Positions 1-64,000 of a DNA stretch of 64,000 nt are shown piece after piece. The notes beneath the pieces were generated by a model that saw only the letters and a list, made by a program, of their open reading frames with translations, searched no databases and was not told the DNA's origin. The stretch is from assembly GCA_000727475.1 (NCBI GenBank), contig KL647300.1, forward strand, positions 812,472-876,471. The letters run 5' to 3'. Numbering within the stretch: position 1 is the first letter of the stretch; the number at the start of each line of letters is the position of its first letter. This DNA comes from Sarcocystis neurona. Taxonomy: Eukaryota > Apicomplexa > Conoidasida > Eucoccidiorida > Sarcocystidae. Made by a program: the position numbers and the translations under genes.

Positions 1-3000
1 TATGCGCTAGGCTGCCAGCTGTCCTCGACTCCTACTCCCCCGTCTGCCGCGGTCGTTTCACCTGCCTCTCCTCCGCCTGCTCCTACAGATGGCTCACCAC
101 GTGCTGCTGATATTACCGCGGCAGCTGACACGTCTACTGAGACTGACGCAGCCGACCGCGCTAATCCTGATGCTTTTGGGTTAGGCAAGCGAAGCAAGTT
201 GCTCGAAAGCGCCGTGAAAGCCTGCGTGGTGGATGACGTGAATCTCGCTGCTGCGTTTGAAGCACTTCGCCTTGAAGAGCTTCTCGAGGGCTGCTACCAA
301 ACCCCGCCCATAGAGTTCTGCTCTGCCATCGTCCTCGCAGTCCTCGGTAAATATGGCGCTTTGTAACTAGCGTATATTGACGCATATCCAGCGCTTCCGT
401 GTGCCTCCAAGTGCGTATGTGTAGTGTGCAGCTCGTGTGCTGATACGACGGTGCGCAGGACGCCCTTCCCAATCTGACATAAATAGGACCGTGTATAGAT
501 TCCTACGCGCAGTTCAAACAGCGGCTGTACGAGCTTGCGCAAGTGTTTCCTGCGTAACAGCTTCTCTGTCAGGGCGAGCGTCGTTTGATGTGAACCAGTC
601 GCACTTTTCGCGGGCTTTTCTCTCTTGCTGCTATATAGCAGTGTGCACAAGTATAGACATTTATAAGCAGAAGTGCACGTCTTCGTTGACGGCTGCTTCG
701 CACTTTGACCAATGCAATTCCTTACACACGCCAGTTACGTATATAGTCGAATATAAGTGGTAGTTTTTCAAACATATGTATATGTATGTGTGTGGATTCG
801 TACGCACGAGTGAGGCCAACGCTAGTTGACTGCAGCGGCGCTGGTCAATATTTGTGCTGTCCACGCTAACGGTCATTTCTACAGATACGCTCCAGACAAC
901 ATCGCGTGCGTAGAGGTATCTACACGTGGCTTCGTCATATCTCCCACGGGGAAGTGCATGTATTCGTTCGGCTTGCCTGTTCGTCATCGCGTATAGTACA
1001 CTTCAACTCCACTAGGCCGCCAACTGCAGTGTAGTGCAGAAACTCTACCCAGGAGGTACAAGAAAACATGCACTTGTTTGACAGACGGGTGCAATGACGT
1101 TTAAGTTGCCCAGGTCTCACGTTAGTCACCTGAAACGCTTCGTCCTACCTGCGTACCTAAGAACACCTCTCTTTGTCGACGGTTCTGGCCAACGTGATGG
1201 ACTTCGTTGGCCTTCAGGAGAGTTGCACACGGTGCGCCAAGTGCTTCTAGATGGCGGGGGTCCAGAAGCTCGGCCCACGGTGGAATTCATCGAGCGCACG
1301 CTCCAACAGTTCACGTCACTTCTCATCGAAACTGGGAGAGATCGATACACGTACATCAAGGAAAGTCTTGTTTCTTCTATCTTAACTCCCTCGAGACCTT
1401 GCCTTGGTCAGAAACCAGGTAAACATCCCGTGCCACCTTCAGGAAGGTCATCGGTGATGCACACGCATGTGTGCGTGAACTCAGTTTTAAGGGCATGTAA
1501 TTATTTCGTGGATGTATAGTACGACGTCACGTCGTATGTGTGTGCACCAGAGCAGCGCGACTTCCCTTTCGAACCGATTCACAAGCCTTCTTCTGGCCGT
1601 CGACGGAGTAGGTTTGGCGAGCCTTTCTTCATGATGGGTGCGTGTTGCTTCATGGCGGCGAAGTGCCTGAATCCGGCTTTCCCTGCCACCTCCTCCCTAA
1701 CATTCAGAGACAGTCCAGACAATGCGTGGACAGACACCGCATCCGTACGGTTATTATTCATAATGTGTTGAGAGCTGTAGGCAAAGGGTTGCCGCACAGC
1801 CACTTTCTTGCAGCAATCTGTATACGAAAGGCGCACTGACAAGAGAGGAAACGCAAAAACAGAGCAAGTGGGATGCAGCCGCATGTGCCCAGCCTTTGAA
1901 CAGCTCGTGGTAAACCATCTCCGCTTGTTTTACAACAGTTGAGCGAGCTGGAGGCAGCGAGCTCGAACGGAAAGACTCTCCTGTGAGAGGCCTCAGGCAT
2001 TTATTCAAATATCAAACACGGGTGTTCTACCGGTGGCGATGAGTGCAGCGCGTCGTACTGTGGTGTGATTGCCTTCGTGTGTGTACGTACGCGTCCGCAA
2101 GCAACCTGCTTATTCTGCAAAAGTGCTTAGGATAACGTGTGTGATGACAGGAAGTAATTGTTTATGTGTACAGACACCTTCACGTTGAGGAGCGCGCAAG
2201 AAGAGTAGGTGCCCTTACCATTGCACCGGGCCGACTGCGTGCGTCCTCTGACCTATGTTTGCGATTTCTGCTAAATTACCGTTGAAGATATTGCAGCTGA
2301 TGTGGTGCTTGCGACTGCGTTGACAAATAGTAAGCGTGAAGATGTACACGTACGCTAACCAGCTGCTTCCATGGAAAAAATTTCTTGCAGGTCTTTACGG
2401 TGTACACTTGCGACCGTTTTTGCCCGTGTCGCATCGAGGTGTGCTGCTTGCCACAGGTTAAAAAGATGCAGTAACACTAGTTCCCTTGTTCATAGGTACG
2501 CCCTGCGACTGCACGTATAGTGAAAACTCGCTGCCAGATACACGTGCTTGTCTATTCTGCTTGTCTCACTGGTGTGTCACACTCTGTCACCTTCCTGGCT
2601 GCTCCTCGAGACGTACACGCGCATGCGATGCACAATCTGATACACCCATGTGGCAGAGCACACGTTTCTTGGCGGGAGAGACTAGAACAGTGAATATGTT
2701 GGGGGTATCGATACGTTATTGGCTGCCGCTTCACCGTTGTCATTCTCAGAAGACAAGGTATACTTGCAGGAATTTGGGGGCGTCTGGACGGCTATTGTAA
2801 CGAACTTTAATTACCGTGTGTGAACGACTGCTCTGTCTTTATGGTGCAGCCACCTTGTTCCTGTCCACACCTGTACGTATATACGTATGTCTCAATCTGT
2901 CACTATACCTCGTGCGTTTTGCTGTGACACTGCCACCTAGCTGAAGACCGGCCTCTGGATGAAGTTCTCTCAACAAAGGACAGCTTCACCCTGTCTGGCC

Positions 3001-6000
3001 TCCTCGACGACGACTTCGACTGGCCGTCTGGTTTCCACAGGAACCACAGGTCCTTTTGGTTCGGCCTATACAACAGAGGTGACATCCAGCTGGAGGTGTT
3101 GCTGGCCTCGGGATCCGTGCCGTCCCTCCTGCGCAGACTGCAACTGCTACAGCAGAAGAATGGTCTGTACGCGGTGGATCTCATTCGGTTTGCCGTCATC
3201 CGCCAAGCACCACTGTTGAACAGGTAAGCTTTCACCCACTGCAGCGAGTGGAAAACCTGTTTTATTGTCAGAGATGGCACGCGGGCACCCACGTACGCTT
3301 GTGCCTCTATGGATACACATTCGCCCTCCCGGACAAGTGTTCCACTCTGCCCAAGCAGCTGCGTCGGAATTTCTGCGCAACTGAGCATGTTGTCGGACAT
3401 AAAACTGCGGTACAACTTAGACACTGAGTCAGAACGTCTGCCGTTATCAGGCGCCTGAACGCATTCTTGCCATCTGGAAACACCGCTGTCTTTACAAGCA
3501 TCGAGCGCGAAGGCAAAGCCGCGTTGAATTCTTGCCCACACGCAGTAGTGCTAAAGTAAACAGACATTCTCACGTAGGCACTTAATGGAACACGTACTCC
3601 TATCTGTATTTTGAGAGGTTTGCACGAACTAGCCAACCCTTTAGTCCCGTCGAGTGTCGTCATATCGCGATAGCTGCCGGTGTGGTCAACTTGAATTCTG
3701 CAAAAAGGCTGGTAGGAACCGAAGCATCAGCACGGAGAACCCGTACACTAACTGGGGTTGGAGAAAGGTGTAGGGGCGACCAAAACTCTTACTGTTGTTC
3801 TTTTACACAAGGCCGCACGGACGTAAACGCACGTCAGTCAATACTTACTCGTATACTGGCACCTGCCTCGTGAACGCCTTTTTTATGACAATATAGGGGA
3901 ACACCCATATTCCGTGTACTCAGGGGTGGCGTCGCCGTCTGGAGTACCAGGTGCAAAATTCAGACACCGTGCTAACTGCAACGGCGCCGACGCACGTGCG
4001 AGACATCGTCGCTATGCTATGGAGGCGGAAGTAATGTCGTGTGGACTATCGTGTCTCTGGACCTTAGACAATTCCAAGCAGCTGCTTTTTGTGAAATCCC
4101 TGAGACGCGTGCCCTCCCAGCTACTCTCTTCTACGAGTTGCCATGTAGAGGCCTCGACGGAGATATTGCCGGGGAAACCAAGGTGCTTTGACAGGATAAA
4201 TTGCACCGTTATGGCTGCTTGTATTACTATGGTTGGTACTGCTGTTGCAGGTTCCGTCAACTAACGTTCACGCGTGTAATGCATGCGTTGGCATGCCCTC
4301 TGGGAAGGACAGCTGCGGATGAAAGAGCACGAGCTGCAGTTCGCAGTGCGTCATCACTCAATGCGTACAGAGCCACGCTGCGAATTCTTGCAGAGGCTCT
4401 TTTTGATTGTGGTGAGTGTCCAGAGAGCACGTTCTCCGTGTGCTATTAATTTCCTATGTTGGGCGTACAGTGCCGCAGACGTTTATGCAGATAGGAAAGC
4501 TAAGAATGCAAGAAGCGAGCTCTGTAGATTCGTCCTGTCGGGGTTTGAGATGGCAACTAATCGAATACCTCTCTTCTTTGTATGGTGACCTTTGAAAAAG
4601 TGTGAGTTTAGATCTACACCGAAACAAGCTAGATGCGGGTGTTTTCTGCGTGAGACCTGGGAAACAATGCGGAGCGTGTTCGTCATTCTCGCTCCCTTTG
4701 ACTACATTTTCAGCATCTTTTCCAGTGTAGCGTCAGCTCCTGCGTACAAAGCATTACGGAGTGCAAACCATCCCACAGTTGCTACTGTTCGTAGATATAC
4801 GTATGTATACACATATGTGTACGCATATATATGCATATATATTCCCGTATTCATCTGCGCCCTCTTTACAACAGGGGTGGGGGATCACTACTTTTCAGAC
4901 CTCTTCTGACTCCTCAAGCGATGCCTCATTTTGTGGAACAGACGAGAACACGACGAGTTGTTCAGCCTATGCAAATAGAAAGTCGTGTGCGCATTTACAC
5001 TGTTAGCGTATCACGTATCTTCTTCGTGGAAGTAAGGCGGTTCGTTCGCGGGTGTGAGATGCTAGTTATCAACAAGGAACTGGGGTTTTGGCTGTACGCA
5101 TATTCTTATACGCACAGCGTAGTTGCAGTTGCATGCAGTCGCACGCGCGGCCTCCGATACTCTTCGCGCGGACGCTGGGGCTTGGGATCAGGAGAGGGAG
5201 TTATTATGACACCGCTAGAGAGTCAGCCCGGATGTGCATCAGTCTGCAGAGGAGGCAGGAGCAACGTGCTGGTGGATTAGATTTCGTACCTGTAGGGGGA
5301 TTAGCTCTATTGCAGTATGGTTGCGAACGTTGCTTGTAGTTCGGTTTTATAGGGGTTGACAAAATGTTACTCAAAGCCTTGTTCTGCGTAGCTGGCAACG
5401 TTCTGGAAGGCTTTTGAAGAGAAGCATAGCGCTACTCTTGCGTTATTCGTTTCGATGAATGAGAACTCTTCAAAGTTGTCGGGTCGAAGTCCAAAAGTAC
5501 AAAATTTACAGCAATATTCACAAGCTCAGGTGTGCTCAGCCTTGGTGTGGAAAGTGAAGGAGAGATCGCCCTTCCTCTAAGTACAGAAAGGAAATTTTAC
5601 GTGCCTTAGTCCGTGTGACATGTGCAGGTGTAGCCACTTGGTGCTATGAAACTGACGTAGAGCGGAGTGCAATATGCTGCGTAGGACTCCCGCCCTACTG
5701 CGGTCGACGCCTCAGCCAGATCTTGTGCATCAAAGTCAGCCGCAGGTACGGTAGCCGAGACTGGGCCTGTCGAGGCACAGTGTGTAGACGTGTGTACTGA
5801 ATGGTTCCTTTGGACCGTGCACATCCTCGTGCTAGGGGACAAGTGTACATCCACTTCTTGTTGAATCGCTTCCCCGGATGTAGATGTCAGCCGGCTGAGA
5901 AATTTTGACGACCGCTTTTGTGATAGAGGCAATTTAACGTGAGTGCGGCTGCAACTACGTGGTGCACGCATGACACGCAACATCTGCTAGTGTGTGCAAA

Positions 6001-8572
6001 GGCACATTCGCACGTGGCCGGTGCGTCCCACGTAATACGTACTGGAGGCTTTTTCAGGAAAACAGGATAAAAATGCATTCGTCTGTAGCACGTCACAGTT
6101 GTAGCGTGTACGTTCAGCGTTCCTACGTGACCGAGTAGCTCCCGGGTGCTACACTTCCAGTCAGCGAGATCTTTTTGTGAGCGCAGGCTCAGCCTCTTGA
6201 AAGGGTGGAGGTCGGCAAGCATACGCATTTGGCTGTATCCAAAGACGAACAGGTAGTTAGAGGATATTTGTATTACCTTACCTCCTCTAGGACTCGTTCG
6301 TGCAAAATTCCTAAGCGAAGGACTAAGCTGCCAGTGGTGGCCACGAACAGACATGCGCTTCACGCCCGTTTCTAGAAAAATCCTTCTTCAGCTCCTTGTG
6401 TACACTTCTATTAGTTTATTCTTTGAACGCGTATTCGATCGCTTTTTGCCTCATACCTGCGTTGGTGCTCACTTGTGACGTGACGTACTTACGATAAAAT
6501 TGCTGACACAAACGGGCTGCACAGAGAGTTTGAACAGTGGCGGCACGCAACCGCGAAATGCACCTAAGAATACAGGGATTTCCAGACAAGTAACGCTGCT
6601 GTGTTGTATCGCTGTCTTCTCGTGCTGCTGCTGGCGTGTATCCCGCTGCACATTGTCTCAAGTGAAGACACGACCATATGCAAATGCGTGACAGGAAGAC
6701 TTTCAATTACGTGGTATGTGAATATGTGCAAAAGCGTAACAGGAAGACTATCAAACAGAGTGGTGTCTGAATATCGCTAGATGAGATTACAACACGGAAT
6801 ATGCGGATAGTAGTGGAGTGGCCGCGGACCTCCTCACACAAGGCTTCACATATTCTCAGAATCTGCACTGCTCGTCGTGGCCAAGCATTGAATTGACACG
6901 AAACTGAGGATAAAGTGAGACGAAGAGACCTTCCGCGGGACACGCAGGAATAAACAGCGTTCGTGGTGCCATAGCGGAAACACACGGTTGGATTTCGGTT
7001 GCTCTCCGATTTACAAGTAGATGCGTCCTTAAATCCACTGCAGTGGAAGTACGTCTACTCTATGTCTGCCGTAGGGCTTTCCCGCCTTTATTGCGAAACG
7101 TGCTGTCTGCTGCTTGCTCTGTCCTTCCGCTCTGTGCGCGGTAGCATGCTGGATTCGCCAGCTAACTGGGAACTTCCTGAAGCAGAAGTGTTGTCGAAGC
7201 AGTTTCTTGACGTGCGTGAAGGAGGACCGAGACCTTCTCAATACACGCAACTGTTTTTTTCACAACAGCTGCAGCGCCTCGACGTGAATATCGGCGCCGA
7301 AGGTAACGAAGTAGCGATCCATCATGTAGGAACGTACACGAATACAGTAGAAGCTTTCGGTGGCGCATGTAGAAAATATCCAGGTGTATTTCTGTTTGAG
7401 TCACACGTTGCGCGCATATGTGTGTATTGGTCGTGTTTGATACACTTCTGTGCATTGGTGTATTCTTGCGCGGTTGCTTTGAGTGGGAACACGGAGATAT
7501 GTGTGAACGACCGCACAGCAGCTGACCAGCCATGACAAATTAGTCTCTGTGGAATCTGGTAAGAGTACTCCACTTGCACCAAGTGGCGTGGGCGATAACA
7601 GTTCCCCCGGTAGGGCGCGGAAGCAGCTGCAGGTGGTAGTGCACGTGCACTACTATTATAATTGTTTGGATTATTCCTTATCTGGAAGGATCTGTATAGC
7701 GCACTTATCGTGCTTGTTTTGTGTTGCCTATCTCCTTGTATATCTTAATGGCGGAGAGTGAACTGCACCCAAGTGGGGTAACACCCGCCCGTGGTCAGAG
7801 TTCTACTCTGACCTTCGTCCCTCACTACAGAGATGAGAAAAAAACATTCCCCAACGTCCTTAGGCAAATGCTTGATACATCTGTATATGCGAATATGTAG
7901 AGGGCATGATTGAGTTCAGTAGCCTGCGTGCACCGAAGCTGGATGGGTGTGCATAGGCTCGTTCTTTGACGCCGTCGTCTTTTTCAGTATCCCTTGAGTA
8001 TCGCATGCTGTTTTCGGATGTGTGTCCCGTCTAAGCTGTGCAGCCATGCACGTATGCACCTTGCTGCGTCCACTCTGCTGTGGTGGGTTGGCATGCACTG
8101 GTGCGACCTGGAGTACGCCTTTCCATGCGTGCAGCATTCCTCGCCTTTTTCGCCGCAAACACGAGGCACGCGTGTGTCCCATTGGGGTTCCAGTGTGCAG
8201 CTTATTCGTACAGTGTGTGGCCTGAGTTCATCCCGACACCCACCAGCTCGCATCCACATGGCAGTCGGGTGCCTTCCTCACTAGAGGAAGTGCATTTCGC
8301 TCTAAAGCTGTCACAGTATGTGTTCGGGGTATGTACTTGCCGCCTCAGGTGCGTCTAAGACATGGAGGAGTGACTACAGTCTCGTCGCATCGCATTTGCA
8401 GCGCGCCACGCCCGACTTCTTCACTGCAGGTGCAGTCGACGAAGTGAAATTTTTTACAAGCCCTATACTCACGGCATTCAAAGACACAAGCAGTTTTAAA
8501 CAAACGCTGGCAGATTTTTTCGTCGTCAAAGATGTTGAAGAGGAACCAGCGATATGGAGCACCTTCCGATGA
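1..8572 (+). CDS. Multi-exon hypothetical protein, 5' end outside window
   Basis: Seven exons chain in consistent codon phase: 1-346, 1218-1418, 2941-3223, 4251-4411, 5628-5745, 7145-7302, 8430-8572 (TGA). They total 1410 nt, or 469 residues, with the start lost beyond the left edge. Donors are good (GTAAAT, GTAAAC, GTAAGC, GTGAGT, GTACGG, GTAACG) and most acceptors follow pyrimidine tracts. The first exon is Ala/Pro/Thr-rich for about 60 residues, then becomes helical and acidic (KLLESAVKACVVDD, FEALRLEELLEGC). The third exon has a conserved-looking core (FHRNHRSFWFGLYNRGDIQL) and has no in-frame ATG. The last exon ends FFVVKDVEEEPAIWSTFR. I do not recognise the family; it looks soluble and helical, without signal peptide or membrane segment. 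Exons 2941-3223 and 4251-4411 are the most certain. Exon 5628-5745 is weakest, and 8342 is an alternative start for the last exon. Confidence 0.6.
4790..4855. repeat. Alternating purine-pyrimidine TA/GTAT tract (one of several)
   Basis: GATATACGTATGTATACACA followed by TATGTGTACGCATATATATG. Similar palindrome-rich tracts occur near 775-800, 2873-2890, 11898-11930, 24358-24377, 46015-46035, 57037-57068 and 63330-63385. All lie in non-coding DNA. Confidence 0.8.
6677..6773. repeat. Two-copy tandem repeat, unit about 48 nt
   Basis: The block containing GCGTGACAGGAAGACTTTCAA is followed directly by GCGTAACAGGAAGACTATCAA. Each copy ends in a GTGGT-rich stretch and TGAATA. It lies in the 5746-7144 intron of the first gene. 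No function is suggested. Confidence 0.65.
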
Positions 8573-8761
8573 CACGGCTATACTCAGTCCCTGACGCATT
8601 CTTTTCCTCTTCATACTCACCATAAAAGGGACGACATCTTTGTGCTCCAGTCTTTGATTCGTCTCGCATTATTTATCCTGTTTGCCCGCGAATGTATATC
8701 TGGACCTGTAGCGGGATATTGAGTGCGTCAATGAACGTAACCAAGATGTGGGGGAGCGCCA

Positions 8762-11585
8762 TCAATGGTATTTGTGAATATATTTTGCGCAGGTAGCTTC
8801 CTTGTGCAGGTGAAAATACAGTGAGCAGCTAGGTGGCAAAACAGACGGCGATTCTTCACGCGGAAGCGACACACGAGACGTGAGACCCATCGCGGCCTGC
8901 AATCTCACATCTGCTTCAAAATTAGCGGTACATCTATTGAACGATAGAACATTTCTATTGCTTGCGTTTGTAGTCACCGTTGTCTCAAACACCAGCTTGC
9001 TGCTTTCTGCGTCGAGGTACGCTTCCAGCGAGAATGTTGGTGGCATGCACGGATTCACATCGTACTTAAAAGAAGACATCACAGGTCGTATACGTGTGCA
9101 CACAGTTGTTCGTATCCTTAATCTTACTTTCAGAAAGGAATTCAGGCGGGGCAGAGAGCCAGCACTTCACAAAACGCGCCCACCTGACACCGTATTCGCT
9201 TGCAAACATCGGTAGTTTGCCGTGGATGTACATGCTGAGTAGTACTCTGAGATGACGGGAGACAGACGATCATTTATGGAGTAGGAATCACCCAGAAGAT
9301 GAGGGACCGGGACGCTGAAAGAACCAACAAACAGGTTGGTCACGTTCATGCACACCAGAAGGTGTTGACAGATTCGTTGCCTTCCAAAGAGCTTACTAAC
9401 CCGCGAAATAACCGGCTTCAGATCACGCACGAAGGCATGCTCTGTATCCGGTGATGAGCGGAGTACTACTCTGGGACGAAGGGAGATAGACGAACACGAA
9501 GTTCATGTAGTAGAAATCACACAGGAGAAAATGCGTCGGGATGAAGGCTGTACAAGAAGGAGTTTGGTCACGTAAATGTGTTTCAGAAAATGTTGACAAA
9601 TTCGTTGTCCTCCAGAGAGCAGAGTAAGCCGCTGAACGAACACATCAAACCGAGCTTCAGAGCACGTAAAAAGACATGCTTTGTACAAGGTGACGAGCAG
9701 ACATTCCATCCTTTTATGCGAAGTAACGTCACAGAAATTGTACAGTACAACTTTGGCCGTGTCAGCCACGTGAGGGAACAGTCATCGAAATCAGGCCACC
9801 TTCAGGTACACGTCCAGTAGCATACTCACACTTTCGTGTATTAATGTGGGAGAGCTCTCACGAGTTATGTTCGAGTACACCTTCATTATCATACCAGTAG
9901 GCTCGCTACCGGTTGAATCGTTCTTGTCCCTACTGCTTGGGATGTTCCTGTAGAGGCGGAAGGTCGTGACTGGCGCTTAGACTGATGCTCCCTTTATGAA
10001 ACAGTCCGTTGAGGCTACAACGCCGTTGCCCAAGCGCCACCAGCGCACGGCAGCTGCGTTGATGCAAAAATCATGGCATTTACGTGTGAGGCGGAAGACA
10101 TCAGGCGTTTCCCGTATCAGTTGTCGTTGGATGTGTGAAAGACCACCAAATGCGACGAAGAGGAAACGTCAAACATCATCTTTTCATGCAGTGCATCCTG
10201 GCACCAAATGCGTATTACTCGTGTCCAACTCCCGTATGCGCACCCATCTGAAGTCTAAATGAAAAACACTTTCGCAGCAGGTTCGAACCGTCTCGTTTCT
10301 ACAGGCGTGCACCTTCCAGGTGTCGCTGTGCTTGGCCACCTCGCGCGGTGCGATGTGTAAGACTATCCCACTTTGGTGAAACAACGCATCGTGGTCCAGA
10401 AAAACGTTGAAAAATACATCAGGAGGTCGCATAATTGGGTAACATTTGCACGACTACTGCGCATTGTCGGAATTGTCAGGGGGTCTTCCGGTTTTTGTGC
10501 CGTAGCACGGACGCGCCGCATTCGTTGGTCATTTTACCTGCTGGGAAGTGTTGCGGCTGCACAGTTGAATCGAAGCCATATCCAGAACCGGTTCGTCACG
10601 GCAAACGCAGTGGCTTGTCGAGCTGCCAACGAGCTACCTCCAAAAAATCATTAACACGCATTTCATACAGCAGCGATGTCGCGCCCCCCGGACTGGAGAG
10701 CGAGGAAGACCGGCACACTCCAACGCGGTGAAGGCTCTGCTGAATTGCCCCTCTGCAAAAATTCCTGTCTTACGGTAGCTTAAGTACTGGCGGTCAACGA
10801 CGGCGCGCCCTCCGTGGCTAGCCGGACGTTTTCCAGCGCATAAAAAGCATTTCCTGCATCTGTTTATTAGCCTCCCCTGCTTAGTCGTTGAGTGTCTGCT
10901 AGGTTTTATGATCGTGTGGCGCTCCACTTTTTGTAGGGCAGTGGTATGGGGACCGTTTCTCGTACAAACATCGCTCTTCAGGCGTAATCGCGCTTGTCTC
11001 TGTTCTGCGTTCGCCTTGAATGGGGAGAAGCCATTCAGGCGACTTGCCGAGTTTGACTGCATGATGCGTTTTTATGTAACTGTTGCGGAGAACCGCCGTT
11101 GTTTCCGGCGGACTGCAAAACGAGGCCTCCTCCCTTCTGAGGCAAATCGCGTTCATTCAGTAGGTGTGTTATTCGTGGACCGTGGCTCTCTGCCGTTCGG
11201 GACAAGGTCCTGCCGCCCTGTGCTGGCGTAATGTGCGATTTTCCATCGGAGTACAGCATAAATTCATGATCAATTGTACTTCTTCTCTTCTGTTTACACG
11301 CCGAGTGTGTATCCATTACAAACGAGGTAGTACCCCTGCAGAGCCGGGAGCATGCAGTACATGGTATCACGACTGGATAACAGGCCTTACGTTCTCCTGC
11401 TTCTGCATTAAATTTTGCTGTTTGTTTCCCTCACCGGTCCTCTCTATGACTTTACGTAGGACGTCACTGTATGTGAGGCACGCGTGGCAGGTCAAGACGA
11501 TCGTGCTTTTAAGTAGGTCGACTCCGCACGCGATTGGCAGTGTTTTACACTGAAAGCGGCCGTTACCAACGCATGTCGGGAGCAT
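8762..11585 (-). CDS. Putative multi-exon gene, convergent with the preceding gene; exon map incomplete
   Basis: Three minus-strand stretches read like real coding sequence, but I could not join them in phase. About 11585-11435 encodes FQCKTLPIACGVDLLKSTIV and onward, ending at a GTGAGG donor. About 10432-10310 encodes DVFFNVFLDHDALFHQSGIV then HIAPREVAKHSDTWK. About 9071-8790 follows a TTCTTTTAAG acceptor and encodes PTFSLEAYLDAESSKLVFET and onward, rich in Thr/Asn with scattered Cys. No family is recognised. A diverged direct repeat at 9235-9710 would lie in an intron. The plus-strand ORFs over the same ground (8880-9215, 10373-10731) are less protein-like, but 10435-10731 with paired cysteines cannot be excluded. 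Treat the extent as approximate. Confidence 0.35.
9235..9710. repeat. Diverged tandem direct repeat, two copies of about 235 nt
   Basis: Two neighbouring copies (about 9235-9465 and 9466-9710) share ordered blocks: GTAGTACTCTGAGATGACGG against GTACTACTCTGGGACGAAGG; GAGTAGGAATCACCCAG against TAGTAGAAATCACACAG; TGTTGACAGATTCGTTGCC against TGTTGACAAATTCGTTGTCC. The minus-strand readings also match (RQRICQH against GQRICQH), but both are interrupted, so this looks like duplicated non-coding DNA. Confidence 0.7.
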
Positions 11586-12645
11586 TGTAGCTGGACGCTT
11601 ACGCCTAAATTTACGCGTCCTTTCTATAGCGCCAGTTACTTTGCATTTCTGTGGTGCTCTTTCCCATTTAGAAGGCGCACTGCGCTGCCAACTCGCTAAT
11701 AGTGTCCTCGGGTTTTCGCTTTGCGGGTGGATCCACGAAATGGAGAAAATACAGGTCGCCCAGGGTCATTTCTTTCTGAGGGGAACCGCACAAGGTTTTC
11801 TGCTTGGGGTGTATGATTTTCCCTGCTTTTGCTGTACGTATTCCCCACGCGCGAGGCCCCCGTCTCCACTCATGTGTGGCAACTATCTGAAGGCCTGCAT
11901 ATACGTATGTGTATACACGTATATGGATAAGTCAGCATGACTGTCTCTTTCCGTATAAATATGTGTCTGCTCGGGTATTTGGAAAATCACGCGTTTGTCC
12001 GTACTGCTTGCAAAGAAATCCTGTCTTCCTAGAAGTGCTTCCCTGTGTCGCTCTGTATGTGGCGTTTGCACGCACTGCGCTGTCCGTACATGTATGTGTG
12101 CATATATTATCGTATCACTGCAATCGGTTGTCTGCTTCTTCGCCTTCTCGACCTCGCGGTTGAAACACTCTCCCTTTTTGTGGCACTAGGATTTGACATC
12201 CCAGTGCGCGACAGGCATCTCCTACGGGCAGCATGTGTACCGGCATATTTATGTAAATGTGTGTGTCGGTACACCGTGAATGACCACACTCACAATTGCA
12301 CAAGCCATCTACAAGAGCGCAAAGAACTGCCGTTACTAGTGCTACATGAAAGGCATCTCAATCACTTGAGGGCAACGTCTTTCTCGTCGTGTCAAGGCTG
12401 CTGCAGACCTTGAACAATGCAACAGTCCTTCGCACTAAATGCGTGTGAGCTACAAGGTGCACGTCACCGCTGACTATACACGAACTGCAGGATGCTGCTA
12501 CACCCAGGGCACAGACGTGAGTGTCACGCAATGGCAAGGACTACTGTGCGAGAACATGTTACCATTTCTGTAAGCACTTCACTCTGTTCTTGTCGTGGGC
12601 TGCAACCACCCAAGGACTAGTGCAGTCGCAGCTCGTCTGCTGCAG
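11586..12645. other. Region without a convincing gene
   Basis: Several short open frames exist, but none shows a paired acceptor and donor with protein-like composition. The notable content is a TA/GTAT patch at about 11898-11930 (ATATACGTATGTGTATACAC) and a second one near 12090-12115. Upstream exons of the EGF-like gene that begins at 12646 in this model could be hidden here. Confidence 0.4.
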
Positions 12646-15001
12646 CTGAAGGCTTCTTTGACTGTTTCTTATGGTGTCACCACATGTTTTGCTCTTCGTC
12701 GGGCTGCAGTTCACAAAGGTAAGCGGCGCCGACAAAGGTTTCTTGTAAGTCCCTTCAGCCTCACCAATACATCTCCTCAAAGCTCGATTTACGGTAGTGC
12801 AGTTCGACGTATAGGAGAGCTTCTGACGAATCCGCTGGCGGCGGAGTCGGCTGTGGCAACCTTGGTGGCGACGCCAGTCCTGGTGCAGTACCGTCGCGAG
12901 GAGGTGTGCGGGTCCGCAGGGTCAGGAGCAGTAGTTTAACGGCAGATGAGGTTTTGGCCGTTTGCACGCACATCAATCAAGTCACCTCCTTCCGAGCATG
13001 TTACGATCTTATTTTGCATGCTCTACTCTCTCCATTCGCCACCCGGCTTTTTACGCGGTCCATAAATCAACTCCTTGTGTGGGTGTAATCACGCCACCCA
13101 TTTTCGCGATTCCCCTCTTGGCAAACTGCAGGCATCTGACGCGTTTAAGGGCAGCGGGACTCGAGGATCCTTGAGCCCTGCAGGGAGTCAAGCAAGTATT
13201 ACGAGGTCACAGCAGAGAGACTTGACCCGTTGCCGGGACTTCCAGCACCAGCACAGGCAGCGAGTGTAAACTCCATAAGAGTAGAAGCGGAGGACTGCAC
13301 CGCAGAGGGGTCCACTTCGCTTACATTAACGCATATTTTCCAGGGACTCGGCTGTCGCAGATGCTGCTGCTTCAGCCATTGTGTGTACCGCTGCTCTTCA
13401 TTCTTTCAACGCTTCATACCCCTGTTGGCTACTTGCCTTTTTGTTCCGTATCTGCCTTTCACTTGTGCCGCTGCGTGCCACCGGAAAGACGATGGCTTGT
13501 CTTGTCTTCCTCACTTGTGCTCCATGTACGCGTACAGTTGGGTCTGTTGTCTTCTACATGCTCCATTCTGTGTGGTAAGTAAACCTGGCTTGTTTGTCAA
13601 TTCCCTGTTTAAGCGGCAGCGCGGTGGGTCAGTTGTCGCAAGTCGCTTTCAACAGGTCAGGATCCGCACCGCGGTGTATTTCAGGACCGTCTCTTCTTTC
13701 ACCCAACGTGCCTTCTGAGAGGCACCACCTCGGCCTCACGTGGGCTGCCGTCGGCTGTGTACCAACATTCCCGCATGCCCTTGTGTGTTCCTTTATGTGC
13801 CCATTGTCTCCCTCTAGCCTGCGACGTCTCAGTCGCCTTACTCGTTACCGTGCAGGTGCACACGCTGGGGACTTGAAACTGAGTCGGTTGTTAAGCGGTA
13901 TGTCTAATCGCAACGCCGTTGACGCGGGACGCCGTGCTGTTGTACAAACCAGGTAGACGCTATATGTGTTAACGTCCGGTGCTTCGATTGGAGCGCCTGC
14001 ATTTGGAGAATTTTCGTCTTACTGTTGATGCTTCCACTTATTTTCCGAAAGTCCGCCGTAGCTGCTTGTGCAGGTGCTGCACACGTGTTTCCCACTGCTG
14101 CTGTGCACGGTTTTGCTGATGCTGAGGCGACCAACGCTCCTGCTCTTGTCCGTCCCCTGTGTGTTCCGCACCCCGCTTCGAATACACCTTGGTCACGATG
14201 TGCAAACTGGCGTTTGCAAGGTCTCGTTCTATCCTTCTGCAGGGCAGGATTATATTCTCACTTTTTATTCACCTGCTGATGCTCGTAAAGCACTGTTACA
14301 TCGTGATGATCTTTTCAGGAGGAGGGGGATCTGGTGCTGCCTGCAATCCAGCGACATCCGTGGTAGTGTGTGCGAATGGTAGTTGCTACGATTCGAACGG
14401 TTTGGAGGTGTGTGTCTGCGATTTACCGTGGAAAGGTCCGGCTTGCAACACCCCTATGTCTTTGTGTAAAGACGACTGTGGTGTGAATCCGGAACTTGGC
14501 ATAACTTGTGAAATCGCGCTGTGCAACACGGGGACGTGCGCAGATGTAGCAGTGCCTCCTTACTTTGCATGTACGTGTGGTGACTTCTTCACTGGCACTA
14601 ATTGTGACGTGGAAAGCAATCCCTGTTCGAGTGCTGCAGGTAACCCCTGCGGCCATGGCACGTGTACCTTTGCTGCAGGGAAAGGTAGCGGGACTGTTAC
14701 GTGCCAATGTGACGATAACTGGCAGGTGCCGCAGGGCGCTACCGGGACGACGTTGCGATGGGGAACGAGTGAGGTGTTGCTGAGCCCCGCATGCACAGAG
14801 CAAAAGCGACGGGGCGTGGCGGCTTTGCCCGTTTATATAAGTAGCGGAGAGATGATTGTTTGGTGGATTATTTTTGCTGTTAGCCTGCTTGCGCTAGTGT
14901 GGTGCTGCTACACTGTTTGCTCGGATACATGCCAGCGGTATATCAAAACGTTCTCCGCCGCTAAAGGAGGAGCTAAAGCGGCGAAGGCTGTGGCTGGATA
15001 G
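12646..15001 (+). CDS. Putative secreted or surface protein with EGF-like modules and a C-terminal membrane helix; first exon(s) not found
   Basis: The final exon (14319-15001) is firm. It encodes three cysteine-rich EGF-like modules (each with the CxCxxxxxGxxC-type ending, e.g. CVCDLPWKGPAC, then CTCGDFFTGTNC), a linker, one hydrophobic helix (IVWWIIFAVSLLALVWCC) and a short basic Ala/Lys tail ending KAAKAVAG. Type I membrane topology is inferred, which would suit apicomplexan micronemal or surface adhesins. The tail lacks the acidic residues and aromatic end typical of microneme protein tails, and no rhomboid-type motif is clear. Upstream exons that agree in phase are 12646-12718, 12759-12903, 13132-13265, 13344-13574, 13656-13897, 14074-14199 and 14243-14284, separated by introns of 40, 228, 78, 81, 176, 43 and 34 nt. 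Most of these upstream exons are moderate to weak. An alternative at 13184-13309 reads a different frame. The signal peptide was not located. Confidence 0.6.
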
Positions 15002-16046
15002 GAGCAAACAGCGTAACGCTTTTGGATGACAGGCGGAGCACTCAGCGGGCCCCGTAGCTGCATCAGACATGCAGCGACGTTGAACAACGAACGCGCCAGT
15101 CAAGGGTAGCAGACGGATACACTGGTGAAAGCCATGCCGAGAATCTGTCTCGATGACTCGAAGGCTCACAGGGAGATACGCTGCAGGTGACAATCTGAAG
15201 CAAGTAAGGCAACGCGTGACAAAGTTTGACACCCTATCCGTGAAGGGGAAGGGGGAGATGCACGCGTCGTGGACCGGCGACAGTGTCCGGTCGTCTAGAG
15301 GAAATCGGAGAGATAGAGGCGGATGTGTGGTCATTAAGGTAGCGTACAGATACTGAGTCGCTCCTCTTGTACGCATGTGCTGTGACGAGCCAGAAAGCAG
15401 AGTAAAACTCATTATTCTTAGGTGCAAGCCCATGCACACCTGTGATTCTGTAGGATCATTTTTGGCCGAACAGGATAGTCAAAAACTATTGACAAGCTGT
15501 GTAGTAACGAAAAGAACTAGTCATCTTTTCGTGCAGGCGCCTGTACTGGGGAGGGCACCTGTATCAGAAGCGCCGCCCGCGCACGCCACGAGAGCGTTTC
15601 CGGGTCGGCTTTCCAAGTTTGTGTGAGCTGTGAATATGGTCCTTCAGAAATATTGATCACGCAAATTGGCTAAAGGCGCTCTCCTGTTACGTGAATCGGT
15701 TTCCGTATATGTAAGGCTACATCGCTGCGCATGTGGTGCGGAAACGCTGTGTCTCAGACCTGTCCGCGACCGAAAGTTGCAATTCTTCTTTTTGCGTCGG
15801 CGGCTGGGTGTGTTTCCTTTGTAACCGACTCCAGGAAACGGCTGAGCTCAGGTCTCTGTACTTCTTCGAGGAACCTGCCTTTATGAGGGCTTCGTGCTCG
15901 TCGTGTAGCAACTTTGACTTGTTGTAGTTCTGGAAGTGCTAGGCTGGAGAGGTACTACGTTGCTCTGCTGCCTTCGCGACCTTTAGTCGTTCTTCTTCAG
16001 TAACACTGTACTGGTTGTGCGATTCCCTGTAAATACGGTTTCACAG
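15002..16046. other. Intergenic or intronic stretch upstream of the 16.0-16.5 kb exons
   Basis: Earlier exons of the gene ending at 16528 probably lie here. One candidate follows the CGACTCCAG acceptor ending at 15833 and reads ETAELRSLYFFEEPAFMRAS, but its 3' boundary is not clear. The minus-strand ORF at 14894-15439 is antisense to the EGF-like exon and was not accepted. Nothing else is supported. Confidence 0.35.
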
Positions 16047-16528
16047 AGTGGCAGATGCTACTCAAGAACTCAACATGGCCTTCCAGAGGCCGGCAATGGT
16101 CGCCTGCAACTCTTTAGTAAATCAACAACCCACTCATTATCCAATGCTGCACTGTGGTCCCGACAGGGATCAGGCTTGAGATTACCACGCGCTGTAATTC
16201 AACAAACCTTTTGTTTATACCGGAGTAAAGCTGACCTCGAGGCGTGTGTGTGTTTTTTTCGAATACAGGTTCTGCAGCAGCAGTTCCCGTCTGACTATCT
16301 TGTTTTAACTGCTGCGAGCCGTGTACTGGCGGAGAATGGACGGTTTTTCACACTGAGGTCTGTGCGCGGAAATTGCTTGCAAGGTACGCGTCTCTGCAGC
16401 TGGCTGCGGAAGGGGAGCAAGGCAACATGTATGACGTGGCATTGGTGATGGCTTCTCTTTGCAGTGGGAGAGCTCTGGTGGGAGAGCTTGAGGCCACTTT
16501 ACGAGCCTGCAGCCGCAGGCTCGTTTGA
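16047..16528 (+). CDS. Hypothetical protein, last three exons
   Basis: Exons 16047-16116, 16269-16322 and 16358-16528 (TGA) join in phase. They read VADATQELNMAFQRPAMVAC, then VLQQQFPSDYLVLTAASR, then ARKLLARYASLQLAAEGEQG and a helical C-terminus ending RACSRRLV. The first intron is 152 nt with a clear pyrimidine tract. The second is only 35 nt (16323-16357, GTACTGG to CTGAG). Removing it changes frame from one stop-free, protein-like reading to another, which is the main evidence that it is real. The product seems all-helical and soluble; family unknown. A perfect 10-bp inverted repeat (16501-16510 with 16515-16524) lies in the final exon. Exons 5' of 16047 are missing from this model. Confidence 0.6.
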
Positions 16529-16770
16529 AGATTACGGCGGAACGAAAGCAAGATCTATATCATGTGAAACGCTCAATTTACCCGACTGCGCCTCTGCTGC
16601 TTCTGTGTCTTACTCGCTCAGAGCTGCCCACTCTTTCCTGTGTCTCGTCCTTTTCTGGACGTCCATCTCCTGTGTTCAATTCTCACCCTGAGCTTCTGGA
16701 ATAACGATCTTGCAAATTTTGTGCAACTTCGGTAGATCTGAATGCGGCGTAGACGCTTTTTCACGTAGTT

Positions 16771-17774
16771 ATGCTGCTGTACTGTTCGCCCCGTCCGCAT
16801 GCCGTTGACAGCGTTTGTACGGGGGAGATTAGTAGCATGGCAACAATAGGGTACAATTTTTGCAGAGCAGCAAATGCACCTCATCCGTTGTTCCGTGTTG
16901 CTGCACATCGTGCCAGAACTTTCGTGACAGAGCGGGAATGTGGAATGCCAAGGCTACAAACTTTGGCCCCCGCAGTTCGTCCGCTTTTGTTGTGGTGCTG
17001 CTTCAGCTATTTCGAGAACTCCCGTAGTCCGACTTCTGCATGTTCGTTCACCTGCCACTGCCTCGGTACAACGTCGATGACAAAACATTTCCCCAGAATA
17101 CCAGAAAAAGCGTCTGTGTCCAGCATTCGGACGGGATGCGCTCGGCCCATTGTCGACTTTTCATCGTTGGACGTGAACTGTGGGATGAACGCCGTCTACC
17201 GCACGAGAAAAACGAGGGACGACGTAATGATTTCTTCTTCATGTCTTCAGTATTCAGTCCGCCGCCCTCCTGTCATACTTGCTCACCTGAGCTTTACTTC
17301 TGCCGAACTGGCAGCGGAATACTTGGGGAACCATCTCTTGAGGAATTCTACTGCGATACGGGATCGGCTATCACGAGGCGGCGTTTTACGGGCATCACGT
17401 GCGACAGACGTTTTGTCCTACCTATGGCTCCTTTTATCCTCCTATGGTTTCATTTTCCCGTTGGTGCTCTTGCCCTGGGTTGAATCTAGGATTTCCTGTA
17501 AATAATATAAACAAAGCGGCTGTTCCCTCGATTATCAGGGCGCGTGGATGCATTTCCCGCACTCCTGAAGAGACCGCCCTCTGAAGACCCTGGGAGAATC
17601 AATGTGGTTCTTCGGAGCGAAGGACTCGTGCGACAGATACGGGAGAAAGCAAAAAAGGGGAAGAAAAAACTTTCCACAACCAGTTCTACGCCGAATATAT
17701 CTGCTCTTCCGTCCAGTTCTTTCAGAGATATGTCACAGATTCCTTACCACTGCTTTTTCTCAGGAAGCTGTTAA
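16771..17774 (+). CDS. Hypothetical protein of about 320 residues, two exons
   Basis: Exon 1 is 16771-17497 (ATG CTG CTG TAC start) and exon 2 is 17539-17774 (TAA). The 41-nt intron 17498-17538 has a GTAAAT donor and a TTATCAG acceptor, and the two sides match in phase. An alternative start is the ATG at 16838-16840, giving MATIGYNFCRAANAPHPLF followed by Arg/Ala-rich sequence that could act as an organelle-targeting presequence (inference). The middle has a helical stretch (TSAELAAEYLGNHLLRNSTA) followed by a hydrophobic run (YLWLLLSSYGFIFPLVLLPW), a possible membrane helix. Exon 2 is basic (REKAKKGKKK) and Ser-rich. Family not recognised. A competing frame (17040-17483) is open across part of exon 1 but does not join exon 2. 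Confidence 0.5.
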
Positions 17775-18258
17775 TGGCTCCCACGGCAGAGAATGTGCGT
17801 CGCACGTCTCTCACGTTTATCCGCAGTGTAGCGTGAGCCACGGGCTGTGCTGGTGGTTCACTCGTTGTGCCCCCTCACAAGAACAGCGCTGTTGTCGCCC
17901 CTGTGGTTTACTAGCTCGCTCTCATGTGGAGACAGATAGCTCAAGTCGATAACATTACTTCACGGAAACTGGGTGTGTGAAATGGGGTGTGCTCTAAGCA
18001 TGGGCAAAAATATACTGCGTTTCTGAGCGTAGAACTACAGTGGGCCCCCAGGTGAGAGTGTGTTGGCGCAAAACCACTGTGTGGCGCATCACCGGCCTTC
18101 AGGAATCTGCTCAGTGGTAACGGGAATCTGTCTCCGCAGCCAGCGTTATTGTTTCAGAGTCATTCATTTGGACTCTCTTGATTCAGCATCTGTCTTGCTG
18201 GTACCACCACAGGAACAAGAGGCTTCATACCGGTGCGCGTTTTTGAAGACGTTTGAGC
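17775..18258. other. Short convergent intergenic region
   Basis: This separates the end of the plus-strand gene at 17774 from the stop of the minus-strand PHD gene at 18259. It would hold both 3' untranslated regions. No repeat or structured element was seen. The plus-strand ORF starting at 18060 is antisense to the Gln-rich exon. Confidence 0.45.
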
Positions 18259-21200
18259 TCAATTCAGAGTGTGCAAGACGCTGCCGTTGCGTTGCTTGGA
18301 GGTCTCCTGGTCGGAGAGATCCATTTTATGCCGTAGCTCTGCTGCCGCGGTTCTCGTCAGTTTGTGTACAGCCGTGCCTCTTTCTGATTTTGCCGTACCA
18401 GCTGCTGCAGAGGCTTGTTCAATCTCCGGAGCATGTGGAGACAGGGACAAGCAATTGTCACTGGTCGCGGCTGATTTCTGCGTTGACTCATTCGACGCTA
18501 CGCTCCGAAGCATCTGTCCTGCAGACGCAGCCGCAAATATTTCGGCCACGGGTACGGGTGCTCCCGCCGCTGCGGCGGCTGGCGTGCCGCCCGAGGAAGG
18601 TGCTGCAGAAGGGGAGGCCCGTATATTGCTATGTGAAAAAACTCCTCCAGTCACTGAATAATCCGCGTGTCTTGGCGCTTCGGCGGTCACGGAAACGGAA
18701 GAAAAGTATGGCGCAGTAGCTTCAAACACTGAAGAGCTTTGCTCACACCGTCCAGCCGAGTACCATCTGCAATCCTCACCGTGAACATTCTGCGGCCTGT
18801 AGTTGGAAGCGGCTGCTCCCGTGTGTGAAGGAATCCCGTGATCGGGCTGTCGAGGGACGTGATCCGCACAAGCGGCAGGCTGGCACCCGTCTGTTTTACC
18901 ACAGTATTGTAGCTGCGAAGAAAGCTGGAATCCTCCTATCAACGAGATGGGTTGTGCTCGCGGGCTACTGGCTTGGGGGTGCAAGTGTGGCGGCTGTGAC
19001 AGCATTGACTGAGGCAACCGTCCTCCTGACGACGAGTGTGGCTGCGACCATAACAGCGGCAGCCGTAGTGGAGGTGGCTGCGTAGGCGCAACCAGGCCCT
19101 GAAATTCAGCAACCTGCTGCTGGGGCCGAAAATTTCCGGTCACCGGCTGGGCACCACTGCGCGGTATGTCAAAGGTCGACTGGGAATGCTGTGAAGGAAG
19201 CTGCGATGCCAAGAATTTGTGCGAAGCTGTGTTACTGAGGGAAGAGGAAGGCTGACTGGCAGAAGCCAGTTGGCGATCCGCGTAAGCCAGTGGGTTTTGC
19301 ACTTGCCGTTGGTAAGCCTGGGGCGGTTGTTGGTCTAAAAAAGTGCACTGCACTTGGCTTTGTGGTGTGTGGTCCAGAAACTGCGGTTTTTGGCGTGTGT
19401 CGTTGTTAAGCGTCATTCGCTGTTGAAGGAGAAGCTGCTTTTGCTGCTGTGATTTGTGCACTAGGTAGAGGTATTGTCGCTGCTGAAGCTGTCGGTGTGT
19501 GTGGCAGAGATAATTAGGCTGCCGCTCTAAGTTTGCGCAAGCGTGGGTACCAGGGGACAACGGGGAAGCCGCTGCATGTATGTTTTGGTGTCCTGGAAGA
19601 ATGAGAAGATCCACCCTGGTCTGCTGTTCGACCTGCCGTAGCCCTTCGGTTCCCCACCGCTGCGTCGAGTGCCACTGCCGGTTATCCACGCCGTCAGGCT
19701 TTATCTCCTCGTCAGGCTCCTGGAGGCCACGTTGCAGCACTTTGTGTTTGTGATTTTCAACTTGCGTGGACTGCTGCTGCCGGGAAGGGGGGCCAGTTGC
19801 CAGGGGAACCCTTCCCATACTGGTAGAACACCCGCTGCGGTGGTGCTGCCTAGGTTTGTGAGGGGCGGCCAGGTTCTCTACCGTCGGCGGCTGTGGCTGC
19901 TGCAGTGCATGTACCTGGTTCTGCTCCTGGGAGAATTGTTGGTGCGAACGTCGAAATTGTCGATGCTGGCATTGGCCTTGCAGTGGCTGTGATTGATACC
20001 AGTGATACTGGCAGGGGTGTGCGTATGAGATCAACGAAGCCGACCGGGATGATATGTTCTTATTCAGAGGAACCTCAGGACTGCATGTCTTCTTCGCAGT
20101 CTGCGACCCTTGGCATATCTGCTGCGGACTTCTCTCTTCGAAATTTTTAGCGCGTAATCGGCGATCTGGGTGAGACCACTGTGAATCGAGCGTCTCGTCT
20201 TGCAACAGAGGTCGCAGCTCCACTCTCAGGCGATGCTGTTGATTTCGAAAAGACATTTTTTGTAGGGTGCCCGATGCTCCTTCCTCAGTGAAAGGCAGCG
20301 GCAATGCGGGTGCACAGTTATTGATGTGTTCGAGTTTTTCAGCACTGCTGCAAGCGGTCAGGACGGAGGTGGCCTGCGAGACGGAGTCTCCTGCTCGCTT
20401 ACGCTTTAAAGACGTTGACGGCTTTCCTTGTTCACGCGGGCCCTGGGTTCGCGAATTTCTCCGTGCGGGAGAGAGAAGCGGTCCCTCCGTGTATTTGATG
20501 TCCTTGGAGGCCTGCAGTCCTGAGTTACATGCGCCAGCTTGCTGGTGGCCTCGGTTCGCCTGGTTCCCCTCCGGCTTTTGAGTGATCCACATGTTTGCAT
20601 GATATTGTGGCTGCTGCTGCCTAAATGCCGGCAACCGTGCCACCGGTTGAACACCGTCCTCACCCGTCGGCTGCTTGCTTGAGTTCATGCTGTTGATCTT
20701 TACCGAATCAGCCTGAGTCGCCGGCCCGCCTTCCCCGCAACTGCAATAATTGGGGACGGTGCAACCGGAAGTAGGGCTTGCGTGGTTACTGCCGCTGTTG
20801 CAGTGACTTAGGCTTCTCATCGCGTTAGCATTGTTGCTTTGGGTGCTGCTGGGAGGTGTCCGACTCAATCGATGTCTTCCGGTTCTAAGAAGACAAAGTA
20901 GTTGCTGCTGACGCGTGCGTGCGGAAGCGAGAGAAGCCGCCACTGTACAGGAAACAGAGCACTCTACACAAGTAGTTCATCGTGAAACAGAATTGAATTT
21001 AAGGGCGGAAGCTTGTAGCGAGTAAAATAAGTTACGCGCTGTTCCGTTTACCCTGTGCTACCGTACTAGCCGTGCTTTTGTGGTATTCGTGCAAGTCGCT
21101 GTCGCAAGTACTACCCGGGGCAGTCCCGCTTATCGTACAATTCGGTCTGCCTTACACAGCTGGTAAAGCGTGACGGCCTGCTCAAACGTTGAATGGAAGC

Positions 21201-24200
21201 CTCTCATGTCGTCGAAGTCAGACGCGTAGACGTGACTTTTGTAAAGGCGACAGGTCACGCCTGCTTTTGCCCAGGTAAAGAGCAGTCGTTGGAGGAGGAC
21301 AGTCGCGGATTCATTGCTCTGTGAAAGAAGACTACAGTCGCTAAGCACGCAGGCGCTGTCCCCAAGGGCTTTTCTGACGGGGAACTGAACGTTTTTCTCG
21401 GCTCGTCGGCTTGCACGGTATTCTGCTTCGCAGAGGGACACAGGCACTTCAGTTGCGTTGGGTGAGTCACCGTACGCGCAACTCGTGATCTCGCTCATGT
21501 GCTGTTGCACTGACTGTTTCAGCTGCCGCGAAGAATCACCTTGTTGAGAATCATCTAACGCTTTGCGTTTTTCTGCTTGTCGCTGCCTTTGGAATCCCGG
21601 CAGCTTGCCCATTTCGTCTAGCCAGCACGGCTCGTTGGTACTACTTTTTGCGCACGTCACTTCCAAATTCACTGGCTGTCCCGCGGTGCGAGGCTTGTAA
21701 CCTAGCGGCTTGCCGCTGCTGGAAGAAGGCATCCGGTGAAGGTGACCGCTACTGAATAGGCACGTCGAAGATTTTGTAGCATCCGAATTCTTCCTGTCCT
21801 CTGCGGCTGACAACTTGTAAACCAAGTCTCTATACGCACGCAGCTCTTTCTGCGCTGATCGAACGCACCCACTGCACGGTTTGAGATACTGAAACAGTTC
21901 AACTAAGTTTCCCCCGAGTGCGGCATCACTTTGAATGGTTGCATGCGGATTTGCCGCAGTTTTTTGGAATAAGGAGCCGTTGCATTCATCACCGGGGGCT
22001 GAACGGCCGGTGTGCCGCAGCCGGCAACATAAGGGGTAGATCCTATGGACTCCGTGTAGTCTATTTCTGTGCTCTGGAGTTTCTTCAGCTTCCCCTTGTG
22101 AAAGTATCATACGCTCGAGTATATTCGACAAAACTGGCCCCATACTCCAAAATCCTCCACCTTGTTGCAAACTGATTATTCGCCTGGAGGAACAGATGTA
22201 TTGACGTCCAAGCAAATGGATACATACCGTTCGTCCTGTAGAGCGGAGTGGTGTCGGCTGCTAAGCAAGTATGAGTTGGCTGTTGTGAGATGTACTTCAC
22301 AACTCCTCGGAGATGTAGACAGTGTTTTCGAGGAGTCGAAAGAAGACTGCTGCAACCGTAATTAGCAAAGGCACCTTGATCGCTCAAAGCACACGACGTC
22401 TAATTTTGAGTATGCTGAGTTCCTGTTCATGCTGCAATCGTGGAGAGACGAGAACTGACTCGCAGAGATGTAAGCAGAAGTGACAGGTCCAGCCTTCCTG
22501 ACAAAATTTCGCACTGGCTTGGCTCCTGTGCAGAAGTCCGAAGGTACAGGTGGCGTGGAATAATGAGTTGCAGACGCAGCATCTGATAAGGTGTTCACCG
22601 CCGACCGTCTGGTAAAGTCGAGAACGTCTACGCACGTCCGCAGCTGAGCAGCCGTCCAGTATCTTTCCTGAGGCTGGGCCGTATGCACGCACCAGCAGGA
22701 CATCGACTCGCACACCGTAATGATTCGAAACACTACGAAGGGTTCTTCAGCCAGCTATTCTTTTTGAACGTGGAATTCAGTTCTAGCATCAACGCTGTAC
22801 ACGGATTAGTATAAAGATCCCTGAGGTTACAAGCACAAAAATAGGGTAGCAATGCATAAAGGTAGCATTGGTGCGCCTTCGTGTATCTGTGGGTTGTAAC
22901 TTGTGGAGGCGTTTACTTGAAGCGTAACGTCGAATGGTGTATATCGACAGCTACGAGGCGCTTTTACCCCATGGCGCAGAGCTAGTGCTTTCGTCGTCTC
23001 AAAGCAGCACTTAACCAAGCGAGCCATTCAAAGTGCAAGAACCTAATTCAATCGATTCTCTCACGACACCGAATGGTGCTGGTAACCGGCTCAAAATGGG
23101 TTTCTTCCAATAAAACATTCGACGACAGTATTTCACGGCGTCAGGTGCGTCTAGCAGCGGCGGCAGCTGAGGACGGCAGTTGAAGGTCCATTTGTGAGAC
23201 CGTTTAAACAATAAAACTGTGAGAATTCGGTTGTCGCTGGTGGAGGCCGTTTCCTGGTTGCATCCTCGACATTGCTAAGTCTCACTCTCGCCGGTGGGTG
23301 GCCCGGGCTAGACATCAGCGCAGAGCGCGTCGTTTGTGGCAGCGTCTGGCAAGCTCATCAAAACTGTATGAACTCACCAGAAGAACAACACGTACCGGGG
23401 TGACGATGTTCGAAGCATTCTTGACACCGTAAGAAGAGAACATCTTCGTACTCTTTCTCGCCTTCCAGGAGGGCATTGTGTATAAACGTGTCCGTGCCTG
23501 TAAAACAGTAGTAGACCGATTTATCACAATTTCTTTGCTGGTGGCTGGCGTCTTCGACGTCAGCGCAACGACTACCTTCCCCAGGCCGCGACGAAAAAGA
23601 ACACGATAACCCTCCTGATCGCCAGTCGTCCGCCTGGGATAATCTCTCCAACAGCTTTTTTGAAGCCGACGCGAGCTTTGAATGGACAAACTCATACCGC
23701 AGGCCGTGCGCAGCTGCAAAAGACGCCCAAACCTCCCAAGAAAGTTGCGAAAAGAATGAGGGCGTTTTGGATGCATTGTAAGTTCGCCTGAGGCTGTCCA
23801 ATGTTGCAGTAAGCTGAGAGAGTGTACATGTCAAACATTCAGAGCTTTGGCAGGCACTGGCTTTGACCGGTCACGGCTGGCATGCGTCTTCTTTGATCGC
23901 GGGCCGGTATAGACACACACAAGAACAACGGGGAGTTCAGCACACACCCGTGTATGCAGAATTGTCCTGTAGGTTCAGAGTGTACGATCGTGACGTCTGT
24001 TTTGCGAAGCAACCTCGCGTCACGACAGATAACAATGTAGAGAGTTGCACAAGGTACTGCAAGCGCACAAGTGCGTCGAACAACGCAGACAAACCGGGTG
24101 AGACAGTGTTTCTATGCTGCCAGATACATCGGCTTTCTAATGTGCCCGAAGCTTGAACAAGCCTCAAGCAAACAAATGCACTATAACGACCACAGTGCGA

Positions 24201-27200
24201 AAACTATTATTTGGAGGAGAGCATTCATCGAAACATCTTCTATTGGGGCACGCGTCCCTTGAGCTCCGAGGAAGATAGAGTACTTTTGAAATACTGCACG
24301 AGACTATGGTCACCACATCTTTGGATGAGTAACTTCCGCCGCAACACCATGCACCATGTATGTATGTGTATATATAGAATCCGCCAGCATCTAAGAAACC
24401 TTCATTGTAATAGCGTAGAGACACCAGTCAGTCTTACCCCGACTAAGCAACGAAATCTGACGCACGAGTTTTTCTCGCTGCACACTGAAGTAATGAGGGC
24501 CCAAGTCGCACAGGAGAAGGTCACCGGGTCGTATCGAAACTCCCGGTACCGACGTGAGTACGTAGTGCGGCCAGCCGTTGACGTAGACCTGCGATCATAG
24601 GTATACAAATATGTGGTGGCGTTATGCAGTCAAGAAGGGGAAAATCGTATGTAAAAACGTCTATGTAGCGACGTTTGTGAGCAACTACAGTGGGAACGGA
24701 CACGCTTGCGTGTTCCTTCAAGAGCTTTCCACGGTAAGTTGCGTGGAGGCGGGTCACGTGTGGGGAAGGGACACAAACGCAGCCTTCCGTTAAGACCTGT
24801 GAGTCTTTTCTTGCGCTGAGCTCAAAGAGACGTGAGGCGACGCGTTCGTCACACCCTGGATCAGCGCGCACATGTGTTGCAGGCAGTAGAATGACTGAGG
24901 CTTTCTGAACATGCAAATTTGTCGGAGCGCAAGTAATGAGAAGAAGCAGCACTGCACACCTGCACCTGCTCACCGCATGAAGCTCACAATTCTGCTGCAT
25001 GTTGAGTGGTTCCCGTGTATCGTAACGCGGTAGCTGGAAGTGCCTCACGAAAGCCGGCAGACTGCATCTGCGTCTTGTACGAAGTACGAACTGCCCGGCG
25101 GCCGGCAGCACCAAGCGCTTCTTGTGAAAAAAGCAGCATCCGTCCTCTTCGGTTTGGGCTTCAGTGTTGGGAAAACACTCGTTCACGCCAGAAATTCCGA
25201 GGGGCGGGTGTAGTGGAGAGCTAGATTTACTAGTAGACGCAGGAAAGTTGCAATGTTTTAAAGGTTGCTCCCCAACGCAGCAGTGATCACAGTGGCAGGC
25301 GGCCATCTCAGATGATGCGGAACCGCTGCAGGAAAAAGCCGTTTCTGTGCCCGGTAAAATACCTGAACCGACAAGGAAGGCCACAAGCCGTAGGAGACGC
25401 CGAAATTCTGCAGATGTTTTTGGTCTTGTCTGCGTTAGCGTTCGGTATCAGAAAAGTTATCAGTGGTATCCGTAAAGGAGTGTCGAAGGAAGATATAGGC
25501 TTCAACGTACGATAAGTGAAGCGTGTGTCGAGAGAAGTCTCTTCATCATCTGCAGGTAAGAAGTTTTCGATGTAGAGGTGATGATAGCATGCTTCCGAGC
25601 CATCACTCAACTGCGACACAAGACTGTATGTCATCACTTTGAAGGTGGCATCCTTCTGCTGTCCTCCATCCTCTCAGTTGCTGCGAACCTCGACATATGC
25701 AAGCAGCACGCCGGGAGACACGTGCACAACGATCCCGAGATTTACAATTTAACTTCGACATAGCTGCTGAATCGTTTCACGAAGTGGGGGCAGCCTTTAC
25801 ACGTAGTGTCTGGCGACAACACACCTTCTAACGCTTCGGAGCAGAACTCTACTCGCACTTCAGCCGTGTCGCACACTTTGTCGCGCTCTGCCTTCAGCAG
25901 CTCAGGAACCACACTGCAATTTGGAGAATTGAGAGATGATTGTGCGTCATGTTGCACGTCCTGAAGATCGACAACTTCTCCAAGGAGTTCTCCAAACACC
26001 TGGGGAGTCTGAAGAAGAGAAAAAGTAGAAACGAGCACGTTAGCATTGTTCGACTTATTTCAATTCGGTGGGAACTACTGCATTTTGCAGATGGACAGTG
26101 GTTGCAGCAATGAAAAAATCGTCGATAACGAAAAAGCGTATCGAGGGAAATAAGTCTTTGGATATTTGTTTTGCCTTTCTCTGGGCACAGCTCGCCTAGG
26201 GGACAACTGCCACGTACTGTGTGAGAAGCGTATATTGGTCCGGCGGATTTACTGTAGCGAAGCGCGATGCACTGGAAAAGTGGGGGTGTGGAGAGGCGAA
26301 GAGGGTGCTCAGGGTCGTCTATTTTGACCAGTTCAAGCCGCGAGTCGACCCTGCTGTGACATATGCAGTTCAACAAACTGCACTCGAGGGCGTACGGAAC
26401 ACTTTGGCCGTTGAATAGTCGTTGAGCACGGGGAGGGGCACAAGGATGAGTTACGTGGACTGGTAGCGTCGCTGCGTCTCGCCTCTGTTTGCAAGGGATG
26501 CTCTCAGTCCCACCAGCGAAGAGTGTAGGTGACGTTTCCTGCAGAAGTGTTACCCTCTCATCATGATCACGTTCCACATTCCTTGATTCCCGCTCTCTCC
26601 TCTTACATTTGACGCGAGGTAGCAGCGTGGGACTGCTAATACGGTGTAAGTTGTAGGTAGATAGACAGGAAAATTCAAGCGAATCTTGACAATAATCAAG
26701 CGGTGCGCGAGGAGGAGTTGGGTGCTCGTTGCTTTCTGTGGCTCGCGCTCCGCGTCCACAGAGAATGCCTGTTCCTGCACTCTCCACATGCAGCTCGTTT
26801 ATGCGAAAAACAAGAGGACAGACGGGTTGGCGACTGTGAAATTCCCCGTCTGAGCCTGCTTTTGCCTTCTGTAAGTCGTAGCCACATTCAGAAAATGTTC
26901 CTGCTGTGTAACGCATGGATATTTCACTAAGCGCGCAGATCGAATAATGCGACTGAAGCCTGAGTGACTCGTCCAAATTATACCTTTTTATGTCGGCTAC
27001 TGCCTTGTGAACGGCACACGCACCTGTACCTCTTAACGCTCCACACTCGCAAGAGCATGTATCTGCATCGAGAAAATTGCGCTGGAGAAACGTAATTCCA
27101 AGTAGCCATCGATCACTCCCAGTGGGATAAGTGTATACCACGTACGGCGCAGCGGGTGTGGAGTCAACCTGAGAGTTACTTCGGACGTCCGATGTCGTCG

Positions 27201-27426
27201 CGGGCGTCTTCGTTGAGCCGCAACTTTCAACTAGTTTAGAAGCGGCGGGCACACAGTAATAGTTTGACAAGGTATTTATCGGTTCCACGTGAAAGCCTGC
27301 ACTCGTACAGCGACAAATCATATGGAGGCACGCGTTAACCCTCAGGACAGTTGGACTGGCCAAGTGTTGGCGTACAAGAGGTTTACGCCCGGTGTGTAAG
27401 GGCCATTCGACTCCTAGTTTCTGCAT
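18259..27426 (-). CDS. Large PHD-finger protein with Gln-rich C-terminal domain (putative chromatin factor)
   Basis: The 3' half chains in phase: about 23810-23378, 22667-22393, 22349-22228, 22171-21156, 20942-18259 (stop). Zinc-finger ligands are split between exons. CQECFEHRHPGTC ends the 23378 exon, and RCCVCNSLFHATC plus GWTCHFC lie in the next, giving a C4HC3-like PHD pattern; such fingers usually read histone H3 tails (family knowledge). The last exon (894 residues) is rich in Gln, Ser, His and Pro, with no domain seen. Donors include GTGAGT, GTATGT and GTAAGG; the 20943 acceptor follows TCTGTTTCCTGTACAG. Upstream minus-strand coding at 27426-25894, about 26011-25760, 25637-25308, 25384-24521 and about 24108-24012 probably supplies the N-terminus, but those joins and the start codon are unresolved, and two genes are possible. 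The introns at 22350-22392 and 22172-22227 are 43 and 56 nt. Confidence 0.6.
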
Positions 27427-27637
27427 TATGAAAATTGTTCGATCGTTCCCGGCTCAGAGCTTCCGTTTGACAAGAAATTAAGCACGACGGGGTCCACAAT
27501 TTCTACAGGAGACGCCGCCGCGCATGGTGGGGACTCTACTGAAAAAGTCAGGTCCAAACACAGAGCGTCACGGTACAAAGCTCGACATGTAGAGCTTTGG
27601 TCGTGAACTGTAATAAAGCTGCAGGAGTAGGAGAGCA

Positions 27638-27733
27638 CCTAAAGAGGAAAAAAGAGCTGGTTTGATCCGAACTTTTTGTCCTTATTAAGAGGAAAAAAGA
27701 GCGGGTTTGATCCGAACTTTTTGTCCTTATTCG
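27638..27733. repeat. Near-perfect tandem duplication, unit about 46 nt
   Basis: AGAGGAAAAAAGAGC followed by GGTTTGATCCGAACTTTTTG and TCCTTATT occurs twice in succession with one T/G change. The high identity implies a recent event. It lies between minus-strand coding pieces and has no clear role. Confidence 0.85.
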
Positions 27734-27784
27734 ACCCAAGAAGGCTTCAAAATAAGGGAATCCCAAGACATGGTCTCTTTTTTT

Positions 27785-28084
27785 TTACAGAGAACGCAAG
27801 ACAAAAGATGGTAGAAGACCACCGATGACCAAGCGCAGCGAACTGCCTTTTTCTACATGGAGCCGGACAGGCGACCCACACCAAGCTGTCTCTACTGCTT
27901 GGTGGAGAAATGCAGCGTCAGTGACTTCACAGTATGTGTAAGGCTCAAAGGGGTGCCACTGGGAGGCAGCAGACACAATCAGCGGTGGTGATCGTACAGT
28001 CTGTCCAGGCCAACATGACGCAACGAAAGTCCAGAGTGCCGAAGGCGATGACCGAACGCAGGGCTGGAACTCAGTTGCTGCCAA
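27785..28084 (-). CDS. Putative coding exon, unknown protein
   Basis: A 99-residue open frame begins at an ATG (MAATEFQPCVRSSPSALW) and contains balanced, protein-like sequence (FEPYTYCEVTDAAFLHQAVE; GSPVRLHVEKGSSLRLVIGG). It could be a first exon of the large minus-strand gene to its left, since strand and order agree, or a separate small gene. The donor near its end was not fixed. No family recognised. Confidence 0.35.
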   Translation of the reverse strand: MAATEFQPCVRSSPSALWTFVASCWPGQTVRSPPLIVSAASQWHPFEPYTYCEVTDAAFLHQAVETAWCGSPVRLHVEKGSSLRLVIGGLLPSFVLRSL

Positions 28085-29067
28085 CGAACAAGTATTCGAT
28101 CGTTAATCACAGCAGTTATGCAAAGGTTGCGGAAGGAAATGACACGTGCTAGTCTTGAAAGTAGCGCAAGCTCTTTCTGACGGGACAGACATGACACAAC
28201 ATGAATTGAAATCGCTGCACGTGAAATATCACAGGCCGTTGCGTGTACAGCTCCTGTCTTTGTAACTACTTACATACACAAAGGTAATGGAAAGAATTAA
28301 CAGAAGATTCTAATACAGCTCTACGACCACGATGGTCTAGCGTCTCCTGGAGCAGCCCCGACAACGGGGTGCGACAATGCGCCCTCACGCGGAGATCACT
28401 TGGACTGTATGTACGCTTAAACCACTGCCTTTTGCGAGCAACGGAGCTCACGTGCTTCTTCTACCAAATGTCAGGCGGACTCTAAAAGTGGTTACTTTTC
28501 TGGTTTTGCCTCGGCCCGTTAGCTTTGTGCCGCAAGTTGTACAATACGTTTATAGGAACCCACAAAAGTAATGCAAAATGAAAGTAAAAAAAGAAATGCC
28601 GAACGAAGGCCCGAAATAAAATGCTCCAGTATACGCAGTGCTGCTCTACGACGACCGCGAACACCACAAACACGTTTTGTTTTGGTTTCATGCATGACTC
28701 AAGACGTCTTTTTTTGGAAAAGGACCCAAGTGCCTTAGAGCCTACACATACCTGCTTATTTCGTCTTTGTCCACGTTGATTGACATATTCCGTCATCGAA
28801 AGTTACTCCTGTACGTCGTATCCAGAACAGTTGTAAAGGTAAGCAAACATGTTCTTTGCATGTATCATTCACGCTGTGTCGTTTCTTTACTGGTACTATC
28901 CTTCGGAAGTGTATGTTATGCCACTTGTGTTGAAGCCCCACGCCGTGACACGCCACGTAGGTTGAGCTTCGCACGTTTGTGTTACCGTTATACACGTGAG
29001 CTGTTTCGCTTGTCCGCTACCACGTGGCGAGCACTAAGTTCACGTAGAGTTCAGTATTCGGAAGCCT

Positions 29068-30256
29068 ATGAGGAGCACGATTTTTTGCACTCTTCCTGTT
29101 ACTGGCTGCTCGAAGCACTGTACAGCACGAACCACCGTTTCGGCTGATGACTCTTTGATCAGGACCTGCCTATTTTCAGTCGTCTGCGCCGAAGATGTGG
29201 AACACGGCACCATGGTCTACGAAACAGGAACATTCGGCATTCAGCAGTAAGTAAACTTATGTGCGTCGACCGTGGTAAGGTGAACCTTTCTTTGATGCTC
29301 CCTCTACTATCACAGCCGCACTGGAAAGACGGCACACCGCAGTCAGTCTGGAGACCCTGCGGGCCTTCTGTCGGAGGAAAAGTGCGGCTGCAGAGACAGA
29401 GTCACCAGAGTGAGCTTCGGAACATCAGCTTTTTGCAGTGTGCTGAAACAATCTCAATGCAGACCACGTCAAGACCCAGCCACAAAGGCCGAAAATCCTC
29501 AGGATGCAGTGCAGAGTTGTGTCCGTAAGCTATAATTGCCCAATGGCGTATTCTTCTCTACCGGCGAAGAAGAAGTCGCTTCACAGGGGATGCATTCCTC
29601 TCCGGGAACGAATTTAGACCGCAAGCCAAAGCTCACTGCGAGGCCGCATGTACAGTGACTGATGTGGACTGGGATATGACGGGTGGCCCCGCTGTCTACG
29701 GATGTTCCTCAGTGGAAACTTCATCCTCGCCATTCGAGGAAGCACGGAACAAGGTTGGGTGTATGACTCCCTAGGACACAAAATCACGATGTACAAGCCT
29801 TTTCAGCTGGAACCGCCTGCTGCCGCGCGTGCCCGTGGGCCACCTCCGAAAGGGAAGCCGACTCTAGTTGCAGACATGACAAAAATTGAGTTGGAACGGA
29901 TGGAGGCACCAGAGGTATTACTCTATAAACCCTTCCCCGACAATCATATGCAAACATGTGGGGTGCACCTGAGCCAGGTGTTGTCTGCTCGCCTGCAGAA
30001 GATGGAAAGCGACATCGAGCAAATAGTTCAGAAGCTGAACGACTTACCCACGTCTGCTGACATGGAAAGCTTGAAGCAGACTCTTGAAAGCCAGGGGCGG
30101 GTGCTGAAAATTCTCCTTGAAGGTTCACGTGAAATGTTTACGCAGCTGTCGGAGACTATTCCACATCGTCAGAACCCCGCTACTGAACATTACGAACTGC
30201 AAAGTAGCACGAGATTTTATGACGATGTTTCTGATGGACCTCTACCAGGATGGTAG
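29068..30256 (+). CDS. Putative multi-exon protein with C-terminal coiled coil
   Basis: The firm part is 29702-30256 (ATG to TAG), 184 residues. It opens with SGNFILAIRGSTEQGWVYDS, has a Pro/Ala/Arg linker, and then a probable coiled coil (VLSARLQKMESDIEQIVQKL through about residue 140) and an acidic end (FYDDVSDGPLPGW). Two upstream pieces look coding: one ending at 29245 with a GTAAGT donor (YETGTFGIQ), and one from 29313 after a CTATCACAG acceptor to a CCGTAAGC donor near 29528. Their phase does not connect to 29702 without another exon. The ATG at 29702 may be the true start or lie inside an exon. No family recognised. Confidence 0.45.
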
Positions 30257-31485
30257 AACCTAAGGAAGGCAGAGGGCTCAACACGGTAAATACTCACAAT
30301 ATTTTCTGCAGTGGGTAGAGTGCGAGCTCCGTTCCTGAGTACGTCAGGAAAAATGTTTTATGCCTTCGCGAAGCGTCAACGACTGCCTTCAAGTGTTCTT
30401 CTTTACAGAGTAGCGTGGCCGCTACAATGGAGCGCCGGTGTAAAATGTGGACACCAAAAGCATTGGGCTACGTCCAGCGCTGTAAAGAATTTCAGGAACG
30501 GCAGACACATTATTTGAGCTCTCCGTTTTGCCGCAGTTGACCTTTGCCGTTAGTATTGCCTTTGTTTCCACGGCGAACGTACTACTTTACTCTGCATCTA
30601 TGGGAAGGACCATGCACGGGATAGCACAATCGTGGTGCAGTTACGGGTAATGACTATGTGTGTCGACTACTGGTACATCTTTAGAAATACAGTACTTTTC
30701 ACACGCTGGGAATAGGAGCATCGTGCCGTCAAGACATTTTCTCCGTGTAACGGCGTTTTCGATGAGGAGAAATCATCAGGTCTGGCTGTAAACCTTTTCG
30801 TTTCCTTTTTTCGCATTTCGAGACGTCACACCTACGCGCAGGTCACTTCAAGAAAAGGAAAAACTTTCTAGCTATGAAGTGTTTCATAAAGCCCGCAGTC
30901 AGAACCTGCGGCGTTTTGTGCACCTGCTTCCCCTTCGCCAATTCTGGGACGCCGCCGCGAGGAAATCTCGCATCCGTGCGCACACGTTCTTTGAATTTAC
31001 AAGCAATACTGTAGTATTATGATTCCAACAGAGGATTCTGTCAGTGTCTACGAGCATAACGCAACTACGCTGCGAGGGCAATATCAGGAGTCTCAGCGTA
31101 TTCGCCACCAAAATGTAACTGAGCTGCTGCACCGTAGGACAATCTTTTGCCGCGATTCCCTAGGGATATCCAGCGGGAAGTCGCTTTGGTGATTGTTAAT
31201 TGGGATTGTTCACTCATGTCGCACGACGGTGAACAAGGAGGAGCACTGCCACGACAGATTAAAAATGCTTACAGTTGGACACTGGTCTCGTTCAAAACCT
31301 CTCTGTATTAGTATAAACGCACAACTTGCGAACCACAGCGATTTGAAATGCGCCGGTGGAGTCGCAAGTTTGACTTTTTCTGTGCGTTGCTTGTTACATG
31401 TTGCCCAGTACCAGCTTCTCAGTCACGAGTTGCGCTGTGACAAAAGTAAGTTTTCAAGACGCGGATAGCTCGCAACGTCAGCTGC

Positions 31486-31525
31486 TAAAGCCGTAAATCT
31501 TCTAATCGCTTGATTCACGGCTTTA
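31486..31525. repeat. Perfect 9-bp inverted repeat
   Basis: TAAAGCCGT (31486-31494) pairs with ACGGCTTTA (31517-31525) across a 22-nt loop, immediately before the 31532-31650 tandem repeat. It may be a hairpin or a decayed mobile-element end; no transposase is nearby. Confidence 0.6.
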
Positions 31526-31531
31526 AGAAGA

Positions 31532-31650
31532 AGGATAACTGCAGTTCGTCTCCCTAAGTCTTTCAAAAGTGTAAGAGGGACATTCTAGAAGTGGCATAAC
31601 TGCGGTTCGTCTCCCTAAATCTTTCAAGGGGGTAAGAGGGACTTTCTAAC
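31532..31650. repeat. Two-copy tandem repeat, unit about 61 nt
   Basis: GATAACTGCAGTTCGTCTCC plus CTAAGTCTTTCAA and GTAAGAGGGAC is repeated as CATAACTGCGGTTCGTCTCC plus CTAAATCTTTCAA and GTAAGAGGGAC, with a few substitutions. Non-coding. Confidence 0.8.
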
Positions 31651-34513
31651 CATGTGCGCCGGGGCAACAACACTTGTACTACTTCCCCTCACAATTTGAA
31701 TTTTGTCAATGTGCATCCGAAGGGTGATACTTGCTGCTCATAAAGCAGTTATTAAAACGAGCGCGACTACCACATAGCGTCGACGCGTATCTGTTGGAAC
31801 ATCCTGGGTGCTCGACGTAGGGAACTTGGTCCATTGTAGAACAGAGCGGCCGCTGGGTTCCGAGCGCGCAGAAGAAATATGCAACTCAAGTACTACCGTA
31901 CGAGGGGGACGGTAGCGGGGTGTCTGGAATTGGAACGATCTGCTGTACCAGTCGCACGATAGCGACTGTCTACAACGTGAAGTAGCTGCTACACGTATCG
32001 CAAGGTGTCTGTGACGGGGTACCACAGGGTTCATCTTCAAGTGCACTTGTGGACGACATAGCAGTTGTGCTAGAGTGCTGGCGGTCAGTACGTGCCAAGT
32101 CACGGAGACTGTGACTGTGGAGTGCGGACTGCGTCACAAGGATCTCCGCTTGTCGCGCACCGGTAAACCACGGTAGGGCACGTGTGCTGCAAGAAGGGCT
32201 GTGTGCAACCGCAGCGCGAAATTCGAGAGAGATAAATTATTACTACGACAGCGGTGTAAAATATTACGTCAAATATAACAGAAATGGAGCCAGTTGTCCT
32301 TCTACGTGGCCACGCGTTGTTGTTCGGCGTGTGTTAGTATGGAGCAGAAAAGTACGGTTGCTCAAGGATTATCGTGAAGATCGCGAAGGAAAGCGACGGA
32401 GATCAGGATGCCGCGTGAGCTAGCCGATTCAGGAGAAAGGGCTTTCTGGTAAATGAAACTGGTGCCGTTCGTCCAAAGTCTTAGACACAGTCATTCCCGC
32501 AGGTGGCACGATGTCTTCTTCAATTCCTACCAGTTCTACTGGCGAGTATTACTGTCACAGCCTGAGGTAGTGGCGCATGTGCACACACCACTCTTGACTT
32601 TATGGTACTCTCCCAGGTCAAACTCTCTGTCTACAAGAGTTTTGTCGCCCAGACTACTTTTAGAAGCTGGAGGGAGGACAGAGAATGCGGTTGCGTGTAC
32701 AATTAGAGGCGATAATACCAGCCGCATCTGAAGACACCCATGTCTGAAGGCGGCGAGATACACACGAGCGTACATTTCCAAGTAATACCCTCGGGCTGGA
32801 TGGTGGAGTACAGCGGGAGTACGAACGTTGGGGAGCTCGTCCAGTGCACCGCATTGCAACAATTACGCTATCCGTAAACACCGTTGATCGTCGTGGAAAT
32901 GTGTCTAGACATTCTTACATCCAGAAGGCGGAGAATTGTCACGTGTCGGAGCACGTTCGCGAGAAAACTGGACTCCCCATCAAGGGCAGCAGTGACTGCA
33001 CCTGACGCGTACATTTAACACGTCCTTCTGAGAATCACCGCTACTGACTGAGGCGTACTGCCTCCAGAGTTACCGAGCGCGTACATCGCGTCTTCGTAGA
33101 CGCGCGATGCATTACAGAGACTGCAACTTCGGCAACGTATACTCGTGCGCCGCAACACGACGACTCTCTATTTTGGCAAGGTGGATGTGCCGCGGCTTAT
33201 TCCCATAAAATGCAACTGAAGTGGCGAAATGTAACTGTGCTTCGGTTGAGCTAGTCAGCTGGGTACCACGGGCTGGCTGCACGACGTGCCGCACGCGTCT
33301 AGCAGAGCTGTAGTTCACGCGCAACGTGCTCTCCGGTTAGCCAGCCGGCCCCGGACACGTCGATTCTCTTCATAGATCATACACACAGAATCGACGGATG
33401 TGCTGGATGGTATTAGACCATTAAAACTAGTGTCCCTTAAATGTTGAAAGGCGTGGCCTTGTTCGCGGATGTTGCCGTTTTAAACTTCTTTCTAGATAAG
33501 CGAATGTTACGTTGTTGTGGGTGGCCCTGTCTGTCTGCATAGGGGCAGTACCACTACTTCTCTAGCCGAAAGAGTACACCGCAACACATTTGTGATTCCA
33601 ATGCTAATTCTTATAGAAACCTATTAGCTGAGGGGTAGCCACCAACCGCGAGGGGACTGTGTCCAACAACCCGCCACGGCTGCTGCCATCGTCAGCTCGT
33701 CAGAGGCAACCTGCTAATCAGCTACCGCGAAGCTACAATTGCACTTGGGTCCTTCAGTTAGTGCCGACGGAAACTTTAGTGCAAAACGGCTGCTCGTCCT
33801 TTAAACCCCTGCACAGCGTATAGAAACGCACGGCTGGACTGGGTGAACACGCACCCTCCCTTCCCCAGCCTGCATTGCAAGCCATTCAGCAAGAGCACAG
33901 TACGTACCTTTTTTGTAGTACTGTATGTGCGGACGGTATCTGCAGGGATACTCCTCCGCGCTACACATGCTGTACCCTCGAGAGAGACGGCAACAGTATG
34001 GTCTGCCCGAGGTTTCCCTGGAAGAACACTGTTGGCTGCTAAACAACGCAGACGTCAATTCACTGGATAAACGTAGCATACCGTATCAGAACAAGAGTTG
34101 AGGCGCCGGTCCGAATGCACCGCGTGCTGCTACACCACATAGAATCACCTTGCCTATGAAGCTTGTAGTCATTTCACTCGAGACTCTGAACAAGGCGTGA
34201 CCCCGTAGAGCCAGGATAATTTACCAACGCGTTCTGACCCCGAAGGAGCCCGTGTGGTTTTCCCAGAAAACGAAAAAACTTTCCTACGCATGAAATGCAG
34301 GGTGAACGTGGATGGTAGCAGTTTGATCATGGCACCTGGAGCCCGCGAAAAATAGCTCTGCTTTGCCCTGAGTTGTCCAGGCAAATGAAGTTGTAGTTGA
34401 TTGAACGTACGACGGAAGTGGTGACGCATACAGAACCGCCTTCTGGACAGAATGGCCAGGTGTAGAAACATCCCTCATTCCAAGCCCAGACTTCAGACGT
34501 ACCCGAGGTTATA

Positions 34514-37500
34514 ATGGTGCACGCCGCTCGTACATATAAGGCTACTGCACAGGCTTCAACGCCAGCTGCTGCCGGTTCAGTTTCTGCTGTCACCGGTGGT
34601 GTCCCAGATTCTATTGGTCATACCGCGTATGCTTATCCGGCGGCCGCCCGTCCGACATCAGACAAGTGGGCTGGGCGCCACCTTTCACAACACCCAGATG
34701 GGCGGACGCAACAATCTGTATATCCGGCTTCTCACCAGCTGCGCTCACATCAGAGACTCATAGGCGCACGGGTAAACCCTACCCAAGCCCCACAGCCGCA
34801 CCCCGTGTCTTTCGTTCGTCGTCAGAAGGACGACCACTCAGATGATCAGAGCCCTGCGTACACCCGTGGTTCAGTGCTGCTTCCGACAAACAAAGGCAGG
34901 GGGTTCGCACGCGGTGTGGAGCTGAAAATACAGAGGCAAGGGGCTGAATCAATCCATCGTGCCCACCATTCCCAACCACCTCAGCTGCAAACGCAAGTCA
35001 AGTGTGCCGTGAAAGGCGAATGTCGCGCAACCTTTACCAGTTCTGAATGGCGTCGAGCTCCTTGCTCGGCCTCCACAGGGCAGAGGTCGCTCAGTCCACC
35101 TTTCCTGCAGTCGTCAACGCAGGAGCGCGTAACCTTTGATACGCAGCGACGCTTCCAGCGACCCCACCGACACACCGTGCTAAGGCAGCATCTCGTCGCT
35201 CCCCAAGGACTGACTGCTCAATCCCAGAGCTTCCCCCAGGAGTACTGCATATTACAACTGCCACAGGTCAAGTCACAACACCAGCAGGGTACGCAGCAGG
35301 ACCGGATTATTAACGGGCAGCGACCCAGGATTTCACCAGACGGGGCGCAGTGCAAGAACTCTTCGCCGTACAATACTACATGGGAATGCTCATTCCTCCA
35401 GCATGCCACGCAGCGCCCAGTGTCGCTACAGGGTGAAGTGGCGCCCTGTGGAAGCTGCGAGGCACAGCAGCGGAAGAGTGGTGGGATGGAGCACCACACT
35501 TGCCACCAGCAAAGAAGTAAGTGGCTGGTCACCTTCTGCGACAAGGATGGACAAGCGCTTTTCTACGACGACACGAAATATAACAGGGCAAGGATGCCTA
35601 GTGCTAGCTGCTGTGCAGCTGCTGGGCCTCCTTGTCGGTTGACGAGTGTATGCAGAGAAAAAGAATTGCAAGGAGCTGAGTTCACTAAGTACCCTGGTAT
35701 GTTTACCACAGACATAAGAATTCCGAATACCGCGGTCGGTCAGGACCCTACGGACGCGGCGCGCATAGGGCCGCTGGATGTCCAGAAGGTTGATAATGGG
35801 CAACATGCTGTAGGATGGATAGTGACCAAGCCGATTCAAAATGCACAACGTGTCTCTGCGGCTCACACGTCGCATAGGGAGCAGTTTCCCGCTGCACCAG
35901 GACTGCAGGGAACTCTTCAACAGCGTGGTGTGCAGCTGCAGCATCAACTGCGGTTGCCTCAGCAGGCGTTAAATTGCAAAAGCAGTAACGAGATGGACGC
36001 CAGTCAGCTGGGGGCAGGAAACCTTCAACCGTGCAGGACAGTACGTGAAGAGAGCAACAGGCTAGTGCGCAGCGGCACCTACGACGAGGCCAAGAGTGAT
36101 ATGACCGCCGACGGAATTCGCTGCAGCAGTGGGATTACACGGACTTCAACTGGCGAAAAGATCGCGAGTGAAGAAGGAATGAGCCAGTGCGTAATCCCCA
36201 CTGTTGAGGACGAGCTGGAAACGGTTATCCCTGGTGACGTGGCATTGGCAACGATCTCCGAGGCAGAGGGAAAATTGCCTGCAGACGCTGCACCGAGATG
36301 CACTGCGTCACTGACGGCTGTTACCCATTGTGCAGCAGCCCGAGGACAACACGCAGGCGACAGCACTGCACTTGTACTAGCAGGCGATCGGACCACATCT
36401 ACTTCACACAGCAGAGCGACTGCCATTCAGCGGCCTCAGTCCGCCTACCAGCAAAATAATACGGATTTTCTCCTTCACCCTGCCCTGACAGAAGCGCTAC
36501 TTATCCCTTCATCAGTGGACTCTGCACGAGGAACTGCTCCCTCTGGAGAGCCTTCGTCTCTCTTGGCAGTCCATGTTGCCGTCGTCAAACCGGGGAGAAC
36601 TAGCCCCACGTGCGCCTGCGAATCGAGGGATTGCACAGAGGCAAAGCCACATGCCCTTTCGTGTGACTCTCCCCGCTGCGACGGAGTTTGTCTCCGTGCT
36701 AGCGAGACCGCAACCGTTTCGACTCACAATGGAGATACCGTAGGTCTGACTACCTTGACGCCAGAAAACGGGCCTCCCCGCAGCGCATCCAGCCCAGGAT
36801 TTCTCTCAGAAAAACTCTGCGGGATACACGGACATCGACGCATAAGGAGCATTTGCAGCAAGACGACTTCCAGCGGAAGAAGCACCGAACGCGCAGACAA
36901 CGCCGGGAATTATACCAAGACCTTTTCTCGCACAAGACCTACCTATATTACCAACAACTACAATCCCCAGACCAGCTATCCCAGCAGTCGCGTAGATCTA
37001 ACCCACAATAGACTCTTGCCCAACCGATTGAACAATCCCACCAGCCTTTGTGTGAACCGAGGCACTGAAGCGTCCGAGCAAAACAAGGAGGACACGCGCC
37101 TGATCCACGTGATACCAGATGAAAATGGCAGAGAATGTCGAAATCATCAAGGGCTTTGCAAACAGGAGACGCAACCGGTGATGTGTTTGCCTCGATCCGA
37201 GATTTTGCAGCCTTCCAGGCAGAGTGCTGTTGAACGCAGCCTGCCCTTGACGAAGGAATGTTACTACTTTAACGAGGAAACGCAGGCGCATTACAAGGAC
37301 GCTGTAAGCACAGGTGTACCTTCTGTAAATGTACTCGCTCCTTGTCCGCTTCCTCCTGAAGGTGTTGTGGTGAAAGACACGCTCACGCACTCCAGTGATG
37401 GCGCGCAGTCGCCTCTTTTACATGTAGCTTCTAGCGCTGCTGACGCAGGTGTTTGTCGAGTATCTCAACCCCGCAACGACATAACTGCTGCATCAGTACG

Positions 37501-38911
37501 CGCAGCTATGCGTGAGGAATGCACCGCTGGCTGTGAAAAGGAAGTTTTTGCCGATTTGACGGTGCGGCACCTCGCCAATCCGGAAATTCCGAGCACCGCA
37601 GTAGCCACCGAAAAGAAGGCATTTCCTCCGCATGCAGAGTGTGATGACAGCAGTTGTAATAATGGCTCAACTTCGTTTATTGGAAATACCCCAGCAACTG
37701 ATGTGCCAGCTGGTGCTGGAGTCGCAGCGAGTGTCCCGAATACACTTGATGTCAGCTCTGCTCTGTTTACAACGGAGGTATCTACCGCCAACGCTGTTCT
37801 TGACGTCTCCAAAGGTAGATTGTCGAGTGTTCACCTGGCTAAAGAGCAACCTGAAAACAGAGCGGAAAGTGCCGCCACGGGGCACGCCCCCGGACGCACT
37901 GATGAATGTTCATTTTACGTGAATCGCACGCCCAACGCTTCTAGCCCTTCTTCACATGTAGCTGATGACGCTTCCACATTGAGGCAGGCAAGTAGATCGG
38001 TCCAACTGGTCGTCCAACACCGAAATCAGCACCTGGAGACGAAGCAGTTATTCACGGGTGCTCTGACACTGTCAAAGTCAAAAAAAAGTCCCCTGCCACG
38101 CCTCGGTAGTCCCTCGCGGGATTATAGCTCCAAGACGGCGTGGGAAAGCCATGAAAGTGTATCCTCGTCGCTCCGTGACGTTGCAGCTGCCTACTCTTTC
38201 GACACGGAACGTCATAACTCTGCAAGCCCTGCTGTATCTCCAGAACGGACTGTAGGAGATCAAGGGGAACAGGAAGCCCCAAACGTTCTGCCTCCCGTGA
38301 CGATGCAATTGCTAACGACGAGCCACTTTGACACCAGTGCGTTCAGGACAGGAGAGGGCAGCCCGGCTACACCGGTCCTGTTGGAAAATGCGCTGCGGCA
38401 GGTGGACACACAGTCAAAGAAAACTAAAGTGCAGCAGTCCCCTGTGGATCACAGAACTTTGCAACGTCTACGGGGACACGAACCGGTGAAAGAAGAGCAA
38501 GCACAATCAAACGAACCAGGACTGCAGCATCGAATTGTTTTGAGACGCCCACCACAGCGGCACACAGATGATCAGCCCCGAGAACACCGCCAGCAGCCGT
38601 GCCATTCAGTAGAGACCTTCAATTTAAAACTGTCGCCTAGAAAGGCGAACGCGGAGCATCCGCAGGAGAGACTTTATCTAGAAGAGGATCACTCGGGACC
38701 TGAAACCTTGTTTCCTGACGCTTTGGGGCATCGAAGTCAAGCCAGCGCTACAGATTTTGATGCTCAAGGAAATAAACGACTTAGACGGGCGCGTAGTACG
38801 AGCCGGTTTAAAGAGGGCCGCAGAGTGTCCTACCCTGTTGTAAGAAGCCAGCGGGGAGTAAACGCAACCAGGAGGAAAAGTCTGCCTACGAGTAAGAATA
38901 TTAGGAACTGA
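34514..38911 (+). CDS. Giant low-complexity protein, N-terminal exon (1465-codon ORF)
   Basis: An uninterrupted frame of 1,465 codons starts MVHAARTYKATAQASTPAAA. It is rich in Ser, Thr, Gln, His, Arg and Pro and is probably mostly disordered. One island looks conserved: SKWLVTFCDKDGQALFYDD around residues 334-355. Cysteine-containing stretches near residues 690-740 are not in a recognised finger pattern. The C-terminus is basic (RRARSTSRFKEGRRV). Near the end, ACGA|GTAAGAAT at 38891/38892 is a strong donor, before the in-frame TGA at 38909-38911. Splicing there to 39987 keeps the frame, so this may be the first exon of one gene with the next ORF. No signal peptide, membrane helix or known domain is seen. 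Confidence 0.75.
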   Translation: MVHAARTYKATAQASTPAAAGSVSAVTGGVPDSIGHTAYAYPAAARPTSDKWAGRHLSQHPDGRTQQSVYPASHQLRSHQRLIGARVNPTQAPQPHPVSFVRRQKDDHSDDQSPAYTRGSVLLPTNKGRGFARGVELKIQRQGAESIHRAHHSQPPQLQTQVKCAVKGECRATFTSSEWRRAPCSASTGQRSLSPPFLQSSTQERVTFDTQRRFQRPHRHTVLRQHLVAPQGLTAQSQSFPQEYCILQLPQVKSQHQQGTQQDRIINGQRPRISPDGAQCKNSSPYNTTWECSFLQHATQRPVSLQGEVAPCGSCEAQQRKSGGMEHHTCHQQRSKWLVTFCDKDGQALFYDDTKYNRARMPSASCCAAAGPPCRLTSVCREKELQGAEFTKYPGMFTTDIRIPNTAVGQDPTDAARIGPLDVQKVDNGQHAVGWIVTKPIQNAQRVSAAHTSHREQFPAAPGLQGTLQQRGVQLQHQLRLPQQALNCKSSNEMDASQLGAGNLQPCRTVREESNRLVRSGTYDEAKSDMTADGIRCSSGITRTSTGEKIASEEGMSQCVIPTVEDELETVIPGDVALATISEAEGKLPADAAPRCTASLTAVTHCAAARGQHAGDSTALVLAGDRTTSTSHSRATAIQRPQSAYQQNNTDFLLHPALTEALLIPSSVDSARGTAPSGEPSSLLAVHVAVVKPGRTSPTCACESRDCTEAKPHALSCDSPRCDGVCLRASETATVSTHNGDTVGLTTLTPENGPPRSASSPGFLSEKLCGIHGHRRIRSICSKTTSSGRSTERADNAGNYTKTFSRTRPTYITNNYNPQTSYPSSRVDLTHNRLLPNRLNNPTSLCVNRGTEASEQNKEDTRLIHVIPDENGRECRNHQGLCKQETQPVMCLPRSEILQPSRQSAVERSLPLTKECYYFNEETQAHYKDAVSTGVPSVNVLAPCPLPPEGVVVKDTLTHSSDGAQSPLLHVASSAADAGVCRVSQPRNDITAASVRAAMREECTAGCEKEVFADLTVRHLANPEIPSTAVATEKKAFPPHAECDDSSCNNGSTSFIGNTPATDVPAGAGVAASVPNTLDVSSALFTTEVSTANAVLDVSKGRLSSVHLAKEQPENRAESAATGHAPGRTDECSFYVNRTPNASSPSSHVADDASTLRQASRSVQLVVQHRNQHLETKQLFTGALTLSKSKKSPLPRLGSPSRDYSSKTAWESHESVSSSLRDVAAAYSFDTERHNSASPAVSPERTVGDQGEQEAPNVLPPVTMQLLTTSHFDTSAFRTGEGSPATPVLLENALRQVDTQSKKTKVQQSPVDHRTLQRLRGHEPVKEEQAQSNEPGLQHRIVLRRPPQRHTDDQPREHRQQPCHSVETFNLKLSPRKANAEHPQERLYLEEDHSGPETLFPDALGHRSQASATDFDAQGNKRLRRARSTSRFKEGRRVSYPVVRSQRGVNATRRKSLPTSKNIRN

Positions 38912-39986
38912 CACTTCGGAAGCACTCTCCTCAAAAACGGTCAGGATCCAGTGAGGACTCTATCCATGCAGTAAAACAGCCACGCAGTGCGGCGAAGTAG
39001 CATCTGCGGCAGAGGAAACGCTTCCTGAAGAGTTAGTTCCGTCACAATCAAGAGTATCAGAAGAAATGACAAAGGCGCCGATATTTCAGACACTCAGTAG
39101 AGCCCGGCACAGGAAGGCCCCTGTGGGACAAAACTTGTATCCGCGGATATCACTGGCAACTGCATCGACAAGCTGGCTCGAGGTGTATGAGTTGGAAAAC
39201 GGTGTCACACAGTGAAACGTCTAATGACAACGTTTACCCTCATGCACGTTTTCAACTGCAGCAAAAAACCGCCTCGCTCGAAACGTCCTCCAACACGTAA
39301 TTTCACATCAATCCAAGACGACGGAAATACTTCAGATTATTTCCTCTGTGTCTTCTGCAGGCTCAACTAAAACTGTAGCAGGGGGTGCACACTGCAGACT
39401 ACTGACGGGCAGAGGCGACGGCACCGACAGACTCACTTCACAATCGTGGTTTGAAATAACCTTATTACTGTACTATTGTGGCCACACACACAAGATTGTA
39501 TATTTATTTTAATTGTTGACATACCGTACAGTGATACCCCATACGATGTTGCCTTGCAACGGAACGCTCCAAAAATACTATGTTGTGATAGCTCTCGTTT
39601 TAACCTAAACAAATAAGCCGCCCGTGAAATTCTCAGGCAACAGAATTTTTTCCGCGCGCCTGGACGAAGCGTACACAGCGGCAGAATGACTGAGTGTCGT
39701 TCGTCGAAATTGAGGCAGTTGTGGCGGGGTTCAGAAAAAGGAGAACAGCGAACAACACAGGTTCGTCAGGAGCAAGAGCCGAAGGCATAGATTCAACATT
39801 AGAGGCAGAAGTATTGAGCAGAAGTATACGGGCATAGCTGCGCCTATAAGGGTGCACGCAAGGTCCACTGACTGCAGACCCGACTACGTAAAACTCGTCT
39901 CACTTTTCAGATTTGCATAGGAGTGCCGTGCCACCTGTCAGAAGCCCCATGTTCTTTTTTTGCCGCTTCCTGTGCAAATCCCGCAG
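38892..39986. other. Putative 1,095-nt intron (or intergenic spacer)
   Basis: It is bounded by GTAAGAAT and a pyrimidine-rich CCGCAG and contains no credible exon. If the two giant ORFs are separate genes, this is their spacer and promoter region. Confidence 0.5.
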
Positions 39987-42900
39987 GAAAAAACGAAACC
40001 CTGCACATCTGGCGTGCGCTAGAGGAGTACCAGGAGGGCATGGAGGAAAAACGGCAATACGCGAAAGACCAGCAAGCGCGTCCTGAACATCGGGAGCGGT
40101 CCTGGAATCTGCAACATGAGCAGCAGCAGCAGGATTGGCTACAAGATGACCGACGTCGATTCTGCAGGAGATCCAAGAAGGACAAGAGTGTCAGTCGTCT
40201 TGCAGAAAAGGTCAAAGGGGGGGGACCACAGAGAGTACCTTCGACTGTTCAAGAAGATACTCCGTCCTTCTCAACGCACAACGACGAGGATGGTGGCGAC
40301 ACTGCGGCTGCAGGCAAATTGGCCAAAAGGAGACGCAGCGTGATACATCCAACGGAATGTAGCCAAGAAAAGATTTTTTTCCACAAGTACGTTGACTGTC
40401 TTGCTTTTGACGACGTAGTCAAGCAGTCGTCCCTTGATGCCGCTACCAATGTCGCGGTCTCGGATGCTTCCGTAAACGGTTCACCAAATGTCCGCAACGC
40501 GTGTCCTAGTGGAAGCCCGAGAGACCTGGTGAAAGTTGTGTGCCGCAGACGTGCACGCGACCGTCAAAAAGACAGTGCTGTAGAAGGTCGTGTGGACGCC
40601 CACGTGTTTGCCAGTGCTGCTGGTGGCATCGCTGGGATTCGTGTTACAGCCTCTCGGGAAGCTACTGCTGCCACGGAGACCGGTGAGGCTGTTTCACGTC
40701 TCAAGACAGTTGCCGAACCACATGAGACTCAAACCCGACACGAGTCAAATGGTACCGCCGCTGAACAACGCTTGAAAAATGGGGCTGGTAGAGAGAGTGC
40801 AGCCGACCTGGAAACTGCGGGTGCGGAAGGTGTGGAACAGAAGCCAGGCTTTCACGAGATTACAGCACCAGCAGAATCATACGTGGACTCAACAACAGTG
40901 AACGTTCCGGAAGCAGGGGATGAACTTGATAGTAGAACAGAAGATTTACCAAACAACCGGGCAAGATGCGTCGCACTTGAGCGTGTACATTCAACCGCTG
41001 CCGAAAGCATTTCGCGTGTTGCACCAGCAGCCGCAGCAGCAAATGGTATTATTGGCGTATCACGCCAAGCCGTCACACCAAGACGGACTTCGACCGCACC
41101 GAGAATAAGCGGTAACAGTTACTCGCCTATAAAACACGTTTCGCTGCCAGCTGATCCCCAGCCACGCCCGGGAGCAGACGCTGCCGCCTCAACGCCAACA
41201 GCGCAATACAACAGTGACGAAACATCAGCTGCTTCTGACTCGTCAGAAACCACACCCGCTCGGAATCGTCTACCTTTCCCTGCAGACTCAACGCCAGCAA
41301 GAATCGGTAGTACAAAGGATACCCAGCATTCGCTAGCGTTTGCTTTGTACGCCAAACTGTTGGCCATGGGGATTCTGCCAATTGAGTCCGTCTCGGCAGC
41401 AACCGCAGAATGGCTTCACGCAAGCCTGCAGGGACCGCACAGCAACAGTCAACCGCCGGCGGAAGCATGGAAGCAGGTTGCCGCTGCACTGGCTTCCGCG
41501 GCGTGTGCCCCTGAGGACGACGGTCGTCGTTCTAAAGCAGATGTCCATCAATCCATACGTTCTGCCACGGTGGCACCGATACGGGCACAAAAGCGAAAAG
41601 AGGAGAGTCGACGGAGGACTGTTACTCGACTGCGTTTGCAACGAACTCGGGCCGCTGAAGCGTCTGACTCCGCCGACGTTACTCTCTCACTGATGCAGCG
41701 TCGTAGGGACCGTCATCAACGGCAGCGCTTATATGACTTGTGCTGCGGGGATAGACCGCAGCAACAACCGCAAAATAAAGAGGCGCTCCACGAGCGGCAT
41801 TTAGCGCTGCTATCTCGACCGCAACAAAAGACAGAGGAGAGGTTACGCACTCCTAGGGCACACACACCTTTGCCAAGAAGCAGTTCTGCTCAGTCCGCGG
41901 CACCACGTTCAGTCGGTTCTGTAAGCAAAAGCAACTTACTAAAGTCTGCACAAAGAAAGGCTTTTCCTTGTAGGGTGCATCCCCTGGAGACGTACGCTGC
42001 CGCGTCTCGCCCAGCGAAACTTGCGAGTGTAAGTACATCCTCGCTTTTTTGTGACTCTAGAGATGAAGCAACCAATGTCAGGGAGACGGTTTTAATTCGA
42101 CGCCTGCACCAGCTTGTTTCTCCCAATGCTGCTGACTGTATACCATCAGCTGGTACTTCCCCGCACGGCGTGATTTCATCCCAAGAAGTCGCTGGAGGTG
42201 TCGCTCCTGGATACGCCGCCACTCCAGATGGCCCCGGACGGTATGCCAGGATTGGGAGCACGTACGGCCGGCGGCGGTCGGGCAGTATAGGTGGCAAGAG
42301 TAAAGCATGGTTAGATTGCAGGACCGCTGAGATGTCTTCAGCAAGAAGGCAGGCGCAAAGTCTGGTAACGGAGGCTGCCGCTAGGGCAGTGAAAAGGGAG
42401 CACCGCCATTACGACCGCCAAACTACTCTGCTCCTTACGCACGATGGTCTACGAAAAGGCAGCTGCCCCCCGACCACCACCTCCATGCCCTGGGAAATAT
42501 TTAAACCATCCGCTATTGCAGACGCGGCTGGCAGGGCTGTTGTGTGTTCCTTCCTTTCCGGCGAGCCTGCACAAATGCTCGGTCGCTGTGACCTCACCAC
42601 TTCGATGAAGCGGCAACAGGGCAGAAACGTTTCCACTGCCGCACAATTGCTTCAAAAGCCTCGTCCTCTTCAGAAACATCAGAACGTCCCGGAGTATCCG
42701 CACCAGGGAGCCGGGCAGCAGCAGCGGCAGCCAGAGCCAACACACACACACCTGGAGCAGGAAGCGTTGAATACTTCGGGGAAGAAAGCACCACAGCTGT
42801 CTCAGCAGCAAGCGAAAAAAAGTGACACGTGTAAAGTACGTCACAGACGCAGAACATTCCGCTACGAAAATTGTGCGGAGCAACGCCAGCAGGAGCAAGG

Positions 42901-43690
42901 TGGAAAGCCCGCGGTACTCGAGGACATTGAAAGCTCTAGTCACTGTAGTAAGGCCCCAACGCATCTGCGCGAAGATTTTTCACGGAGAGGTAGCTCCTCT
43001 GAAAGCAAGTCCTCCCCCGCCGGGGGCTCATTTCGTCAAAATATGGTTGCTTCTCCTGAACCCAGGAGTGTGCCGGACGCAGAGGCACAGAACAGGGCTG
43101 CATTGTCAAACGGCTTCACCGGTGCTGCTGCTGAGAAGGCGGGCTTGGGGGAGACGTCGACAGCTGCCCGAGTTCTTGGAGCGGCGGAAGCTGACAGTAT
43201 GAGTACGGAATCTGCGGCTCGTTTTCAGGCTGTGTCAGCAAAGGCAACAACCTGGATAGACGCTACCGCCGGCGAGACCGACATCCTCACACATGAGTCT
43301 CACAGCTTCTCTCCCGGGAAGACAGATCCTTTTTCACAGCCAGGAAAGACGCCTTATGGGTTCCGGCGCACCAGCGAGTCGTGCACCGCATCGGGAATGG
43401 CGTTAGCGGCAGCAACGGCAGAAGACGACAACGAGATTTTACGTGTCGATTCGCAGCTGGGCTCGCCCGGACCCGCAGCAGCAGAGAGTCCAGGCAATCC
43501 CAGCGCAAAGGATCAGATGCCAACATCAAAGATGACGCTGCCCATAACTTGCGAGAAGGAGAGTTGGCAGCGGCACGAGGGTGCTCGCGAGGGTCGCCGG
43601 TGTTGTAACAAGGATTCTCATCTCCTTTTGTCTCGTCTGCAGACGGCGAGCACATCAGCAGAAAGTAAAGACTTACTGTTTACCCCTTGA
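39987..43690 (+). CDS. Giant low-complexity protein, downstream exon (stop at 43690)
   Basis: The open frame runs from before 39923 to TGA at 43688-43690. The exon start is placed at 39987, because TTCTTTTTTTGCCGCTTCCT leads into CCCGCAG at 39986. Joining 38891 to 39987 gives a phase-1 junction (A|GA, Arg) and a combined protein of about 2,690 residues. An alternative acceptor is CTTTTCAG at 39910. The start of this exon is charged and helical (LEEYQEGMEEKRQYAKDQQA), likely a coiled coil. The middle is acidic and Ala/Thr-rich, with one hydrophobic helical island (FALYAKLLAMGILPIESVSA, near 41338-41400). Later parts are Gln/Arg/His-rich. No recognised domain. Confidence 0.75.
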
Positions 43691-45709
43691 TACCCAGCAC
43701 AGCTACGCACACGTGGAAAATCACTCCTCTAAAATACATACTCACCGTTAGTTGAAAATGCTGAGCAAGACCCGTGAAGGGCCGCTTTTTTTTGGCGGCT
43801 ACCCAACTGGTCACCCTATCCACTGCGTGTTAGACTTTGTGTTTCTGCGGTCACTCCGGGATTGTTTGCAGTTGTGCGTCAGCGCTGCACACGGATAGAT
43901 ATAACTGTTCTAGTCGTGTCCGCAAAGTACTTGCAAGCAGACAAGCTCCGAGGTTAGAAAAAATGGAACGAACCACAAAGCCGCACAGGTGTCGCTGTAA
44001 CGGGGGATTTGTCGGGTGACACCTGCGTGCACTAGCGCCTTTCTGAGGCACTGTAGCAAAGCGCGCCCAGCTGTGTGATGCGTTACAACCAGTTACGCGA
44101 AGTGACAAACAGGTACAAATTTCTCCCCCCAGACGAGCACAACTGTCGCCATTCAGGCGATAGGGACCAGCCGCCAGCGTGTTCAAAGATGTGTCTCTCT
44201 AATTGCGGAACCAATTGACGCACGCGGTCTGTACAAACGATTCTTGCTCGCAGCAGGAAGTAAAAGCCAGCAGGCTTGCGAAATTGATTTTGCGTGTGGC
44301 ATCAGAAGCCTGTCCAAATGCTCCCTAGAAGCTGTACGGTTAAAGATTTCGTGTTGGTCCGCTTCTGCTGCGAACGTCTTACGCAGCCTGCACCTAGGAG
44401 TGCAAAGCAGTACCGGCTTTCACTATGAGCAACGTTGGAAAGCAAGACAAGCGTTAGCTAGACATGTGCGTGTCTTTCATGCAAGGGAGAACAGTAAACC
44501 ACTTGACTGGCAAATGACGACGCTGGGGTGGTGTATCTGCCTGCAGGAAGCTCAAATCGAGAAACGAAGAGCCGAGAAGAACGTGAACAACTGCTGCTCT
44601 CGGCAACAAGACCCGTACGTGCACACATCTACTCTTTTAGTGAGGAAACTTCACAACACACACACATGTACAGATGTTGCCACTTGTGGCTACGTAAAGG
44701 TACTCATTTCAAGTGAATTTTCGCGTACCTCCGGGGTCTTCCACACGCGTTTGAGTACTTAATGGTTTTGCACTGACAGCTGACTCAGTCAAAATAGTAC
44801 TAGTGAGACATGCAGGAGAGCACACTGAGGCGTTTGCGGATCCCAGTGCTGTGCTGCTGAAAAATTCATCTTTAGGTGTTGCTCACCCTACGTCCTAGCG
44901 TCCACTCGCCGCTCTTACCTGCAGCAACAGCAGCTCATTGGGTCATCGTTCTTTGTCTGTGTACGAATGGGCAAGAGCAATTTACGAAGAACCGCTACCT
45001 ATATTTCCGGTCAAAGGTTTGCTTAGCTTGGCGGACAAACGTATTGCTGCATGAGCAGACTTGCGCGTACGTGCAGAGCCCGTGTAGGAATGCCGTAGGG
45101 ACAACACGTCTTGCTTTGTAAAGCGTCTCTGGGCCACACTAGCAGGCAACGATTCTATCTGCGGACACCGGATATCCCACGTTTCTACGTCAGTTAGCCA
45201 TGTTTCCAACCTCAACCGGCGTTACAACGCAGCAGCCGCTTCCAAACGCTCCAATGGCTGAAGCACCGCTTCGTATGCCAGTGATGTCAACCACATGTGC
45301 ATAGGGAAGCTCTGCTGCACACGCTCGACGCTTGAAGAATGTGCTTCACAGAGTAGAGTAGAAGAGAAGAGAATGGCTGTGCCAGCGTTTTGTACAAACG
45401 CTACAGCGCAGTTTTCGCAGCCTAAATAGGTTGAACATGAAGAAATAATTGTAGCTAAATTTGAGGGTGTGTTGGAGCGCTCGCGTGTACATCCTGTGCT
45501 GCCAGTCTTACAGAAAAAAAAAGGCTGCGCCGTTTCCTTCATCGGCCAGTTCCTTCATCCGCCAAAGTGTTCCCATGTGGCACCCTGGCGGAACGCGTTT
45601 TCACCAGCATTGACTGCTTCTTCTGCCACGCCTGGATGCCGGCCTGCGAATTCCATCTGTAAAGTCTTGTGTTTTGTGCAATCTCCGCTGTGGAAACGTT
45701 TTGTTTCAG
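43691..45709. other. Spacer and possible upstream exons of the TTLL gene
   Basis: A 172-codon plus-strand frame (44244-44762) and an overlapping frame (about 44560-44716, SREEREQLLLSATRPVRAHI) look partly coding. They could be first exons of the TTLL gene, whose conserved N-terminal motif starts at 45710, but no splice link was found. The rest shows nothing definite. Confidence 0.35.
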
Positions 45710-48700
45710 ATTTTCTCTGGCATCTGCCCACCTGCGCTAAAGGAAGCGCTCCGTAAACGAGGTCAAGCCACCCTACACCACATAGTCTTGGCGGTTGTTT
45801 CCGGCAGGCCCGCACAACGGCCGTCAGAAGTCGAGACAGAAACAAAAAGTGTAGATGCTTTAACTTGGTGACAGAGACAGAGAAACACAACAACTGTGCA
45901 GAGATTTTACTAGATGACAGGGGTCGACAAACAAACAACTCGGATTCAGCGCTGAAGACGCAAACGTACCTACGTGGGCAGTTGTCGAATTTCTGCGCGT
46001 ACCTATGATGCACACAGATATATACATATATACAGATAAGCATATGCAGACGGTAACGGAGCGCTTGTACCTGTTGCTAGAGCCGGCCACTGATAGCTCG
46101 TTGACGGTGCCGACACAAACGAGTACAGCTACCTCCAGAACGGCTGAATTGTGCACAACATCGCGAACAAGAAGAGTAGCGACCAAACTGGGTGCTAAAC
46201 ATGAGAGAGAAACGTGAGGACCGTGTTGAGTGTTCACTTTTCGTACCCCTTTCTGCATAGCACCTTCCTAGACAATCTGAAAGCTTGCCGTTTTGCACGT
46301 CTTCATTCGTCGCTGACAACTCACGCTCGTGTACAATTACTTCTCCGTGATTGTTCGTCTACGTACCGTATCCGTGCAAGTGTGCGCACGTGTCATAGAG
46401 AAAGACGTGTTTTGTATCTTCGCTAGTGCATAAAGAGTTTTGAAGCAGTGTCTGTTACATTCCCAGCTGCTGTCGCGTATAATCCATGCACAGAACAAGT
46501 TTTTGTCCCTGAGTGAAATAACTTTAACTGTTGACGTTGCCGCGTCGTGTGCTACTGTAGGATGGGAGGAGAATCCTGATGGTCTAAGCAGCTTCTTCCA
46601 TCTGCGGTGGCTGCCAACAGTAGGAGCTTTGGCGCAGTTGAAAGACCTGGCGCGCGCTGAAATGTACGCAGCTACTCCCGGGGTCCAGAGCAGCAGTAGC
46701 TGCCGTATCGGCAGCAGCAATAAGAGCAAGAGCAGCAGCACGTCGTGTGAGAAGAACATCACGGGAGCCAAATGCGTAACAAGTGCTCGACACGGCAACT
46801 CCAGATTTGGCAAGGACAACAAAACCGGGAACACTACTGCTAGGGCACACGGACGCTCGACGGGCTGCATTCCACCGGTTAGTGCCGCTCCTTTCCTTTC
46901 TGGATTCTCGCTCTGGATGGTCACCAGGAAAAACGTGGCGCTACCTGGGTCGGCAACCAGAAGTAAGCGAACGAGTCACACGTCCATACACATCTCCTGG
47001 TTGCACAATTTATAAATGCCTACTGCTATCAACTGGGTGCGGGTGGATTTTGCAACAAAAGCTCCTCTCGCCTCCCACGCAGCAATATATAACAATGCAA
47101 CTGTGTGGCAGTGAATAGAGTGTCTGCAGGAAAGCTTTTCGTGAACTGGAATACAGCTTGATGAAACGGTAAAAAAAACCAGGCACGGGCGCCTTATTGA
47201 TACACATGTAAAAGGTAGACGGAGACTCCGTGTAGCTCGATCTCGGAAGCACTTTTTGCTTCCGACATACAGCTGTGCTTCAGCACAGCTGTAGTAGCCG
47301 TGCCCCGTATCACACGTACATCATCAGGAACTTGGATACGGACAGAGGCGCGCTTCACAACAAGCGACGTCCTAATCAATCAGTTGTGGGGCGTCGGTGC
47401 GTAAAGCTCCTAAACACTCTCGAAAATCACAGCCTGCGCGTTTGCAGGCTACCACGGAACACCTAAAATGTGACTTACGAAACAGGTGCAGACTCGCATG
47501 AATTTTTCTTCCCCGTGGTCCTTGAAAAAAACAGTTGCGTGCTGGAAACTCACCACCTCACTTCAACGTACGTAAGTGTGAACCTGCCGCTGGTATAGCA
47601 GGAAGAAACAGAAGGATCAGAAGTCGCCTTCATTAACCTTAAGGCCACAGAAGAACATTTGTGAACTTAATGGTGTGGAGGCACAGAACGGCAATTAAGG
47701 CACTTGTAGCAATGAAGTCTGACTGTGGACAAGTGCTGCGAAAGTGCTGTAGGTCAAGACTGTCTAGCGTCTTCCTACCTGCCTCTTATTCAAGCTCTGC
47801 ATACGTACGTGTGACGGCACATGCGGGTTTGCAACTTTGCATATCGCAACAGGTAGATTTATACAGGTATAGCTATCCACTTAAGGAAGACTCTTGGACA
47901 GGGCTTGCCACAAATCTGAAGTCGCAAAGCCAGGGAGCCACCCGTACAAAAGGCCAGCCTGTGTCTCTCAGCAAGAGTAGGATCAGGGTCATTTTTCCAC
48001 GAGAGAGTCCTTTCCTGTGTTCCTGCGGTTCCTGCACCCCTGTACAATCACTTGCTTCACATGCGTGGAGGCGAGCACGCGAAACACCTGCAACCGCTTA
48101 GCAAGAAAAGCGATGGCACTGCTGTCTGGGGTGCGAGCGATGTCGATTACAGCAAAGGGTGAAGAGGAGCCACTACTACGCTGCCAAATAACAAATTCTT
48201 TCCCAGACACTACCGCGCTTACGACCCGAGTAAGCTCGCGTCAGCGATTCTGCTTGCAACCTTCGCTGGTATAGGCACTTGTTTCCCAAGAAAAAAGGAC
48301 TCATCAAAGATAGTTTGCTTCGTAGAGTAGACCGGGATACAGGGGGATCTACATGCGTTCGTTCGCATTCGCTCGCAGAAACAAACATAACTGAGTATGT
48401 AAACGCGGTTGTACTTCTCACGCAACACCCCGTAAGTATGTCCTAAATTTGGAAGCAGATATTGCCGCGCCGGGAGACGATTTCACACTCGGTCAAGCGG
48501 AGTGTGTTTTGAACCTTTTTTTTTACGCGTTCGAGAGAAACGTGTACGTCTACATTCAGCTGCGAGTGAATCCAGCGGGACACGTGCGGTTGATAGTGCC
48601 GCTTCACACCTGATTGGGGCTGGACTTGCACACACCGGATTCATCTTCCACCGTTGGCACAGAGCAGCAAAATTCTAGCATTCCGTTTACTTGTATAACG

Positions 48701-51700
48701 ACGCATCCAGAAGGCACACGAAAGTAGGACGCAAAGGCTTATGGCCGCCGCGAATTGAAATGCATTCGCGCTTTCTGTACAACGATGGCCGTGTTTTCCC
48801 CCTGTGCGCAAGAGAAACTACACCACCTCGAGAATGTACGTAGCTGCTTTATTCAAGAAAAATCCTTCCCCTGGGTATCCAGCATGTGTCCTGCTCTGTA
48901 CTCGTAGAATTCTCTCGCGTTGTGCTGCTTGTGGACTGCAGGGTCTGCTGCTGCGTCACTTGCAGCTGCAAATGCCTTTTTTCTTTGACAAACTACACCT
49001 TGAAATAACACCTCGGGCGTATGTCTTAAATTTGGAAGAAGACATTGCAGCGCTGCGCGACGATTTTACGCTTACTCAAGCGGAGTGTGTTTTAAAGCTC
49101 TTTCTTCTCAGCTTCTGCGTCCAACAAGCGAAACGTCAGGTCGCTCTAAGCAATTTGCCTAGCAACGGCGGAGATGGTCACCACGTTCTGGAAGACCCCT
49201 GTAATAACGCTGGTGCATGCCGAAGTTCTCGTTTCCCTGAACTACCTCCTGCGTTCCTCGCTTCAGCCGATGACGTCTCGCCGCTAGCTCATAGATTGCG
49301 CCCTATCTCCATGGAAGGGGTAGCGCAAACAACAGCGGCACCTGGCACAGCGACTCTCGAGGCTGCAGTTGCACGTGGAGCAACAACTAAAGCTGAGGAT
49401 TTCTCTGCAACACATTTCGGTGCCACGCCAGTGAAATTTCCAGAAGCGCTGCGTGTCCCAGAAAAACCGAAGACATCAAAGCTGCCACAGAGTGGTTTTA
49501 CTGCAGTCCCATCAGGACAGACCGCCACGTCAACAGAGCCCTCTTCGACCTCAGCGAAAAATATGCCCTTCCCTCGAAGCCCGAGGGAAGAACCTCCATA
49601 TTTTGAGGCATCTTTTGCAACACCTCGCTCCCCGCGTGCGGAGAATGTGACGTGCGAGAAGGCCGAACTCTGCACCATAGGCATGAATACTAACGTTACG
49701 ACTCTGGGATTCGAAGAGTGTATGACAGACGCCTTCCAACGAGTCGCTGATTCGAGGTTATCGAAAGGCAGACACACGGTTGCGAAAGGTGAATATTCGC
49801 AGGCTTTACATTTGTGTGAACGCGCCCATTCGCACGATCAGATTGAGACAGAGGATGAAGCTGTCAGCAAACAATTCTTCAATGACCGCAAGAAGGTTAC
49901 CAACAGGGAGGGTGCATTCCTCGGAGAGAAACACTTACTCCGAGAAGAAACGTATTGCACCGCTTCAGAAAACGTACATCCGGAAGTCGCAGAAAGTCCT
50001 CGAGTGGAGAACGCCCAAAGGGGCAGCTTTAGTCCACCTGTTGCGGCGGACGTGGAGTACGATCCCGGCGGGCCTACCAAGAGGGACAGCTGGGTGAGAA
50101 GACTTTTCCAGCAAAACGGAAGTAACAGAATTGAAGAAGCAATGGAACGCTTAGATCCTCGTTCCGTCAAAGCTGCTATTTACGTGACTGCGAGAGCAAG
50201 AGCCCACCAATCAAGGAGTGTGGAGCGTTTTGACTGCCCTTTTGCCAGCGCCGTCGAGCTGCGCCAACTTGAGGCCGTGAGTTCAAACACGCAGGCAGAT
50301 GCACAGTACAAGCGATAGCATCATTGCACCGAACACGTGAAACGTCACTAACTGGGTCCACGCGCAGTGCTGCACAACCCGCATTCAGCCAGTGGAAAAC
50401 ACTGGTACTAAGCTGGATCGTTGCGCGCGGAGAACTAGGACGGGCGGAGAAGACGGAAAGAAGGATCGCAGCAACAACCGCAGTACGCAGCCACAGAATT
50501 ATAAGCCATTTTAGCAACAGCAGAAGCACGCAGAGGAGTAGTGCAGTGAGCGCATCAAACAAGAGTCGTAGATCCAATGATATAGCCGCACAAAAGTCGC
50601 CAGTGGCAGGGGCCATGCCAGCGAAACAAGACTCACACCATCCAGAGTAGCAGCGGCTGTAGTAGAGAAAAACGACCCTAACGTCGACCACAGCAGTACG
50701 GCTACTGCCAAAAGTGTACCTCCTGCTTTGAAGAGAGCAAAGGTAAACGACCCTAATGTCGACCAGAGCAGTACGGCTACTGCCAAAACTGTACCTCCTG
50801 CTTTGAAGAGAGCAACAGCGATAGTGGCGAAGACGTCTGCAACGAATCAACGAATGTTAGCATTCCTGCAGTGAGCTGAAGGAGTGTTAAACAGAAGCTG
50901 CATTATGTAGCGCACGAAAACGTAAAGACCATACCTTAGGGCTTGGTTTCCGCAGCGCCAGACTCTGCCTATTTGCACAGTTGAGCGCAACTCCGCTACC
51001 GTCCCTCACAAATAGAATGTTTCACCTGCAGCGACCCCTTATGTTGCAGACGACTTGCCAGCACCGGTCTGGGATACTCTCAGTCCCTGGCCGAAATATC
51101 ACACGTGACACAGAATTGAATTCTGGATGGCTTGGTGTCACCTTCATGTATAATTCCTGAAAAAACAGATTGGTGTACGTAGCTAGGCACTTGTATAAGC
51201 GCTTTTGCACGTTAGGACGTACAGGCAACCATTTTCGCATATATACGTCCAACGATGTCAGACGCGCACACGGAGCATTTAGGGTTTGAACAAGAAATTT
51301 GGTACAGGTGTTCTATGAACACGGTAATTTCCACTAGCGCGCAGCATACATGAAATGTATAAAGTAGGGAACGTCCTCCCGTATAGCTTCACATAGCCAT
51401 AACCCTACGTGTACGTTCGCAGGCCGAGCCTTAGAGTAGGGTGGAAAGTTTCAGACATGTCTGCACAGTTACACGCATGCACGTTACGTCCCGACGCGGT
51501 CACAAGGGCGCGTGACCCGCGTTTACAACCTGAGGCAACGTGGTCTGTGTCCCACGAAAAGAAACCTGCACGTACATAGTCTCACCATGGATAAAACCGG
51601 CGAAGCGCCATCTCTTGTGCGTGGGCGACACGCAGCGGAGAAGGAAAGATTTTTCCACTCAGGTGCTGTGAACCAGCTTCTGCTTTGCCATGCAGGCTCC

Positions 51701-54700
51701 CCTGCGTTTGCTGTCAGCGTTGGACATGAGCGAGGCTGACCACGTGATTACTGAAATTCTTCCGGAAATCCTGCGTGCTCCGGAAAGCGTAACAATGCAC
51801 CGTTCGGGAGAGAGGGAGAAGAAGACTTCTTCTCAAGCTCACAAGCAACAGCAAGATTGCGGGGAAACCCACCAAACGCAGCAGCAGGACGCAGTAAGCA
51901 CACACAGTCATCAACAGCTAGTGCGAGCTCTACAAGAGCCAGACACGCAGCAGCTGCGACATCTACAACGCTTTCAAGAAAAAGTGCTACAGGAATCCTC
52001 GGTCACAGGAGTGGAAAAGGTGGACTTTCACTCCTGTCTTGGCAAGAAGACAGAAGAAAATGAGGCTTCCATGTGCTTCCGCTACCACGACACACATCCA
52101 CCTCCTGTGGAGTTGGAGCAAAATGCCCAAACAGGGAAGGTCAACGGGGAGCTCGAAAGTAGAAGAGAGAAGGGGGCAGACGTGGGAAGACCGGAACGAG
52201 AGAAACGACTCTTCAAGGGAAAAGACGATGGGACACTAACTGAATTTGCGGGGGCCCGTAGAAGGGAATCGACGAACCTCGAAGAGCCAGATGGAGGCGA
52301 TGGCGGCAGAGAAACAGTAGTTTATTTGGACGAAGTAGCCGAAGAGGTAGGCGGTGAGGCAAAAACACAGCGAAGGCCACTTAAGAGAGCAGAGTCCTAC
52401 TCGAGGCAAAAACTTCGCTCGCAAAACAGCCTTGCAGCTCCTAGGCTTGTTGACGTGCCCGCACTGGTGAAAGAGGCTGCGGGCGCGCTGGCCTGGCTCC
52501 GCAGCAGGCAACCGAGTTTGTCACAATTTTTCGTGAACGGTAAGGCATACAACTGATATATGAGGTTGCTGCTTTGACCCGCACATGCGGACACATAATT
52601 ACTTTTACTGCACGCAAAAACTCCTTTTCCGCTGCACAGTTGCAAACCCCTTTTTGCTAGGCAGTGCATCTGCAGTTCCATTTATCGAGGCGTATAGACA
52701 CACTTTTGTATGCACACTCGAGGTTTTGAAAAAAAGTGTACGCGTCACACGCCGTTCTCTGTATGGATCTATCTCTGGCTGCATCGCTGCTTCACTGCTG
52801 GTCTGCGTATACACGCTGCACGTCCTTCTCTGTATAGATCCGTCTCTGGCGACATCGGTGCTCCACTGCTGTTTTGGGTCGCACGTCCTCCTCTGTGTAG
52901 ATCTGTGTCTGGCTGCATCGGTACTCCACTGCTGTTCTGCATATACGCATCACAAGTCTTTCTCTGTGTAGGTCTGTCTCTGGCGGCATCGGTGCTCCAC
53001 TGCTGTTTTGTGTCGCACGTCCTTCTCTGTATGGATCTGTGTCTGGCTGCCTCGGTACCCCACTGCTGTTATGCGTTTACGCATCGCACGTCCTTCTCTG
53101 TATGGATCTGTGTCTGACTGCCTCGGTACTCCACTGCTGTTCTGCGTATACACATTGCAAGTCCCTCTCTGTATAGATCCGTCTCTGGCTGCACCGGTGC
53201 TCCACTGCTTCCTTCATGTACACGTGTCGCACGTACGTTTCTGTATAGGTCTGTCTCTGGCTACGTCAGTGCTCTACTGGTGTATTCTTGAGTGTTTTAC
53301 ATTGAGGCGCTACACCGTGTACACATCCGGGTAATCTAGGGTGGACGAACAAATGGATCTTAAAATCTGCGGACGGACGTGGAAGGCAGTTCCAGTGCGT
53401 GCACGATCGCCTGGCGGATGTGGAGAAAACGGTGCGCCAGAAATACGGACCGCAACTGCTTGCTCAAAAGTTCGTCGAAGCGCCACTACTGCTCCAAGGG
53501 CGCCCAGTCACTCTGCGCCAGTGGGTGCTCGTCACATGCTGGAATCCTCTCACGGGTATGTGGCAGTGTACGGATTACAGGCGTCTTGAGCTGAGGTCTC
53601 TGCCAAAGTGCCAGTAGCGATGCTCGGAACTCATGCGCACTCGTGTGCTCGCAGCTGACTGGGAAACTCATACGCAGCTGGTTCTACTGGGTATATTCTA
53701 TGCATGCCGGAGCTGTACGGAGCAAAAATAGCCATATGCGTCGCCAAACCAGGAGCGATACAGAGACGTTGTGCAGGTTAGTTGAGGCATCGAGAACTTT
53801 TTACCGTCAACCACTTTAGCGATGCAAAACTGACTTGATTTGTGTGTCTCTTCCACGTGCGCTGTTAAAGCGCTGGGGGTGCAACGTCGTAAACACTGCT
53901 GAAAGTGGGGATCTGGCAGTAGTAATCCACCGCATGCCCGTGGGCGTGTACGCCGCAAAAAAGACTAAGGCTAGGAAGTCTTTTTTTTTTGCCGTCGAAC
54001 TTTTGCCCATATATTTCACGCACCCTGTCACCCTACGGCAGGTGCCACAGTGGACTGTCACATGGCGGACTCCCCGTCAAGGCATTCTCACGTATCGTGC
54101 ACGACAGAGCTTGCCTTTTCCCAGTTTCTATAGCGTTCGCACTCTGCCGGCGCAGGCCGGAAGCCTTCTGGAACGCTGCAGCGTGTATATCGGTTTCGCT
54201 CGTCCGCCGTACGCAACACATCCCCTGCTCTGTGTGCAGTACGCCCTCCGTTCTCCAGCCGTTTTGGACAAAGAAAGAATACCTTTGGCTAAATCTACAG
54301 ATGGGTACCTCTCCGACTGTCCTATGCAGCGCTAGTAACCTACGTAATAGGTCTGCTGTTCAAATGCATAGAAAGTGACCACGCCTGTGATAAGCTTCCA
54401 GATCATTAGTGCTGCATAGAAGTATGCCGTGTAGTGTTGAGAATCTTGTGGTAGACACATACTACTCGTCAAACTGCTTCTTGGGGAAGGACCACTTTTA
54501 AAATGGAGCACCAAAAATATCTAAGTCAGTGTTTTACTTGGTTATCCAATTTAAGGCTGTTTTCATGCACAGCCAATCTTTACGTCTGAGATTTTGTGTA
54601 GGAGTTTTCACGCCTCACACAAGCATAGTTGTGCACGGACTGACCGATGAGGGCCAGGGAAGCAGCTGGTCTTGCACCAATTCGCTCTAAGGTTTATAAT

Positions 54701-57613
54701 GTAACCCAAATACCGTAGGCGGGGAGGTCTCACAATCGGGATATACAGCCTTTATTCTTCCCCGTGAAGGTCGCGTACCCATTTTTCTACATCATAGTCA
54801 CTGTCGAGGCTTATGTTCTCTAACTGCAGATGCTCTTCTTGACGCCTTTCGGCTTGTAGAGTTCTGCTGTACGAAAAGGTGAAGCGGAGAGAGAGTTTGC
54901 CCGTACGCTATTCTTCGGATATAGGTGTAGATACGTATTTCTGCCTGTGCGTACGGATCCGCGCACAAGCACACAGGTGTACGTCAGTGGTTGTCCACGT
55001 TGCTGCCTGTTCCCAAGAGGCGGCATCTGACGTTTGACCGATTATACAGACTTTCGTACTGCGTCATCACTTGTGGCGGCTCCACCAGCTGCGCCTGCCC
55101 TCCTGCACTTTATTTTCTGCTTCCTCACTTCGCTGCGCCTAGCTCTGTTACGCCGAATGGCTCGTGTCCTCCAACGCTGCTGTCCTTACCCTGCATTTTG
55201 AATCTTGCTCTGATTTTCTTCTTCGCCTGTGACTTATTTCAGTTTGGACATATCGGAAGAACCTGATGCGCTTTACCGGAGGTCCAGAGGGTGCCTCCGG
55301 CAATCCATGCGCCTGCGGGGAGGCAATAAACTCGTGAGGATGTTTGTCGACTAGTTCCAGTAGTGCAGCCCCAACAGCATCACCATGCAGAAAAAAGTAA
55401 ATTTCTGCAATATGCCTGGCAGTGCAAGTATTTTGATAGGCTACTCAAAGGCGACACTTGCTGTGACCACACCCTTACGCGGCTGTAATTAAATTGGTGT
55501 AACGAAATAGTACACCCACACATCGACCTGGCATTTAGTTACTACGATTGCTGATAGTGGTCGTAGTAATAGTACCAAAAGGAGTGCGAGTCGGTGTGTA
55601 CTAATGGAAGGCATTATTTGTGTCGTTCGTCTCAGAAGTAGTTGTTGTGGTAATACTTGCAGTACCAGTAGAGGCTGTGCTGGAAGGAGGCTCCCACATA
55701 CGATGGATGAATGGAATGTAGTGGATCACCAAGCATTTGAAGCCGCTGAACGCCCATCAGAAGAAGCCTGCAGTTCGCTAAACTAGGAATAGCTGTCCAG
55801 GCGACTAAGTTGGTACCCCAAACCTTGAGACGCTCTACTGTAAATTGCATCAACGTGGATACAGCAACGCTGGAATTCTACGACACTATTCGTCGACTGG
55901 TTGAAACAGCATCACTCGACGGTGACGGCCTGATTTCATACTGCGATTGGTACAGAATCAATTGTAGAGGGGGTGTAGCGCGCTGATTTGACTTTGCGAT
56001 TGAGACAGTATTGATAGTTGACGTAGTGGCAGTAGATCGACCGACGAGAAGATATGGCATTGACAGGGAGGATTGATGTGTGCTTTTGACAGTCTACTGT
56101 CTGCAAAAGCGTCACTCTAGCTGCATCTGTTGTTGTAGTTTTATTGTACAATAACCTTCACCCGCAGCAATTTTTGTCGGACGCATTCTCCAATTTGTTA
56201 CTTTGTCTTCCGTTGGAGCTGTCCTGTCAACGGAGATTTCGTACAGGCAAGAATTGCACGGCATCGACAACCTCTGTAGGGCTTGCAGTTGGTGTCATCA
56301 CATATGCCAGAGCGGCGCGTTATTTATTGCTCTCATGCACCACTTATTCCTCTGCTGTATTCGCCCGACCTTTTTTGATGGTACTCTTAGCTCTAGGGAC
56401 GCACCCTGGAGTGAGTTGATCAAATTTCCCCTGCATATTCTGGTTGTGAAAACGGGGTATTTCCTGTTGCGACTCCTTCTTTGTACGCAGTGTGTCGCGC
56501 CGTAACTCATTTCAACAAGGGTCGCTGTTCACGTGTCGTGAACACGATTCTAACAGCAGCAACAGCAGGGACGCGGACTGTGTCCACCAGCCAGATTGCG
56601 CTGCACCGGAGGTAGGAGATTTCCTAGCTGCAGTGAATCTATGTTCTCTCAAAAACTACTCAGTCGCTTTTCCAAGTCCTCTGGAGGGTTCACTTTCAGG
56701 AGGTTTTCAAGCACTAGCAAAGGGTGACTCGGATACGAAGTTTGTGATTAACACTGCAAGTACGCTTGTCAATTCCACTTGTAAGCAGAAGCACGAATTC
56801 ACGAAGCTAGCGGAGCTGCATGGCGTGAACAAGGCTCCTGCAGGAACTGTGTATGACACTGGCTGTATGCCTTGTCTCCAGTGCGTCCCCGCTCCTTTAT
56901 TCGCCTCGCTGTGTTTTTTGCCGGCGGCGCTTATCCCGCCGGACGTTGGCGTTCCGGCACCCACCGGACTTGCGCTCCCACGAAAAGCAGTCCGACAAAA
57001 CTGTACCTGTGTTTTTTCAAGCTCGTACTGCACCTACACATATATATATATATGTATATACGTATGTAAACGCGTGCGTATCCGCGGTGGCGTGGGCAAA
57101 ATACGCAGGTTCGACGTTTTTATGAGGGGGTCGAGTACATTTAGCTTCCTTTCCTGATGTATCTTCAATGAAGCTGGAACGGCCCACTTGCAGTAGAGTG
57201 AACTGGTCACATTTTACACGCGTTCACACTTTCAACAATACCTGATTAGTACATGTTCCGCTGCTGCAAATTTGTGCCTTGTGGAGGAATCCGTGTGTCA
57301 CCTTATGTGTTAGGGCTCGACATTCGCTCGTTGGTCCGTCAGTCTGCGCGACTGGATGGAAGAGATTTTCGGCGAAGACCTGTGGCAAACGATTTTGTAC
57401 CCCCAAATAAAGTGCACCATCGCCGAAGTTTGCAAATGCGTCCAGCAGGAAGTTGTTGGGCGGAACAGTTCTCACGAGCTTTTCAGCTTTGACTTTATCA
57501 TTGATGCCACAATGAAACCGTGGCTGTTAGACGTGGGCCGGTGTCCCGAATTCGGAACAGTTTCGTCAAACGTACGCACAAACACACAGTTTCACAGCCC
57601 TTGCGTGAAATAG
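45710..57613 (+). CDS. Tubulin tyrosine ligase-like protein (TTLL3/TTLL8-type), possibly inactive
   Basis: TTLL enzymes ligate amino acids to tubulin; the TTLL3/8 clade glycylates axonemal tubulin. Exons: 45710-45761 (IFSGICPPALKEALRKRG), 46561-46962 (WEENPDGLSSFFHLRW), about 48960-50276 (YVLNLEEDIAALRDDF), pieces at about 50515-50877, about 51696-52539, 53340-53613 (NKWILKSADGRGRQF; FVEAPLLLQG; VTLRQWVLVTCWNPLT), 56491-56848, and 57314-57613 (WQTILYPQIK; ELFSFDFIIDATMKPWLLDV). These match, in order, the RGW/FDLRW region, the ADxxFFPRxY-type region and the ATP-grasp core of TTLL3/8. Junctions 45761/46561, 52539/53340, 53613/56491 and 56848/57314 agree in phase. Active-site positions differ: FDxR is VTLR, TDWNPL is TCWNPL, and the metal-binding ExN is DVG. 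Long disordered inserts enlarge it. First exon(s) and the 46962-48960 link are missing; 57571 may be a donor to a further exon. Confidence 0.8.
47244..47450. repeat. Cluster of three perfect hairpins
   Basis: CGGAAGCA (47244-47251) pairs with TGCTTCCG (47257-47264) over a 5-nt loop. TACAGCTGTGCT (47268-47279) pairs with AGCACAGCTGTA (47282-47293) over 2 nt. AGCCTGC (47431-47437) pairs with GCAGGCT (47444-47450). They lie in a gap between confident TTLL exons (46962 to about 48960), where one exon is expected but was not found. Confidence 0.7.
48426..48640 (+). pseudogene. Extra, diverged copy of a TTLL internal exon
   Basis: KYVLNLEADIAAPGDDFTLG then QAECVLNLFF at about 48434-48525 closely repeats AYVLNLEEDIAALRDDFTLT then QAECVLKLFL at 49018-49107. 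Nucleotide similarity starts at about 48422 (AACACCCCG against AACACCTCG) and fades after about 48540. The copy stays open from just after a TGA near 48392 to a TGA near 48611, ending GHVRLIVPLHT. It has no clear acceptor of its own. It is probably a dead duplicate exon; a mutually exclusive alternative exon is less likely. Confidence 0.75.
50674..50822 (+). repeat. Two-copy tandem repeat, 75-nt period, coding in phase
   Basis: CGACCCTAACGTCGACCACA through CTTTGAAGAGAGCAA is repeated with about six changes. In the plus frame it encodes two 25-residue units (NDPNVDHSSTATAKSVPPAL, then KRA; second copy NDPNVDQSSTATAKTVPPAL). The stretch ends at TTCCTGCA|GTGAGC (50877), a strong donor, so it is probably an exon of the TTLL gene's disordered region. 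The minus-strand reading is a shadow. Confidence 0.7.
52540..53339. other. 800-nt TTLL intron filled by a minisatellite
   Basis: Donor AACG|GTAAGG at 52540 and acceptor TAATCTAG at 53339; both flanks are phase 1 and rejoin a motif that is continuous in the TTLL family. It contains the 52757-53282 array. Frames through the array stay open for 100-130 codons by chance of the repeat and should not be called genes. Confidence 0.7.
52757..53282. repeat. Minisatellite, about 7.5 copies with 71- and 63-nt units
   Basis: The unit begins CTCTGTATGGATCTGTCTCT then GGCTGCATCGGTGCTCCACT and GCTGTT. It continues either as TGCGTATACGCATCGCACGTCCTT (71 nt) or as a version shortened by 8 nt (TGTGTCGCACGTCCTT, 63 nt). 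Unit order is 71, 63, 71, 63, 71, 71, about 73, then a truncated copy. The first four units form two 134-nt dimers, implying duplication of a dimer. Confidence 0.9.
53614..56490. other. Large TTLL intron with possible decayed duplicate
   Basis: It has no confident exon. At 54027-54075 the plus strand reads HPVTLRQVPQWTVTW, resembling RPVTLRQWVLVTCW of the real exon at 53501-53542 (nucleotides CCAGTCACTCTGCGCCAG against CCTGTCACCCTACGGCAG). A hairpin CCGGAGG/CCTCCGG lies at 55276-55300. The remainder is unremarkable. Confidence 0.45.
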
Positions 57614-58676
57614 CAGTGACATGCAGGGATCAGCCAACTGAATTGGGCAAAAAGAATAATGCAGCAGCAGGAGCCCACGTAGTCACAGAGACTCGTCTTA
57701 CCATTGACCTGTAGCATTTGCAGTAGTGACAATACTAAGTGTTTTAATGGTGTTCGTGCATCCCGTCACGACCAAATAACGCAGATGCTCAGAAGAGGGC
57801 AAGCAGTATTTTTCGAGATGCCAGAACCGTCATAAGACTACGCGGGCACCCACGTAGTCTAAGTGGAACCCCTCGCATTCACGAGTTCTTCTTCTCTCCT
57901 TTGCCACATACCTACTGGTAGACAGCAACCACTAATAGTGACCGTTCTATTGATATTGACCGCAACCACGAACAAACAATTGTGTTTTGTGGGGCAGTGA
58001 GAGCGCTAGTTTGGCAGGGTATGTCGGTTTTCACTGAACTCCCAAGTCCACCGATGCGGGCATGCCGAACTACCAGCCATTATATGCGAACGCGAACTCG
58101 AGGCAACTACGCGTGTGGCAGGTTGATCCCGAGGGAGACCCGAGTCGCAGACGAGCTTGAGAAACAGCGTAGACAGTGCAGTCCTACCTGCAAGCACGAG
58201 GGTGCCCGCAGTCGGTCACCGCACGGCCGTCAGACTCTGATGTCGTCCAAAGATGGTTTCGAGTGAGAGACCTTTGTGACCGTTCGCATACTTCTACAGA
58301 ACCACGGATGACAGGATAGCCGTATTAGTGGTTCAGACTGCCAGAGAGGTTCGACTGCTGAAATAGACTCTGCGGATTGATGCAGAGTCGAGCGTCGCCA
58401 CACTCCGACGTTCCCTCACGTTACCTTGATGCTCCAAGCATGCTACTTCTGAGTGGGGACCATCCAAGCACGCTAGTGTTGAGAACAAAGCATCGTGGGG
58501 CAAAGCGCTGAAGTGTTCTCGACACTGTCTTTGGCGTGGCGTGTCTCTTTGTGTTAAGCAGTGCGAATCATATTCCAGGGGCAAAGCATCTTTCTGAGGT
58601 ACTTGTACGTAAGAGAGAGCATTTTTGGCGTGTTGTGCGCTTTTCGGTACTGCTTATCGCTTGTCTGCCACCGCAG
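57614..58676. other. Spacer between the TTLL gene and the small-exon gene
   Basis: It contains a perfect 8-bp inverted repeat, AGACTACG (57835-57842) with CGTAGTCT (57853-57860), and short frames such as 57982-58266 whose composition (MFCGAVRALVWQGMSV) is not persuasive. Upstream exons of the next gene could be present. Confidence 0.4.
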
Positions 58677-61600
58677 CGTCAGATTAACCGGCTCATTTCT
58701 TTGTGCCTCGAGGACGTCTTAAAGGTGAGCCTTGCACCATAGCGAAGAAAGACAGCCCTCATGTACTTTGGAACAATGTTGAGGTTTTTGTGTGCATATC
58801 AGGGTGTAGCCACCAGGACACTTGTGTTTCTGCAGAGCCAACGCACGCTGAATGCGTGCGAGGCAGACACGCTGCTCGCAGTACAGCTCAGGGTGCGTCC
58901 CTCAAATCGAACATTCTCACGTAATCCACGTGAAGTAGTAGAGTCGCAGGAACATCCAATATTAGCGCGTCCGCCCAAGAAAAAAAATTGATGAAATCAG
59001 AACTGATACCCCTGAAAGAAAATTGCCCCCATAAGCCTGAAGAACCCCTGTTCCGGGGCTGGCTGCGAAGTCGTCCCTGTTGACAATTTTTGACGAGCCG
59101 TCTCTCGTCCGAGTTTGTCCGACTTTCCTACCGCTGAAACCCAGAAGTCCGAAAAGACTCTTGTAACGTAGATATGTTGCAGAAACGTTCTGAACGGGCT
59201 CCGTAAGTGAAGTCTGTGTACTGTACCTTGTTTCGCGGCTAAACGTCACGCCACAGGCCATGACGCTTGATGGCCTGGCGTTGTTGCGCTGCTTCCAGTA
59301 CTTCTCTTCTGCACTTTTGATCGGACGCACAAGTCTAATGCATAGTAGGTAGCGGAACAGCTGCACACGGTTAGACGCCACTGGTTCTTTTTCTTCTGTC
59401 TATATATANNNNNNNNNNNNNNNNNNNNNNNNNNNNNNNNNNNNNNNNNNNNNNNNNNNNNNNNNNNNNNNNNNNNNNNNNNNNNNNNNNNNNNNNNNNN
59501 NNNNNNNNNNNNNNNNNNNNNNNNNNNNNNNNNNNNNNNNNNNNNNNNNNNNNNNNNNNNNNNNNNNNNNNNNNNNNNNNNNNNNNNNNNNNNNNNNNNN
59601 NNNNNNNNNNNNNNNNNNNNNNNNNNNNNNNNNNNNNNNNNNNNNNNNNNNNNNNNNNNNNNNNNNNNNNNNNNNNNNNNNNNNNNNNNNNNNNNNNNNN
59701 NNNNNNNNNNNNNNNNNNNNNNNNNNNNNNNNNNNNNNNNNNNNNNNNNNNNNNNNNNNNNNNNNNNNNNNNNNNNNNNNNNNNNNNNNNNNNNNNNNNN
59801 NNNNNNNNNNNNNNNNNNNNNNNNNNNNNNNNNNNNNNNNNNNNNNNNNNNNNNNNNNNNNNNNTATATATATATATATATATATATATATAAGTATGTG
59901 CATGATATCCACAGTTTCAGCCTCAGTATTCTCTTTACCTTTCTCGCTAGCCACGGTATTGTTACTATTCTGTTTTCTCTTCTCGCTTCCTTCCACCCTG
60001 AACAGTACTTCGTCATCCGGCGGAGCCTTCCCCTATCACATTTGTCACTTCAGTGTTGCAAAATTTCCCCGCCGCAAGACCTCAGCGTGCCAGTCTTCAG
60101 ATCAGCGCAGGCGCTAATTCAAAACACAGTATGTGTATTAAGAAAATCCTGCCGCCTCCAACTCTTCTACTTGAGGATCATGCAAAATTTCGTCTTCTCT
60201 TTCACTTCGTCTGCTGTTCCCGCCCTTCAGGTCGTGCTCGACTGGGCCGCAGCGGAGAACGATGAAGAGGCAAGCGAAAGGCATTTATGCTTTTGTACGA
60301 ATGGAGGGTTTTTCCAATTGTGGAAGTGCAGCTTATGCCTGTTCACTTTGAAAAGTGAACGGACGAAAAATTGAACAGTTGGAATGCCTGCATGCGCAGA
60401 AAATAGTCAGCTCCCGTGTGTACAACGGCACATGCGGAGTACTGACAGAAACACTTTCACACAAATATGTGCACAAAAACACCATTCTAATGCGTATCTA
60501 TGTGCTTTAAAAGGCCTCTGGCTGTGTCTGTGGCGTATCTATCTTTTAAAAAAGAAAAGGTAATACAACTGGCTACAATTTCCGAGAAAAATTTCCCCAA
60601 TTAGAAACGTACACCGTATCAGATGCCGGCGCATCGGTTAGGCACGTAAAGTAATCAATCGTGTACGTGAGGACATGGTTAGTGGTGCTCCTGTGCCATT
60701 CTCTCGCATAGCTGCAAATACACACATTGACACGTGTGTGCGGAGTAAAACAAACGAAGTGCGTTGGAATTTCCCGTCAACCTGGAATTTTGTGCGTTTT
60801 CTATGAAACTTCGGCTGTCGTTTCTGCAGAAACGCCTCGTGGACACTGGACTCTTCGAACTAGTATTATGGGAAACCGTAGGCAGTTGCGACGACACGAC
60901 ACCCAAATGTGCTGGATGCGGGGAAATATGGTGCTCAGTCTGGCTGACACACACGACTGCGGAGTGCTAATAAAGAGCAAAGAGTTACTACCATCCCGAG
61001 TGCACATCAATACAAATGCCTAAGTAACTCTGTGTGAAGCCGCGCGACGCCTCGTCGGAGTCACACACTTCCTTACGATAGTGTGCTACCTCCCACGTCT
61101 CGTTTGCTGGGATAAGTGTCTAAGCAGTCGAGATAAGTAATTATGGGACAATCCACCAGGCACGTCGGTGTTCGCAAATTTTCTCTTACACGAGAGGAAA
61201 GAAGGGGGAATGACAGATAACGACAACCGTCTCCCACATATTCCCAAAAGGTACCCGACGCTTAGAGAATGCAATTGCTTGTCTGTGCAGTCCGTGCTTG
61301 CCTCAATCGCCAGTACAACAGTACATATGTATAAATAGCTCTGTGTGAGTTCGTGCGACGCATCCTGCGAATCACATCCCTGCGTACGGTAGTATGTTGC
61401 CTTCCATATCGGCTTTGTCGGAATAGGTTATTTTGCAGCAATCCGCCAGACACGTTGTTCTTCGCAAATATCCCATAACACGGGAGAAAAGAAGGGAGAA
61501 TGACAGAGGGTGACAAGTTCCCAGCGTACATTCCCAGAAAGTACACGCAGCTTGAAGAAAACAATACGTTACATGCTCAGCACGTGCTTAGGTCCAAAAA

Positions 61601-62689
61601 TCTACTGGCAGTGCTCATATCAGCTTTGCAGTATAAATCGAGGCTTTTGTTTTTCAGGCGACGAGCAGTGCAGCCTCCATATGGGATAGGCGTCATCTTG
61701 GTAAGCGCATCTTTTAGCGGAAAAGTGACAAAAACTACTGGATGTCTACCGTTGAAGCATCTGCTTTGAACAACGGCATCCATCCGCGCGGCGGCGAGAC
61801 CCATGCATTGGCTGAAATAAAGCTGACAAATATAACTGCGTGAATAATCTGTATTATAGTGCTGCCGACACATGTGTACAGCACTTACACGCGGCTGTGC
61901 GGTGAACGCCTCATGCGTCGTAAGTACACACTTGCATGCATCAGTGCTTGTAAAAGAATTAATTAAACTGAGGTGACGGGGTGGTACGGCTGCGCCCACC
62001 TGCGACTCCACCGACGAAGATGCGACGCCTTTAAAAGGAAACGACTTGAGACAAGTTTTCTTAAATTCTAGTGTGTTGGGTTTTGACACTCTTCTAACAT
62101 GGTGCAACACTGTACGGGGTCGGCATCAGTATGCTGAAGTGTAATAGTATGTACGAGGGAAACAATAATAAGCCTTCCTCTCGTGCGGACTTGTGCGTGG
62201 GAAGTCCTGCACACTAATGCAGGAGCACATCCAGCAGAAATAAGCGGCGTGACAGCTACGAATTGGTTGTTCTGATAAAGCACTCCATTCGACAAGAGCT
62301 CAATTTTTTAAACTGTGATGTGAGATGAATGCTCGACACTGATGTGCCTCGTGTGTTGCATGACTTTTGCAGTGCTGCAAGGCAAGCGTGTGGCGTAGGC
62401 GAAGCCTCACACAGAAGTCAACAGCGTCCTTTGGTGAGACCGCTTGGCCAGGATAGAAAAAAGGAGGCTTCCAGAAGAAGAGAAAAGGGAACGAATCAAC
62501 GGTTCTAACAGTACGCCTTTCGTCTGCCTCTACCTCTGACTGAAGTGACGAGCTGGCTTTCCTCCCTTTTTTCTTGTAGGAAGATATGTACGAGCGAAAC
62601 ATGATGCAAGCCAACGTCTTTACATTTCCCAGCCGATCACAAGGAGGACGCTCCTTCTATTTATCATCCAGCCAGTCTCCAGTGTGTGA
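58677..62689 (+). CDS. Hypothetical gene of very small exons; partial model
   Basis: Exon candidates each have a good acceptor and donor. 58677-58724 reads RQINRLISLCLEDVLK; 60231 onward reads VVLDWAAAENDEEASERHL; 60830-60877 reads KRLVDTGLFELVLWET; 61658-61700 reads ATSSAASIWDRRHL; 62580-62689 reads RYVRAKHDASQRLYISQPIT and ends in TGA. Phases agree for 58724 to 60231 (0), 60877 to 61658 (0) and 61700 to 62580 (1). The link from 60231 to 60830 is unresolved because its donor is uncertain. The product is helical and charged; family unknown. The alternative frame at 62586-62831 (MYERNMMQANVFTFPSRS) is open, but its phase does not fit the 61700 donor. The assembly gap at 59409-59864 lies in the first intron. 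The 5' end is unknown. Confidence 0.45.
59393..59891. repeat. TA microsatellite containing an assembly gap
   Basis: Positions 59409-59864 are Ns (456 nt). The left flank ends in TATATATA (59401-59408) and the right flank begins with 27 nt of TA repeats (59865-59891). The gap is probably an unresolved TA expansion. Frames drawn through the Ns are meaningless. Confidence 0.95.
61030..61562. repeat. Two-copy direct repeat, about 230 nt each, 308-nt spacing
   Basis: Copies at about 61030-61262 and 61338-61562 share GTGCGACGC/GCGCGACGC, CAATCC..CCAG.CACGT, TTCGCAAAT and AGAAGGG.GAATGACAGA blocks with many substitutions and small indels. They lie in the intron between exons 60830-60877 and 61658-61700. 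Minus-strand translations of both are similar but have no splice support. Confidence 0.75.
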
Positions 62690-63550
62690 CAGGTGCCTGG
62701 AAGTTAAATGGATGTCCCGTACACTGTTCCCTACGGAACTTTCTTGCCCAACTACAGGATGCACGTTTCCTGATGACGAGGCTCCTGTGCTGATGCAGAA
62801 GGGCAGGGCAGTGCCTCACGTAAAGAGCTGAGATGATCCCGTACTTGAAAGCAAGGGTGCTGTTCGTCGACCTTGTTTCATGCGTGCGTATACTCTAGAT
62901 ATACGCGTGCGTCCACTCATCCCTCCACAGCCGGCTATAAACTTTCCAGTTAAGACTGACGCACATTTCATCACTTTTAACCTGCGGCAATTCAGCGTCT
63001 CCTGTGGTGAAATGGGGTGACACGAGATTCACCGCTCGGAAGGAAAGTTGGGCCACGCCCCGAACGCATTGGGCGGTGGCAAGTATGACTGCGGACATAG
63101 CGCAGCGTGTGTCAGGTTCGAGATTCGAAGCGGGCACGCTCTTGATTGACCGCCACTTCCATCCGTTAAATCGAAGGAATGCTACTGATGAAACCTTGCG
63201 CTCGTCATCACGACTACGATTCATACTGAGACATCGCGGAATATGGACCGAAGTGACTTTATATATGCAAATATTCGATAAGTTATGGAGCACATTCGAC
63301 GTGGTACCTCTGACTGGGCACAACAAGCACGTATATGTGTATATGTATGTCAACGTATATATATATACATATATATATATATGCGTGCGTAGATGCGCTT
63401 GTTCGACTCAGTAGTTGCAAACGGACGGAGCACGGGAAATCGCGATGTATGGGTCGTCTTAATCGTATGGCTTATGACTGTAGGAAGAAAAAAAGTAGTC
63501 GAGACAAAAGCGTAGCTCTGACTACACGACGCAGCGTTCAGGCGTGTTTT
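62690..63550. other. Ambiguous region with TA microsatellite
   Basis: Plus (63004-63414) and minus (63353-62895) frames are both open and neither is convincing. A TA-rich tract (TATATATATACATATATATA, about 63355-63382) is present. Confidence 0.4.
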
Positions 63551-63793
63551 GTAGTCGAGAAAGACAAATGGAAAAGAAGAGTGATCTACGGGGTGCGAGG
63601 GCACTCTCTGGAAATACTGTATCGTGGGAATACCATTGCTGCGGGCCGCCAGCAATTACTGCATATAGGGAAGCCCGTACCAGCATGCACCGCATGTATT
63701 CTGCAGCTGTACAAGCGCCACGAAACTGCCAGTGAGATTGTTGACCAAATTTTGCCAGCGAACACGGTACTGCCAACATTTCGGCTTTGTTGA
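63551..63793 (+). CDS. Probable terminal exon, unknown protein
   Basis: The acceptor CGCAGCGTTCAG precedes 63551, and the frame runs 80 codons to TGA at 63791-63793. It reads ACFVVEKDKWKRRVIYGVRG, then HSLEILYRGNTIAAGRQQLL, with a later CTACILQLYKRHE and end VLPTFRLC. Composition is typical of a compact folded domain. It could be the last exon of a gene starting around 63.0 kb, or a continuation of the small-exon gene if the 62689 stop is skipped. No family recognised. Confidence 0.45.
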   Translation, partial: VVEKDKWKRRVIYGVRGHSLEILYRGNTIAAGRQQLLHIGKPVPACTACILQLYKRHETASEIVDQILPANTVLPTFRLC

Positions 63794-64000
63794 GACGCAT
63801 GTTACAATTGACGCAGCCAGTTACGAATTAGCTGAAGATATGTAGGCTACACAACGCCGTGTTTCCGCCGAAAGTTGCCGTGAGTCCACACACAGAGTTC
63901 CACTGGCTTCGTCTATCAGCTGCGTACAAGAAATATGTGAATTGTAGGCAGTTCTTCCACACTTTGGTTAGACGTTAGAGTGCTTGATTTCTGGTGGTAT
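63794..64000. other. Window end, no gene seen
   Basis: This follows the 63793 stop. No splice sites or open frame of interest were seen. Confidence 0.4.

What the first reader, a model, noticed from the sequence alone, without database searches (positions are those of the whole stretch)
53340..57613. TTLL3/8-like ligase with altered active-site motifs: possible pseudoenzyme
The exons align across the whole TTLL3/8 ATP-grasp core. However, the conserved D of the FDxR motif is Thr (VTLRQW, 53507-53524), the D of TDWNPL is Cys (TCWNPL), and the metal-binding ExN near the C-terminus is DVG (57530-57538). The HLxNNSxQ-like segment is also degraded (LVNSTCKQ). Losing several catalytic positions while keeping the framework suggests a structural microtubule or cytoskeletal role, or a new chemistry.
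Basis: partly seen in the sequence, partly recalled or inferred. Interest (0 to 1): 0.75.

Follow-up and report, generated by a model that had tools for sequence, protein, structure and literature searches.

The report
Conserved dead tubulin-modifying enzyme in coccidia
A parasite gene that looks like an enzyme adding glycine to tubulin has lost much of its ATP-handling machinery, and so has the version in a related parasite, so it probably now does a non-enzymatic job.

Summary
The gene is real and lies on the TTLL3/8 (tubulin glycylase) side of the TTL family; the best solved match is TTLL3 (5vlq, E 1.4e-23). A missed exon (55243-55333) brings back a conserved arginine segment, and the gene runs on past 57613 and begins by about 45.7 kb.

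Corrected, the pseudoenzyme reading gets stronger. The window keeps 12 of 24 near-invariant TTL columns; the six other TTL loci of the same genome keep 23-24 of 24. An orthologue in Cystoisospora suis (43% identical) keeps 14 of 24. Both have changed a glycine of GxGI, K/F/D of KFDxR and N of ExN, and neither has a recognisable HLxN loop. The replacements differ between the species, which argues against a new fixed active site.

Best reading: a conserved, non-catalytic, TTLL3/8-derived protein that binds microtubules or tubulin. The binding role is inferred; there are no activity or expression data here.

The parts
45710..45761 (+). Probable N-domain exon (IFSGICPPALKEALRKR); start uncertain
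   Evidence: Spliced alignment to C. suis P0005 VFSASCPPVIKTELLRR; no shuffle test was made
46561..46744 (+). N-domain exon (GWEENPDGLSSFFHLRWLPTV...)
   Evidence: tblastn with P0005, 46509-46739, E 2.3e-8; boundaries from spliced alignment
48004..48229 (+). Possible exon ending in LLRCQITNSFPDTTALTTR; start uncertain
   Evidence: Spliced alignment to C. suis LLPYQLTNRFLDTSPLTTK only
48942..50276 (+). Exon: LLRHLQLQMPFFF...PRAYVLNLEED (TTLL3-type N-domain) and the conserved SVKAAIYVTARARAHQSR segment
   Evidence: tblastn with P0005: 48948-49121 E 5.5e-10, 50136-50279 E 1.0e-6; splice sites TGCAG and GCC|GTGAGT
51696..52539 (+). Exon ending LVDVPALVKEAAGALAWLRSRQPSLSQFFVNG, just before the ATP-grasp core
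   Evidence: C. suis KEACDALHWLRDR; in phase with both neighbours
53340..53555 (+). Core exon with WILK, altered GxGI (GRQF), QKF, altered KFDxR (PVTLR), TCWNPLT
   Evidence: PF03133 2.6e-9; P0005 E 1.2e-19
55243..55333 (+).
   Evidence: tblastn; 0 of 1000 shuffles reach its score; not separated from chance in a broader test, 10 of 150
56491..56743 (+). Possible linker exon; end uncertain (56743-56848); no recognisable HLxN loop
   Evidence: Splice phase fits; no motif above chance in 55282-57313
57314..57571 (+). Core exon with FSFDF (Asp kept), altered ExN (DVG), Pro of the P336 column kept
   Evidence: PF03133 1.1e-9; P0005 E 5.6e-17
58677..58724 (+). Exon RQINRLISLCLEDVLK
   Evidence: Aligns to TTLL3 5vlq RLCAEVQEDTLR and to C. 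suis; phase 0 on both sides
60231..60266 (+). Exon beginning VVLDW; true end uncertain (no donor at 60266)
   Evidence: C. suis KVVLDW; acceptor TTCAG
60830..60877 (+). Probable last core exon KRLVDTGLFELVLWE; start and end uncertain
   Evidence: C. suis DTGLFELIYR; acceptor CTGCAG before 60830

Best explanation
A single-locus coccidian gene descended from a TTLL3/8-type tubulin glycine ligase that most likely no longer ligates. SHOWN by sequence: the TTL core and its TTLL3-type N-domain are present; GxGI, K/F/D of KFDxR and N of ExN are changed and no HLxN loop is recognisable; the C. suis orthologue has changed the same sites, mostly to other residues, while the rest of the core stays alike. 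INFERRED: the protein works without ATP-driven ligation. It binds tubulin or microtubules by the retained TTL surface, and acts as a scaffold or as a competitor or regulator of the active TTLLs. The life stage is unknown; the flagellated male gamete is a guess. The confidence given is for 'no ligase activity, kept for another function'; for the microtubule-binding step alone I would say about 0.45.
For: Window keeps 12 and C. suis 14 of 24 near-invariant columns, 13 references 22-24; each reference on columns defined without it keeps 22-24 of 24-27; without the three badly aligned H, L, N columns window 12 and C. suis 13 of 21. Six other TTL loci of the genome keep KFDxR, HxxN, the Asp and ExNxxP in 6 of 6. 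Window and C. suis agree at 11 of 24 near-invariant columns and 88 of 207 others; four pairs of intact sequences agree at 22-24 of 23-24 and at 33-60% of the others. HLxN not above chance in the window, best C. suis linker score 3.2. Orthologue E 1.3e-60; the pair has 100/100 support. Open frame of 1027 codons over eight exon pieces. Precedent: TTLL12, proposed pseudo-enzyme lacking 2 of 6 predicted ATP/Mg motifs (PMC3520985, passages).
Against: WI.K, Q of QK, both core arginines, the FDF Asp and (in C. suis) Glu of ExN are kept, Asp in the window: some nucleotide or metal binding may remain. No activity, expression or structure data. Pro of the P336 column, reported to anchor TTL to the alpha-tubulin tail (PMC10335831, passages), is Ser in C. 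suis, which speaks against plain tail binding there. The C. suis state rests on one predicted protein. Exon 55243 was not separated from chance in the broader shuffle test (10 of 150).
Confidence: 0.68

Rival explanations
1. Still an active ligase: a divergent glycylase or glutamylase that uses the retained Lys, Gln, Asp and acidic residue with a rebuilt nucleotide pocket, or a new chemistry.
For: Retained WI.K, QKF, two arginines, FDF Asp, E or D at ExN; the TTL fold is kept (95.7 bits).
Against: Positions lost in both orthologues carry different residues apart from Y to F; GxGI, KFDxR and ExN-Asn are changed together and HLxN is not found.
Confidence: 0.15
2. A decaying gene: function lost, core drifting towards a pseudogene.
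For: Long stem of the window + C. suis pair (1.45 changes per column) and long end branches (0.79, 0.73); no expression evidence here.
Against: Reading frame open over 1027 codons and eight exon pieces; 43% identity to C. suis across the core, plus a 50% identical segment outside it.
Confidence: 0.08
3. Artefact of assembly or exon choice; an intact enzyme is hidden by a wrong model.
Against: KFDxR and ExN sit inside well-supported exons, away from joins; the same sites are changed in C. suis; the same method gives intact motifs in 6 of 6 other loci; no KFDxR or ExNxxP pattern occurs on the + strand between 45.7 and 61 kb; two genome searches with the core exons gave only this locus and weak matches.
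Confidence: 0.06

Closest known systems
TTLL3/TTLL8 tubulin monoglycylases (solved: 5vlq)
   Same: Best solved match, E 1.4e-23 against 2.3e-10 for TTLL7; TTLL3-type N-domain; RQW.LVT.WNPLT.W.Y signature.
   Different: GxGI, KFDxR and ExN changed, HLxN not found.
Cystoisospora suis tubulin-tyrosine ligase family protein (P0005, 2228 aa)
   Same: Orthologue: E 1.3e-60, 43% over 84% of the query; 100/100 with the window; lost sites largely the same.
   Different: Replacement residues differ (E for T, S for G, R for P); Glu of ExN kept, Pro of the P336 column lost.
TTLL12 pseudo-enzyme
   Same: TTL fold with several ATP/Mg motifs changed; GxGI lost in both (PMC3520985, passages).
   Different: TTLL12 keeps DIRY and EVN and loses FExxGFD; here it is the reverse. 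No SET match by Pfam in the window exons tested or in P0005.
Six other TTL loci of the same genome (L027-L032)
   Same: PF03133, same genome.
   Different: All six keep KFDxR, HxxN, the Asp and ExNxxP.

Membership tests
TTLL3/8 clade (by descent) | TTL domain above the Pfam cut-off | tested here: met
   95.7 bits against a cut-off of 20.1
TTLL3/8 clade (by descent) | Closest to TTLL3 rather than to TTL or glutamylases | tested here: met
   5vlq first by 13 orders of magnitude; TTLL3-like side of the tree 96/94, place inside it open. The tree holds no named TTLL1, 2, 6 or 12 rows.
TTLL3/8 clade (by descent) | TTLL3-type N-domain | tested here: met
   46509-46739 E 2.3e-8 and 48948-49121 E 5.5e-10 to the N-domain of C. 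suis P0005
Active TTLL ligase | GxGI, KFDxR, HLxN, ExN | tested here: not met
   All four altered or not found
Active TTLL ligase | Glycine ligation to tubulin | not testable with these tools
   Needs protein
TTLL12 | SET-like domain before the TTL domain | tested here: not met
   No SET match by Pfam in the window ORFs tested or in P0005; a divergent SET-like domain could be missed
Pseudoenzyme (works like) | Fold kept, catalytic residues lost, in more than one species | tested here: met
   Window and C. suis; fold judged from sequence only, no structure was modelled
Pseudoenzyme (works like) | Retained binding of substrate or partner | not testable with these tools
   Inference only

The most novel reading that the evidence does not exclude
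Coccidia turned a tubulin glycylase into a non-catalytic reader or blocker of tubulin that selection kept while its ATP site fell apart, and that controls what the six intact TTLLs of the cell do, perhaps in the flagellated male gamete.
Probability: 0.3. Interest if true: 0.7.

Novelty: new variant of a known kind. Interest (0 to 1): 0.52.

Why it matters
A TTL-family pseudoenzyme is known (TTLL12), but the listings of my searches (one open-licence library, lists partly capped) showed no report of one on the TTLL3/8 side or in apicomplexans. If right, counting TTLL genes overstates what tubulin modifications some coccidia can make, and a glycylase fold kept without its ATP site becomes a clean test of whether TTLLs act by binding alone. 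A review lists six glutamylation-related TTLLs in Toxoplasma (its search was for glutamylation, so a TTLL3/8 there is not excluded) and says glycylation was not observed, in line with the tachyzoite having no flagellum (PMC10974701, passages).

Tried and rejected
(a) LVNSTCKQ as HLxN: at chance. My own alternative CSLKNYSVAF scores 8.7, also below chance level.

(b) My first exon-3 guess (VYIGFARPPYATHP, 54164-54238) was replaced by 55243-55333 after tblastn. Targeted test 0 of 1000 shuffles; whole-chain spliced-alignment test not significant, 10 of 150 shuffles reached the real score, and that run chose acceptor 57343 for the last exon.

(c) Family-profile spliced alignment of the whole region placed exons at 33666-47976 and at 55539 and 56391 that I did not use; the C. 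suis run also placed low-complexity pieces (for example 52723-52971, 61658-63708) that I did not use.

(d) ORFs 34466-38911 and 39872-43690 as N-terminal exons: no significant match to C. suis (E 0.13 and 0.51). Not claimed.

(e) Orthologues in Toxoplasma, Neospora or Eimeria: none among the 4, 3 and 2 hits of three searches. These scored only proteins of about 581-1848, 865-2751 and 1225-3899 aa that share exact words (7995, 2234 and 1473 candidates; one search was capped), so absence is not shown.

(f) Structure prediction was not run: the joined window protein is not a contiguous translation and P0005 is longer than 1200 aa.

(g) Rfam: nothing at gathering threshold in the window.

(h) Organism: no tool names it. 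A Sarcocystis-like coccidian is inferred from the 123.0-Mb assembly, 130.2 Mb tabulated for S. neurona (PMC10210345, passages) and the C. suis orthologue.

TTL residue numbers R202, R222, D318, E331, N333 and P336 come; K198, D200 and H239-N242, and any role of the arginines in tail contact, are recalled.

Full report
What was claimed.

Setting. The window is G000:C13:812472-876471 of a 123.0-Mb assembly in 74 contigs. No tool names it. The size, and a closest relative in Cystoisospora suis at only 43%, suggest a Sarcocystis-like coccidian (inference; S. neurona is tabulated at 130.2 Mb in PMC10210345, passages seen).

The gene is real and larger than claimed. Two stretches reach Pfam TTL on their own and the corrected 300-aa core scores 95.7 bits. 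TTLL3 (5vlq) is the best solved match, 1.4e-23, against 2.3e-10 for TTLL7. Joined after NPLT it scores 23.3 against the family profile; the best of 1000 dinucleotide shuffles scores 22.6. A broader shuffle test of the whole chain was not significant (10 of 150 reach the real score), so this exon rests on the targeted test, its splice phases and C. suis VWLYKKAFVRL. The gene goes on at 58677-58724 (RQINRLISLCLEDVLK), 60231- (VVLDW) and near 60830 (KRLVDTGLFEL). Upstream it includes TTLL3-type N-domain exons (46509-46739, E 2.3e-8; 48948-49121, E 5.5e-10) and probably a piece at 45710. Eight exon pieces from 48942 to 60266 read 1027 codons with 0 stops in one frame; the other two have 36 and 41. 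I chose the ends 56743 and 60266; there is no donor at 60266. The ORFs at 34-44 kb could not be tied to the gene (E 0.13 and 0.51).

Orthologue. The second of three protein searches found C. suis P0005, 2228 aa, E 1.3e-60, 43% identity over 84% of the query. A search from P0005 itself returned P0005 and one algal protein, Pinguiococcus. All searches were limited by length and shared words, so absence elsewhere is not shown.

State of the active site. In an alignment with 13 references (seven outside proteins, six TTL loci of the same genome), 24 columns hold one residue in at least 90%. The references keep 22-24 of 24; tested on columns defined without them they keep 22-24 of 24-27, the lowest being L028 with 23 of 27. 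The window keeps 12 and C. suis 14 of 24. Without the H, L and N columns, where the two are not reliably aligned, the counts are 12 and 13 of 21. Lost in both: a G of GxGI (Q/R), Y of QKY (F/F), K (P/R), F (V/A) and D (T/E) of KFDxR, N of ExN (G/S). Lost only in the window: P of K-P, G before the Asp of FDF, E of ExN (Asp). Lost only in C. suis: an L (T) and the P of the P336 column (S). Kept in both: WI.K, Q, both arginines, the FDF Asp, W. No HLxN loop is recognisable: best window score 10.7 (168 of 200 shuffles reach it), best C. suis linker score 3.2, family members 21.8-34.9, the last favoured because they built the profile. On the + strand between 45.7 and 61 kb there is no KFDxR, ExNxxP or GxGI pattern. 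Genome searches with the two core exons gave this locus and weak matches only, the best being 3.0e-5 and 7.6e-5; those searches score best candidates only.

Controls. PF03133 gives 23 matches at seven loci of the genome. Read by the same spliced alignment, the six other loci keep KFDxR, HxxN, the Asp and ExNxxP in 6 of 6; some of their linkers were not resolved.

Why pseudoenzyme rather than new chemistry. Window and C. suis agree at 11 of 24 near-invariant columns and at 88 of 207 others: the catalytic columns are as free as the rest. Four pairs of intact sequences agree at 22/24, 24/24, 23/23 and 22/24 of them, and at 69/206, 130/217, 74/190 and 85/208 of the others. A new active site should show shared replacements; only Y to F is shared. 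In the tree the window and C. suis pair has 100/100 support on a stem of 1.45, on the TTLL3-like side (96/94), its place inside open. Loss before the two lineages parted is the simplest reading (inference).

Asp at the TDWNPL column is present in 3 of 13 references, so Cys there is no catalytic loss. LVNSTCKQ is not the HLxN motif. The end at 57613 runs past a donor.

What it most likely does. Shown: homology of the core and N-domain, loss of ATP/Mg motifs, conservation in two coccidia. Inferred: no ligation; binding of tubulin or microtubules, as scaffold or regulator. The arginines of the R202 and R222 columns, listed among critical TTL residues (PMC10335831, passages), are kept in both. Pro of the P336 column, which that paper says anchors TTL to the alpha-tubulin tail, is kept only in the window, which tempers the tail-binding idea.

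Known relatives. TTLL12 is proposed as a pseudo-enzyme lacking 2 of 6 predicted ATP/Mg motifs; it keeps DIRY and EVN and has lost GxGI and FExxGFD (PMC3520985, passages). Here GxGI, FDxR and ExN are changed and FDF is kept, so this is no TTLL12 (no SET match by Pfam), though it may work like one. A review lists six glutamylation-related TTLLs in Toxoplasma, none TTLL3/8 (PMC10974701, passages). The listings show no report of this case; they cover one library and some were capped.

Verdict. Observation partly confirmed; pseudoenzyme reading supported; new chemistry unlikely. A new variant of a known kind that needs RNA and biochemistry.

Noticed in passing
window 48424-48523 and 49007-49106: Two copies of a 100-nt coding piece (PRxYVLNLEEDIAALRDDF), 80% identical; the upstream one lies in a predicted intron. 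Differences are mostly silent (11 silent, 9 amino-acid changing; pS 0.47, pN 0.12), so both may have been under constraint: possible alternative exon.
   Followed up: partly
window 50136-50279, C. suis P0005 residues 1733-1780: A segment outside the TTL core (SVKAAIYVTARARAHQSR) is 50% identical in the two coccidia; role unknown.
   Followed up: no
window 52736-53286: Eight imperfect copies of a 69-nt repeat inside the intron just before the core exon.
   Followed up: no
window 50661-50810: Two adjacent 75-nt repeats, 91% identical, in a predicted intron.
   Followed up: no
window 61127-61226 and 61417-61516: Two 100-nt copies, 75% identical, downstream of the gene.
   Followed up: no
window 34466-38911 and 39872-43690: Very long open frames on the same strand (1481 and 1272 aa); the first has no Pfam match, the second only one far below cut-off; possible N-terminal exons of this gene, not shown.
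   Followed up: partly
window 14126-15001: Open frame with weak EGF-like matches below the curated cut-offs and, to the eye, a hydrophobic stretch near its end; looks like a surface or microneme-type protein.
   Followed up: no
L032 (G000:C36:398500-406500): Another TTL locus with the RQW signature that groups with P0004 (99/97) and keeps its motifs; a candidate for an intact glycylase-like enzyme in this genome.
   Followed up: no
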